Positions 1 to 45,076 of a stretch of 45,076 nt of DNA are shown here, piece after piece; position 1 is the stretch's first letter; each line of letters opens with the position of its first letter. The translations under genes and the position numbers were made by a program. The stretch spans positions 1 to 45,076 of the forward strand of contig DAHXON010000018.1 in NCBI GenBank assembly GCA_027364875.1, read 5' to 3'. The stretch comes from Chloroflexota bacterium. GTDB lineage: Bacteria > Chloroflexota > Limnocylindria > Limnocylindrales > CSP1-4. Below the pieces are notes generated by a model. It saw nothing but the letters and a program-made list of their open reading frames with translations. It searched no databases and was not told the DNA's origin.

Positions 1-42
1 CGTTGGGATGGCGGCACTCGGTGGGGGCGTTGGGATGGCGGC
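1..42. repeat. 27-bp tandem repeat at the window edge
   Basis: The 15-mer CGTTGGGATGGCGGC occurs at 1-15 and again at 28-42, a period of 27 bp (nine codons). In the open frame this gives VGMAA twice, separated by LGGG. The array may continue to the left of the window. Confidence 0.6.
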
Positions 43-193
43 GACTGAAGGCACCTGCGTGACGGGAGGGGGAGCCGTCGAAGAGGCACAAGCCCCGAGG
101 CCAACTGCCAGTGCTGCCAGAAGCGCCAGTCGTATCGTGCTCGCCATTCTCGCCGCCCCCTTTTTATGGCTCGCCAATCGCTGGCCATTTTAG
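2..193 (+). CDS. C-terminal end of a possible membrane protein, cut by the window edge
   Basis: An open frame enters from the left edge and stops at 191-193. Its last 20 or so residues (about SASRIVLAILAAPFLWLANR) form one hydrophobic helix followed by a short basic and aromatic tail, as in a C-terminal membrane anchor. The part before it is rich in Gly and Ala and is encoded by a 27-bp tandem repeat. No family can be recognised from 63 residues. An internal ATG at 8 exists but has no clear ribosome binding site, so I read this as the tail of a longer gene. It could instead be a chance open frame in GC-rich DNA. Confidence 0.4.
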   Translation, partial: VGMAALGGGVGMAATEGTCVTGGGAVEEAQAPRPTASAARSASRIVLAILAAPFLWLANRWPF

Positions 194-451
194 CCCGCGC
201 CAGGACTGCGCTAGGGCCGGACCCAGCGCGAGGACCTTGGCAGCATCTCAATCCTGGACTGGCGAGAACCACAACGTGGCATCTGGGTCCAACGTCCACT
301 TAGTCGAATTGGCTCGAACCGCTGCCCTGAACCAGGCGTTGCCCGACGTCGGTACTTTGCGGTCATGGCTGCGTCGGATTCAGGAAGCGATCCTCGGATC
401 CTCGGCGCTGCTGTGCGCGCGCCTCGATACCGTCAGGTGCAGGGAGTGGAA

Positions 452-775
452 ATGGTCGTCACCGTGTCGCCGAAAGCCGTCCTACTTCTCGTCGCGTTCG
501 TAGGCGCCTTGCTGGTTGGCGGTCTAGTCGGCTATAGCCTTCATCCCGCGACCACTGCGGAGCAGACGCAAGCCGAACTCCACGCTCGAGTGCAGGAATG
601 CGTGGCCCAGTTCCAGCAGACACATGTGTGGCCCAACTCATGTCCTCCGGTCAATCCGCCCGAGACGGAGGCCCAGTTGGCGATCGAAAGCCTGTGCCCG
701 CTTGGCTGGGGTTGGAACAGCATCAGCGGCGCGACCTGCACGACGCCATCAGCCAGCCCGTCGCCGCGTAGGTGA
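452..775 (+). CDS. small single-pass membrane or exported protein
   Basis: The 107-residue product begins MVVTVSPKAVLLLVAFVGAL. It has one transmembrane segment or uncleaved signal anchor at about residues 9-28, followed by an extracytoplasmic stretch with four Cys residues and a Ser/Pro-rich basic end. The ATG at 452 was chosen over the upstream in-frame ATG at 365 because AGGGAG lies 5 bases before it and the hydrophobic segment then falls at the N terminus. No known family is recognised. The paired Cys in the exported part (ECVAQ, NSCPP, SLCPL, ATCTT) could form disulfides. It stands alone: the next gene, at 913, is convergent. Confidence 0.6.
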   Translation: MVVTVSPKAVLLLVAFVGALLVGGLVGYSLHPATTAEQTQAELHARVQECVAQFQQTHVWPNSCPPVNPPETEAQLAIESLCPLGWGWNSISGATCTTPSASPSPRR

Positions 776-912
776 GTCTGACGGGTCTAGCGTCCAATTA
801 GTCGTACTCGCGATCCGACCTAGCTGGCGCGACCAGGGCTTGTTCTACTCCTCAACTGCGGATTGCGCGACTCTTCTCTTCTTGCTTCCCGCACCCGGGT
901 CGGTCATCAGAT

Positions 913-1791
913 CTAGTCGCCCAGACTTGACGAAACGACCCAGCCCTTCTTCTCGATCTCGGCTGTGTTGTAGTCGAGAGTCCCTCGATGGGTGATCGAG
1001 ATGCTGTAGACACCAGCGAGCGGAACGTCCTTGATCTCCCACCACAGCATGCAGGAGCCGATCGACTTCAGATCGGACAAGAACGTGTGGATCTTGGTCA
1101 TCGCCGCAGCGTCGTCGGTTTCGTGAAGACCGATGGCGTTTGAGCTTCGGTCCATCTCGATGATCGTGGGTAGGTCGGCCTCCGTGATGTTCTTGAGGAA
1201 GCCGCCGGCGATCACGTCTCCGGCACCGTTGGTGATGCGGACATTTCCGCCGGCGGTGATATCCGCGTAGCCTCCGGTTCCTGAGCAGACATCCCAGGAT
1301 CCACTCGCCCCTTTCCAAAGGACGACGGTTCCGCGGAAGGTGTGCGTCACGGGGGTGGGGGTGGTGGCATTGGGACCCATCACCTTCGGGGCGATCGCGA
1401 AAGCCCCAGCGGCGATCACCGCAACGGCGATCAACGGCACGACGAGCCACAGCCGGCTCGACCGTTTCTTGCCCGCCGAAGACCGTGCACCGTATAGAGA
1501 ACCGAACGGCGTAACCGGCGGCTGAGGAGCGGACGGCGAGGGTTCGAAGATCGACGGCGGCGTGATGGGCGGCGCGACAGTGGGTTCGCCGTTGGCAGAA
1601 GCGCCCGACGGAGCCAGCGACAAGCCGCACTTTGCGCAAAATGCCGCATCTCTCGCGTTCTCGTGTCCGTTGGCGCACTTGACAACGCTGGGTACGAGCG
1701 GACTGCCGCATCTGACGCAGAAGATGGCGTCCGATGCGTTCTCGTGTCCGTTAATGCAGACGCCCGTAGCCCCGAGCGAACCCTGTCCCAC
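913..1791 (-). CDS. double zinc-ribbon membrane protein
   Basis: With the GTG start at 1791 the product has 292 residues. Two tandem zinc ribbons lie at about residues 12-30 and 39-57. Both follow the pattern Cys-x-NGHEN-x-FC-xx-CG, so each has one early Cys and His plus a CxxCG knuckle. A Pro-rich linker follows, then one membrane helix at about 107-131 (LWLVVPLIAVAVIAAG) and an exported C-terminal domain of about 150 residues that I do not recognise. Bacterial zinc-ribbon/one-TM proteins of this layout are usually membrane sensors or assembly factors; that role is inference. GTG 1791 has GGAGGG just upstream, whereas the longer frame to TTG 1872 has no ribosome site. It is divergent from the lipoprotein gene at 1964. 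Confidence 0.75.
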   Translation of the reverse strand: MGQGSLGATGVCINGHENASDAIFCVRCGSPLVPSVVKCANGHENARDAAFCAKCGLSLAPSGASANGEPTVAPPITPPSIFEPSPSAPQPPVTPFGSLYGARSSAGKKRSSRLWLVVPLIAVAVIAAGAFAIAPKVMGPNATTPTPVTHTFRGTVVLWKGASGSWDVCSGTGGYADITAGGNVRITNGAGDVIAGGFLKNITEADLPTIIEMDRSSNAIGLHETDDAAAMTKIHTFLSDLKSIGSCMLWWEIKDVPLAGVYSISITHRGTLDYNTAEIEKKGWVVSSSLGD

Positions 1792-1963
1792 CTCACCCTC
1801 CGCAAGATCGACACTGAACCGTGGCTTGACGCTCGTCCGTACAGTGACCGGACCGAGGAGGCCAGTCAACAAGGGGGTAGTACTACCCGATTGAGCGGGC
1901 GCGGTTCGGCTGCGTCAGTATTGACGACAAACGGGACGGCGACTCTTGCTACGGAGGGGCGGA

Positions 1964-3022
1964 ATGCTCGGGCTGCGACGACTGGTGTGGCTTGCTGGAC
2001 TCCTGACAATTGCGGTGATCGCGATCGGCTGCGAGCAAGCCGGGACGGCTCCGTCGCTCTCATCTCCGGTCTCGTCAGTACATGCCTCCGCCTCGTCAGC
2101 CCCAGGAACGGCGTCGGTCGTCGTGCTTCCTACGATGGCCGCGAAGCCGTTCGCGATAACGAGCCACCGCGATGGCGCCACCGTCTCGACAGCAATCGTG
2201 TCCATCGTGGGTACGTCGCCGGCCGGTGCCCGCATTACTCGCGACATCCCGATGGCTCGTGACGCCCACACGAACGCTGATGAGGCCGGCGACTGGTCGA
2301 TGACCGTTTCCCTCAAGACGGGTTCGAATTCGCTCACCTTCCGGATCGGCGACGACAAGAGCACCGCCAAGACGATCCACGTGACCTACGCCAAGCCGAC
2401 GGGCACTCCGCATCCGGCTCGAACCGCCCAGCCATCCACACCGGCCCCGGAGAAGACGCCCTCGCCGACCGAGACGGCGGCGACTCCCGAACCGACCGTC
2501 CCTCCAACGTCCACACCGACGGCGGCACTTTCGCCCTCTGCCGCTGAGGCTACCGTCACGGCGACCACCAAACCGACGCCCAAGCCGACGGCGGCGGCCA
2601 CGAAGACGCCGCGGAACCTCGGAATCAGAGATCTGCTCGAAGCCGAGATGACGTACGCGTCGGGCTACTCTTGGGAGGACTCTCCGCTTCTCGACGGGAC
2701 GCCTCGCTCTCTCGGCCAAACCGACGATTGGTCGGCCCTCGCGGAGATTATCGGTCCGGATGACGCGATCACCCAGGTTGATGTGGCATACGACGCCCGC
2801 AACCTCGAAGGGGCCTGGCACGCCGGTGTGATGCTCGGTATCGCGCTCGATGGATCCGCCTCGACCTCCGCCGCGGACTGGGTCGGCAAGCAAGTCACCG
2901 GCGCGGTCTCATCGGACAAGGAGATCGACGTGACCAAAACCTTCGGCTCAGTCAAGGTCGAAGTCATGACCTTCTACTGGAGCGGCTCTTCAATGGGCGC
3001 CCTTGTGATCGTCAAGGCCTGA
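1964..3022 (+). CDS. lipoprotein with Ig-like domain and Pro/Thr-rich linker
   Basis: The 352-residue product starts MLGLRRLVWLAGLLTIAVIA and carries a lipobox ending in AIGC, so it should be cleaved and lipidated at about Cys23 and held on the outer face of the membrane. Residues of about 55-140 look like a bacterial Ig-like domain of the kind found in cell-surface proteins (AKPFAITSHRDGATV at its start, LTFRIGDD near its end). A Pro/Thr/Ser-rich linker covers about 145-220. The last 130 residues have no family I can name; they contain several aromatic residues and end in a beta-rich stretch. GGAGG lies just before the ATG at 1964, which is preferred over TTG 1946. A transporter-free, single-gene setting gives no hint of substrate. 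Confidence 0.75.
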   Translation: MLGLRRLVWLAGLLTIAVIAIGCEQAGTAPSLSSPVSSVHASASSAPGTASVVVLPTMAAKPFAITSHRDGATVSTAIVSIVGTSPAGARITRDIPMARDAHTNADEAGDWSMTVSLKTGSNSLTFRIGDDKSTAKTIHVTYAKPTGTPHPARTAQPSTPAPEKTPSPTETAATPEPTVPPTSTPTAALSPSAAEATVTATTKPTPKPTAAATKTPRNLGIRDLLEAEMTYASGYSWEDSPLLDGTPRSLGQTDDWSALAEIIGPDDAITQVDVAYDARNLEGAWHAGVMLGIALDGSASTSAADWVGKQVTGAVSSDKEIDVTKTFGSVKVEVMTFYWSGSSMGALVIVKA

Positions 3023-3027
3023 CCACT

Positions 3028-3042
3028 TCTGACTTCGTCAGA
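3028..3042 (+). terminator. small hairpin after the lipoprotein gene
   Basis: TCTGAC, loop TTC, GTCAGA forms a perfect 6-bp stem five bases after the stop codon. There is no T-run, so it is only a weak candidate terminator. Confidence 0.35.
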
Positions 3043-3355
3043 GTCGGACAACTGAGGCTGTCGAGGCGGCGCGACAGAACACAATGGGGGTCGGCGGCGC
3101 GTTGCTCTGACTGTAAGGTCGTGATGGGTCGAGTCGTCCTGCTGCTGCAGCGCACCTTCGGTGCCGCCGTCCCAGTAGTTGTCGGATCGGAAGAGTGCAG
3201 GGCTGGGACCGACACCATACGCGTAACCATCCGAGGACGACTCACGCGTGTGGTCGAGCGCGCAAGCTAGGTCGGCGCATTTGACGGCTCGTTCTCACGA
3301 CGGCCCAGCCGTCACGCGGGACGGGGCGTGACGACGCGTGACGAAGGATGCCGGC
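3043..3355. other. intergenic stretch without a recognisable gene
   Basis: The 313 bases between the hairpin and the convergent gene at 3356 hold only short open frames with no ribosome site or recognisable sequence. I see no RNA gene, repeat or clear promoter in it. Confidence 0.5.
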
Positions 3356-3745
3356 TCAGTCCTCCGACTGGTATTCCGCCAGCCAAGGAAGAAGGCACGG
3401 AGACCACACGAACGTCGTTCCGTTGTTGCTCAGCTTGACCGACACGGCGTAGACGCCTTCGCTGTAATCCTCTCTCGGCAGAGGCATATACCACGGTCCC
3501 CTCTCTCCGGTCATCCCCCGATCCTGCACCCCGTCAGCTCGCCACTTCTCGACCTCGGCGTAGTAGGGATGCGGGTGGATGCGCGCCAGTCCTCGCCGTA
3601 TGCAGGAGTCGAGGTCATTGTCCCCGCCTTTCGAGTACTCGCGCCACCCCAGCTCGTCGAAGTTGTCGATGGGCGGGAGCACGTAGAGCCACCCATCAGA
3701 GGATGCGCCGACGGGTCGCGTTGCGTTTTCGTCCGTAATGCCCAT
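3356..3745 (-). CDS. hypothetical protein, 129 residues
   Basis: The frame is read from ATG 3745, which has a G-rich ribosome site (GGGGGG) a few bases upstream; the open frame continues to 3913 but that extension reads like non-coding Arg/Ala/Pro sequence. The product is acidic to neutral and rich in aromatic residues (DGWLYVLPPIDNFDELGWRE early, WSPCLLPWLAEY at the end), without signal peptide or membrane helix. It looks like a compact soluble domain but I do not recognise the family. It is divergent from the DUF3883 gene across 195 bp, so the two may share a control region. Confidence 0.6.
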   Translation of the reverse strand: MGITDENATRPVGASSDGWLYVLPPIDNFDELGWREYSKGGDNDLDSCIRRGLARIHPHPYYAEVEKWRADGVQDRGMTGERGPWYMPLPREDYSEGVYAVSVKLSNNGTTFVWSPCLLPWLAEYQSED

Positions 3746-3940
3746 GTTGCCCCCCGGCGCGTGTCGTGCCCTTCCTGGGCCCAAATGGTCCAACCCTGCA
3801 CGACTGGCGGCCGTCGATCGATAGGCAGGGATCGCGGTCGCTAGAGTAGCGGTAACGGGCATGCGCGGTGGTCGTGGCTTCGCCGGGCCTCGCCCCGGAG
3901 TCGATCCGAGCACCAGACATCGAGTCTCAGGAGGGGCGCA

Positions 3941-4834
3941 TTGAACAACTCGGTTGACCTGGTTCTAGCGGCGAACCCGAAGCCGAAATCCGGCCATCAC
4001 TACGACGACCGGACCGGCGTTAGCTATGAGTTCCCACCGAGATACCGAAGGGCAATAGTCGCAGGGAGGCGCTTCATCTACTATCGCGGAGGAGTCGGCA
4101 TTTCGATCCCCCACTATTTCGGCTCTGGGATCGTGGGCGAGGTTCGCGCCAGTCAGAACCCAGGGCTACTTGAGTGCGATGTGCTGGACTACCGGCCGTT
4201 CGACGCCGTCGTCCCGTTTAAGGACGAAGCTGGCAATCGTCTTGAACCAGGCGGCGAAGGCCGGATGTTCTACCGCTCCGGTGTCCGCAGGATCTCCGAA
4301 GAAACGTTTGAGCGCATCCTCGAACTTGGCGACCATCCGCCAGTGTCAGACGCTAGTCGCGACGACGTCGCGGTGAAGCCCGCTCCCGACAACGCGCGAC
4401 AACGGCCACGACCACGCCACGCCCAATATGCCCCCTCGGAGGTGGCTCGGGCCGTTGAAGATTTCGCTGTCCAGCGAGCGTGTGCCTGGTTGGCTGCTCG
4501 CTATCGCGGATGTACGGTCACCGTAATGCCCCGGAACAACCCAGGTTTCGATATTCGCGTGACCGACCCGCAGGGATCGGTGGTCAGGTTCGTCGAGGTG
4601 AAGGGGACGTCGGCAGGACAGCCGTCGTTCTACCTCAGCGAGGGCGAGAGGCAGTTTTCGATAGCGGAGGCGGCGCGGTTCACCCTCGTCGTGGTCTGGG
4701 CTGTGAGCCTCGGGACCGGGGAATGCGAGATATCGAGGAGCGATGGAGCCGTTGAGCTGCCGGGGATCGTACTCACGCCACGCCAGTTCCAAGGGACATT
4801 GGTGCAAACGCAGACTCCCGGCTCGGAGGATTGA
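3941..4834 (+). CDS. DUF3883 nuclease-like protein with N-terminal reader-like domain
   Basis: The 297-residue product has two parts. Residues of about 25-110 (YEFPPRYRRAIVAGRRFIYY and then YFGSGIVGEV) resemble the PUA/EVE-like domain often placed before HNH or DUF3883 nucleases, where it may read modified bases. Residues of about 165-270 match DUF3883, a PD-(D/E)xK-type fold: Asp204 in GFDIRV, then Glu219-Val-Lys221 in FVEVKGTS, then FYLSEGERQFS. DUF3883 proteins are common in restriction and defence loci. The start is TTG at 3941, with CAGGAGGGG 6 bases before it. The gene faces the methyltransferase-Vsr operon tail to tail. A role in modification-dependent restriction is inference; the N-terminal assignment is weaker than the DUF3883 one. 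Confidence 0.75.
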   Translation: MNNSVDLVLAANPKPKSGHHYDDRTGVSYEFPPRYRRAIVAGRRFIYYRGGVGISIPHYFGSGIVGEVRASQNPGLLECDVLDYRPFDAVVPFKDEAGNRLEPGGEGRMFYRSGVRRISEETFERILELGDHPPVSDASRDDVAVKPAPDNARQRPRPRHAQYAPSEVARAVEDFAVQRACAWLAARYRGCTVTVMPRNNPGFDIRVTDPQGSVVRFVEVKGTSAGQPSFYLSEGERQFSIAEAARFTLVVVWAVSLGTGECEISRSDGAVELPGIVLTPRQFQGTLVQTQTPGSED

Positions 4835-4840
4835 TCCTCC
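4825..4840. terminator. inverted repeat between convergent genes
   Basis: GGAGGAT, TG, ATCCTCC is a perfect 7-bp inverted repeat that contains the stop codon of the DUF3883 gene and lies between two convergent genes. There is no T-run on either side. Confidence 0.4.
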
Positions 4841-4944
4841 CACGGCGCGGCCGACTGGTTAGCCCTGCGGTGCTTCGGCACGGAAGCCGCGAGGACCAGT
4901 AGGCGGGTAACCTCAGTTCGTCAGAACTGATCGCTGCCGTGCAT

Positions 4945-5382
4945 CTAGCCCCCGCGAGCGAGAGCTACGGCTTCCTTCACCCGGGCGACGCAGGCGTCAG
5001 CATCGCGGTCTATCTCGAAATCCCAGACGCGCACGATCCGCCAGCCGTCAGCGACGAGTCGGGCGTTCACCTGCTCGTCTCGCTCGCGATTGCGAGCTAT
5101 CTTCGCGTCCCAACGAGCCGGGTGCCGGCCTGGTTGCCATCGAGAAGGGTGACCATGCCACCAAGCTGAGTCGATGAAAACGGCGACACGGAGCCCGACC
5201 CACGCGAGATCCGGCGCGCCGAACACAGACCTGCGATTGCAGCGGTAACCCTTCACTCCTGCGGCCCAGAGCGCGCGTCGGAATGAAAGCTCCAGTCCGG
5301 TATCACGCGACCTCACCCTGCTCATGATCCTGGAGCGGGTTTGCGCGTCTAGCGGATCTCTGCTGGTCAGGTTTCGATCCAC
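4945..5382 (-). CDS. vsr: very short patch repair endonuclease (Vsr family)
   Basis: Vsr nicks DNA 5' of the T in T:G mismatches that arise when 5-methylcytosine deaminates, and so protects hosts that carry a C5-cytosine methyltransferase. The 145-residue product has the family layout: DPLDAQTRSRIMSRVRSRDT near residues 9-28, GAPDLAW with the catalytic-type Asp58, VFIDSAWWHGH at about 68-78, the basic block KIARNRERD, and GWRIVRVWDFEI. The family's usual DGCFWHGC is here DSAWWHGH, so the zinc-site Cys is missing. The GTG start at 5382 overlaps the end of the upstream gene by 16 bases, which suggests translational coupling. It is the last gene of the operon that begins with the methyltransferase. 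Confidence 0.9.
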   Translation of the reverse strand: MDRNLTSRDPLDAQTRSRIMSRVRSRDTGLELSFRRALWAAGVKGYRCNRRSVFGAPDLAWVGLRVAVFIDSAWWHGHPSRWQPGRHPARWDAKIARNRERDEQVNARLVADGWRIVRVWDFEIDRDADACVARVKEAVALARGG

Positions 5383-5915
5383 GTCACAGTCAGCCCGCAT
5401 CTTCGGGCGATGCGTTCGAGCGTCTGCCGACGATCGTCGGGCGTGGCGTCGGCGGTGGTCTCTACGAAAGCGACGACCGCGCGAAGCGGGCTCATCTCGC
5501 CTTCCAGTGCATTCAAAGCTGCCCAGAACAGATGCTTTGCATTGGCCGATCGATCCCAGCAGACGTACACGGACTCTCCCTCGGAGAGAGCCAGGCAGTG
5601 GCTTGGCTTGTCTCCTACCGTACTGTCCGCTGGCGCTGCTGCCGGTCCGAGAGCTGCGGAGATGACTGATGAGGCCGTCGGCCCTCTGCCGTGAAGGCTC
5701 CGCTTGAGCGCCACCTCTTTCACCCAAACGCGGACTTCGCCGTCGCTCCCAAGCAGCGGTCGAAGTACTCCGCCCACGTCGCCCCGCGTAACCCAGCGTG
5801 ACAGCATGGCCGTCTTGTCCGCTTGGGTCAGGTGCTCCCAATCGGCTTCGCGCGCCTCGGCGCCTATGAGTTCGATTACCGCACGACGGGTCGCGTCGGG
5901 AACGAGCCTGCTCAT
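5367..5915 (-). CDS. uncharacterised protein of the methyltransferase-helicase operon
   Basis: This is a 182-residue soluble protein that I do not recognise. The N-terminal third is helical and acidic (RRAVIELIGAEAREADWEHL), the middle contains VRVWVKEVALKRSL and a Ser/Ala-rich turn, and the last 70 residues (VYVCWDRSANAKHLFWAALN, then LRAVVAFVETT) look like an alpha/beta domain. No nuclease or nucleotide-binding motif is visible. The ATG overlaps the helicase stop codon by 4 bases (5912-5915) and its end overlaps vsr, so it belongs firmly to this operon. It may be a specificity or accessory subunit; this rests on position alone. Confidence 0.7.
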   Translation of the reverse strand: MSRLVPDATRRAVIELIGAEAREADWEHLTQADKTAMLSRWVTRGDVGGVLRPLLGSDGEVRVWVKEVALKRSLHGRGPTASSVISAALGPAAAPADSTVGDKPSHCLALSEGESVYVCWDRSANAKHLFWAALNALEGEMSPLRAVVAFVETTADATPDDRRQTLERIARRCGLTVTWIET

Positions 5916-7576
5916 GTTGGCACTAGGCCCTCAGGGAACTGCAACCTAACCTCTTCGTCTGCATCTTCCAGGGCAGCGGCGTCTTTGATCCACTCCTGAA
6001 GGAGCGTCCCGATTTCCGGTTGAGAAAAGGTGAACTGAGCGTGGGGGATTGTCAGGCGCTCAATCTCGCCTTCCGCGGCCCGGGCGAGAGCGCGCTGGAG
6101 GTCGAGCGTGGCGGCAATGCGTCTCACGTCTGATACGAAGTCCAAGACACGGACGTGCTCCTTACCCGGTCTGATCCGCAAGCCTCGGCCGAGTTGCTGA
6201 ACAAATATCCGACGGCTGTGCGTGACCCGCAGGAAGCAGAGGATGTTGACGTCAGGGACATCGACACCCTCGTTGAAGATGTCCACGGCGGTGACAATGG
6301 GCACTCGGCCATCGCGGAACTCGCTCATCAGCAAGTCGCGATCTCTCCTGGACAAACGGTCGCTGAAGGCCGCCGCGCGCCTCCAGCCGGCGGCCCGAAG
6401 ACGACCAGCGATCTCCTCCGCATGATCGATGGTTCGGCAGAAGACGATCGCCCTAGGATCGACCACGGAAGACCACGCGTCGCGGAGTTCGTCAATGACG
6501 GACTCATCACGTTGCGGCAGGAAGAGGCGCGCGTTCAGGTCTCGGATGGTCAGGCCGCTTTCACTGGCCTCGGTCACAACGGACCAATCGATCTCATCGA
6601 CGAACATTCGATAGTCAACCTGAGCAAGGTAGCCTTGCTCCATTCCCTCCACGATGCCGATCGTGTATACGGCCGGACCGAACCGGCGCCCGATGTCGTA
6701 GCCATCACCGCGCCAGGGCGTCGCGGTTAGTCCGAAGCGCGGAACGTCTTCGAGCGAGTCCAGCAATCGCTGGAACCGGCCATCTTCTGAGACGTGATGA
6801 GCCTCGTCCACGACAACCAGGTCAGGGCGCCACCCGTCCGAGACCAGCGACTCGGCACCCTGTACAGTCGCGCAAATCAGGCCGCAGAGTTCCGCTGGCT
6901 TGTCGGAGCCCGAGAGCTGGGCGGTAGGCACACTCTTCGGGAGATGCCGCCACATCGCCCGCTCCAGCTGCCCGATCAGGTCGGTCGTGTGGGCAACAAC
7001 CAGCACTCTCCGCTCGGCTGATCTCGCGAACTCCCGGGCAATCACCTCGCCGGCCACAACCGTCTTGCCGAGCCCTGTAGCCATGATGACCAGGGCACGG
7101 CCGCGCTCATCGAGACCTTTCTCCGCTTCCGCCACCGCCTCGGCCTGGTAAGCCCGCAGCTCATATCGGACGGGCACAACATCTGGGGCTACTTCCTCGC
7201 CGAACTTGACGAGTGTCGGTCTGTCCCAGAAAGCGATCCGGATGCCCACCGTTTCGAGGCGTTGCGCCCTGTCCAGGGCAGCTCGGCCCGGGCGGGCGTT
7301 AGTCACCACAACGGCCCGGTCTGCTCCGTAGAACGCCTTGGCGCCATCTACCTGCTTTACGGCTGTGTCGTCGATGGTCTCGCCGATGGTCCACTTAGAC
7401 TGGAAGACCCAGCGAAGCCCGCGTCGAAGGGCCAGCAGGTCGCCGCCCTCATCGCCCTTTCCGTCGATGTTGCGCACATCGTCGAAGCCGAGATGCCACA
7501 ACAGCCGTTCGGTGGCTCGCAGGAGTGTTCTGGGTCCGAGCCTCTGGAGCCTATCCTCGCTCAGGAAGGAAGTCAC
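5912..7576 (-). CDS. SF2 helicase with N-terminal Mrr-like nuclease domain
   Basis: The 554-residue product joins two enzymes. Residues 1-125 match an Mrr-like restriction endonuclease fold: GKGDEGGDLLAL with Asp46, then WVFQSKW with Gln59-Ser-Lys61, the D-(x)n-QxK form of the PD-(D/E)xK site, then AVVVTNARPG. Residues of about 135-480 are a superfamily 2 helicase: Walker A ATGLGKT (166-172), DEAH (257-260), LTATPW (about 280), FCRTIDHAE, and motif VI QQLGRGLRIRPGK. Such fusions translocate on and cut DNA in restriction systems. The gene overlaps both neighbours by 4 bases (upstream GHKL ATPase and downstream 182-residue gene), so the proteins are probably made together. Family assignment is strong; the exact substrate is unknown. 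Confidence 0.9.
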   Translation of the reverse strand: MTSFLSEDRLQRLGPRTLLRATERLLWHLGFDDVRNIDGKGDEGGDLLALRRGLRWVFQSKWTIGETIDDTAVKQVDGAKAFYGADRAVVVTNARPGRAALDRAQRLETVGIRIAFWDRPTLVKFGEEVAPDVVPVRYELRAYQAEAVAEAEKGLDERGRALVIMATGLGKTVVAGEVIAREFARSAERRVLVVAHTTDLIGQLERAMWRHLPKSVPTAQLSGSDKPAELCGLICATVQGAESLVSDGWRPDLVVVDEAHHVSEDGRFQRLLDSLEDVPRFGLTATPWRGDGYDIGRRFGPAVYTIGIVEGMEQGYLAQVDYRMFVDEIDWSVVTEASESGLTIRDLNARLFLPQRDESVIDELRDAWSSVVDPRAIVFCRTIDHAEEIAGRLRAAGWRRAAAFSDRLSRRDRDLLMSEFRDGRVPIVTAVDIFNEGVDVPDVNILCFLRVTHSRRIFVQQLGRGLRIRPGKEHVRVLDFVSDVRRIAATLDLQRALARAAEGEIERLTIPHAQFTFSQPEIGTLLQEWIKDAAALEDADEEVRLQFPEGLVPT

Positions 7577-9897
7577 TTCGATGCCAGCGTGTCCGGCACA
7601 AGCCTAAGGCTTAGGCCGGCTCGAATGAGCTGCTCCTTGGACGGATGCGACGGGCCCGATGCCAGCCAAGCGGCGTCGTCCAGGTAGCCAGTGACAGTGG
7701 ACACCGTCTGCCGCCGACCCGAGGGGCTGACCACGTCGGCATACGGCCCATCGAACAGGCGGCGGTCGAAGAAGGCCTCGGGCCATTCCTCTACGATCCT
7801 TGGCACAACGGACGGGGGAACCAACGGAAGGTAGTCGCCACTCTCCACCACGGACTCGACGTCGGCCGTCTTGAAGTTCTGGGTAATGCGGTCCTCCGTG
7901 ATGTGGCGCTCCGCTTCATTTAGGGCGTTGCGCCAGGGACGGGCCGGATTGTCTTTCACGCAGGCAACCATCCGCTCCTGGATATCCCGCAGCAGCTGGG
8001 TTGCTTCCGCGTTTAGCAAGTTGGGATCGATGGCGCGAGACACGAGGTGGTGAGACTTCAGCTCCGCGTACACCGATCCAATGGTCGCCGTGGACCCAGT
8101 GGCTCGTACAAGCATGTGCTGGGCTACTTCCAGGAGGATCAGATCAGCGGGGTCGTCGTCAAAGCGGCGGAAATGCGGATGGCCCACGTCAGCAAACGCC
8201 GTCATCGCGCCCCCCCGGCCTGTTGCGATCCACACGGGGATGCGACGCCCGTCCGTGCTCCTGAACTGCTCGTCCACTATATAAGCGGTCAGCGGAACTG
8301 GCCGGCCGGGAACTCCGGTTGCCGAGAACTCACCCGTCAGCTCAAGGATGGGAGAGCCGACGGATGCCAGCCTCGTGACCTTCTCAGACTCCGTTTCCGG
8401 CCGCTCCTTCGGCTCCGGCGGGATCGGCGCTGGAGCCTCCTCCTCCGGCGTTGGACCCGCTTCTGATGTGAACTCAATCGTGGGATCGACCTTCGCGGCG
8501 GCAGCCGCGGCCGTCGCGGCCTGCTTTCGTTCTTTCTCAGCCTTTACGGCCGCCTCATGTTCGAGGACCGCGTTCCACCACTGCGAGTCGTCTTGGTATT
8601 GGGGGTCGCCAGTCCGGAACCGCTTGTCCCAATCTCGGTTGTCCACTCTCGCCTTACCATTTCCGGGCGTCAGGTAGTTCGTGCCCGGGTCGTTTCGACG
8701 GTACCCGCGGTGAAGCTGACCAAGTGGTGAGTCGTTTCGCTGATAGCCTCTCTGCGCCGCGCGTCGCGGTAGAAGTGGCCCGGTCCCCCGGATGATCTCG
8801 ACCGCCTTTCGCCAACCCCGATCACTCGTGTCGAAGGAGTCTTTCGTGTAGACAACGGGGACGTGGTCGAGATGTATTTCGCCGACGATCCGGCCCTCGC
8901 TGTACGGAACTTCGAGCGGGTATTCGATCTCTCCCTGTCCGCTCGGGTCCTCCGGGTCACGCCACTGGAAGATGCTCTTGTCGAACCTGAGGATCTTGCG
9001 ACCGTTCCTCAGGAAATCGACTCCGTACTCCCTGTCGTCGAGGTAACGCTGGATACCAAGCCAGCCCCAGACGCGGAGCGGCCTAACGTCCAGGTCAGCC
9101 GAGCCGCACTCCTCGCAGGTCGCTCCGTCGGCCTCCTGCCAGACGCCACAGGCACGGCAGTACGCCCGCGTCCCCAGGTCGCGGTCGATCTCGATCCGCG
9201 CCTGGATGACTTCGCCGTCCCTGGTCACAGAGCGATCGGCGGCCCACAGGCAGTGGCGATATGGTTTGACGGCGATCCCGTTTACTAGCAGACGGTAGCC
9301 TCGATCAAGCAGCAGGTACGAGTAGACGCCCCCGAGCGTGTCTCGCAGCCGCGCTTGGTTGCCCTGACGGGCGAACCACCCGGAGAAGTTCTCCAGGCGT
9401 GAGACCTCGACGCGCGTCCCATGCTGACTCCGCGAGTCCTTGGGCACCCGGATCTCCGGTACCTCATAGCCCTCCTTGATGGCATCGAGGTCAATCTCCA
9501 CGCCGACCCACTCAGCGTCGCCCGCGCGAGTCGTGAGGAAACGGGTCACGCTACCCATTCGAGCGGTGGCGACGTTGAAGCCAAGGCCGAACAGGCCGAG
9601 TTTGCTCAGGGGGTCGTTTCCGGAGAAGCCAGCGCTTACCGCGTCCGTGACTCGTTCGAGCGACATGCCGCGGCCGTTGTCTAGCACGCGCACAACGCCG
9701 TCAGCCTGTCCATTGGGCCCGCTCCCCGGAAGTTGTATTGAGACGTCGAAGGGTTCCGTCCAGCCAGACTCGTTGCGTTCGATGTCCAGGAACTCGTCGA
9801 GACTGTTGTCGATCAGCTCGGCGATGCATTGCCAGGGGTCGAACTCGATCTGGCCAAGGGCCTTGAGAATGCGAGGCTTGGGCGTAATCGACACCAT
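7573..9897 (-). CDS. MORC/MutL-like GHKL ATPase of a restriction-modification operon
   Basis: The 774-residue product opens with a GHKL ATPase domain: N box IAELIDNSLDEF (Glu27, Asn31), DNGRGM (73-78), and GLFGLGF (101-107). A zinc ribbon follows at about 247-264 (CRACG then CEECG) inside the transducer-like region (to about 390). Then come a low-complexity Ala/Lys/Glu coiled section (about 460-530) and a C-terminal domain of about 220 residues that I cannot assign. MORC-type GHKL ATPases form nucleotide-gated dimer clamps on DNA, and prokaryotic versions occur in restriction-modification operons with helicases and nucleases. The ATG at 9897 has a poor ribosome site; TTG 9924, directly after the methyltransferase stop and preceded by GGGGGC, is a good alternative adding nine residues. 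Confidence 0.85.
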   Translation of the reverse strand: MVSITPKPRILKALGQIEFDPWQCIAELIDNSLDEFLDIERNESGWTEPFDVSIQLPGSGPNGQADGVVRVLDNGRGMSLERVTDAVSAGFSGNDPLSKLGLFGLGFNVATARMGSVTRFLTTRAGDAEWVGVEIDLDAIKEGYEVPEIRVPKDSRSQHGTRVEVSRLENFSGWFARQGNQARLRDTLGGVYSYLLLDRGYRLLVNGIAVKPYRHCLWAADRSVTRDGEVIQARIEIDRDLGTRAYCRACGVWQEADGATCEECGSADLDVRPLRVWGWLGIQRYLDDREYGVDFLRNGRKILRFDKSIFQWRDPEDPSGQGEIEYPLEVPYSEGRIVGEIHLDHVPVVYTKDSFDTSDRGWRKAVEIIRGTGPLLPRRAAQRGYQRNDSPLGQLHRGYRRNDPGTNYLTPGNGKARVDNRDWDKRFRTGDPQYQDDSQWWNAVLEHEAAVKAEKERKQAATAAAAAAKVDPTIEFTSEAGPTPEEEAPAPIPPEPKERPETESEKVTRLASVGSPILELTGEFSATGVPGRPVPLTAYIVDEQFRSTDGRRIPVWIATGRGGAMTAFADVGHPHFRRFDDDPADLILLEVAQHMLVRATGSTATIGSVYAELKSHHLVSRAIDPNLLNAEATQLLRDIQERMVACVKDNPARPWRNALNEAERHITEDRITQNFKTADVESVVESGDYLPLVPPSVVPRIVEEWPEAFFDRRLFDGPYADVVSPSGRRQTVSTVTGYLDDAAWLASGPSHPSKEQLIRAGLSLRLVPDTLASK

Positions 9898-9925
9898 TCT
9901 GCCCGTGCGTTCGGCTGTATCCAAC

Positions 9926-11059
9926 CTAAGCCCCCTTTCTGAGTAACTCCGCGATGCCTCGCCCAACCGCCTCGGCAAGCTGCACCGGGACCGCGTTGCC
10001 GATCTGCCGCAACGCGACCGATCTGGGTGCTGGAAGTACGTAGTCGTCTGGAAAGCCTTGGAGCGCCGCGCACTCACGGACTGTGAGATAACGGTGGCTC
10101 CGGTCATCGAGCAAGACGATGTGCTCGCCGCCAGGCGTCCCGTGTACGCCCGCCTTGACTGTCTTCGCCGGCCAGTCGAGGAGGCTCCCGCGATGCCGTT
10201 TGTAGAGTCGAGCACCCGCGACCACTCGGCTGTGAGGGTCGTTCGTGGTGGTTCGAGCGGAGAGTTCCGCGATGATGTCCCGTGTGGTTCGCCATCGGAG
10301 GGCCGCCCCGGAGTCACCGTGCAATGTGGACCGGATCTTCGCCAGCTCCAACCTGTGGCGGTCACGCACCGCAGCCGCGACTTCGTGCTGCTGCCAGTAG
10401 TCGTCTGCGGCGAGGGCGTCCACCAGGGCTTGGCGTCCGAGCGTCGCCTTGGGCCATTGCCACCCGGTTAGGGGCGTCCGCAACCCCACGATGAAGAGAC
10501 GGACCCGTTGCTGCGCAGCTCCGTAGTCGGCCGCGTTCAGGAGAGCCCAGTGGACTTCGTACTCGTGCTCAGTAACGGCAGCCAGGGCACTCTTATGTTC
10601 GGCCTCGCTCGGCCCAGGCTGAACGCTTGGGTCGCGAAGTTGGGCCACGATGTAGCCGAAGTAATCCTTGGCGGCCGGGAAGGTGAGACCTCTGACGTTC
10701 TCGATCAGGAAGGCGCGCGGCCTTGCTTGCCTAATCGCGCGTACGGTGGCCGGGAAACCGTCGCGATGATCGTCACTTCCAAGCCGGAGGCCCCCAATGC
10801 TGAAGGGCTGGCATGGTGGTCCCGCCGAAAGAAGGTCCACCCCTTCATATCCGGTGAAGCTGATCTTCTCGACGTCGCCTCGCTCGACGGGCCAGTTCCC
10901 GCTATGGTCTGCAGCGTTCGCTTGAAGCGTTGCGACCGCCCGCGGGTCTCGCTCCACCAAGGTCTTTGCGTCGAAGCCCGCCCGACTGAGCCCTAGCGCG
11001 AGTCCCCCGGCGCCCGCGAACAGCTCAATGCTCGACAGGGCACCTTCTTGCGGACTCAT
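9926..11059 (-). CDS. C5-cytosine DNA methyltransferase (Dcm family)
   Basis: The 377-residue product carries the ordered motifs of DNA cytosine-5 methyltransferases: motif I IELFAGAGGLALGL (11-24) for S-adenosylmethionine, motif IV GPPCQPF with catalytic Cys83, motif VI IENVRG (119-124), motif VIII QQRVRLFIVG, a variable target-recognition region between about 210 and 310, and motifs IX-X ending in RQIGNAVP. It should methylate one cytosine in a short site that cannot be read from sequence. It leads an operon with the GHKL ATPase, helicase-nuclease, a 182-residue protein and Vsr. ATG 11059 has GGAG about 9 bases upstream; TTG 11089 would add ten residues. An imperfect palindrome at 11106-11128 lies in the promoter region. 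Confidence 0.93.
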   Translation of the reverse strand: MSPQEGALSSIELFAGAGGLALGLSRAGFDAKTLVERDPRAVATLQANAADHSGNWPVERGDVEKISFTGYEGVDLLSAGPPCQPFSIGGLRLGSDDHRDGFPATVRAIRQARPRAFLIENVRGLTFPAAKDYFGYIVAQLRDPSVQPGPSEAEHKSALAAVTEHEYEVHWALLNAADYGAAQQRVRLFIVGLRTPLTGWQWPKATLGRQALVDALAADDYWQQHEVAAAVRDRHRLELAKIRSTLHGDSGAALRWRTTRDIIAELSARTTTNDPHSRVVAGARLYKRHRGSLLDWPAKTVKAGVHGTPGGEHIVLLDDRSHRYLTVRECAALQGFPDDYVLPAPRSVALRQIGNAVPVQLAEAVGRGIAELLRKGA

Positions 11060-11105
11060 ATGTGGTTTCTCCGGCGCCACGTCCAGCAACTCGCCCCACC
11101 CCGTA

Positions 11106-11128
11106 TGACAACCGGATACAGGTTATCA
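11106..11128. promoter_or_regulatory. imperfect palindrome upstream of the methyltransferase gene
   Basis: TGACAACC, 7-base spacer, GGTTATCA: two 8-base arms with one mismatch, 47 bases upstream of the methyltransferase ATG. It has the form of a dimeric repressor site, but no obvious controller gene is next to it. Confidence 0.4.
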
Positions 11129-11423
11129 ACTGGGGTGTCAGCTAGGATGGCAAGACGCGCACCCCGAGGACGGATGCGGGGTCCTTGGCATCGTCCGACG
11201 CACAACGGTCTAGACGGTACTCCTCAGGGGGCGGCTGAGTCTGGGCGTTCTCGCCTGTGTCCACCCGGCCCCGTGTGGAGCAAGAAAGCACTGGTTTGGC
11301 GTCGCGATATGTGCCACTAAGTTGCATTGGGGGTAAGGGTCGAAACTCGCCTCGACTGCCTTGTGCTTGTCACCATTGACAGAGATGACGCCAGAGGTGG
11401 CACCGAGTCTCGACTCCCGTCCG

Positions 11424-11446
11424 ATGGTACGCGGAATGGTACGCAG
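11424..11446. repeat. left copy of a 23-bp direct repeat
   Basis: The copy contains GGTACGC twice, 12 bases apart (from 11426 and 11438). It matches the stretch at 21968-21990 in 21 of 23 positions, in the same orientation. CTTGA follows both copies at the same offset of 28 bases. It ends 43 bases before the VirB4 start codon. Confidence 0.75.
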
Positions 11447-11489
11447 CACATCTTGATCTTGGATACTGGCGTCACGCACGCTAGTCGCC

Positions 11490-13631
11490 ATGCTCATCAA
11501 GCGTCGGGACCGTGCGCCAAGGACAAAGCCCAAGCCCCTTATTCGGGCGTTCGAGATCCCGCCAGTCAACCTCGAGCTCCTCGGGGCTGAGGAGCGAACG
11601 GCCGCGATCACGGCCACACGCGAGCTTTATGACGCGATCCCCGGACCTTTCCAGATCCTGTCGGTGCCGATCGAGCGGAGCCCGTCTGAGCATCTTGACG
11701 CCCTCTCTCCGGTCACCGGAGCGCCGCGCCCGTACCTGACTGCCTACGCGGGCCTGTATCGCGACCTCGCGGCCAACCTCGCCCGCCCGCCGCGGCGATG
11801 CCTGATCGTCGTCCAGGGCAACAGCGAGGCCACGATCGCCAGAGTTGCGGAACTCGTCCGCCGGACCGGCGAAGAACACGGCATCAGGCTGCGAGCCGTC
11901 TCCGACACCGAACTCGGCCAGACCGCATCTCAGCTCGCAGGCCAAGGCACCGAATACCGGATCGGCGCCAACGTCGTCGAAGGCCCGGAGGCGCTCACGC
12001 TCGTCGCACTGGGTCGGCGCTGGCCGGCCCAGGTCGAGCCCGGCTGGACCGCCCCGGTGCTGGCCCTGTCGGGTGTCGAGGCGATCTCGATGCGAGTGCG
12101 GCCCCTGTCCCGGGCCGAGGCGATGAGCTTTCTGACCGTTCGCCTTCGCCAGGTTCGAGCCGCCGAGCGTCTCGCTTTCGAGCGCGGCGAGCTCTCCGAC
12201 GTCGAACGCGACCGCGTCCTGCAGACGAGTGTGAGCGGGCGGCGGACCGTCCACGCCGGAGCGGGCCGCCTGTACCTGGTCGACACTATTCTTCTCGTCC
12301 GGGCTCCCGACCTCGCGACCCTCGCCGAGCGCCTGGACATGATCCGCCTGGAGCTACGCACGGTCGGCTTCGAGCCCGAGGTGGCGACCTTTCGCCTTGC
12401 CGACGCCTGGCGCGGTGTCGTGCCCGGCTCGGCTCCGGCGCCGATCGCCGAACGCAACCTCGACAGCGCAAGCCTCGCCGCAAGCCTCCTGCACCTCGAG
12501 GGTGATCTCTACGAACCATCCGGCCATCTGTACGGCCGGGCCCGAACCACCGGAGCGCCCATCGTCCTCGACCGCTTCGACCGGCCCTCGCACAACGCCA
12601 TCGTTCTCGGGCAGACGGGCACTGGCAAGACGATGGCCACGGGCGCGGAGATGGTCCGCGCCATCCTCCAGGGCATCCGGGTCCTCGCGGTCGATCCACT
12701 CGGCGACTATCGCCGCCTGACAGCGGAGCTCGGCGGCCTGTACATCGAACCCGGATCGGGCAAGAGCGGGCTCAACCCCTTCGCCCTCACGGGCGAGCGC
12801 GCGGGCGCGCTCAGCGCCAAGCTCCAGATCCTGCCGGCGCTTGTCGGCGCCATGGTCGGCAACCTCTCACGCGACGAGCGGGCCGTGCTCGATCCCGCCC
12901 TTCGGAAGGTCTACGAACGTGCCGGCATCACCGCGGATCCGGCCACGCACGACGCGGCGCCCCCAACGTTGGCAAACCTGCATGAGATCCTGCGAGAGAC
13001 GCCCGGCGGTGCACCGATCGCCAACCGCTTGGAGCGCTGGGCCACGGGTTCGCTCGCGCCGATCTTCGCTGGAAGCGCGCCTTCGTTGAACGATCGCCCT
13101 CTGGTCGTCGTCGGCCTGGCGGCGCTTGCCGATCTCGAGGTTCGATCGGTCGCGCAGCTCGCCGCCCTCGCGCTGCTCTGGGATGCGGTCCGGATCGACA
13201 TGGCTCGAAAGCTCATCGTCGTGGACGAGGCCTGGAAAGTGATGCGCCACCCCGCCGGCGCGGCCTTCGTCGAGGAGCTTGCCCGATCCGCCCGCCACTA
13301 TCACGCGGGTCTGCAACTGGCGACCCAGGACATCGTCGAGTTCCTCCGCTCGGACTTCGGCGAGTCGATCGTCAAGCAGTGCGACATCCGGATCCTGCTC
13401 GGCCAGACGCCTGAGGGCGCCGACGCGCTGGCGCGCTACTTCGATCTGACGCCCGCCGAGCGGCGCTCGCTCATCCACGCCCGCCCAGGCGAGGGCCTTC
13501 TCTTCGTCGGGCGAAGCCACGTCGCCTATGAGGCCACGGTGAGCCGGCGGGAATACGCCGCGCTCACCAGCCGCCCATCGGATCTAGTGGAGCAAGCCAA
13601 TAAGAGGTACGCGCCCGCCGATTCCCCGTGA
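11490..13631 (+). CDS. VirB4-type conjugation ATPase
   Basis: VirB4 proteins are the hexameric ATPases that power assembly and transport by type IV secretion and conjugation machines at the inner face of the membrane. The 713-residue product has a poorly conserved N-terminal half (about 20-330) and a RecA-like C-terminal half: Walker A VLGQTGTGKT with GQTGTGKT at 374-381, LAVDPLGDYRRL just after it, Walker B KLIVVDEAWKVM (about 573-584), then ATQDIVEFL and ILLGQTPEGAD. Length and motif order fit VirB4/TrbE. The start is ATG 11490; its ribosome site is weak. The stop overlaps the GTG of the next gene, and the two following genes are also conjugation genes. Confidence 0.9.
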   Translation: MLIKRRDRAPRTKPKPLIRAFEIPPVNLELLGAEERTAAITATRELYDAIPGPFQILSVPIERSPSEHLDALSPVTGAPRPYLTAYAGLYRDLAANLARPPRRCLIVVQGNSEATIARVAELVRRTGEEHGIRLRAVSDTELGQTASQLAGQGTEYRIGANVVEGPEALTLVALGRRWPAQVEPGWTAPVLALSGVEAISMRVRPLSRAEAMSFLTVRLRQVRAAERLAFERGELSDVERDRVLQTSVSGRRTVHAGAGRLYLVDTILLVRAPDLATLAERLDMIRLELRTVGFEPEVATFRLADAWRGVVPGSAPAPIAERNLDSASLAASLLHLEGDLYEPSGHLYGRARTTGAPIVLDRFDRPSHNAIVLGQTGTGKTMATGAEMVRAILQGIRVLAVDPLGDYRRLTAELGGLYIEPGSGKSGLNPFALTGERAGALSAKLQILPALVGAMVGNLSRDERAVLDPALRKVYERAGITADPATHDAAPPTLANLHEILRETPGGAPIANRLERWATGSLAPIFAGSAPSLNDRPLVVVGLAALADLEVRSVAQLAALALLWDAVRIDMARKLIVVDEAWKVMRHPAGAAFVEELARSARHYHAGLQLATQDIVEFLRSDFGESIVKQCDIRILLGQTPEGADALARYFDLTPAERRSLIHARPGEGLLFVGRSHVAYEATVSRREYAALTSRPSDLVEQANKRYAPADSP

Positions 13632-14560
13632 GCCGCCGGCTCGCCTACGGCTGCGCGATCGGGTGCGCCGGACAGCTGGTCGCCCTCATCATCCTCTGCG
13701 GCGCGATCGGCATACTCGCGGGCTCCTGCGCCATCGCCGCTGCGCCGGTTCCATCGCCCGCGCCGATCGGCGACATCCCTCCGGCCTACCTCGTCCTGTA
13801 CGAGCAGGCCGCCGAGCGCTTCGGGATCCAGTGGCAGGTGCTCGCCGGAGTCGGGCGCGTCGAGACCGACCACGGCCGTGGAGACGCCAACTGCGCGCCC
13901 AACGCCGCCGGCGCTCGCGGGCCCATGCAATTCGAGCCCGCCACATTCGCCGAGGCGGCCCGCATGGCCGGCATCTCTAGCCCGAACATCTGCGACCCGG
14001 CAGACGCCATCTTTGCGGCCGCGGCGCTGCTGGCGCACGACGGTGCGCCTGCGAACTGGCAGGCGGCGCTCCTCGCCTACAACCTCGACCCGGCCTACCC
14101 CGACGAGGTTATGACCTGGGCGAACAGCTACGCCGTCTCGGTCCAGGTCATCTGGCCGCTCGCAGGGTCGATCACCCAGGGGTTCGGGCCCACCTCGCTC
14201 ACTCTCGAGCCGCCGCTCGTATACCAGGGCAAGTACTACCCGCACTTCCACGCCGGCATCGACATCGCGGCGCCGGTCGGCACGCCGGTGCGGGCGATTT
14301 CCGGCGGCCGCGTCGTCGTCGCCGGAACGGACTCCAGCGGCGCCGTGGTCGTCGAGATCGAGCACCTGCCCGACGTGATCTCGCTATACGGCCATCTCGA
14401 AGACCCGCCGGCGGTCAAGGTCGGTGACGTCGTCGTGACCGGCCAGGTCGTCGGCAGGGTGGGAGTCACCGGGATCACGACCGGGCCGCATCTCCACTTC
14501 GCCATCTACGACGCCGGAGTTCCCATCGATCCACTCGCGGTCCTGCCGCCGAAAGGGTGA
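13628..14560 (+). CDS. two-domain peptidoglycan hydrolase: lytic transglycosylase plus M23 peptidase
   Basis: This 310-residue exported protein has an N-terminal membrane segment (about 15-40). A lytic transglycosylase-like domain follows at about 55-165, with GVGRVETDHGRGD (catalytic-type Glu79), GPMQFEPATF and AALLAYNLDP. The M23/LytM metallopeptidase domain runs from about 180 to 305: HAGIDIAAPVGTPVRA gives the first His and Asp (about 208 and 212), then YGHLEDP, then the HLHF zinc and catalytic motif (about 288-291). Conjugation systems of single-membrane bacteria often carry such fusions to open the wall for the transfer channel. The GTG start at 13628 overlaps the virB4-type stop (GTGA), and the coupling-ATPase gene starts 6 bases after its end. 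Confidence 0.9.
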   Translation: MSRRLAYGCAIGCAGQLVALIILCGAIGILAGSCAIAAAPVPSPAPIGDIPPAYLVLYEQAAERFGIQWQVLAGVGRVETDHGRGDANCAPNAAGARGPMQFEPATFAEAARMAGISSPNICDPADAIFAAAALLAHDGAPANWQAALLAYNLDPAYPDEVMTWANSYAVSVQVIWPLAGSITQGFGPTSLTLEPPLVYQGKYYPHFHAGIDIAAPVGTPVRAISGGRVVVAGTDSSGAVVVEIEHLPDVISLYGHLEDPPAVKVGDVVVTGQVVGRVGVTGITTGPHLHFAIYDAGVPIDPLAVLPPKG

Positions 14561-14566
14561 TCTGCC

Positions 14567-16918
14567 ATGGCTGTTCCGTTCCCGATCCCGCCGCTCCTGC
14601 TCGTGATCATGGCCAGTGCGGTCCTGTTCGTACTCGCCGGCATGTCCATCGTGCCGCCCCTAGCCACCAGCGTTCGCCAGGCCGGCTACGAACGCGTCGT
14701 CCGCCGCGAGCTTGTTCGCCTTGAGGTCATCCTGCCGGCGAACGCCGCGCTCCACGCTGACGCCACGGCCGAGCTGGTCCGGGCGCTCCATCCCGGGCAG
14801 CGCCGCGGGGTCGGGCGCTGGCGGGTCGGCTGGCCGCCGATCGAACTGCGCTTTCTCTGGCGCGATGGCTCGATGCACTGGCAAATCGACTGCCCGGCCC
14901 AGATCGAGTCCTCGGTCGAGATGGCCGTCCGTTCGGTCATCGGACGGTGCGAACTCGAAGAGGTCGAGATCGACGACCTGCCGCCCACGGCTGTCGCGAC
15001 GGCGCGCCTGGCCCGGGCCCAGACGCAATCCCTGCGGACCGATGCCGAGGCGGCCTCGGTTCCGCTGCGGCTCGCGGTGGCACTCGATCAGGCTCACACG
15101 AAGGCGGAGGTCGTGCTCCGCATCGGGCTAATGCCGGGCTCGTCATCCGGCTCTGGCGAGGAGGGCATCGGGCGATCGATCGCCGGGTTCATCCTCACCG
15201 CGATGGTCGACGCTGTTCTCATGCGATCGGTGGCCGACAAGCCGATGCCCCAGGCGCCGACACGCTCGACCGAGATATCGACCGGCATGTACAGCGCAAC
15301 CGTCGCCATGGAGGTCTCGGACGTGGCGCCCGCGGCCGGGGCGGCGCTGCTGTGGAAGCTCGTCAGCGCGACAGACGCGCTGAGACTGGGACCGCAGGCG
15401 CTGGTCTGGACGGTCCGCGAAGGCTCGAAGTCTGGAGCGTCTCCACTGTCGGCCGATCCCGAGCTGCTGGGCGCACTCTGGGCGCTACCCAACCGGCGGC
15501 TCGACGAGCTGGGCCTCGAGCGTGAGCGAGCCTTGCCTGGATCCCATCGCCAGCGTGAGGGTTCGGGAGGCATCGCGATCGCGGATGCCCGGCGCGGTCC
15601 ACTCACTCTCTCTCCGGAGACTCTCGCCCGCCATCTCGCAGTCTTCGGCGCCACCGGTTCGGGCAAGACGACGCTCCTGCTCAATCTCGTGCTCGGCTGC
15701 GCCAAAGCGGGAGTCGGCGTGACTGTCATCGACCCGCACGGCGATCTGACCAAGGACATTCTGGGCCGGGTTCCCGAAGACGGGCCAACCGTCCACGTCC
15801 TGCGTCTCGCCGATCGACTCCATCCGCGGGGCTTCAACTTCCTTGAGCGAGGCGGAGGAGATGACGCACAGCTCGTCGCCTCAGAGTTCGTGCAGCTGCT
15901 CGCGGACCTCTGGCCGCGGTTCTGCGGGCCGAAGATGCAGCACTACCTGCGCCACGCGCTCTTCGCCGCGTTCGCCGATCCCGATCAGCAGACGATCTTG
16001 GAGCTGATCCGCATCCTCACCAACGACCGCGCCCGGATGCGCTACACGGAGAAGCTCACGGACCCAATGGAGCGCGCCTTCTGGCGCGACGAGTGGCCAG
16101 GTCCCAAAGAGCGGGAGCACGACCCTTCCATCAAGGCCGTGCTCAACAAGCTCGGCGCGTTCGTCGGCTATGCGTCGATCCGCTCGATCGTCGGCCAGGG
16201 CGACTCCACGATCTCGCCCCGTATGGTCATGGATGCAGGCGACGTCCTGGTCGTGGACCTTTCGAACGTGGGCGGCGACAACGCCGCGCTCTTCGGCGCG
16301 ATGCTCATCAGCCGCTTCGCCATAGATGCGGTCGGCCGGCAGGGGAGGCCGGCGTCGGAGCGTCGGCCGCATCTCCTGGTGGTCGACGAAGCCCAGCGCT
16401 TCCACACCCAGGCGATGGAGGGCATCCTCGCCGAAGGCCGTAAGTTCGGCCTGCATATCGCGCTGGCGGCTCAGTCTCTATCCGCGCTTGGGGAGCGCCT
16501 CGCCGGCGCGGTTCGGACCAACGTAGCCTCGGTGGCGCTGCTGGAGCCCGGCACGGACGACGTCCGGGACTTGGGCCGCCTGTTCGCCCCGGTCAGCGCC
16601 GACGAGCTTCTGGCCATGCGCCGGTTCGACGTCGTCGTCCGGACCCGCGGCGCCGACGGCACGCCGCTCGTTCGCGGCGGCCGGGTGTCGATGCCAGGGC
16701 TCGCCGATCCGGAGCGCATGGAAGCAGTGGTCGCCGCAAGCGACAGGCGCGACGCGCCGCGGTCGCTCAAGAAGGTCCAAGCGGAGGTCTTCCGCCGCTC
16801 GGGCGGCAACGAGCCATCCCAGGAGGAGAAGCCGGCCGAAGCCAGGCCAGCGCAGCAGTCCGACGCGGCGGAGACTCAGCAGACCGCCGATAACCGGACC
16901 GCCACGGACAAGACATGA
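14567..16918 (+). CDS. TraD/VirD4-like type IV coupling ATPase
   Basis: The 783-residue product begins with one or two membrane helices (about 8-30). It then has a beta-rich region, and a RecA/HerA-like ATPase domain from about 345: Walker A FGATGSGKTTLLLNL (GATGSGKT at about 361-368), VIDPHGDLTKDIL, KMQHYLRHAL, Walker B PHLLVVDEAQRFH (about 601-612), and AAQSLSAL. Coupling proteins bring the relaxase-DNA complex to the secretion channel. The final 60 residues are a charged, disordered Gln/Glu/Ala tail. ATG 14567 is 6 bases after the hydrolase stop. DUF87-type transfer ATPases of mobile elements are the closest group; a more general HerA-like translocase role is a weaker alternative. Confidence 0.88.
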   Translation: MAVPFPIPPLLLVIMASAVLFVLAGMSIVPPLATSVRQAGYERVVRRELVRLEVILPANAALHADATAELVRALHPGQRRGVGRWRVGWPPIELRFLWRDGSMHWQIDCPAQIESSVEMAVRSVIGRCELEEVEIDDLPPTAVATARLARAQTQSLRTDAEAASVPLRLAVALDQAHTKAEVVLRIGLMPGSSSGSGEEGIGRSIAGFILTAMVDAVLMRSVADKPMPQAPTRSTEISTGMYSATVAMEVSDVAPAAGAALLWKLVSATDALRLGPQALVWTVREGSKSGASPLSADPELLGALWALPNRRLDELGLERERALPGSHRQREGSGGIAIADARRGPLTLSPETLARHLAVFGATGSGKTTLLLNLVLGCAKAGVGVTVIDPHGDLTKDILGRVPEDGPTVHVLRLADRLHPRGFNFLERGGGDDAQLVASEFVQLLADLWPRFCGPKMQHYLRHALFAAFADPDQQTILELIRILTNDRARMRYTEKLTDPMERAFWRDEWPGPKEREHDPSIKAVLNKLGAFVGYASIRSIVGQGDSTISPRMVMDAGDVLVVDLSNVGGDNAALFGAMLISRFAIDAVGRQGRPASERRPHLLVVDEAQRFHTQAMEGILAEGRKFGLHIALAAQSLSALGERLAGAVRTNVASVALLEPGTDDVRDLGRLFAPVSADELLAMRRFDVVVRTRGADGTPLVRGGRVSMPGLADPERMEAVVAASDRRDAPRSLKKVQAEVFRRSGGNEPSQEEKPAEARPAQQSDAAETQQTADNRTATDKT

Positions 16919-16941
16919 GGCCCCATGTGCCCTCCCGCCAG

Positions 16942-16982
16942 GGCGCTTGGCGGGGCGCTTGGCGGGGCGCTTGGCGGGGCGC
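16942..16982. repeat. 12-bp tandem repeat, three copies
   Basis: GGCGCTTGGCGG is repeated exactly three times (16942-16977), then GGCGC. It lies between the coupling-ATPase gene and the replication-relaxation gene, about 70 bases before the latter's start. Its role is unknown; iteron-like binding or simple slippage are both possible. Confidence 0.8.
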
Positions 16983-17048
16983 AAATGGATCGGCCGAATC
17001 GCCCGATTCGAGCACGAATCGGCGCCTCGCCGGAGGGGAAGACCCTAT

Positions 17049-17921
17049 ATGAGCGCCGCCTTCCGAACGATCGACCCCGGCAGCGCCATAGACGTCGATC
17101 CAGGCCGGCTTCCGATGACCGATCGCGCCTGCCTGCGGTTCATTGTCCGCTCCGGCGTAGTTACCTCAGGTCAGCTGGCCCAGCTCGTGTACGCCAAACC
17201 ACGCCACGCCCAGAAGCGCCTCCTCCAGCTCCATCGGGCCATGCTGCTCGACCGCGCTCCAATCGGTGACACGCCCCCCGGTCGAGCCGAATTCGCCTAC
17301 CGCCTCGGCCTCGTCGGTCATCAGCGTCTCGGCACCAGGCGAACGCCCGCCCCGCCGACGTACACGCGCCACATGCTCGACACCGTCGATGCCGTCATCG
17401 CGCTCAACCGGAGCGACGACCGCGAGCATCCCCCGGTTCAGCTCTGGCTCACCGATGCGATGACTGCCGATGTCCTCGGCCGCTTCGTTCGCCCGGACAG
17501 CATCGTCCTGGTCACGACCGAGGCCGGCTCGGCCGTGCTCGCGCTCGAGATCGACGAGGGCACCGAACACTCGCGGACTATCCGCGCCAAGCTGGCCGCC
17601 TACCGCCGCCCCCTCTCGACACGTCCCAACTGGCACCTGGTCGTCGTAGTCCCAACGCAGGCGCGCGCCGTCTGGATGGCGCGACAGGTGGGATCGCTCG
17701 ATCTCGGTCCGCGGACGTGGGTCGTCACACGTGCCGCTCTCGGCCGCGACTCGCTTGAGGTCGAACTCTTGGCCCTCATCCCCAGAACGTCGCCGCGGTC
17801 GATCCGGTCCCTGCTCAAGCCATCGGCGCGGCTACTGCCGGCGCCGGTCGGCTCGCGTGCCTGGCTCGAGCTGCTCGCGGCCGGCGTAGGTGAGCCGCAA
17901 GACGGGGCGCTGGCGCCCTAG
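17049..17921 (+). CDS. replication-relaxation family protein
   Basis: The 290-residue product matches the replication-relaxation family (Replic_Relax) found on plasmids and conjugative elements, thought to act in relaxation or replication of the element. The N-terminal part is a winged-helix region with the typical pattern: DRACLRFIVRSGVVTSGQLA (about 26-45), then HAQKRLLQLHRAMLLDRAPI, then EFAYRLGLVGHQRL. The rest contains VLALEIDEGTEHSRTIRAKL, a nuclease-like E-x-D stretch, then WHLVVVVPTQARAVWM. ATG 17049 has GGAGGGG about 10 bases upstream; an upstream in-frame start at 16947 would run through the 12-bp repeats and is less likely. It ends the conjugation operon and is convergent with the STAND gene. 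Confidence 0.8.
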   Translation: MSAAFRTIDPGSAIDVDPGRLPMTDRACLRFIVRSGVVTSGQLAQLVYAKPRHAQKRLLQLHRAMLLDRAPIGDTPPGRAEFAYRLGLVGHQRLGTRRTPAPPTYTRHMLDTVDAVIALNRSDDREHPPVQLWLTDAMTADVLGRFVRPDSIVLVTTEAGSAVLALEIDEGTEHSRTIRAKLAAYRRPLSTRPNWHLVVVVPTQARAVWMARQVGSLDLGPRTWVVTRAALGRDSLEVELLALIPRTSPRSIRSLLKPSARLLPAPVGSRAWLELLAAGVGEPQDGALAP

Positions 17922-17979
17922 CCCTCTGCTCCTGGTTACTTGCCATTTAGACTCGGCAACGGGCCGATACCGCGTATGC

Positions 17980-20900
17980 CTACCGAGACAAGTCGAGCTG
18001 ACGGAGTCCCCAATGAGCACGCTCCTCGTCCGTCAGGGCTCGTGCGTGGGTGTCGCGGACTTGCATCTCCTTCCAGGGCAGGTGCCAGGTCCAGATTTCG
18101 CCTCCAGCCGTGCTAGTGACGATGGAGGAGCAGTCTGCTGCAAAATCCATTGAGACCACCCTTCCGGCGTGTGCCGCAGCAAGAAGCTGCCGTCGGGCGG
18201 CAAGGTCCCAGACTCTGACCCACTGACCACTTGCGCCCGCAGCGAACCTACCGTCTCTAGATAGCGCCACGGCATCCATGCCGGTCTCTTGCTTGTGCTG
18301 AAAGTTGGACGAGTACGGATCCTCATCGATGTGTAGGTCCAGCCTGAGAATGTGGAGGGTGCCATCGGCACATCCGACCGCCAGCGTCCGGCCATCACCG
18401 GCGAATGATGCGCACGTCCACTTGGGCGGCATCGAGGATGCCGAGCAGACTGTCTCGTGCGTCGTCACGTCCCAGGCGATGATGGGGCCGTCCGGTCCCA
18501 CGCTGACCTTGCAGACGGCGGCTAGCCTCTGCCCATCGGCGGAGAATCCAAGGTAGTCGATCATCCCTGAAGGGTGCCGAAATGACTCCGCCGACCTCTC
18601 GTCGGCCGTATTGCCCGTGATCACAAGGTCTCGGTACGCTATCGCATAGCGCTCCGCACCGAATGAGAGAGCCACGGCCCTAACGGTCTCACTATGAAGG
18701 TGCCACCTCCGAACGATGTCTCCGCGGGCCAACTCCTGTAGCACAACCTCGGCCTGCCTCCCAATCAAGGCCAGGCGCCCATCGCCCGAAACGTCGGTGA
18801 TACCGTCTGAACTCAGCAATGACGCTTGAGAGAAACTGTCTCGAGACGTGCTGCTGATCGCGAATTGCCGCCTCGCGCCATGGCCATCGGGGCCAAGAGT
18901 CGCGACGCGCCCATCTGACAAAGCAAGCACTCGCTCGATCTCACCGGGAGCTCTGAGCACCTCAGCGGCGCGTGCCTCCAACGGAAGCCACCGGATGTCG
19001 AGTTCCTTGTTGCTAGGTTCGAGTGGGCGCGTCCGGACATCAACGGCCATCAACCGGCCGTCCGGGCAGAACCCGGCCGCACTCGCGCGGACCCGCAACA
19101 AGGCCCTGCCGCTGATGATTTCGGAGACGACGCCAAGCCGATCACGGGATCGATCGGGTGGACACCAGCGAAGGCCATTCCTCACTGAAAAGACGGGGCT
19201 GATGATGGCAACGTCTGCGGGACAGCCAAGCTTCCACTGGTCAGAGTCCAGGTCCCACGTAGCAACAGTGGCCGGATCCTCCAATGAACTAGCGATCACG
19301 CGGCCACTGTCTTCCGTGAAAGCGATGTGCCAGTCGCCGTGGCCTGGCAACTCCTCTGTCCGTGCAACGGTGGTCCCGGTTAGCGCGTCCAGGATACGGA
19401 GACCCCCGGCTGGAACGAACGACAGCGACGAGCTCGTCGAACCAGATGGACGCTCGTACGGCACGGTGCTCCCCGCCGCGACTGCAATCCGCCGGCCGTC
19501 TGGCGAGAAGACTGCCCCTGCGGAGGGGATTCCCTTTGCTACTACTCGAACAACCTCGCTTCCGCTCCAGACCAGAAGCTCCCCTTGAGCGGAGACCGCC
19601 ATCGCGGTGTGACCGTTGAAGTAGAACGCGGTTGGGGGTCTGAGACCTGGTTGCTTAGTCTCCGACAGCTCCAGCTCCGACAGCTCCAGCTTCGTTAGGG
19701 CATCCCATATCTTGGCAATGCCGTCTTGGCACGCCAGAACATATCGACCATCCGGCGAAAACAGAAGCGATCGCCACCTACCGGACTGGGCGTGCCCGCT
19801 GGGTTCGCTGAAGCACTCCCGACCGCTTTGCGGATCCCACGCCCTGACCCAGTCCCTGGAGATCGCGGCACGAGCTGCACCTTCTGACGCAACTGGAGTC
19901 TCGGCAGTGAGCACGTACCTCGCACCGGGCGCCACCCAAGCCCGATCAGTACCTCGCGGGACCAAGAGTTCCTCCGCATCCCAATCCTGCCGCCACACCG
20001 CGTAGCGGAGCAGGTCATCGGCTTCCGGGCTCGAATGTTCATCCGTCAGCGCCCGTGCGAGCGCCAGAAGAAGGTCGGGGTGGACATGTCGGTTCTCGCG
20101 AACGATCTCTCGCGCGATCTCAGCCGAGGCGCGCCGTTCCGCATCGATTGAGCACTGAACGAAATGGCGGACAAGCGGGTCCACGTTGTCGGCTCGCGCC
20201 AGCATACGCCGTGTGGCTGCGTGCAGGAGGGAGCCACTTAGGAGCTCGACGGCCGATTGGCCTCGGCGGGTCCAGTACTTGGCCCGTCTGGTCAACTCAT
20301 CATCGAACTCAAGGTCCGTGCGATGCGCCACGATCGCATCACGCAACCGGCGCCAAGATTCCAGGAGCGTGTCGTGGGCGGGGACAACGGAGAAGCCGTC
20401 TACTGTGAGAAGCCTCGCTTCGACGAATTCATCGAGGACTCGTCTCTGGCTAGGAGAGAACTCCGAAAGGAGTCGAGAACGGCCCATCGCTGGGCGATCT
20501 GGCTCCACGGTGACCAGCTCGAGGAGGGACGCCAGTACTTCATCTTCGGTCGACTGCGCTTCAAGGAGACGGAGAAGAGCGGCCTCGGCGGCCACCTCGA
20601 TGGACATAGCAACGCGACCAGTGAGGTCATACATGACAGTGGTGATCTCGGTCGTGCCCGTCTTTCGGGCCACTTCCTGGAGACGTGCCATTGTGTCGGC
20701 CAAGAGAGGTAGAGCTGAGCCGCTCCCCGCGTCGTTCGCAATCCGGGCGGCCAGGCTAGGTTTGATGCGGAGGCCAGCCCTTCTCGCAGGCTCCGCGATG
20801 ACCTCAACGAGCTGATCACGCGCAAGCGCCAGCAGGGGAAAGCAGATGGCGTCGGATCCGATTCTGTCGAGGGCATCGCCAACGAACTCCTTGCGCACGA

Positions 20901-21762
20901 TGAACAACGCGGATGTCGGCGACCCCATCAAGCCTTCGCCCACACCCGTGAAACCATCCCTGGAAGCGAGAAGGCGCTCGGCCTGGTCGATAATCAACAA
21001 CAGGCGCTTTCCCTCGGCGACCGCCACGAGAGCCTCTTGGCGTATCTGCTCGACCGACTGGAGATCGGGAGCGATTGAGGCAGCTACAGCCCAATGGCCT
21101 TGGGCTTCCATGACGGGGACGATGCCGGCACCGATGAAAGATGACTTGCCAACGCCCGACGCTCCCGTTACGAGTATCCGGCCGCCTCGCGCCCAGGTCT
21201 CACCCAGCATACTCACCAGCCGGTCGATCTCATCGTCGCGTCCAACGAAGAAATGGCGGTCGGCAGCTCGGAAAGGCCGCAATCCTGGAAACGCGTCTCC
21301 CTCATCCTCATGCCGGGCGGAAGAAACGGCCGCCTCAATTCGTGCGAGGCCGGCCAGAGTCTCCCTTACTCCGAGGATTGAGGCCGTCGCCGCAAGGGCC
21401 GCATCCTTGCGGAGCTCGACTCCCAGTTCGTGGGCTAGGCTTGCGATGAAGGCCATCCCCGCATCAGCGGGGCCCTCACCAAAGAGCTTGGTCCATTGCT
21501 CGGTGCAGATCGGCCAACCCCGCGGGTCGGCTCCGACAGCCACTCCAAGAAGCTCGTCTGCCACCCCGGGCTTATGGATGAAGTCGATCTCGGCGCTGAG
21601 CTGAGCTGCACGCTCATGCCCATGTACAGCCCGACCTGCGGCTCTGCGAAGAGCCTTCCCCTCACTTGAGCCGAGCATGCCAGGGGCGATGCGGCCCTGA
21701 AGGGCAGAGAGCAAGGACGATGCGATCGCCTCGGCGAGTGCGCCGACGCCTAGGTTCAACAT
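17980..21762 (-). CDS. nSTAND1 NTPase with WD40-like propeller
   Basis: STAND NTPases are molecular switches that oligomerise on sensing a ligand and fire an effector; many bacterial ones are defence proteins. Read from ATG 21762 the product has 1260 residues. Residues 1-150 are an unassigned, mostly helical region. Then GLRPFRAADRHFFVGRDDEI opens the NTPase, with Walker A GASGVGKSSFIGAG (about 196-209), Walker B RLLLIIDQAERLL, and helical STAND arms with RVLDEFVEARLLT. The last 600 residues repeat the propeller signature (FSPDGRYVLACQDG, FSPDGRRIAVA, FSADGQRLAAV, SRDGRFAAGASG). GTG 21939 would add 59 basic residues without a ribosome site. It lies opposite the conjugation genes. An antiphage role is inference. 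Confidence 0.85.
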   Translation of the reverse strand: MLNLGVGALAEAIASSLLSALQGRIAPGMLGSSEGKALRRAAGRAVHGHERAAQLSAEIDFIHKPGVADELLGVAVGADPRGWPICTEQWTKLFGEGPADAGMAFIASLAHELGVELRKDAALAATASILGVRETLAGLARIEAAVSSARHEDEGDAFPGLRPFRAADRHFFVGRDDEIDRLVSMLGETWARGGRILVTGASGVGKSSFIGAGIVPVMEAQGHWAVAASIAPDLQSVEQIRQEALVAVAEGKRLLLIIDQAERLLASRDGFTGVGEGLMGSPTSALFIVRKEFVGDALDRIGSDAICFPLLALARDQLVEVIAEPARRAGLRIKPSLAARIANDAGSGSALPLLADTMARLQEVARKTGTTEITTVMYDLTGRVAMSIEVAAEAALLRLLEAQSTEDEVLASLLELVTVEPDRPAMGRSRLLSEFSPSQRRVLDEFVEARLLTVDGFSVVPAHDTLLESWRRLRDAIVAHRTDLEFDDELTRRAKYWTRRGQSAVELLSGSLLHAATRRMLARADNVDPLVRHFVQCSIDAERRASAEIAREIVRENRHVHPDLLLALARALTDEHSSPEADDLLRYAVWRQDWDAEELLVPRGTDRAWVAPGARYVLTAETPVASEGAARAAISRDWVRAWDPQSGRECFSEPSGHAQSGRWRSLLFSPDGRYVLACQDGIAKIWDALTKLELSELELSETKQPGLRPPTAFYFNGHTAMAVSAQGELLVWSGSEVVRVVAKGIPSAGAVFSPDGRRIAVAAGSTVPYERPSGSTSSSLSFVPAGGLRILDALTGTTVARTEELPGHGDWHIAFTEDSGRVIASSLEDPATVATWDLDSDQWKLGCPADVAIISPVFSVRNGLRWCPPDRSRDRLGVVSEIISGRALLRVRASAAGFCPDGRLMAVDVRTRPLEPSNKELDIRWLPLEARAAEVLRAPGEIERVLALSDGRVATLGPDGHGARRQFAISSTSRDSFSQASLLSSDGITDVSGDGRLALIGRQAEVVLQELARGDIVRRWHLHSETVRAVALSFGAERYAIAYRDLVITGNTADERSAESFRHPSGMIDYLGFSADGQRLAAVCKVSVGPDGPIIAWDVTTHETVCSASSMPPKWTCASFAGDGRTLAVGCADGTLHILRLDLHIDEDPYSSNFQHKQETGMDAVALSRDGRFAAGASGQWVRVWDLAARRQLLAAAHAGRVVSMDFAADCSSIVTSTAGGEIWTWHLPWKEMQVRDTHARALTDEERAHWGLRQLDLSR
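19661..19690. repeat. 15-bp tandem duplication inside the STAND gene
   Basis: TCCGACAGCTCCAGC occurs twice in tandem in frame. It duplicates the five residues LELSE on the minus strand in a loop between propeller blades, so it probably does not harm the fold. Confidence 0.8.
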
Positions 21763-22575
21763 GGGCGTCGTCCGGTCATTTCCCTCAGGCCCCCTCCCGG
21801 TTGTGCCAGCTGCACCCCGGGATGTTCTCACAAGCTTCACTAGCCTTCCATCGGCCAACGCAGAGGGGTTGGGCCGACGGTCCTTTCGGCTGAAGAATCC
21901 ACGCTCCCGCGCTTGCAGATTGACAGTCCGCCTACGCACCTGGAGGGCGGGGCTAGTTGGGCGGTCAATGGTACGCCGAAAGGTACGCAGAATGCCTTGA
22001 ATGTCCGGCTGGGTCGGCCTACCGTGATCTTCGGCGACCGGCCCAGAACGCGGAATGCGTATCCCCGCTAGAGACCGGTCGCCTCCACTCTCGGGAGCTT
22101 CCCGACGCGAGCTCCCGTGGCCAGAGCCGCATCAAGCGTCGGCGCCGGTTCCCTTTCGGGCTCTCGGCGATCTCGCACCTTACCAACCCGCATAGCGCTG
22201 CCAATCGCACGTAATCAACGAGCGACTGCGCGGCCACGGCCAGATGGGCGAACCCGACCGGAGCGTCCGGTCGAACGGTGACGACAAGCTCCGCACCGAA
22301 CGAACCGACGCTCGGCCGCCCTCGCGCATGCATGGGTGGTCAGCCGGTCGTTCGTTCGCAGCGATCCGTCAGCCGTTCGGCCCAACCACTCCGATCCGAT
22401 GCCCGCCTTTCAAGCAAAGGAGGCATGCCAGACAGGAGCATCCCAAACGCCACTCGCGCAACGGGACCGGGCCGATCGCCAGATGCGATCGCGTTAGCGG
22501 CCGGTGCGTAACCTGGCCGCCGTTCCCCGGTCCCTCCGACCCATTCGACAAGCTCGAACGCAGAAGGAGATATCG
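21763..22575. other. long upstream region between the STAND gene and the Ubl operon
   Basis: About 810 bases separate the chosen starts of two divergent genes. The open frames here are Arg/Pro/Ala-rich and lack ribosome sites, so I call no gene. It contains the direct repeat at 21968-21990. Promoters for both divergent units must lie here, but none is clear. Confidence 0.55.
21968..21990. repeat. right copy of the 23-bp direct repeat
   Basis: It has GGTACGC at 21970 and at 21982, matches 11424-11446 in 21 of 23 positions in the same orientation, and is likewise followed by CTTGA at an offset of 28. The two copies bracket 10.5 kb that contains the conjugation genes and the nSTAND1 gene. Confidence 0.75.
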
Positions 22576-22818
22576 ATGGAAACGACGGCAACAGAGGCAC
22601 AGGCGACGCGAGTCGTCTACGGCGTCAACGATCTCGAAGTCGATCTGGCGGGCCGACGCATTGCGGCGGTGTATCCGGTCCTCGAGCAGGTCCTGAACAT
22701 CCCCCGCGAGGCGAAGGTGACCGTCAACGGCGGTTCGGTCGACGACGACTACGTCGTCCGCCCGGGCGACGAGATCGAGTTCCTCAAGAACGCCGGCGTG
22801 AAGGGCCACCAGGCCTGA
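22576..22818 (+). CDS. ubiquitin-like (ThiS/MoaD/PRTRC-C-like) protein
   Basis: The 80-residue product has the beta-grasp pattern of ThiS/MoaD-like proteins: strand TRVVYGVNDLEV, a helix around AVYPVLEQVLNI, then KVTVNGGSV, then VVRPGDEIEFLKNAGVKG. The end resembles the GTKG end of PRTRC protein C (Prok_Ub). Mature Ubls end in Gly for activation by an E1; here Gly77 is followed by HQA, so three residues may need removal, perhaps by the JAB peptidase two genes downstream. ATG 22576 has a strong site, AGAAGGAG, 6 bases upstream, the best in this operon, consistent with a need for high abundance. E2, JAB and E1 genes follow. Sulfur-carrier function is an alternative, but no cofactor-synthesis gene is near. 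Confidence 0.82.
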   Translation: METTATEAQATRVVYGVNDLEVDLAGRRIAAVYPVLEQVLNIPREAKVTVNGGSVDDDYVVRPGDEIEFLKNAGVKGHQA

Positions 22819-22837
22819 GCAACGTCGGTGGGCGAGC

Positions 22838-22869
22838 GGCGGGAGTCCGGATCCATTCGGCCTCCCGCC
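22838..22869 (+). promoter_or_regulatory. intra-operon hairpin between Ubl and E2 genes
   Basis: GGCGGGAG at 22838-22845 pairs perfectly with CTCCCGCC at 22862-22869 around a 16-base loop. It sits in the 84-base gap after the Ubl gene. It could protect or partly terminate the short Ubl transcript so that more Ubl than enzyme is made; this is inference. Confidence 0.5.
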
Positions 22870-22902
22870 TCGGGCCCCGCTGAGGAAAGGAGATCAGACG
22901 CC

Positions 22903-23697
22903 ATGCCGCAGTTGCGCACCTACCTTCGCATCGAAGGCGAACTCGTCAGCCACGTGACCGAGAAGGTCGACCGCGAGGTCGAGCTATCGGCCCTTCTCGA
23001 CGAGGTCGTCCGAAACCAGCCGATCAGTACCGGTCGGCTTCCCGCCAACACCCGGTTTCTCGTCCGTCTCGGCGAGCGCGAGGCATACGTCCTCGAGCAG
23101 CCGCCGATGCGGCGGGTCATCGAGTTCCACGCGAGTCAACGTTCCGGGTCCGAGCCGAACCAATATCGACTCGCGCTCCCATTCGTGGTGTTCGTCGTGG
23201 GCGTTGAGGCCGGCCAGATCACAAGCCTCGCCAACTTCTTCCGAACGAGCCCGATCCATTCGATCGACGATCAGCTCAACCACTCGTGCCTGCCGAACAC
23301 GTCGGACGACGGCGTCGTCTGCCTAGGGTCGGTGCGAGTGTCGGGCCGATCGATCGGCGAGCGAATCGACGCTCTGATCGGCGCCTTCTGGGCGAGCCGC
23401 TTCAACCAGGATCTCCATCGCCATTCGCTGCCGTTCTCCGGCGGCTTTCGGAGTTGGGCGTCCCGGAGTCGAAGCGACCCGCTCGCGGCACTGTCGCTTC
23501 AATACGACCCGACGTGGCGGACCATCCGCCAGGTCGCCGCCTACATGGTCGGAGCAAGAGAGACCGACATCCCCGACTCGGGAGTCGCCGAGCCCGACAT
23601 CTCCGAGACCGACGTCGTGACGCCGATCCCGGAGCCAGACGTTCCTGCGCCGGTTCCGGAAGCCGAGGGAGGCGACGCCGATGCGTCAGCTGCCTGA
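22903..23697 (+). CDS. E2-like conjugating protein (PRTRC-B / Prok-E2_D-like)
   Basis: The 264-residue product has a UBC-like core. After strands RRVIEFHA and YRLALPFVVFVVGV it reads CLPNTSDDGVVCLGSVRV, which mirrors the active-site stretch of eukaryotic E2s (HPN, then G-x-ICL). Cys140 is the expected thioester residue; Cys129 is a second candidate. This pattern and the setting fit PRTRC system protein B. The C-terminal 45 residues are a disordered Pro/Glu/Asp/Val-rich tail. GAGGAAAGGAG lies before ATG 22903, which is preferred to the frame's earlier start at 22828, whose extra residues overlie the hairpin. The next gene overlaps its end by 17 bases. Confidence 0.82.
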   Translation: MPQLRTYLRIEGELVSHVTEKVDREVELSALLDEVVRNQPISTGRLPANTRFLVRLGEREAYVLEQPPMRRVIEFHASQRSGSEPNQYRLALPFVVFVVGVEAGQITSLANFFRTSPIHSIDDQLNHSCLPNTSDDGVVCLGSVRVSGRSIGERIDALIGAFWASRFNQDLHRHSLPFSGGFRSWASRSRSDPLAALSLQYDPTWRTIRQVAAYMVGARETDIPDSGVAEPDISETDVVTPIPEPDVPAPVPEAEGGDADASAA

Positions 23698-23959
23698 GGC
23701 GTTTCGGTCAGTTTCGGCTCTTGAGCCACGCGATCTCTGGGAGACGATTGGGCCACGACTCGTGGACTCGGTCTACGAGCCCTCGATCGATCGGCTTGAA
23801 GTCCAGGCACTCACGATCGCGGTCGCGACGCTTCGGGCGTCGGGCCGGCGAATGCGTGACGCACTCGTGTACGACACGCGTTCGTTCCACCGACTCGAAG
23901 CTGCGGTCTTCCGGATCCCGGAGCGGATCGTGGAGGCGAGCAATGTTCCCGATCGTTGA
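23681..23959 (+). CDS. unknown 92-residue protein between E2 and JAB genes
   Basis: The product is all-helical in appearance (PRDLWETIGPRLVDSVYEPS, LEVQALTIAVATLRASGRRM, FHRLEAAVFRIPERIVEASN), without Cys, signal peptide or membrane helix. I do not recognise a family. Its ATG lies 17 bases inside the end of the E2 gene and its stop lies 17 bases inside the JAB gene, so it is co-translated with both, and selection must act on overlapping frames. It has the size of a small adaptor, scaffold or E3-like helper for the ubiquitin-like pathway; that is only inference from position. Confidence 0.7.
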   Translation: MRQLPEAFRSVSALEPRDLWETIGPRLVDSVYEPSIDRLEVQALTIAVATLRASGRRMRDALVYDTRSFHRLEAAVFRIPERIVEASNVPDR

Positions 23960-24758
23960 AGCCGGTTCGCCGGCACTGGGAGGGACCTCGCTGCCGGCGT
24001 TCGTCGTGGCCAGAGACGGGCTGTATCTGCGCAAGCGGAGCCTGCTCGGACTCTCCCAGACGAAGGTCGACCGAGTCGCCCATCTTCCGCGCGGCAAGGC
24101 CTTTCTCGACTACCGGCTCCCGAAGCTCCCCGCGGAGCTCGTGGGCCAGGTCGTCGGGTTCTTCCGAGCGGTCTACCAGCGCCAACAAACGGAGGCGATC
24201 GTCCTGCTCCTGTGGCAGGCCGACCATTTCGAACTGCTGGTCCCACTGCAATCGGCGACGTCGGTCTCGGTCCGGCACAAGCTCGATCCCTCGAGCGTGC
24301 CGACCGGCTCCCGACTAGTCGGCACGATCCACTCGCACGGCGCCTTCTCGGCGTTTGCGAGTGCGACCGATGAGGATGACGAGGCCGACCTCGACGGACT
24401 CCACGTCGTGGTCGGAGACCTCCTCCGGCGGAAGCCATCGTTCTCGGCGGCCCTCGTCGTCGACGGCCATCGCTTCACGGCCCGCCTGAGCCAGGTGCTC
24501 GAACGGCCGGGAGAGGTAGTGCCGCCGCCCGACGAGTGGCTCTCCCGAGTGAAGGTCGCTCCGCCGCCTCGGATCAAGCCGTGGAAGAAGTACCAGCCTC
24601 TCAAGTTGCTGCCCGGCAAGATCGAGCATCCAGTCACGTCGCCAGATCGGCGACGGCTGGACGAACTCCTCGACGCCGCGGCAAGCATTGCCGAGAAGCT
24701 CGGCTACCGGCTCCGCACCGATCTCGTTCCTTCCGAGGAAGGAGCGGCAGATGCCTAG
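23943..24758 (+). CDS. JAB/JAMM metallopeptidase (PRTRC-A-like)
   Basis: JAB domains are zinc isopeptidases that mature Ubl precursors or remove Ubls from targets. In this 271-residue product the motif is complete: Glu84 in QQTEAIVLLLW, then GTIHSHGAFSAFASATDEDD with His130, His132, Ser140 and Asp143, spaced as HxH-x7-S-x2-D. The N-terminal 80 residues form a separate beta-rich domain (FVVARDGLYLRKRSLLG), as in PRTRC protein A. The C-terminal 80 residues are basic and Pro-rich and then helical. ATG 23943 overlaps the preceding gene by 17 bases; the frame continues open to 23286 but overlies the E2 coding region, so that part is not coding. The E1 gene starts 8 bases before its end. Confidence 0.88.
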   Translation: MFPIVEAGSPALGGTSLPAFVVARDGLYLRKRSLLGLSQTKVDRVAHLPRGKAFLDYRLPKLPAELVGQVVGFFRAVYQRQQTEAIVLLLWQADHFELLVPLQSATSVSVRHKLDPSSVPTGSRLVGTIHSHGAFSAFASATDEDDEADLDGLHVVVGDLLRRKPSFSAALVVDGHRFTARLSQVLERPGEVVPPPDEWLSRVKVAPPPRIKPWKKYQPLKLLPGKIEHPVTSPDRRRLDELLDAAASIAEKLGYRLRTDLVPSEEGAADA

Positions 24759-25446
24759 TCGGTTTGTCCTGGTTGGTTGTGGCGGCATCGGCTCACAGCT
24801 GCTGGCGCCACTGGTCCGGTGTCTCCGCAACAACTCCCGCGAAGCCTTGCTCGTGCTCGTCGACGGCGACGTCTTCGAGCCAGGCAACGCGCTTCGCCAG
24901 GAGTTCCCGGCATCGGCCCTCGGCCTCAACAAGGCCGAGGCCCTCGCCAGTTGGGTCCGTGAAGCAGGCCTCGCCTGCCAGGCGGTCCCGCTCTATCTAG
25001 ACGAGGCGAACGTCGGCGATGTCGTCCGAGAGGGCGATCTCGTCCTTCTCGCGGTCGACAACCATCGAACGCGAGCGCTCGTCGATCGCCACATTTGCAG
25101 CCTAGCCGAGGCCACGCTCATCAGCGGCGGCAACGACGAGATAGACGGCAACGTCCAGCTCGTCCGCCGGCGTAACGGCGTCAGCCTCGACGGCACCCTC
25201 GTCGAGATCCATCCCGAGATCGCCACTGCGACCGACGGTCCGGCCAGCGGCGAAGGATGCACGGCACGAGTTGCCGAGCGTCCCCAACTGCTCGTCACGA
25301 ACCTCATGGTCGCCTCCGCGATGCTCAACTGCCTCTGGTCCATCTGCGAAACAGGCAGCGCCCCGTATAGCGAGGTCTACCTCGACGTCGTCCAGAACGC
25401 GGCCCGCCCGCGTCGCTGGTTCCGGGCCGAGGTGGACGCAGCCTAA
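24751..25446 (+). CDS. ThiF-type E1 activating enzyme
   Basis: E1/ThiF proteins adenylate the C-terminal Gly of a Ubl. The 231-residue product is a full minimal domain: VLVGCGGIGSQ (GCGGIGS at 9-15) for ATP, LVDGDVFEPGNALRQEFP with the conserved Asp, Asn and Arg-Gln of the family, LLAVDNHRTRALVD with the second Asp and Arg, and GEGCTARVAERPQLLVTN, where Cys170 is the likely thioester residue. The zinc-binding Cys pairs of MoeB are absent, as in PRTRC ThiF proteins. The ATG lies inside the JAB stop region (8-base overlap), so the two are coupled. A long hairpin follows before the AAA ATPase gene. Confidence 0.88.
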   Translation: MPSRFVLVGCGGIGSQLLAPLVRCLRNNSREALLVLVDGDVFEPGNALRQEFPASALGLNKAEALASWVREAGLACQAVPLYLDEANVGDVVREGDLVLLAVDNHRTRALVDRHICSLAEATLISGGNDEIDGNVQLVRRRNGVSLDGTLVEIHPEIATATDGPASGEGCTARVAERPQLLVTNLMVASAMLNCLWSICETGSAPYSEVYLDVVQNAARPRRWFRAEVDAA

Positions 25447-25475
25447 CGGGAGCGGGTTGTCACAGGTGCACATGC

Positions 25476-25504
25476 GATCGGCCGGGCGAAGAACCCGGCC
25501 GATC
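25476..25504 (+). terminator. strong GC-rich hairpin after the E1 gene
   Basis: GATCGGCCGGG pairs perfectly with CCCGGCCGATC (11-bp stem, 7-base loop) in the 75-base gap between E1 and AAA genes. There is no T-run, so it may be a weak terminator, a processing site or a protein target. It marks a boundary between the Ubl enzymes and the ATPase-recombinase pair. Confidence 0.55.
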
Positions 25505-25521
25505 CAGTTCAGGAGTTGTTC

Positions 25522-26727
25522 GTGTCCCATCCGCAGTCGGCCGTTCTCGCGAACCCCTTCCGCGCCGGCAATGGCGTGCGACCGCCGTACCTGGCCGGGC
25601 GCGATGGACTGCTCGACGAGTTCGGGCGCTTCCTCATCGAACCTCATCCACCTCACGTCAACTGGTCGCTGACCGGGCTTCGCGGTACGGGCAAGACGGT
25701 GCTTCTCAACGAGTTCGCCACGCGAGCGGAGCGTGCGGGATGGGTGTGCGGCACCCGAGAGCTCGGCGATCGCCATCGCGACCCTGAAGTCCTGGCCCAA
25801 GCGATCGCGTCAGACAGCGATGCGCTCATCCGACGGTGCAACGCTCTCGCGGGCATCGGGCAGACGATCGAGCGCAGCTTCCGGTTCTTCCGCCCTCGGC
25901 GTCTAACCATTGGGGAACTGGGTGTCGAACTGGCATATGAAGGAGTGAGTTCAGATCCCGCGGAGGCGATCGGCGCAGCTCTTTCGGCAGTTGCCCAGGC
26001 TGCTGACGAGGCTCATCGTCCAGGCGCCCTACTCCTCTACGACGAAGCCCATCTGCTTTCGGACGATCGGTCACGCAAGGAGTTCCCGCTCTCGGCCTTG
26101 CTCGCCGGGCTAGGCCAAGCTCAACGTTCCAGCCAGTCCGTCAGAGTCGTCCTTTGCGGACTGCCAACCCTGACGCTCAATCTCAAGCGTGCCAAGACGT
26201 ATGCCGAGCGCATGTTCCGCCAGGTCGTCGTCGGTCATCTCGAGCGAGGCGACGCCTGGGATGCCATCGGCATTCCGCTGGCCGGCAGTGGGCGCAGCTT
26301 CTCCCTCGATCTCGTGGGGGATATCGTCGAGGCGACGGACGGCTACCCATACTTCCTCCAGTTCTTCGGCGCGTTTCTGTGCAGCCGCATTGGGCATGCC
26401 GAGGTCAATCGAGCCGACTACGCCGCGCTCGAACCGGTGCTCCTGCATGAACTGGACCTGGCCTTCTTCGAGGACCGATACGCCGTGGCCGGCCCTGCGG
26501 GCCAGCAGGTGCTCGAAGCGATGGCTCGTCACGCGGGCACGGTGGGCGCCCTCGAACTGCGGCGTGCCCTCCCCGCAAACGCGAACGTCGACACCGTCAT
26601 CTTCCGACTCGTCGAGCGCGGGCTCATCTATCGACCATCGCGAGGCCGGTATGACTTCGCCTTGCCCCTCTTCCGCGCATACCTGCGGCGGAGGGCGAAT
26701 CTTACAGAACTAGCGTGGGGGCGCTAG
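25522..26727 (+). CDS. AAA ATPase, ORC/Cdc6-like, next to the Ubl cassette
   Basis: The 401-residue product is a single AAA-type ATPase. PPYLAGRDGLLDEFGRFL leads into Walker A SLTGLRGTGKTVLLNEF (GLRGTGKT at 52-59), Walker B ALLLYDEAHLLSDD (about 169-182), and a sensor stretch VRVVLCGLPTL. A C-terminal winged-helix-like region follows (VLEAMARHAGTVGALELRRA, VDTVIFRLVERGLIYRPSRG). This is the layout of AAA_16/ORC-like proteins that bind DNA or partner proteins. GTG 25522 has AGGAG 6 bases upstream; TTG 25516 would leave no spacing. The recombinase gene begins 2 bases after its stop. It may remodel conjugated targets or serve mobility of the element; the context cannot decide. Confidence 0.82.
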   Translation: MSHPQSAVLANPFRAGNGVRPPYLAGRDGLLDEFGRFLIEPHPPHVNWSLTGLRGTGKTVLLNEFATRAERAGWVCGTRELGDRHRDPEVLAQAIASDSDALIRRCNALAGIGQTIERSFRFFRPRRLTIGELGVELAYEGVSSDPAEAIGAALSAVAQAADEAHRPGALLLYDEAHLLSDDRSRKEFPLSALLAGLGQAQRSSQSVRVVLCGLPTLTLNLKRAKTYAERMFRQVVVGHLERGDAWDAIGIPLAGSGRSFSLDLVGDIVEATDGYPYFLQFFGAFLCSRIGHAEVNRADYAALEPVLLHELDLAFFEDRYAVAGPAGQQVLEAMARHAGTVGALELRRALPANANVDTVIFRLVERGLIYRPSRGRYDFALPLFRAYLRRRANLTELAWGR

Positions 26728-26729
26728 AA

Positions 26730-27689
26730 ATGGCACGACCCGCTCGACTGATCGCGGAGGTCCGGCCCGATCCAGGCCTGGAGGCGCTACGGCTCACCGA
26801 CCTCGTCGCCGAATACTGCGTCGCCCTGAAGGTGGCCGGCCGAAGCCCAAGGACAATCCGCTGGTACCGCGATCACCTAGCGGAGTTCATCGGCTTCCTC
26901 GAACGTTCCGGCGACGCAGCAACGTTGGCCGACCTGCGACCACCAGTCGTCCGCCGCTGGCTCCTCGCCCTCACTGCTCGTCGTGACCGGCCGCTGGCCC
27001 CGAGCAGCGTCGCCGGTCGTGTCCGAACGCTGCGCGCCTTTGGCTCTTGGCTTGCTCGCGAGTTCGATCTCTCCGACAACCCGCTCCGCGGGGTGCCGGT
27101 CCCGCGCGTACCCGAACAGCTCGTCCGCAGCCTTCGCGAGACCGAGATCCGCGCCCTGCTCGCGGCGATCGACGGCTCTGAGCAGCCTGAGCGTGATCGC
27201 GCGCTCGTCCTCCTTCTGCTCGACACGGGGATCCGCCTCTCCGAGGCTGCCGGTCTCAGCGTGCATGACCTCGATCTCATCGAGGGCCGATGCCGAGTCA
27301 TCGGCAAGGGATCGAAGGAACGGGTCGTGCCGGTAGGGCGGAAGGCGCGAAAGGTCATCCGCCAGATGCTCGTCCGTCGCGGCAACCCAAAGGGGCCCGA
27401 CCCGCTATTCGTAGGAGCGGACGGTCGTCCGCTCGCGCCGCACGGTTTCCAGCAGGTGCTTCGGCGGCTGTCTGCGCGAGCCGGCCTCACAGTCCGATCG
27501 TCGCCTCACGTCCTGCGCCACACATTTGCCCGCTCATTCCTTCAGAACGGCGGCGACGTGTTCAGCTTGCAGCGCATCCTCGGCCACAGCCCGTCGTCGC
27601 TCCAGGTCACCCGCCGCTACGTCGATCTCCTCGACGATGACCTGCGCGAAATCCACCGCAACGCCTCGCCAGTCGACCGGATGGTCTAG
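26730..27689 (+). CDS. tyrosine recombinase (XerC/D-like integrase)
   Basis: The 319-residue product has the SAM-like core-binding domain at about 20-115 (SPRTIRWYRDHLAEF) and a catalytic domain with all expected residues: Arg169 in DTGIRLSEAAGL, Lys in GKGSKERVVPVG (193 or 196), His260-x2-Arg263 in PHVLRHTFARSF, His286 in LGHS, and the nucleophile Tyr297 in RRYVDL. It can cut and rejoin DNA at specific sites. ATG 26730 lies 2 bases after the AAA gene; GTG 26715, overlapping it, is an alternative. It is clearly related to the second recombinase at 30993-32012. A hairpin with short T-run follows at 27760. Confidence 0.92.
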   Translation: MARPARLIAEVRPDPGLEALRLTDLVAEYCVALKVAGRSPRTIRWYRDHLAEFIGFLERSGDAATLADLRPPVVRRWLLALTARRDRPLAPSSVAGRVRTLRAFGSWLAREFDLSDNPLRGVPVPRVPEQLVRSLRETEIRALLAAIDGSEQPERDRALVLLLLDTGIRLSEAAGLSVHDLDLIEGRCRVIGKGSKERVVPVGRKARKVIRQMLVRRGNPKGPDPLFVGADGRPLAPHGFQQVLRRLSARAGLTVRSSPHVLRHTFARSFLQNGGDVFSLQRILGHSPSSLQVTRRYVDLLDDDLREIHRNASPVDRMV

Positions 27690-27759
27690 GTTGTCGCGAA
27701 AGCCTCGCAACGAGTCCCCTTACATGACACGATAGGTCACGCTGCGCGGGTCTTGGTCC

Positions 27760-27774
27760 ACCGCCTTCGGCGGT
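27760..27774 (+). terminator. probable terminator after the first recombinase gene
   Basis: ACCGCC, loop TTC, GGCGGT, then a short T stretch (GGTTTC). The perfect 6-bp stem lies 70 bases after the recombinase stop and 61 before the next ATG. Confidence 0.5.
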
Positions 27775-27835
27775 TTCAGGTACGACCGGACCCGTTGCTA
27801 GCGCTCTTGTCATTCGCGAGAGGGGCTGCAGCGAC

Positions 27836-30800
27836 ATGCCCGAACTAGGGCGGCCAACCGCATCAGCAGGAAATGCCTATCACGATGTGACCACGGCCCT
27901 GCGGCTAGTCGAAATGGTTCAGGACGGACAGATCGAGTATGTCTGGCCGGAAGCAGTTGCTCCTGTGGACGATATCAAGGTGGCCTTCGTCTCTTCGGAG
28001 CGGTTCGAGCAGGTCAAGGAGCACGCGCCCGCTTCGTCGTGGACCGCCGCTGGTCTCCAGTCCGAGGGCATTCTTGACCAGTTCGCTCGTCAGCATGCTC
28101 TGGCTCCTGAGGCGCAATTGGTACTTGTCACCGCGTCCGATGCCAGGAATATCCGCGAGCTGACCACACGCGCCGCCAGCGCACTGCGGAATAGCCCGGG
28201 GAATCCGGCAGAAGCCGTCGCGGAGTGGAGATCGCGGCTAAGTGCTGAGCTTGACGCCGTCGCCAGCGACATCGGAGCGAGGCTCGGCAAGTCCGATGAG
28301 GACACGATCGTCTTACTGGCCACAGTCGTGGTCCAGGACAACCAGGGGTCGCTCGATCAGCGTCGCGACCAACTGAACTCGGCTCTGAACGGACTGGTGA
28401 AGGATGTCGCCAGGGGCGCGACAGCTCTGGAGGACTTGGCGCGCGACTGTGGCATGCGACGAGACAAGATTCGACGCTCAGACGTCCGGCACGCGCTCGC
28501 GGAGGCGGAAGCTGGACCCCTGACGGGAGCCTGGGCCGCACACGTTGACCTTGAATCATACGCCGCCCAGCTCGACGAGCGAGAGCGGCTCCTCGACCCA
28601 GCCGCCCTGCCAGAACTAGGTCGAACCCTGGCGCTTGGGGGATCGCTAACGGAAATCGAGACGGTCACCCGTCCAACCTTGCTCACGGGCGGCCATGGCG
28701 CCGGCAAGACACACATGTCGCTCCGCATTGCGATTGGGCACCTCACAAAAGGGCGTCCGGGACTCCACGTCATGCTCGGCGCTTGGGCCACCGGGCTGGA
28801 CGATCTGATCCACGGCGAGCTTGCATTCGCAGCTGGGCGGCCCGTCACGGATAGCGATGTGTCGTTGTTCCTTGCCAATGAAGGGTCGTTCCTCATTCTC
28901 GACTCACTGGATGAGGTCGCTCCTGAGCTCCGACAAAGCGCCGTTCGCGAAGTCCACCAGCTTGCCCGATCTCACCCAAACTTGCGTGTCCTCGTGACTG
29001 CAAGACCTGGGGCCGCGGCGCGCCAGCTCGGTTGGCCGGAGGTCGAGCTTCAACCCCTGACCGACGAACAGATCGCCGGCATCCTCGGTAGTTCTGTCCA
29101 CTCACTCCCGGCGGGCGTGCAAGCACTTGCACGTAATCCCCTGATGCTCGGGCTCCTTAGGACCCATGGAACGACGAATGTTTCGGAACCCGAGCTACTG
29201 GACGGACTGCTCGCATCGATGATCGATCGGGAGGCGCAGCGACCGGGACGGCTAGACGCGGTCACGGCGACCCGGATCGCGGAAGAGGTCGCATTCCGGT
29301 GGCTGTTGGGCTATCGGACCGTTCTTGACGACCATGCGTTTCGAGGCCTTGCCAGGGATGTCGCGCACCATCTCGCGGAGCACGATCGCATTGAGCTCGA
29401 TGCCCGTCAGATAGAGGCTTCGCTCCTCGAGATGGGCCTGGTCGTGCGAGTGGGCAGCCAGCTTCGCCCACTTCACAGGACGCTTCTTGATCAGCTGGCA
29501 GCGCGGCGCTTCTCGGACCCGGGGTCGGTCGAAGTCGGCGTTGTCACCCCATCATTGCGGGAAGCATTTGCCAGGTATATAGGCACGCAACTCACCGTCG
29601 AAGACAGGCCGAGATCTATGTTGGAGGCGAACCTCCTCGACATCGAGCTGCTCGCACGTTGTGCCAGGCTAGTGCGGTCAGACGTGGCAGCCCCCTCCGA
29701 CGCCAACGCGTTTGCCCGGGACTACCTGCGGGCGGTGCGGACGCTGACCGAGGGGCCATTGAGTGGTGCCGCCCTCATCGCGCCGGCCGTCCATATAAAG
29801 ATCGACCACGCTCTTACCTGGATCTCGGAATCCGAAGTGGGGGGAGCCAGCGGGGATCGAGTGGAGGTCGTCGAGAATTCCGGCCGAATGTACACGGTCG
29901 GACCAGATGGTATTGCCGTCCCCAACATCACAAGATTCTCGGGTCTCGGCTTTGAGGGGCGCATCATCTCGAACCCTATGCCCCAGCTCGTTGCCTACGA
30001 GCGGGTCCGTGACGCGCTGCAGGATCGCCTGAAGAACGAGCTCCTGCCCGACGAGGGGCCGCAAATCACCTATGAGCGCCTAGCCGCGATACCGAAGCAG
30101 CTCGCCGACCTAGCCAGTGCGTTCGGCTCCAATCCGCAGGCGGGCTACGCGATGGCCGACCTAGTCGGCATTACTCCACTGGAGCTTCTGAGCAAGTTCG
30201 CGACCTTTGCCGCAAGCATCATCGGGCATCAGCCGACCGAATCCGATGTCGCCGGCCTCCTGCTCGGATTCGATTTCCAGGCGAAGAGCTGGTTCGCCAT
30301 CACCTCGGCTGAACCATCCGCGCAGGATCCGCGCAATCCGTCGGGAGGAAGGCGCGGACTCGTTCTTCACGGCAGCCCGATATCCATGCTCGTTGGGGAG
30401 GCGATGCGCCTCGGTATTGCCAATCTTCCGCTTCACCCCCTTGGCGTGCTACCCGAAGGCACGAACGACCCGGTCTTGAGCCTGCCGGTGAGGATCTGGG
30501 AGCTTCATGGGGATGATCTCCGGCTATTCGTCCTGCGGCAGGAGCAGGGAATCCAAGCAGCCATCCGCCATCTGGTAACACACAACCTTGAAGGCGTCGC
30601 GAGCAGACTAAGAACCTATGGCTCGATGCCCTGGCGGGTGCGTGTGCACGTAGAAAACAAGACGACGGGGGGCCAGATCGACATGGACTACGCGAGGCAC
30701 GTCGATTTCCGAACCGACGTCGAGGGCGTGGAAGTTGAGCTCGGCATTCCAGCCGGCTGGGATTACGCCAACGGCTCGTCCAGAGGCGATCTGCGGTTCA

Positions 30801-30901
30801 GCTATGGCAGCGTGCTCAAGGAAGCCTACCGGGAGGTTTCGAACGACCTCAATGCCCTGCTTTCTGGCCGTCAGGCGCTCGGCGCCGAGGACCTTGGTTA
30901 G
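27836..30901 (+). CDS. NACHT-type STAND ATPase with Cap4/DUF4297-like nuclease domain
   Basis: The 1021-residue product starts with a domain like Cap4/DUF4297 double-strand DNA nucleases: GNAYHDVTTALRLVEMVQDG, then VDDIKVAF (Asp45-Asp46), then FEQVKEHA (Gln59-Val-Lys61), which is the D-(x)n-(E/Q)xK site; then LVLVTASDARN. Residues of about 280-430 are a NACHT ATPase: Walker A LLTGGHGAGKTHMS (285-292), Walker B GSFLILDSLDEV (about 350-361), sensor RVLVTARPG, and VELQPLTDEQIAGIL. The remaining 590 residues are a long helical and mixed sensor region without recognisable repeats. This is the architecture of Avs-type antiviral STAND proteins. AGAGGGG lies about 12 bases before the ATG. It stands alone between two recombinase genes. 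Confidence 0.83.
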   Translation: MPELGRPTASAGNAYHDVTTALRLVEMVQDGQIEYVWPEAVAPVDDIKVAFVSSERFEQVKEHAPASSWTAAGLQSEGILDQFARQHALAPEAQLVLVTASDARNIRELTTRAASALRNSPGNPAEAVAEWRSRLSAELDAVASDIGARLGKSDEDTIVLLATVVVQDNQGSLDQRRDQLNSALNGLVKDVARGATALEDLARDCGMRRDKIRRSDVRHALAEAEAGPLTGAWAAHVDLESYAAQLDERERLLDPAALPELGRTLALGGSLTEIETVTRPTLLTGGHGAGKTHMSLRIAIGHLTKGRPGLHVMLGAWATGLDDLIHGELAFAAGRPVTDSDVSLFLANEGSFLILDSLDEVAPELRQSAVREVHQLARSHPNLRVLVTARPGAAARQLGWPEVELQPLTDEQIAGILGSSVHSLPAGVQALARNPLMLGLLRTHGTTNVSEPELLDGLLASMIDREAQRPGRLDAVTATRIAEEVAFRWLLGYRTVLDDHAFRGLARDVAHHLAEHDRIELDARQIEASLLEMGLVVRVGSQLRPLHRTLLDQLAARRFSDPGSVEVGVVTPSLREAFARYIGTQLTVEDRPRSMLEANLLDIELLARCARLVRSDVAAPSDANAFARDYLRAVRTLTEGPLSGAALIAPAVHIKIDHALTWISESEVGGASGDRVEVVENSGRMYTVGPDGIAVPNITRFSGLGFEGRIISNPMPQLVAYERVRDALQDRLKNELLPDEGPQITYERLAAIPKQLADLASAFGSNPQAGYAMADLVGITPLELLSKFATFAASIIGHQPTESDVAGLLLGFDFQAKSWFAITSAEPSAQDPRNPSGGRRGLVLHGSPISMLVGEAMRLGIANLPLHPLGVLPEGTNDPVLSLPVRIWELHGDDLRLFVLRQEQGIQAAIRHLVTHNLEGVASRLRTYGSMPWRVRVHVENKTTGGQIDMDYARHVDFRTDVEGVEVELGIPAGWDYANGSSRGDLRFSYGSVLKEAYREVSNDLNALLSGRQALGAEDLG

Positions 30902-30917
30902 GCCAAAGGGGTCTGTA

Positions 30918-30933
30918 GGCTAGGCTCCTAGCC
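30918..30933. terminator. hairpin between convergent STAND and recombinase genes
   Basis: GGCTAGG, CT, CCTAGCC is a perfect 7-bp inverted repeat 17 bases after the STAND stop. It may serve as a two-way terminator for this gene and the facing recombinase. Confidence 0.45.
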
Positions 30934-30992
30934 CCTCGAGTTCGACCTTGCGTGGGTCGACGATTCCCCGGATGCGGGCGGGCGAGATTTCG

Positions 30993-32012
30993 TCATCTCA
31001 CGGGTCTCGCGCGTCCCCCCAGAAGATGGTCGGCCGGCGACGCTAGGTCATGACGACTGGCGACGTCCGTGTCCGCCAAGGCCACGTAGCGTCGGACCAT
31101 GTCCAGGCTCGTATGGCCCAGGATCCGCTGAAGCGAGAACACATCCCCGCCATTGACGAGGTAGTTGCGGGCGAAGGTGTGGCGGAAGGTGTGCGGCGAG
31201 CAGCGCCGCTGCAACCCGGCCCGCGCCTTGAGGCGCTTGAGGATCTGCTGGATGCCATGGAAGGTGAGCCCGGTACCTCCTTCCGCGAGGAAGACCGGCT
31301 CGTCGGGTTCGCCTCGGCCTCGTTCGGCGAGATAGCGACCGATCGCCCGACGCGAGCTCGTGCCGACGGGGACGAGGCGCTCTTTCGAACCCTTACCCAT
31401 CACCTTGATCGAGCCATCGCCACGGAGGTCGCGAAAGCAGATCCCGGCGGCCTCGGAAACCCGGATCCCGGTGTCGAGGAGGAGCAACAGGATCGCCTGA
31501 TCACGGGTGCCCGCTAGGGCGAGCAACCCTCGTAGCTCCTCGTCGGTCAACGGCTCAACCAGCTTGCGCGGCACCCGTGGCTTAGCCAGCCGGCGAATGG
31601 CGTCGGCGCCGGCGAGCTCTTCGGCCACGAGCCAGTTGCCGAACACGTGGAGACAGCGGACATAGCCCGCGACGCTCACCGGCGCCAGGGTAGATCGAAG
31701 CTCGACGAGCCAGGCCCGCCAGGCCGGGGCGTCGATCTCGTCGAGGATCGTCCGAGCACCAAAGCGCGCAACGGCTCGATCGAGGATGTCGCGATACCAG
31801 CGGACCGTTCGCGGCGACAGGCCCTCGGCGGTCTTCGCGTCGCAGAACAATTCGACCGCGGCTGCGAGCCGAGCTTCTTCGCGCGGTTTGCGGGTCGGCC
31901 GGGTCGGCGGAGTCAGATGCCCGTTTCGGGGGCGGACGCCATCAGATGCCCGTCTTGTTTGGTCGGGGGAGTCAGAAGCCCACGGATCGTAGGTATCAGA
32001 TGCTCGCGACAT
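30993..32012 (-). CDS. tyrosine recombinase beside tRNA-Arg (island integrase)
   Basis: The 339-residue product resembles the first recombinase closely in its motifs: SPRTVRWYRDIL, Arg184 in DTGIRVSEAAGI, Lys in GKGSKERLVPVG, His274-x2-Arg277 in PHTFRHTFARNY, His300 in LGHT, and Tyr309 in RRYVAL. It has an extra 45-residue basic N-terminal arm with repeated ASD triplets. ATG 32012 has a perfect GGAGGT 6 bases upstream. The gene begins 95 bases from the 3' end of tRNA-Arg, the classic place for an integrase whose element inserted into the tRNA 3' end. It most likely moves the island to its left. Confidence 0.92.
   Translation of the reverse strand: MSRASDTYDPWASDSPDQTRRASDGVRPRNGHLTPPTRPTRKPREEARLAAAVELFCDAKTAEGLSPRTVRWYRDILDRAVARFGARTILDEIDAPAWRAWLVELRSTLAPVSVAGYVRCLHVFGNWLVAEELAGADAIRRLAKPRVPRKLVEPLTDEELRGLLALAGTRDQAILLLLLDTGIRVSEAAGICFRDLRGDGSIKVMGKGSKERLVPVGTSSRRAIGRYLAERGRGEPDEPVFLAEGGTGLTFHGIQQILKRLKARAGLQRRCSPHTFRHTFARNYLVNGGDVFSLQRILGHTSLDMVRRYVALADTDVASRHDLASPADHLLGGRARPVR
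31913..32007. repeat. four direct repeats of TCAGATGCCC type at the integrase 5' end
   Basis: TCAGATGCCCGT at 31913 and 31942, TCAGAAGCCCAC at 31972 and TCAGATGCTCGC at 31996 are spaced 29, 30 and 24 bases apart. A fifth match, TCAGATGCTCTA, lies inside the tRNA-Arg gene at 32149, in its anticodon arm. They lie within the coding region of the integrase N-terminal arm and could be arm-type binding sites. Confidence 0.55.
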
Positions 32013-32106
32013 AATCTTACCTCCATGGGCACCGCCCACGAGGCCGTCCTACGCACAAGATCTAGTACCGCCGGCGCCACTCAACCACAACATGTTGTGG
32101 TTTTGG

Positions 32107-32179
32107 CGCGCCCGGAGGGATTCGAACCCCCGACCCTCTGATCCGAAGTCAGATGCTCTATCCACTGAGCTACGGGCGC
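32107..32179 (-). tRNA. tRNA-Arg (anticodon TCG)
   Basis: On the minus strand the sequence begins GCGCCCGTAGCTCAGTGGAT and folds as a full cloverleaf: acceptor stem GCGCCCG/CGGGCGC with discriminator G, D arm AGCTCAGTGGATAGAGC, anticodon loop CTTCGGA giving anticodon TCG, and T arm with GGTTCGAATCC. No CCA is encoded. Its 3' end faces the integrase gene, so it is the probable attachment site of the island. I found no second copy of the tRNA 3' end elsewhere in the window. Confidence 0.97.
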
Positions 32180-32549
32180 ACCGGTCGTCGCAGTTCCACG
32201 CTCAGATACGGCACCTGACCGGTGCCACGATCCCGAGCAGCGACTGACGCAGTATACGGTCGGTGTCTGATCGTGGCCCAGCTGCCCGGCGCCGCACAGG
32301 AGCATGTAGAGCATCTGATTCAGCGAAAAGCAGAGACTGAAGTGGAACCCGGTTACCGTCCTCGATGGAATCAGACGCAAGCCGTCAAGTCGAGGGGCCG
32401 CGGAGCCGGATCTCCTTTCAGCAGCGAGCCCACTCTGAAGTCGCGGACCGATGGCCAACGGCCGAGACTGGCCGCGCTGCTGAGATACGAACCGCCGGCC
32501 CCTCTCGATCATCCTCGTCGTACCTCGCAACTCCTGTCCCCATGCGCGG
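32180..32549. other. region between tRNA-Arg and the LuxR-type gene
   Basis: These 370 bases precede the tRNA (its promoter should lie here on the minus strand) and follow the regulator stop. Short open frames exist but none has a ribosome site or familiar sequence. Confidence 0.5.
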
Positions 32550-35489
32550 CTACTCGCGTCCGAGGTGGAGGCGTGCCGCCACCGACGCCGCCGCACCTCG
32601 TGTCGGGACACCGAGCTTGGCGAGGATATGCGTCACGTGCGAGGAAGCCGTCTTCTCGCTGATGAACAGCAATGCTGCAATCTCGCGATTCGTACGACCC
32701 TCGATTACTAGATCGAGGACTTCACGCTCCCGCGGGCTCAGCCCGAGACGATCCAGACTGGCCCCGTTCGAGGGTGGCGCAGGCGCCTGTCCGGCGAGCT
32801 CCAGGCGCGCCCGCCGGGCCAGGGACAGGATGCCCTCGTGCATGGTGGTCGCGCCAAGCGCCAACGTGCGCTGCCAGGCGGCGCCGAGTACGCGACCGGC
32901 ATCGCGACGATGCCCACAGCCGAGGAGCGCAGCCGCCTGATGTGTCAGGGCGTAGGGCACGAGGTGTGGGGCGATCCACCCCTCGAGCGCTTCAGCCGCG
33001 GCTGCCCATCCGGCGGGATCGGCGCGACCGTCCAGGCGCGCGGCTTCGGCGAGACCCCACGCGCCGAGCGTCCGGATCGTCGGGCCGACAGTCATCCCGG
33101 GCACGAGCGCGCCGGACAGGGCGGCATTGAGGCATGCCCGATGCGCCGCGACTCTGACGCGCACCTCAGCCTCAACACGACGCCCGATCGGAGCCTCAAG
33201 TACGTCAGCCGCGGCGCGCAGGCCCAGCACTGCGAGGTGCACCCTCGTCGTCACCGCTTCGTCGACGAGTGAGGCCATCGCGTCGTCGATCACATCGAGG
33301 CCGCTCTCGGGCCGGCGTCGCGCGAGCTCCGCTTCCACAAGACCCACCCAGGCCCATCGCCCCCGAAGATTGAACCGTCGGTCGCTCGACGCGTGGACCG
33401 CTCGCAGGTCGGCCTCACCCTCGTCGAGCTGGCCGCGTTGGACACGGATGCGCCCGCGCAGATAGCGCGCCGCGTCGACCACATACGCCGCGGGCTCGGC
33501 CCGCAGGAGCTCGTCGACGCCCCTCGCGCAGGCGTCCCAGTCCCCCTGGTTGAAGTCGACCTCGAGCTCGAGCCCGCGGATATAGCCCTCCCAGATCTGG
33601 AGGACATCGACGCGCTCGGCCACCACGCGAAATGCGGCGAGCGCGCTCATCGCAGCCGTCGCGTCCCGCGTTCGCGTGAGGACGTCGGGCAAGTTCACGT
33701 GGGGCACCAGCAGCGCATATGGGTCGTCAGAATCGGCCGTCAGGACGATCCCTCGCTGAAGGTCCGCCACGGCCTGCGCCTCGTCGCCGAGCTGGAAACC
33801 TGCGGAACCGCGGACGGCTAGAGCCATGCCCTCGATCGAGGTTGCACCAACGGCTGCCGCCATCGCCGCCGCGTCCGTCGAGAGAGCGACGGCTTCGGTG
33901 TACCGGCATGTCTCATGCCGTGCGGCGGCCGCGCCCCATAGTGCGAACGCACGATCAGGCGTCGGCGGGTCCGCCGGAATGAGGGCCAGCGCCCGCTCGG
34001 CCGCAGCCGGCCACTGCCGAGCCTCGCCTACAAGGTCGAGCCAGCAGCCGAGCCGCGCGTACATCCGTCCGAGCCGCCGGGGCTCAGCCAGCTCGTCGGT
34101 CTCGGCGATCGCCGCCCGCTCGAGCATGACGGCGCCTGGCTGATCGTTTGCGACGAACGCCAGGAAGGCGGCGCGGTCGAGCAGCCCGGCGTGGTCGGTC
34201 GCCGCGACCGATGGGGCCTCCGGCACGAGGTCCCAGAGCGAGACCGCGCGCTGGCAGTGCGCGTACGCCTCGGCCCAGGCGGGCAACTGTGCGGCGGCGT
34301 CCGCGGCCCGCATGGACTCCTGGAGGGCCTCGCTGCGCCGCTCCGCAGCCAGCCAGTGACGCGCCAGCTCGCCGTGCCGGCCCGCCTCTGTCCGGAGTCC
34401 GAGCTCCGGCCGGTCCGACAGGATCGCGGCCAGGCGCCAATGCACGTTCGCCCGATCGCGCGGCGACATTCGCTCGCGGACGGCGTCGCCGAGGAGCTCG
34501 TGGTGGAGCGCGACGCGTGTCGTCTCCGGATCGTTCGTCAGGAGACCGTGGGCGATCCCCTCCGCGAAGCCTTGATCGAGCTCGGCCGTCGAACCGCCAA
34601 ACACAGCCTCGATGAGCGCGCCGTCGACCGGACGTCCGGCCACCGCCACGAGCTCCAGCACCTGCCGCGCCGGCTCGGCGATGCCCTGAAGCCGGATCAG
34701 CAGTAGCTCGCGCACCGTCGGCGGAAGTGCCCGGCCCGGCAGCCAGCCCGACGCGGCAAGTTCGCGTGCGAAGAACGGGTTGCCCTCCGAGCGCGTGGCG
34801 ATCGCGGCGAGCGTGTCCGCCGATCCGTCTGGCCGGACGGCCCGCACAAGTGCGTCAAGGGCCAAACCCTCGAGAGGTGGCACGTCGATCCGCCGAGCTC
34901 GATCGCTCGCAACCAGCTCGGCCAGGACCGATCCTGGCACCTCGTCGGCGACCTCCTCGCTCCGGAAGCTCGCGACCACGAGCGTTCGGCCCTGCCGTAG
35001 CCGGCGCACGAGATATGAGAGGAGCTCCAGGCTCGATCGATCAGCCCAGTGGACGTCCTCGATAACCAGCAACGTCGGATCGGGAACTCGATCGAACACG
35101 GCGCGTGCCGCCTCGTAGAGGCGGATCCGCTCGGGCTCACGGGTCGGCCGCGTGCCCAGCTCCGGCAACAGCGCCGCCAGGGCGCGAGCATCCGAGCCGC
35201 CGAAGATCGCCTCGTCGTCGCCGAGCGATTCCCGTAGTCGGCCCAAAGCCTCTACAAAGGGCGCGAAGGGCAGCGTACTCGCGCCAAGGGGAAGGCATCC
35301 GCCACGGATGACCGTCGCGCGACATGCGGCGGCGCGCGACGAGAACTGATCGAGCAGACGCGTCTTGCCAATGCCGGCCTCGCCGCCGATGAGGAGGCCC
35401 GGACGCTCGGAGCGAAGCTCGAGCGCCTCGGCGAGCGCACCCAACTCGGCGTCGCGCCCGACGAACGGCGGCCGGTCACCAACCCCCAT
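32550..35489 (-). CDS. LuxR-family regulator of the large ATPase (LAL) type
   Basis: The 979-residue product has three parts. An AAA-type ATPase begins PPFVGRDAELGALAEALE, with Walker A GGEAGIGKT (35-43) and Walker B LLVIEDVHWADR (about 143). A long TPR-like helical region spans about 350-890. The LuxR helix-turn-helix is at about 910-975 (LGLSPREREVLDLVIEGRTN, then LFISEKTASSHVTHILAKLG). LAL proteins bind an inducer through the helical part and activate genes. ATG 35489 is preferred to the longer frame to 35687, because the GRDAELG start of the ATPase then sits at the N terminus. It is divergent from an NmrA-like gene, its most likely target. Confidence 0.92.
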   Translation of the reverse strand: MGVGDRPPFVGRDAELGALAEALELRSERPGLLIGGEAGIGKTRLLDQFSSRAAACRATVIRGGCLPLGASTLPFAPFVEALGRLRESLGDDEAIFGGSDARALAALLPELGTRPTREPERIRLYEAARAVFDRVPDPTLLVIEDVHWADRSSLELLSYLVRRLRQGRTLVVASFRSEEVADEVPGSVLAELVASDRARRIDVPPLEGLALDALVRAVRPDGSADTLAAIATRSEGNPFFARELAASGWLPGRALPPTVRELLLIRLQGIAEPARQVLELVAVAGRPVDGALIEAVFGGSTAELDQGFAEGIAHGLLTNDPETTRVALHHELLGDAVRERMSPRDRANVHWRLAAILSDRPELGLRTEAGRHGELARHWLAAERRSEALQESMRAADAAAQLPAWAEAYAHCQRAVSLWDLVPEAPSVAATDHAGLLDRAAFLAFVANDQPGAVMLERAAIAETDELAEPRRLGRMYARLGCWLDLVGEARQWPAAAERALALIPADPPTPDRAFALWGAAAARHETCRYTEAVALSTDAAAMAAAVGATSIEGMALAVRGSAGFQLGDEAQAVADLQRGIVLTADSDDPYALLVPHVNLPDVLTRTRDATAAMSALAAFRVVAERVDVLQIWEGYIRGLELEVDFNQGDWDACARGVDELLRAEPAAYVVDAARYLRGRIRVQRGQLDEGEADLRAVHASSDRRFNLRGRWAWVGLVEAELARRRPESGLDVIDDAMASLVDEAVTTRVHLAVLGLRAAADVLEAPIGRRVEAEVRVRVAAHRACLNAALSGALVPGMTVGPTIRTLGAWGLAEAARLDGRADPAGWAAAAEALEGWIAPHLVPYALTHQAAALLGCGHRRDAGRVLGAAWQRTLALGATTMHEGILSLARRARLELAGQAPAPPSNGASLDRLGLSPREREVLDLVIEGRTNREIAALLFISEKTASSHVTHILAKLGVPTRGAAASVAARLHLGRE

Positions 35490-35527
35490 ATCCGCCAACT
35501 GTAGTCCCGGTTGTGTGGCCGCGGTAG

Positions 35528-35624
35528 GGCAATTCCCGAATCCGGCGATTGAGAGCTTCGTGCGGAGGAGGGCATCGGAGCCCGAGGAATACGTGAACTC
35601 CCGATGGCAGGGGAATTGCCTGCC
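35528..35624. promoter_or_regulatory. inverted repeats in the divergent regulator-oxidoreductase region
   Basis: GGCAATTCCC at 35528-35537 recurs inverted as GGGAATTGCC at 35611-35620. The second copy lies in a palindrome, GGCAGG-7-CCTGCC (35606-35624). A similar GCAAATTCCC lies at 35684. These are candidate sites for the divergent LuxR-type regulator. Confidence 0.45.
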
Positions 35625-35741
35625 GCTAGGCTCGACACGCCCTGGGACCCCGTTGGTCGAGCGGCTGGGCTTTCGGGCTGCCTGCAAATTCCCAGGTGCT
35701 CATGCGAGCGGCGCCAGGTTCCGAGAGTTCAGGAGGTCACG

Positions 35742-36647
35742 ATGATCGTTGTCGCCGGAGCGACCGGCATGCTCGGTCGCGAGATCTGCAATCGCCTGGC
35801 CGATAGGGGCGAGCGAGTACGTGCGCTCGTTCGGCGAACCTCCGACCCGAGCAAAGTGGCAGGCCTCCGGGAACTCGGGGCCGAGATGGTCGCGGGCGAT
35901 ATTCGCGAGCCCGCGTCGCTCGACGTGGCCTGCGCCGGAGCGAGCGCGGTCATCACCACCGTCTCTGCGATGCCGTTTTCCTACGAGCCCGGAGTCAACG
36001 ACATCGCCACAACGGATGTGGCAGGAACACGAGCGCTCATCCGCGCCGCCCGCGACGCTGGCGTCGGCCACTTCATTTACACGTCGTTCTCGGCCAACCT
36101 GGACCTGGAGTGCCCCCTCCGGAACGCAAAGCGAGCCGTCGAAGCGACGCTCCGCGCCTCGGGGATGCGCTACACCATCCTCCGCCCGAGTGCCTTCATG
36201 GAGGTCTGGCTGAGTCCCGCCGTCGGCTTCGACTACCCGAACGCCCGAGCAACGATCTACGGCGTCGGCGACCGTCCGATCAGCTTCATCGCAATCGGCG
36301 ACGTGGCCGAGTTCGCGGTTCGGAGCTTGACTGAGCCTGCGGCCCGCAATGCGACCCTCGAGCTGGGCGGACCCGAGGCGGTGGCTCCGCTCGACGCGGT
36401 GCGTATCTTCGAGCGCATCTCGGGACGCCCCTTCGAGCTCACCCACGTGCCAGAAGAAGCGCTCGTGGCGCAGCAAGCTGCCGCGACCGACGAGATGGCG
36501 CAGACATTTCCGGCACTCATGCGGGGCATGGCCCTTGGTGATGCCATCCCGATGGCGGCCCTTCTCTCGACCATCCCGGTTGAACTCACGTCCGTGGTCG
36601 GCTACGCGGAGAAGGTGCTCGGCAGAACGCCGGCACACACGCAGTAG
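35742..36647 (+). CDS. NmrA-like NAD(P)-binding oxidoreductase or sensor
   Basis: The 301-residue product is an atypical short-chain dehydrogenase of the NmrA/SDR-a5 type. It has the Rossmann motif VVAGATGMLGREI (GATGMLG), the dinucleotide-side residues VRALVRRTSD, GAEMVAGDIREP, HFIYTSFSAN in place of the usual YxxxK, and YTILRPSAFMEVW. Members either reduce quinones and small substrates or bind NAD(P) as redox sensors; which applies is not clear. AGGAGG lies 5 bases before ATG 35742. It is divergent from the LuxR-type regulator and could be induced by it. The frame is open further upstream to 35604, but that part lacks a start with a ribosome site. Confidence 0.88.
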   Translation: MIVVAGATGMLGREICNRLADRGERVRALVRRTSDPSKVAGLRELGAEMVAGDIREPASLDVACAGASAVITTVSAMPFSYEPGVNDIATTDVAGTRALIRAARDAGVGHFIYTSFSANLDLECPLRNAKRAVEATLRASGMRYTILRPSAFMEVWLSPAVGFDYPNARATIYGVGDRPISFIAIGDVAEFAVRSLTEPAARNATLELGGPEAVAPLDAVRIFERISGRPFELTHVPEEALVAQQAAATDEMAQTFPALMRGMALGDAIPMAALLSTIPVELTSVVGYAEKVLGRTPAHTQ

Positions 36648-36734
36648 AGGTAGACCCGTGAGGAGGTGGAGCAAGGAACACGCAAAGCGCAAATTCCGCC
36701 CACGCATTCGAAATCCTCGAGAGGAGGAACAAGG

Positions 36735-37271
36735 ATGAAGCCGAAGACACACTGGCGCGGCGCAATTGGGCTCGCGCTCGGTGTAGCACTGCTGCTGTCG
36801 GTGGCCGCACCGGCGGCCGCCGCAGGTTACGTGCGGCCATTCCTCGGCATCGACAAGGGCACGAGCACGATCGGGCCGGCGATCGCCGCCTGTCCCACCG
36901 GGACGATGTTCTTTGTCCAGGACAACGGCACCGGGTACTTCGCGCCCCTGGGCCGCGTGCATTACACCCTTGAACAATGCGCCGCCGTCGATTTCACGAC
37001 AGGTGAGGGCTGGACCACCAAGAACGGCTCGATGACGATCACCGCCGCCCATGGCGACCGACTCGTGCTCTCCTACCGCATGAAGTTCCTGGCGACGCCA
37101 ATGCCCGTTCCGACAACGGCCAGGGCGCACATCGATTGGGTGGCTGCCGGCGGAACCGGCCGCTTCGTGGCGACCAGGGGCGCCGGTATGGCCTCGTTCA
37201 CCATCAATTACACCGAGGATCTCCTCGGGGGTACCACCTCCTCGGTCTGGTGGGGCTGGATCGCGTATTGA
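36735..37271 (+). CDS. secreted hypothetical protein
   Basis: The 178-residue product begins MKPKTHWRGAIGLALGVALL and has a Sec signal peptide with cleavage after about AAPAAAA (residue 29-30). The mature part is beta-rich with many Gly, Thr and aromatic residues (YVRPFLGIDKGTSTIG, GTMFFVQDNGTGYFAPLGRV, then SSVWWGWIAY at the end) and two Cys. It looks like a small beta-barrel or lipocalin-like exported domain, but I cannot assign a family. GAGGAGG lies upstream of ATG 36735. It follows the oxidoreductase by 87 bases and precedes another secreted protein, so the three may be co-transcribed. Confidence 0.75.
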   Translation: MKPKTHWRGAIGLALGVALLLSVAAPAAAAGYVRPFLGIDKGTSTIGPAIAACPTGTMFFVQDNGTGYFAPLGRVHYTLEQCAAVDFTTGEGWTTKNGSMTITAAHGDRLVLSYRMKFLATPMPVPTTARAHIDWVAAGGTGRFVATRGAGMASFTINYTEDLLGGTTSSVWWGWIAY

Positions 37272-37337
37272 CCGCGGCGCCGGCTGGGTCACCGGTCTCC
37301 TCAGGCCGGGGGCCGGGACAATCTGGAGTCTGGATAG

Positions 37338-38345
37338 ATGAAGACGATCTTGTTCGGGCGTGGCCGCCACGCCGCAGTCTTGTTTGCCATTGTTGCGGCC
37401 AGTCTCGTCGGCGCCGCGCCGGCCGCAGCCGCGCAGGCCCAACCCAACCACGAGCTTCAGGCGAAGCTCGTTGCCGACTTGCCGACGGGCACGTTCGCGG
37501 AAAGCCTCGCGATCGATTACCACGGTAACTTGTTCATCTCGGACACCGACCTCGCATCGTCGACGGGACAGATATGGAGGCTTACGCCGGGAGGCGCTCT
37601 CACCAAGTTCGGGCCGCCCATCACGGGCCTCGATGCCGGGTTCCTCTCGGGACTCGCCTTTGACGATCTCGGAAGGCTTTACGTCGGCCGCGTGAACACG
37701 TCGGACTGGCAGACGTTCACGGGCTCGATCATTCGTGTGGGTGCACACAGTGCCTCGGTCGTCGCCGGCTTCCCGGCCGGCGGCAGTTTTCCGAACGGAC
37801 TTGCCTTCCATCTCGGGTATCTCTACGTCGCGGACAGCATCGGCGGCGCTATCTACAGGTTCCGGCCGACCGACCAGGACCAGGTCATCACTTCGCCGTG
37901 GTTCCAGGACACGTTGCTGTCGCCCGAGGGCGATCTCGGCGCCAACGGCATCGCGTTCTGGGGTCGGGATCTCTTTGTCGGCAACTACTCGACCGGCACG
38001 ATCATCCGGCTGCCTATCGTCTCCGGCGGTCTGCCGGGGACACCGCATGTCGTAGTCTCGGATGCGTCTCTCGTGTCGGCTGATGGCCTCGCCTTCGACG
38101 CCTACGGCAGGCTCTGGATCACGGTGAACTACAGCGAAAGGCTCATGCTTGTTACTCGGCAGGGAACTGTGACCACGATGGCAGAAGGCTTCCCGTCGCT
38201 GGACTATCCGACTCAGCCGGCCTTCGGTACGACGATCGGTTCGCTTCGGACCCTCTACGTCACCAACGGCGGGTTCGGCTCGGGCACCCCGACCATCGTC
38301 TCCTACGCGGTCGGCGTGGGCGGCGTGCGTCTACCCAACCCGTAG
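37338..38345 (+). CDS. secreted SMP-30/NHL-like beta-propeller protein
   Basis: The 335-residue product has a signal peptide (MKTILFGRGRHAAVLFAIVA, cleavage near AAAAQA). Its mature part is built of propeller blades with the SMP-30/gluconolactonase signature: ESLAIDYHGNLFISDTD, LSGLAFDDLGRLYVGRVN, PNGLAFHLGYLYVADSIGGA, ANGIAFWGRDLFVGNYSTG and ADGLAFDAYGRLWITVNYSE. Relatives are lactonases or binding proteins, often calcium dependent. The catalytic substrate cannot be inferred. It follows the small secreted protein by 66 bases on the same strand, and the two may form an exported pair. Confidence 0.85.
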   Translation: MKTILFGRGRHAAVLFAIVAASLVGAAPAAAAQAQPNHELQAKLVADLPTGTFAESLAIDYHGNLFISDTDLASSTGQIWRLTPGGALTKFGPPITGLDAGFLSGLAFDDLGRLYVGRVNTSDWQTFTGSIIRVGAHSASVVAGFPAGGSFPNGLAFHLGYLYVADSIGGAIYRFRPTDQDQVITSPWFQDTLLSPEGDLGANGIAFWGRDLFVGNYSTGTIIRLPIVSGGLPGTPHVVVSDASLVSADGLAFDAYGRLWITVNYSERLMLVTRQGTVTTMAEGFPSLDYPTQPAFGTTIGSLRTLYVTNGGFGSGTPTIVSYAVGVGGVRLPNP

Positions 38346-38437
38346 CAATCAAGCAAAGCCGCGTTCGACAAGGAACATTCAAATGCGGTTCATCCAGGAG
38401 TCCGGTTACTCGATCAAGCCGGCCAAGCCGTAGCGTT

Positions 38438-38644
38438 TCAGCAGTGGATCATCTCGACGTGAGACCCCTCGGTCGAGCGCCTCGACATTTCGAAAGTGGC
38501 GTAGAACGCCTCCGCCGCGGCAAGGTACTGCTTGAGTTGGCCCTCGCCCGGCGGAACTCGGTCGTACTTCATGGCATTGCGAGTGGCCCGGAGCGCTTGG
38601 AAGCGGCGAGCGTAGATGCTCAGGCCAGGCTGGTACGCCTCAGT
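38438..38644 (-). pseudogene. remnant of a HEPN-like gene, lacking its start
   Basis: Between the stops at 38645-38647 and 38438-38440 the minus strand reads 68 residues that look like real protein: YQPGLSIYARRFQALRATRN, then AMKYDRVPPGEGQLKQYLAA, then AEAFYATFEMSR. The pattern of paired helices with RATRNAMKYD resembles HEPN-type domains found in toxin-antitoxin and nucleotidyltransferase pairs. There is no ATG, GTG or TTG at its front and no partner gene, so it seems to be a 3' remnant. The internal ATG at AMKYD would leave only about 42 residues. The family call is tentative. Confidence 0.45.
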
Positions 38645-38730
38645 CTAGATAACGAGACACTCGATGGCCCGTGCGTGGAAGCCGGCCTCGGTTCCCAGGA
38701 GCTTGTGAAGGGTTAGCTGAAGTCCGCGCC

Positions 38731-39306
38731 CTAGAGTTTCGCCGCCGCGGCCTGAGCCAGTGTCTTCTCGGCTGCCTCGATCTGGTCGAGCGTCACGTTG
38801 AGCCGCTGGATGGCGACGGTGTATGAATTGGATCCCTTCTTGAACACGAGCTGCGTGCCAATCGTGCCCGCGACGAGGAAGCACGCCGCATCGCCAACGC
38901 CTTCGACCTTCACGATCGAGGGGTCGGAGAGGCTGCAGGTGTCCTCATATGTCGCTCCGGACCCCGTGCTCGAGATGCTGATGGATGCGTTCGTTTGGTT
39001 CTGCCAGAGACACATCTGCCCGCCGTTCTGGAGTACGCCTGCGCCGAGCGATCCTCCACCAGCGGCGTCGACCTGGTTCTGCGTCCACACCGCGCACAGG
39101 TTGGATACCGCACTCTGTCCGCCTTGTGATGCGGGGGTGACAAGGGAGGTGGGAGGGGTTTCAGACGCGGCCGGACCGGCTCCTGTCGCGCCGGCCACGT
39201 TGGCGGTCGGAGTCGCACCGCCCGACGACCCGCATGCCGCGACGACGAGCACCGTGAGCGCGCAAATCAGGAGTCTGCCGCCGCGCTCGGCGGCCGGTCT
39301 TGTCAA
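38731..39306 (-). CDS. lipoprotein, DUF3558-like in layout
   Basis: From TTG 39306 the product has 191 residues with a short basic N terminus, a hydrophobic stretch and lipobox VAAC (Cys25), then GSSGG and a Thr/Pro/Ala-rich linker. The mature domain (from about residue 70) reads NLCAVWTQNQVDAAGGGSLG, CLWQNQTNASISIS, YEDTCSLSDPSIVKVEGVGD and AACFLVAGTIGTQLVFKKGS. This CxW, GDAA and C pattern is like actinobacterial DUF3558-type lipoproteins. The frame is open to ATG 39414, but that start would put 60 residues before the lipobox. TTG 39306 lacks a clear ribosome site, so the start is uncertain. Confidence 0.7.
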   Translation of the reverse strand: MTRPAAERGGRLLICALTVLVVAACGSSGGATPTANVAGATGAGPAASETPPTSLVTPASQGGQSAVSNLCAVWTQNQVDAAGGGSLGAGVLQNGGQMCLWQNQTNASISISSTGSGATYEDTCSLSDPSIVKVEGVGDAACFLVAGTIGTQLVFKKGSNSYTVAIQRLNVTLDQIEAAEKTLAQAAAAKL

Positions 39307-40241
39307 CCGTGAAATCGCCCAAACCGTCCTGCCAGGGCGCTTCCCCCCAGGCTTCGCAGTGGGTCCAAACCAGCGACTGGGCGAGCCCGCGCTCGGCCCT
39401 GGAACGATGACCATCGCGCTACCCCACGTCGTATCGGGCTCACAGATTCCGGTTGCCCGTTGGCGAGAATGGCAGCCGCAGGTGCGGCCCGGAAGTTCTG
39501 TCTCGCGAGGCGGTTTGCGCCGCTCGCATTCCGCGACGGCGGTGCAAGAGGACCCACGCTCAACCCGAAGTCGGCCTGTCCGTCCGGATCGGCGCCGATC
39601 GATTCCGTCGCTCTGGGACCGCGGCCGCTACGGGACGGCTCGTTCCAGCTTCTCGAGGAGAGCCCGATACCGACCCCGGACGGCTATCGGTTCGTCGGTG
39701 AGAAGTGACGAAGGTCATGTGACGGCAATGTGGTCGTCGTCACGGACACGAGGAGGCGCCACGCACGATGCGCCACGCAGCCGCGGCTCGACGCCGTGCG
39801 GCGCGGCGCGGCCGATCCTCGGCGGCGATTACCTTCGATCCGATCCGTGACATCTGGCCCGTCCGGGTTGACCCATTCGGACCCTGTGCATACGGCGGCG
39901 GCGGGCTCAGCCTGTGACGCGAAGGGGAGTAGTCCTGCCGCCTCCCCGGGCGGCACGAGGAGATCGACAGACCCGGCGACGAGCCCGGTCTCCTCACCTC
40001 ACCAGAGGCGGACAAGACCTTCGACCAGCCCCCAGGTCGAGGCATCCGACGGTCGGACCTCCAGGGGATGAGTCGGAGGTGCTCCGCCGATGCGGCCCAA
40101 GCTCGCCGTCGTCCTCGCCTCTCGGCGCCCCCTGGTCGGTCGTCGCGGCGCCTCCTCCCGCTCTTCCAGTGCATCGGCTCGTGTGCGCCTTCCGCACCCA
40201 CGAGTTCGATCGATTGTGATTCCGAATGAAAGGAGACTCCA
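39307..40241. other. about 0.9 kb without a supported gene
   Basis: Two short plus-strand frames deserve mention but not a gene call. Frame 39460-39708 (82 residues) ends in protein-like LLEESPIPTPDGYRFVGEK but has no ribosome site. Frame 39768-39917 (49 residues) has AGGAGG 11 bases before its ATG and reads FDPIRDIWPVRVDPFGPCAY. Either could be a gene remnant or a small gene. No RNA gene or repeat is seen. Confidence 0.45.
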
Positions 40242-40604
40242 ATGGCCGAGATGACCGTCCTGATATGCCCGAAGTGCCAGGGCGCGATGCGGACATACGA
40301 ACGCAGCGGCGTCGTCATCGATCAGTGCACGGACTGCCGGGGAATCTTCTTCGATTACGGCGAGCTCGAGCGGCTCATTGACGCCGAGATGATGGCGACC
40401 GGCAGGCAGCGCAACCAGTTAGGCGACGCCCGCGACAGCGACCGGGACTCGGATCCCGGCCGGAATCGCGATCCGCGGGAGCATGTTCCCGACGTTGGCG
40501 ATGACGACTGGCGCGGGCGCGACAGCCGGGGTCGCCCGGCCGGCGGCGAGCGGCGGCGCGAAAGCCGCTTCGGCGGCATCCTCGACATCTTCGGCGGCGA
40601 CTGA
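40242..40604 (+). CDS. TFIIB-type zinc-ribbon protein
   Basis: The 120-residue product starts with a zf-TFIIB domain: LICPKCQGAMRTYERSGVVI, then QCTDCRGIFFDYGELERLID. The two CxxC pairs (about residues 9-12 and 30-33) and the GIFFD-x-GELE motif are diagnostic of this family of small cytosolic zinc proteins, whose role is not established. The rest is a disordered Arg/Asp/Gly-rich tail ending in RFGGILDIFGGD, which may bind a partner. AAAGGAG lies before ATG 40242. The next gene starts 17 bases after its stop, so the two form a small operon. Confidence 0.88.
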   Translation: MAEMTVLICPKCQGAMRTYERSGVVIDQCTDCRGIFFDYGELERLIDAEMMATGRQRNQLGDARDSDRDSDPGRNRDPREHVPDVGDDDWRGRDSRGRPAGGERRRESRFGGILDIFGGD

Positions 40605-40621
40605 GCTTCAAGGAGTGTGCG

Positions 40622-40843
40622 ATGACTGCGGGAATGGTCAGTCTCTACGCGCTCGCGACTCTGCTCGGCGTGGCGCCAACCGTCCTGCGGGCGACACTGG
40701 GCCGGGCGGGAATCAAGCTCAGCCCAGATAGCCAGGCCTCCGAGTCGGATCTCGCGAGGGTATTTGGACCGGAGGCCGCGCGCGAGTTCATCCGGCGGGC
40801 AAAGGATCGGGCCGGGCTCCGGCGACAGGAAGGGCACCGATAG
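40622..40843 (+). CDS. small helix-turn-helix-like protein, 73 residues
   Basis: The product is short and helical: MVSLYALATLLGVAPTVLRA, then LGRAGIKLSPDSQASESDLA, then VFGPEAAREFIRRAKDRAG. The first part resembles the helix-turn-helix of a small MerR/excisionase-like or translation-factor N-terminal domain (ALATLLGVAPTVLRATLGRAGI). AAGGAG lies about 9 bases upstream of the ATG. It follows the zinc-ribbon gene by 17 bases. DNA binding is only a possibility; the tail is strongly basic. Confidence 0.65.
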   Translation: MTAGMVSLYALATLLGVAPTVLRATLGRAGIKLSPDSQASESDLARVFGPEAAREFIRRAKDRAGLRRQEGHR

Positions 40844-40874
40844 TGAGCTACTTCGGAGTCCCCGCAGGCAGGGA

Positions 40875-41225
40875 TCAGGTGAGGCCCCAGCCGAGGAGGT
40901 TCCAGGCGGCCAGCTGAAGGGTCAGGGCCGACGTCGCCACGGTCAGGGCGACGTACGCCGGCCGGGCCCGGGGTGCCCACCACCGCCGGGCCCAGCCGAC
41001 CGACGCGAACACGACCATCGAGACCGCGAGGAGCGCCACCGCAAGCGGCAGGTGGAGGGCGAGCCGGAGGCCCGGCGGCAGTTCCAGCCAGCCCAGGAAG
41101 CCCGAATCCACGAGGCCCGGGGCAAGCGCGATGAGCGCGATCATCTCCGCAAGGATGGCTTCGGCAGAGACGGCGATCGCAAAGGCAGCGGGAGTTCCGG
41201 CACGGGATCGGGCGAGCGTGCGAAC
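40875..41225 (-). pseudogene. C-terminal membrane domain fragment, probably of a beta-lactamase-like serine hydrolase
   Basis: The minus strand ends with about 116 residues forming three or four membrane helices: FAIAVSAEAILAEMIALIAL, LRLALHLPLAVALLAVSMVV, then RWWAPRARPAYVALTVATSA and LQLAAWNLLGWGLT. The end (W-x-R, Y, AAWNLLGW) is like the membrane tail of CubicO-type beta-lactamase-family hydrolases. No catalytic domain precedes it: upstream of about 41225 the frame overlies the facing TPR gene and reads unlike protein. It therefore looks like a 3' remnant cut near 41220. The parent family is a tentative call. Confidence 0.5.
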
Positions 41226-41951
41226 CGGCCGGCCCTTGCTCGAATCGCCCAGGCCGCCGATCTCTACACCGCCGGCCGGTACGACCTGGCGGAGCAGTCG
41301 GCTCGTGCCGCCCTGCGTCAGGAGCCCGAGGGCGCCCAAGCCCACGCCCTGCTGGCGATGTCGCTGGCCGCGAGTGACCATGGCAGGGAAGCCCTCGACG
41401 AAGCCGACATCGCCATCGGGCTCGATCCGGACAGCGCCCTGGCGCACAAGGCGCGGGCGGAGGCCTTTCTGGCGCTTCGCTACAGCTGGTACGCCGAACA
41501 GGAGGCCCGGGAGGCCCTGCGCCTGGACCCCAGCGACATCGACCTCACGATCGACCTGGCCACGATCGTCTTCGGCAGCACGCGGTTCGACGACGCGCTC
41601 GTTCTGACCGCCCAGGCGCTCTCGCGGAGGCCACAGTATTCACGGGCCCTCAACATCCACGCGCTGGCCCTTGCCTTCACCGGACGACCCGACGAAGCCC
41701 TGGCCGTCCTGGCCACGGCGCTGGCCGCCGCGCCCGAGAAGGCCGGCCTGCACTCAGCGCTCGGCCTGGCGTTCGAACGGTGTGGCGACCTCGAGCACGC
41801 CGCCGTCGCCTATCGCGAAGCCTTGCGCCTGAGACCCGACAACGATGCTGCCGCAGACGGTCTGCGCAGCTCGACCGCCTGGTATCGCTGGCTCATCCCG
41901 GGCCACGTCATCGGCAGGCTCCGCCATTTCCGGCCGCGCCGGCGAAGCTAG
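41217..41951 (+). CDS. TPR-repeat protein, apparently lacking its 5' end
   Basis: The frame encodes at least six TPR-like helical pairs: ADLYTAGRYDLAEQSARAAL, AMSLAASDHGREALDEADIA, AEAFLALRYSWYAEQEAREA, IVFGSTRFDDALVLTAQALS, ALAFTGRPDEALAVLATALA, and LAFERCGDLEHAAVAYREAL. TPRs bind partner proteins. The frame is open far upstream to 40764, but that part is the shadow of other genes and reads as low-complexity charged residues. No ATG, GTG or TTG lies near the first TPR at about 41240, so the true start is lost or lies far off. The coordinates mark where protein-like sequence begins. A TPR-AAA ATPase gene follows by 115 bases. Confidence 0.65.
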   Translation, partial: RANRPALARIAQAADLYTAGRYDLAEQSARAALRQEPEGAQAHALLAMSLAASDHGREALDEADIAIGLDPDSALAHKARAEAFLALRYSWYAEQEAREALRLDPSDIDLTIDLATIVFGSTRFDDALVLTAQALSRRPQYSRALNIHALALAFTGRPDEALAVLATALAAAPEKAGLHSALGLAFERCGDLEHAAVAYREALRLRPDNDAAADGLRSSTAWYRWLIPGHVIGRLRHFRPRRRS

Positions 41952-42066
41952 TCGGTGCCGACATCTGCCTGCGTCAGCACGAACGGCCCGAACGAGGCCG
42001 GCGTTTGGGATAGAGTCCACGCCACGACCACGGGACGACAACGAGCGGAGGGACTGGAGTCCGGCG

Positions 42067-43581
42067 ATGGCTGACCCCGCGATTGACAGCCTGCGAGCAG
42101 CTCTGGCCGTGGCGCCCGAAGACACGACCCTGCGCCAGCTTCTCGCTTCCCGCCTGGCCGAGCGCGGCCGGTTCGACGAGGCGGCCGAGGAGTATCGGGC
42201 GGCCGTCAGGCTCCTTCCGAACGACGCCCAGGTCAGGCTGGCGCTGGCTCGCGTCTTCCTCGATGCCGGCCAGGCGGGAGCTGCCGAGATGGCTGCCGGA
42301 GACGCCCTCCGGGTGGACGCCTATCTCGGCCCCGGCCACCTGCTCCGAGCCCAGGCGCTGCTCGCCCAGGGCCGGCCGTCCGAGGCCATCAGCGCCTACA
42401 GCGTGGCCGTCACGATCGATCCGACTCTCGCGGACGATGCCCTGGCGGTCCGCCTCGGTTTCGCCGCCCCGGCCGCGGGCACGGCGCCGGTCCAATCGGA
42501 GCGGCTCAAGAATCCCGAGTCTAAGTCCAACCGGTCCGACACGCGAACGACCCCACCGGCCGACCACCGCTCGAGCGGAGCGCCAGGACCGCAGCGGTCG
42601 GAACCCGAGCCCTTCCCGGACGAGATCGACCCGGACGGAATGGCCCGAAGCCATGCCGGCGCTACCTCGCGGGGAGGCGAGGACGAGGAGCAGCCGGATC
42701 CGTCCGATTCACTCGGGATCCTCGAGAGGCCGCGCATCTCGTTCGCGGACGTCGGCGGCATGGAACCGCTCAAGGAAGAGATCCGGCTCAGGATTCTGTA
42801 CCCGCACCTCCACCCCGAGCTCTACAAGGCCTACGGCAAGCAGGCCGGAGGCGGCATCCTGCTGTTCGGAGCCCCTGGCTGCGGCAAAACCCACATTGCC
42901 CGGGCAACCGCCGGCGAGCTCGGCGCGGCCTTCATCTCGGTCGGCATCGCCGACGTGCTCGATATGTGGGTGGGCTCGTCCGAGCGCAACCTCCGGGCGA
43001 TCTTCAACGTGGCTCGGAGTCATGCACCGTCCGTCCTGTTCTTCGACGAGGTGGACGCCCTCGCCGCCTCCCGCAGCGACTTCCGCAGCAGCTCCGCAAG
43101 GCATGTGATCAACCAGTTCCTCGCGGAGATGGATGGCGCGGACGCGTCCAACGAGGGTGTACTGATCATCGGGGCGACGAACGCGCCCTGGCACATGGAC
43201 TCCGCATTCCGGCGACCGGGCCGCTTCGACCAGATCGTGTTCGTGCCGCCGCCGGACCGCGAGGCAAGAATCGAGATCCTGCGAGTGCTGCTGCGAGGGC
43301 GCCCGGCACCCGACGCGGACCTGGCCCGCGTTGCCGACGCCACGGACGGTTACTCGGGTGCGGATCTCATGGGCATCGTCAATCGCGCGGTCGAATCGAA
43401 GCTCGCCGCGGCGCTTCGGGACGGGATCCCGCGGCCGATCGTCACCGACGATCTCCTCAAGGCCGCCCGGTCGCTTGCCCCCACCACCCGAGAGTGGTTC
43501 TCCACGGTCCGCAACTACGTCCTCTACTCGAACGAAAGCGGGATCTACGACCCGGTCCGGCCGTATCTCAAGAACCGCTGA
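42067..43581 (+). CDS. AAA ATPase with N-terminal TPRs (Cdc48/Vps4-like module)
   Basis: The 504-residue product has TPR pairs at about 5-125 (LLASRLAERGRFDEAAEEYR, ALARVFLDAGQAGAAEMAAG, AQALLAQGRPSEAISAYSVA), a disordered charged linker to about 215, and one AAA domain. The AAA domain has SFADVGGMEPLKEEIRLRIL, Walker A LLFGAPGCGKTHIARA, Walker B SVLFFDEVDALAASR, sensor IIGATNAPW, arginine fingers FRRPGRFDQ, and a C-terminal lid GYSGADLMGIVNRAVE. This is the classic AAA unfoldase type that remodels protein complexes, here presumably with TPR-bound clients. ATG 42067 has GGAG 9 bases upstream. A facing weak hairpin at 43605 follows. Confidence 0.9.
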   Translation: MADPAIDSLRAALAVAPEDTTLRQLLASRLAERGRFDEAAEEYRAAVRLLPNDAQVRLALARVFLDAGQAGAAEMAAGDALRVDAYLGPGHLLRAQALLAQGRPSEAISAYSVAVTIDPTLADDALAVRLGFAAPAAGTAPVQSERLKNPESKSNRSDTRTTPPADHRSSGAPGPQRSEPEPFPDEIDPDGMARSHAGATSRGGEDEEQPDPSDSLGILERPRISFADVGGMEPLKEEIRLRILYPHLHPELYKAYGKQAGGGILLFGAPGCGKTHIARATAGELGAAFISVGIADVLDMWVGSSERNLRAIFNVARSHAPSVLFFDEVDALAASRSDFRSSSARHVINQFLAEMDGADASNEGVLIIGATNAPWHMDSAFRRPGRFDQIVFVPPPDREARIEILRVLLRGRPAPDADLARVADATDGYSGADLMGIVNRAVESKLAAALRDGIPRPIVTDDLLKAARSLAPTTREWFSTVRNYVLYSNESGIYDPVRPYLKNR

Positions 43582-43604
43582 CCGACGTGGCAGAGCTGGC
43601 CGGC

Positions 43605-43619
43605 CAGGCCGCCGGCCTG
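43605..43619 (+). terminator. hairpin after the AAA gene
   Basis: CAGGCC, loop GCC, GGCCTG: a perfect 6-bp stem 24 bases after the stop, without a T-run. Confidence 0.3.
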
Positions 43620-43744
43620 CGCCGTCTCGAAGGCCGCTACCAGCGACTCCTTCCGGCCAGACTGAAGCGAAAGGGTCGCCCGTGACGCCGGAGTAGCGGC
43701 GAGGGAGTCAACCGGCCTGTCGCTGACCAGACACCTGCCTCTCC

Positions 43745-44422
43745 GTGACGTTCCCATACTGGCCCCAGACGCTCGAGTTGGAGGACCGAGGGGCCGTGCT
43801 GATCCTGATCCTGTTGTGGGGATTGTTCGGGATCGCAGCCGTCGTGTGTTTGTGGCCGGTTGGCAGGCGAATGCCCAAGGAGGCCATCAACGCGACATCT
43901 CTCGCCCTCGGCATGGCATTCCTCGCCTGGCCGATCGTAGCTATGACGCTGGACTTCTCGCCGCTATTCACGACCCCGCCGACTACCCTGAACTCCGATG
44001 AAGCCGGGCGCTGGACCGCAGCCGCCAGCGCGGTCTTCTTTCCCGCCCTGATCGCCGCCCCGCTTGGTGCCGTCGCGGTAGAGCGACACGCGCGCCTGGG
44101 CGGTTTCTTCACGTTCGTCATGGCACTGATCGTTGCGATCTCGTCGGTTTCGGTCTTGCCGACGCTGCTCGGCGAGAGGGTCGAGATCGGCTACTTCTGC
44201 ATGGGCGCGTGCGGGCCCTTCTTCACGAGCGCCGCCAGTCCGGCGGATCTACCGGCCGGGGTCCAGATGGCCCTCCTCTTTCCATTCGCGCCATTGTTCG
44301 AGCCTGTCCCCGTCCTGGTCCTCGCAGCAGGCGTCGCAATCTGGACGGATCTGGTTCGCGCCCTTCAAGCGGGCGCAATCAGCCGACCTGACGAGCGAGT
44401 TACGGCGGCGCGGCCGAGCTAG
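43745..44422 (+). CDS. polytopic membrane protein of unknown function
   Basis: The 225-residue product has five hydrophobic segments: [20 protein letters not shown] (about 17-36), [60 protein letters not shown] and a C-terminal [20 protein letters not shown]. There is no transporter or enzyme motif I can name. The start is GTG 43745; the ribosome site is weak. It ends tail to tail with ftsY, the two stop codons overlapping (44419-44422). Confidence 0.7.
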
Positions 44423-45076
44423 TCGAAGAGCGCCGCCACGAAGGCGTCCGGGTCGAATGGAAGCAGGTCGCCGAGCTTCTCCCCCACCCCGACGTAGCGG
44501 ACCGGGACGTGGAGCGCGTCTTCGATTGCGAACACGATGCCGCCCTTGGCGGTCGAATCCAGCTTCGTGAGCACGATCCCGGTCAGGCCGACGGTCTCGT
44601 TGAACACCCTGGCCTGGGAGAGGCCGTTCTGGCCCGTTGTGGCGTCCAGCACGAAGAGGACTTCCGGCGCCGAGCCGGGCAGGCGTCGATCGACGACGCG
44701 GCGCATCTTGGCCAGCTCGTCCATCAGGTTCGACTTCGTGTGCAGACGCCCGGCCGTGTCCGCGATGACGATATCCACGTTCCGCGCGACGGCGGCATCG
44801 AGTGCGTCGTAGACCACGGCCGCGGGATCGGCCCCCGGCGCGTGGGCCACGAACTGGCTGCCCGAGCGATCCGCCCAGATACGGAGCTGGTCGATGGCGG
44901 CGGCCCGGAACGTGTCGGCCGCGGCGAGCAGGACGGAGGAACCCTCGGCCCTGAAGTCGTAGGCGAGCTTGCCGATGGTGGTGGTCTTGCCCGTACCGTT
45001 GACGCCGACCATGAGCATCACGGCCGGCTGGCCGGGCGCTCCGGCACGCGGCCTCCAGTTTGGCTCGGCCGGAAGG
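44419..45076 (-). CDS. ftsY: FtsY, signal recognition particle receptor (NG domain, 5' end outside window)
   Basis: FtsY is the membrane-docking GTPase that receives ribosome-SRP complexes at the Sec translocon. The visible 218 residues cover most of the G domain: [20 protein letters not shown] (G1), [39 protein letters not shown] (G3), [31 protein letters not shown] (G4 TKLD), and the closing [29 protein letters not shown] and [10 protein letters not shown] mark it as FtsY rather than Ffh. The frame stays open to the right edge, so the N domain lies beyond it. It marks chromosomal backbone at this end. Confidence 0.96.

Follow-up and report, generated by a model that had tools for sequence, protein, structure and literature searches.

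A predicted ubiquitin-like conjugation cassette read as backbone of an apparently self-transferring integrative conjugative element in Chloroflexota

The stretch of DNA analysed here, 45,076 nucleotides of a Chloroflexota contig (the window), carries five genes, Ubl-E2-X-JAB-E1, spanning 22576-25446, which are predicted to encode a ubiquitin-like (Ubl) conjugation and removal system. The DNA that bears this cassette is apparently a self-transferring integrative conjugative element (ICE), and we read the cassette as part of its fixed backbone and not as swappable cargo. Such a place in the backbone points to a role of protein tagging in the life cycle of the element itself.

The putative Ubl gene (22576..22818, + strand) encodes 80 aa ending in AGVKG-HQA and was assigned from a sub-threshold ThiS match in Pfam and a low-confidence model. 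It is followed on the same strand by the E2-like gene (22903..23697), X (23681..23959; 92 aa, fast-evolving and without a known relative), the JAB/JAMM peptidase gene with an extra N-terminal region (23943..24758) and a minimal ThiF/E1 gene without a rhodanese domain (24751..25446). E2 and X overlap by 17 nt, X and JAB by 17 nt, and JAB and E1 by 8 nt. The original prediction had proposed this five-gene reading and its check by profile searches; Prok-E2_D (E 9.8e-8), Prok-JAB (1e-6) and ThiF (1.4e-17) exceeded the curated Pfam cut-offs, while the Ubl matched only below cut-off and the cut-offs of the three matching PRTRC models were not reached. A neighbourhood survey, also proposed there, linked the genes: Ubl, E2, JAB and E1 were adjacent, in the same order and on the same strand in all 28 related loci holding at least two of them, so their grouping is not due to chance. 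All four were present in 22 of these loci; a 29th locus (L028), with E1 alone at a contig end, was outside this count. Against a close relative, omega was 0.14 for E2, 0.17 for JAB (189/271 codons), 0.30 for X and 0.47 for Ubl (75 codons). The Ubl gene is preceded by a conserved non-coding leader of ~480 nt (22100..22575, +; 15 sequences aligned). The window copy lacks some blocks present in the relatives' alignment, and the leader matched no credible Rfam family and showed only weak covariation.

The catalytic residues named in the original prediction were found conserved in alignments of the relatives. The E2 active-site motif LPNTSDDGVVCLG contains Cys140, which was invariant in 25/25 rows; the downstream His174 was also invariant. 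JAB contains the JAMM pattern H130-x-H132-x7-S140-x2-D143 together with E84. The exact HxH-x7-S-x2-D spacing was present in 23 of the 26 JAB rows, the exceptions being the frame-broken L039 and L044 and the distant L043, which is one residue shorter. Cys170 of E1 was retained in 25/26 rows, the remaining one (L042) being cut short.

The Ubl is the weakest part of the five-gene assignment, and its ubiquitin fold is putative. Its Pfam matches were all below cut-off (ThiS E 0.0046, S4 0.035, Ub-Mut7C 0.045). The predicted model (pLDDT 65.5, low confidence) shows a beta-grasp-like order of elements, and a fold search with it gave no significant match. The family profile matched no beta-grasp modifier in PDB, where its best match was ribosomal protein S4 (E 0.006). 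The C-terminus was evaluated using alignments of 20 rows and of 16 rows; the AGVKG motif, including Gly77, was invariant in 20/20 rows, and the tail past it was variable, with 1 or 3 residues. Proteins at the Ubl position of other systems end alike, with IKG-stop in Pirellulales (read by eye) and KKG-stop on a Bacillus plasmid, and PRTRC_C ends in KG-stop in 3/6. By its sequence, X is new and had no Pfam match. Its low-confidence model is all-helical (pLDDT 58), and X proteins of about 85-92 aa lie between E2 and JAB.

The conjugation setting was absent from the original prediction. Upstream of the cassette, on the + strand, lie genes for a VirB4/TraG-like ATPase of the conjugation apparatus (11490..13631), a transglycosylase SLT and peptidase M23 protein (13628..14560), a TrwB/HerA-like coupling protein with an inferred VirD4 role (14567..16918) and a Replic_Relax (replication-relaxation) protein, a putative relaxase (16947..17921). 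Downstream, as already predicted, an AAA ATPase (25522..26727, +; AAA_16 and AAA_22 barely above cut-off; phrog_6841) and a tyrosine recombinase, Int1 (26730..27689, +; Phage_integrase 2.6e-37), directly follow the cassette, with 2 nt between them. A second tyrosine recombinase, Int2 (30993..32039, -), stands at the element's right end, next to tRNA-Arg(TCG) (32104..32179, -), the presumed attachment site, whose 3' end points toward the element. From these upstream conjugation genes and the downstream recombinase and tRNA-Arg, we infer an ICE; VirB4, coupling protein, relaxase and integrase are all present when Replic_Relax is counted as the relaxase. The tRNA 3' end faced the element in 13/13 elements where a tRNA was seen; no tRNA was seen in L022, L035, L036, L037 and L046, where 4-11 kb past the AAA gene were covered. 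No left repeat or left end was found in the window, which begins inside the element. The predicted unit of 22576-27689 holds the genes described, but its extent was too narrow, as the conserved backbone also comprises 11490-17921 and the leader.

The cassette is distinguished from the cargo by its constancy. The cargo in the window consists of an nSTAND1 NTPase with WD40 repeats (17980..21939, -; Pfam) and a NACHT-like NTPase (27836..30901, +; NACHT E 5e-5, just under cut-off). Among the elements, cargo varies at three places (ahead of Ubl, in the E1-AAA gap and past Int1) and includes defence-like, signalling and metabolic genes, and in L032 and L044 a DUF6791-ThiF gene lies next to the cassette as a separate piece of cargo. 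Recombinases are also swapped among elements. The cassette is retained, with its core genes uninterrupted in 28/28 loci, and it is read as backbone because cargo and recombinases vary while it stays. Where a locus extends far enough, the AAA gene mostly follows E1. It occurs there in two diverged versions, of 27-31% or about 55-75% identity, and as a fragment of 40% identity in L044.

The link between the cassette and VirB4 was evaluated in 177 genomes of the class. E1 was found in 19/177, the window's own genome included and some only as pieces, and VirB4 of the cassette-bearing element family in 11/177. Ten of these 11 also had E1, and in the eleventh (G011) Ubl-E2-X-JAB lie on the VirB4 contig, downstream of that gene, and are cut off by the contig end, so the cassette or part of it is present in 11/11 VirB4 genomes (hypergeometric 2e-12, kinship ignored). 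The order and strand VirB4-M23-VirD4-(relaxase)-cargo-Ubl-E2-JAB were the same in 9/9 elements whose two ends share a contig; a stricter search missed the relaxase in one and Ubl in one. Divergence of E2 correlated with that of VirB4 (Mantel rho 0.71, p 0.006, n=9), JAB showed no correlation with VirB4 (rho 0.07), and relaxase and E2 were hardly correlated (rho 0.22, p 0.21). Copy numbers of VirB4 and E1 ran parallel (5/4 in G066, 4/5 in G083 and 3/4 in G122). With at most six candidates scored per genome, a VirB4 match at 1e-100 was absent in 9/19 E1 genomes. The contigs of 15 of the 20 VirB4 places were surveyed: nine share a contig with the cassette, and six had no cassette within their span, including 12 kb past the relaxase in one contig of G122.

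Among described types, the cassette comes nearest to operon class 6d of Iyer et al. 2006 (PMC1779556). The shared features are a standalone putative Ubl with a conserved C-terminal Gly, compared with which Gly77 is followed by a short tail here; an E2 whose Cys is accompanied by a downstream His replacing the classical one (Cys140 and His174); a JAB with an N-terminal extension; an E1 without rhodanese; a helical protein alongside (predicted for X by the pLDDT 58 model); and mobility. The 6d JAB N-terminal domain has conserved Arg and Trp, and its helical neighbour has conserved charged residues (PMC1779556). Here R30, R75 and W91 of JAB were each found in 25/26 rows of an alignment confined to the relatives. 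Unlike 6d, X is small and sited between E2 and JAB, and the present cassette is tied to one conjugative-element family with AAA and integrase. Row 6d of Table 1 in that paper does not name Chloroflexota.

The original prediction had also matched the set to the core of PRTRC cassettes. A relation was supported: the gene order C(Ubl)-B(E2)-A(JAB)-ThiF is shared (NCBIfam TIGR03735, TIGR03736, TIGR03737 and relatives), and E2 aligned with PRTRC_B through the active-site Cys (hhalign probability 97.1, E 6.7e-11). However, the match to the core is unsupported as written, because the Ubl shows no detectable PRTRC_C similarity (no NCBIfam PRTRC match; hhalign probability 0.5%) and X, which stands in place of F, has no similarity to PRTRC F. 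Scores against PRTRC_A (42.2 vs cut-off 101.8 bits), PRTRC_B (26.5 vs 131.45) and PRTRC_ThiF (58.2 vs 144.75) were significant but far short, and in 63 matching plasmid records no E1 came closer than ~31% identity. As predicted, and unlike PRTRC, a Pfam scan of 29 window proteins found no ParB domain, the element's left part lying outside the window. Published lists place PRTRC genes on an Acidithiobacillus ICE sited in tRNA-Arg (PMC3826726) and, in Bacteroides thetaiotaomicron, close to genes of a conjugative transposon (PMC10434189). The Bil, Bub and CBASS E1-E2-JAB systems share the Ubl conjugation chemistry and partly the protease. They differ in that no PADLOC model matched Ubl, E2 or JAB here, no CD-NTase was among the window proteins scanned with Pfam, and a DUF6791-ThiF(-DUF6527) gene is separate cargo of sister elements. 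ICEs with Replic_Relax share VirB4, coupling protein, relaxase-like protein, recombinase and tRNA, whereas the present backbone adds the Ubl cassette, AAA and a second recombinase.

We give about even chances to a reversible Ubl-conjugation module in the ICE backbone that would act when the element's DNA is processed or the element becomes established. JAB would trim the residues past the invariant AGVKG, E1 would adenylate Gly77 and take the Ubl onto Cys170, and E2 would accept it on Cys140 and hand it to a target, which X may choose or present (a speculative role); JAB would take the Ubl off again. The target would most likely be the element's own DNA-processing, excision or replication protein, or a host protein blocking establishment, since it is the conjugation genes, and no single cargo, to which the module is tied; tagging would then serve as a life-cycle switch of the element. 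More tentatively, Ubl conjugation could be a standing part of bacterial conjugation in this element family, in which a JAMM-reversed tag, placed on a relaxosome or replication protein or on a host gatekeeper, decides between the integrated and the transferring state, with X as a new E3-like target selector. Another role in the integrated state, regulation of excision by tagging of the neighbouring AAA/Int1 pair, fits the place of these two genes after E1 on the same strand and the recurrence of AAA there, but it is quite improbable: several loci lack Int1 or have another gene in its stead, at least 6 kb in L030 and L047 showed no AAA, and cargo can part E1 from AAA (L020, L040).

The main rival, possible but rather unlikely, is anti-phage or anti-competitor defence, in which, as in Bil, the Ubl would be put on an invader's protein and the cassette would be fixed because it pays its way. 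Bacterial Ubl systems of known role act mainly against phage (PMC12687455, PMC10097602), part of E1 is matched by the PADLOC E1-E2 and BilD models, and the elements' cargo includes defence-like genes. However, at E values up to 1 no PADLOC model matched Ubl, E2, X or JAB, recognisable defence genes differ between elements whereas all VirB4 genomes found have the cassette or part of it, and two elements carry the DUF6791-ThiF gene separately. The original prediction had left a choice between defence and a device of the element; the latter is now favoured, with neither proven, because of the fixed co-occurrence with conjugation genes and the variable cargo. Stability or addiction, by which modifying and de-modifying a host protein would keep the element in the cell, is improbable. 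It was suggested for such mobile operons by Iyer et al. 2006 (PMC1779556), accords with opposed activities in one mobile operon, and recalls the annotation of PRTRC genes, without test, as plasmid partitioning (PMC7466150, PMC4465626); yet no toxin-like part was recognised, and several genomes hold at least two coexisting copies. A sulfur-carrier pathway of the ThiS/MoaD type, borne by the element, is very improbable despite the ThiF domain and the weak ThiS match. The invariant E2 Cys, the lack of rhodanese, a KG-tail instead of GG, ThiF/MoeB equivalog cut-offs missed by far and the absence of sulfur or cofactor genes among scanned neighbours all argue against it.

Mobile operons of the Ubl/E2/JAB/E1 kind were already predicted in 2006 (PMC1779556), and PRTRC cassettes are known from large plasmids and some ICEs (PMC3826726). 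Our literature search, largely at listing level, found neither an experiment on the function of PRTRC nor a description of such a cassette in Chloroflexota elements. As every VirB4 genome found has the cassette, the question of defence or element biology becomes testable, and the different ubiquitin-like gene that sister elements carry as exchangeable cargo provides an internal contrast to the backbone cassette.

Seven genes, all on one strand, occupy positions 22576 to 27689 of the window (coordinates checked), and matches above the Pfam cut-off were obtained for Prok-E2_D, Prok-JAB, ThiF, AAA and Phage_integrase, which bears out the original prediction of a compact Ubl-E2-X-JAB-E1 cassette followed by an AAA ATPase and a tyrosine recombinase (Int1). 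The Pfam matches of the Ubl were ThiS-, S4- and Ub-Mut7C-like, all sub-threshold. In NCBIfam, PRTRC_B for E2, PRTRC_A for JAB and PRTRC_ThiF for E1 were the best or sole partners, with matches that were significant and far under the curated cut-offs. PADLOC recognised part of E1 alone among the five cassette proteins, none of the five matched a PHROG at E 0.01, and a phmmer search of the PDB at E 0.1 returned no relative of the AAA protein. X, the 92-aa protein between E2 and JAB, had no match in Pfam, NCBIfam, PADLOC or PHROG, and the PDB gave no convincing relative. It evolves fast, is all-helical in a low-confidence model, and was located in 23 of the 25 loci searched besides the window, the exceptions being the frame-broken loci L039 and L044. 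Measured against genome G011, whose cassette is 83-91% identical to that of the window, omega was 0.14 to 0.30 for E2, JAB and X, similar to or a little above the values for the transfer genes (0.15 to 0.23), and 0.47 for the Ubl, from 75 codons.

The active-site residues proposed earlier (E2 Cys140, the JAMM motif and E1 Cys170) are conserved across the aligned relatives. The E2 motif is LPNT(S/N)DDG-VCLG; its Cys is invariant across the 25 aligned rows, and an HPLPF-like block downstream is conserved too. The JAB residues are E84, H130, H132, S140 and D143, and the exact motif appears in 23 of 26 rows, the exceptions being L039 and L044, which are frame-broken there, and the distant locus L043, which is shorter by one residue. 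E1 Cys170 is found in 25 of 26 rows; the remaining row, L042, is cut short. The predicted Ubl-conjugation chemistry is well supported by these residues. Placement of the small protein and the ThiF in a sulfur-carrier pathway with no E2 match was rejected on the Pfam and NCBIfam results (Prok-E2_D being above its cut-off), the invariant E2 Cys and the Ubl terminus.

The Ubl carries AGVKG in 20 of 20 rows, and the tail behind this motif varies and is 1 or 3 residues long. The small protein at the same place in a Pirellulales locus ends IKG-stop (by eye), that in the Ubl position of a Bacillus plasmid ends KKG-stop, and among six PRTRC_C C-termini three end KG-stop, one ends NG-stop and two extend past KG. 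We infer that Gly77 is probably the working end of the Ubl and that the tail would be trimmed by JAB. Against this reading, the structure model of the Ubl was weak and the fold search gave no significant match; its weak matches include the beta-grasp proteins MTH1743, NEDD8, TtuB and MoaD, and the top PDB match of the Ubl profile was ribosomal protein S4 (E 0.006). A beta-grasp fold is therefore a tentative assignment.

VirB4-like, SLT/M23, coupling-protein and Replic_Relax genes lie upstream of the cassette in the window, and the sister loci carry the identical set upstream of theirs. Order and strand are identical in all nine elements with VirB4 and the cassette on one contig. A search for VirB4 at 1e-100 gave matches in 11 of the 177 genomes, ten of which also have E1. 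In the eleventh, G011, a single contig carries VirB4, M23, VirD4, relaxase, 7 kb of further DNA, Ubl-E2-X and a JAB truncated by the contig end. Besides these nine elements, VirB4 occurs at 11 further places; six of the contigs concerned were examined, and no cassette lies in the stretch that they cover. The sole E1 contig of genome G024 starts just ahead of the Ubl, and it may be the neighbour of that genome's VirB4 contig.

The Ubl gene is preceded by a conserved non-coding stretch of about 480 nt (22100-22575; 15 sequences aligned), in which local hairpins occur and one block, near 22176-22208, is strongly conserved. Candidate roles for this leader are a promoter region, a regulatory RNA or a transfer origin. 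A small ORF was rejected, the reading frame not being conserved, and so was a structured RNA, with a covariation term of only -0.16 and two-sided change in 10 of 90 predicted pairs; comparison with Rfam gave nothing credible.

At the right end a tRNA was seen in 13 elements, with its 3' end toward the element in all 13: tRNA-Arg in the window, L027 and L031; tRNA-Gln in L026, L032, L044, G062 and G108; tRNA-Pro in L030, L033 and L047; tRNA-Glu in L020; and tRNA-Thr in L040. No tRNA was seen in L022, L035, L036, L037 or L046. Genomes G004 and G019 share the chromosomal DNA that lies past the window's tRNA-Arg, and the similarity runs as far as the 3' end of the tRNA (within 5 nt) before it stops, which sets the element boundary at that point. 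The window does not reach the left end; no left attachment repeat was found in the window or in the examined portions of sister contigs G059:C2 and G026:C5. Contig C131 of the window's own genome bears another island (~46234-104681), without E1. Its right end resembles that of the window, with an Int2 (the second recombinase) 80% identical, and at its other side lies a 48-nt stretch that copies the 3' half of tRNA-Arg. Both ends of this island adjoin insertion-sequence-like DNA (by eye). In L031, an intact tRNA-Arg (5743-5818) is accompanied 3.5 kb farther by a second, partial copy, its 5' half (9334-9374), which suggests tandem insertion at one site.

Variable genes occur at three places: relaxase-Ubl, E1-AAA and Int1-tRNA. 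In the window they are nSTAND1-WD40 and NACHT genes; elsewhere they include HNH, PPDK, sigma factor, beta-lactamase-family protein, GGDEF, histidine kinases, ABC, TIR, DNA methylase and HATPase, DUF6791-ThiF with or without DUF6527, and, in L032, a peptidase-HTH gene near the ThiF cargo. This cargo is mixed, with defence-like genes included. A PADLOC tally over 32 proteins had E1-E2, capP, pAgo and PD-Lambda-3 models among the matches. Bub operons have been described under CapH/CapP control (PMC13373217), and the cargo matching E1-E2 and capP was read as probable Bub because it recalls these operons. DUF6791-ThiF(-DUF6527) or other ThiF genes lie at L032:7555-8730, L044:15483-17087 and L047:13901-15208, perhaps a second ubiquitin-like system alongside the core cassette. 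In the window, HATPase_c_3 protein and Mrr-type nuclease/helicase fusion genes at 5367-10365 (-) are defence-like and perhaps further cargo of the same element. The recombinase beside the tRNA is also swapped among elements, being of the Int2 type, another tyrosine type or a serine type.

The neighbourhood survey showed a conserved link among the cassette genes: nothing interrupts the core genes in 28 of 28 loci, and all four tested genes are present in 22 of these. The main rival explanation, that the cassette serves defence, is held less likely. If it were defence cargo, it should be gained and lost as other cargo is, but the cassette stays; this is the chief argument that it functions in the life cycle of the element itself, an argument from position and not from function. 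Tree-like evidence is mixed, since E2 divergence tracks VirB4 (rho 0.71), JAB does not (rho 0.07), and JAB against E2 is moderate (rho 0.39). The best reading, which we consider an evenly balanced one, is reversible Ubl tagging: JAB would mature the Ubl, E1 and E2 would attach it to a target, and JAB would remove it again, the target being a DNA-processing protein or a host barrier to the element.

One scan of genome contigs gave 23 loci, namely 20 labelled Chloroflexi, two labelled Acidimicrobiia and one labelled Pirellulales; the Acidimicrobiia loci are possibly binning errors because their elements resemble Chloroflexi ones. E1 was detected in 10 of 61 genomes at 1e-3 (the window's own counted), with strong full-length copies in five besides the window's, and in 19 of 177 class genomes at 1e-20. 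Three MAGs each hold three or four copies, and this patchy, multi-copy occurrence is a mobile-element pattern. A viral origin was rejected, as no E1 relative was confirmed among viral contigs and the five cassette proteins had no PHROG at E 0.01. Plasmid records matching E1 numbered 63, mostly annotated PRTRC ThiF, with identity of ~31% or less among the 40 matches listed. On the Pirellulales contig (L043:4162-7003), a distant set was read as Ubl-E2-JAB-E1 without X, the small protein having ...AIKG as its precise C-terminus; JAB and E1 were identified by tblastn, and Ubl and E2 by eye. In an Alicyclobacillus plasmid, L068:7922-8863, annotated Mov34/MPN/PAD-1, has an apparent Ubl fused ahead of the JAB domain with an ...HKKG... 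junction (by eye).

Among the systems compared, the window set is best fitted by the type 6d operon, for which the description of Iyer et al. 2006 (PMC1779556) gives a Ubl with a conserved terminal Gly, a helical protein, an E2 with Cys and downstream His, a JAB with an N-terminal domain and an E1. Bil and Bub rely on the same chemistry as the window set, yet by the tests run neither is the family to which it belongs. PRTRC, with gene order C-B-A-ThiF wherever all are annotated, looks like the plasmid branch of type 6d. The claimed match to the PRTRC core held in that PRTRC_B, PRTRC_A and PRTRC_ThiF are the best or sole partners, but membership was rejected, as the model cut-offs were missed and the Ubl is unlike PRTRC_C; as the original prediction stated, F is lacking and no ParB is visible among the 29 window proteins scanned with Pfam. 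The cassette is a variant of a known operon type, set apart from PRTRC by its Ubl, X, the missing F and no visible ParB. PRTRC genes have been reported in Acidithiobacillus caldus, on an ICE in tRNA-Arg (PMC3826726), and near conjugative-transposon genes in Bacteroides thetaiotaomicron (PMC10434189). The two reports make the window case less new, and they support the view that this operon type is linked to conjugative elements in general.
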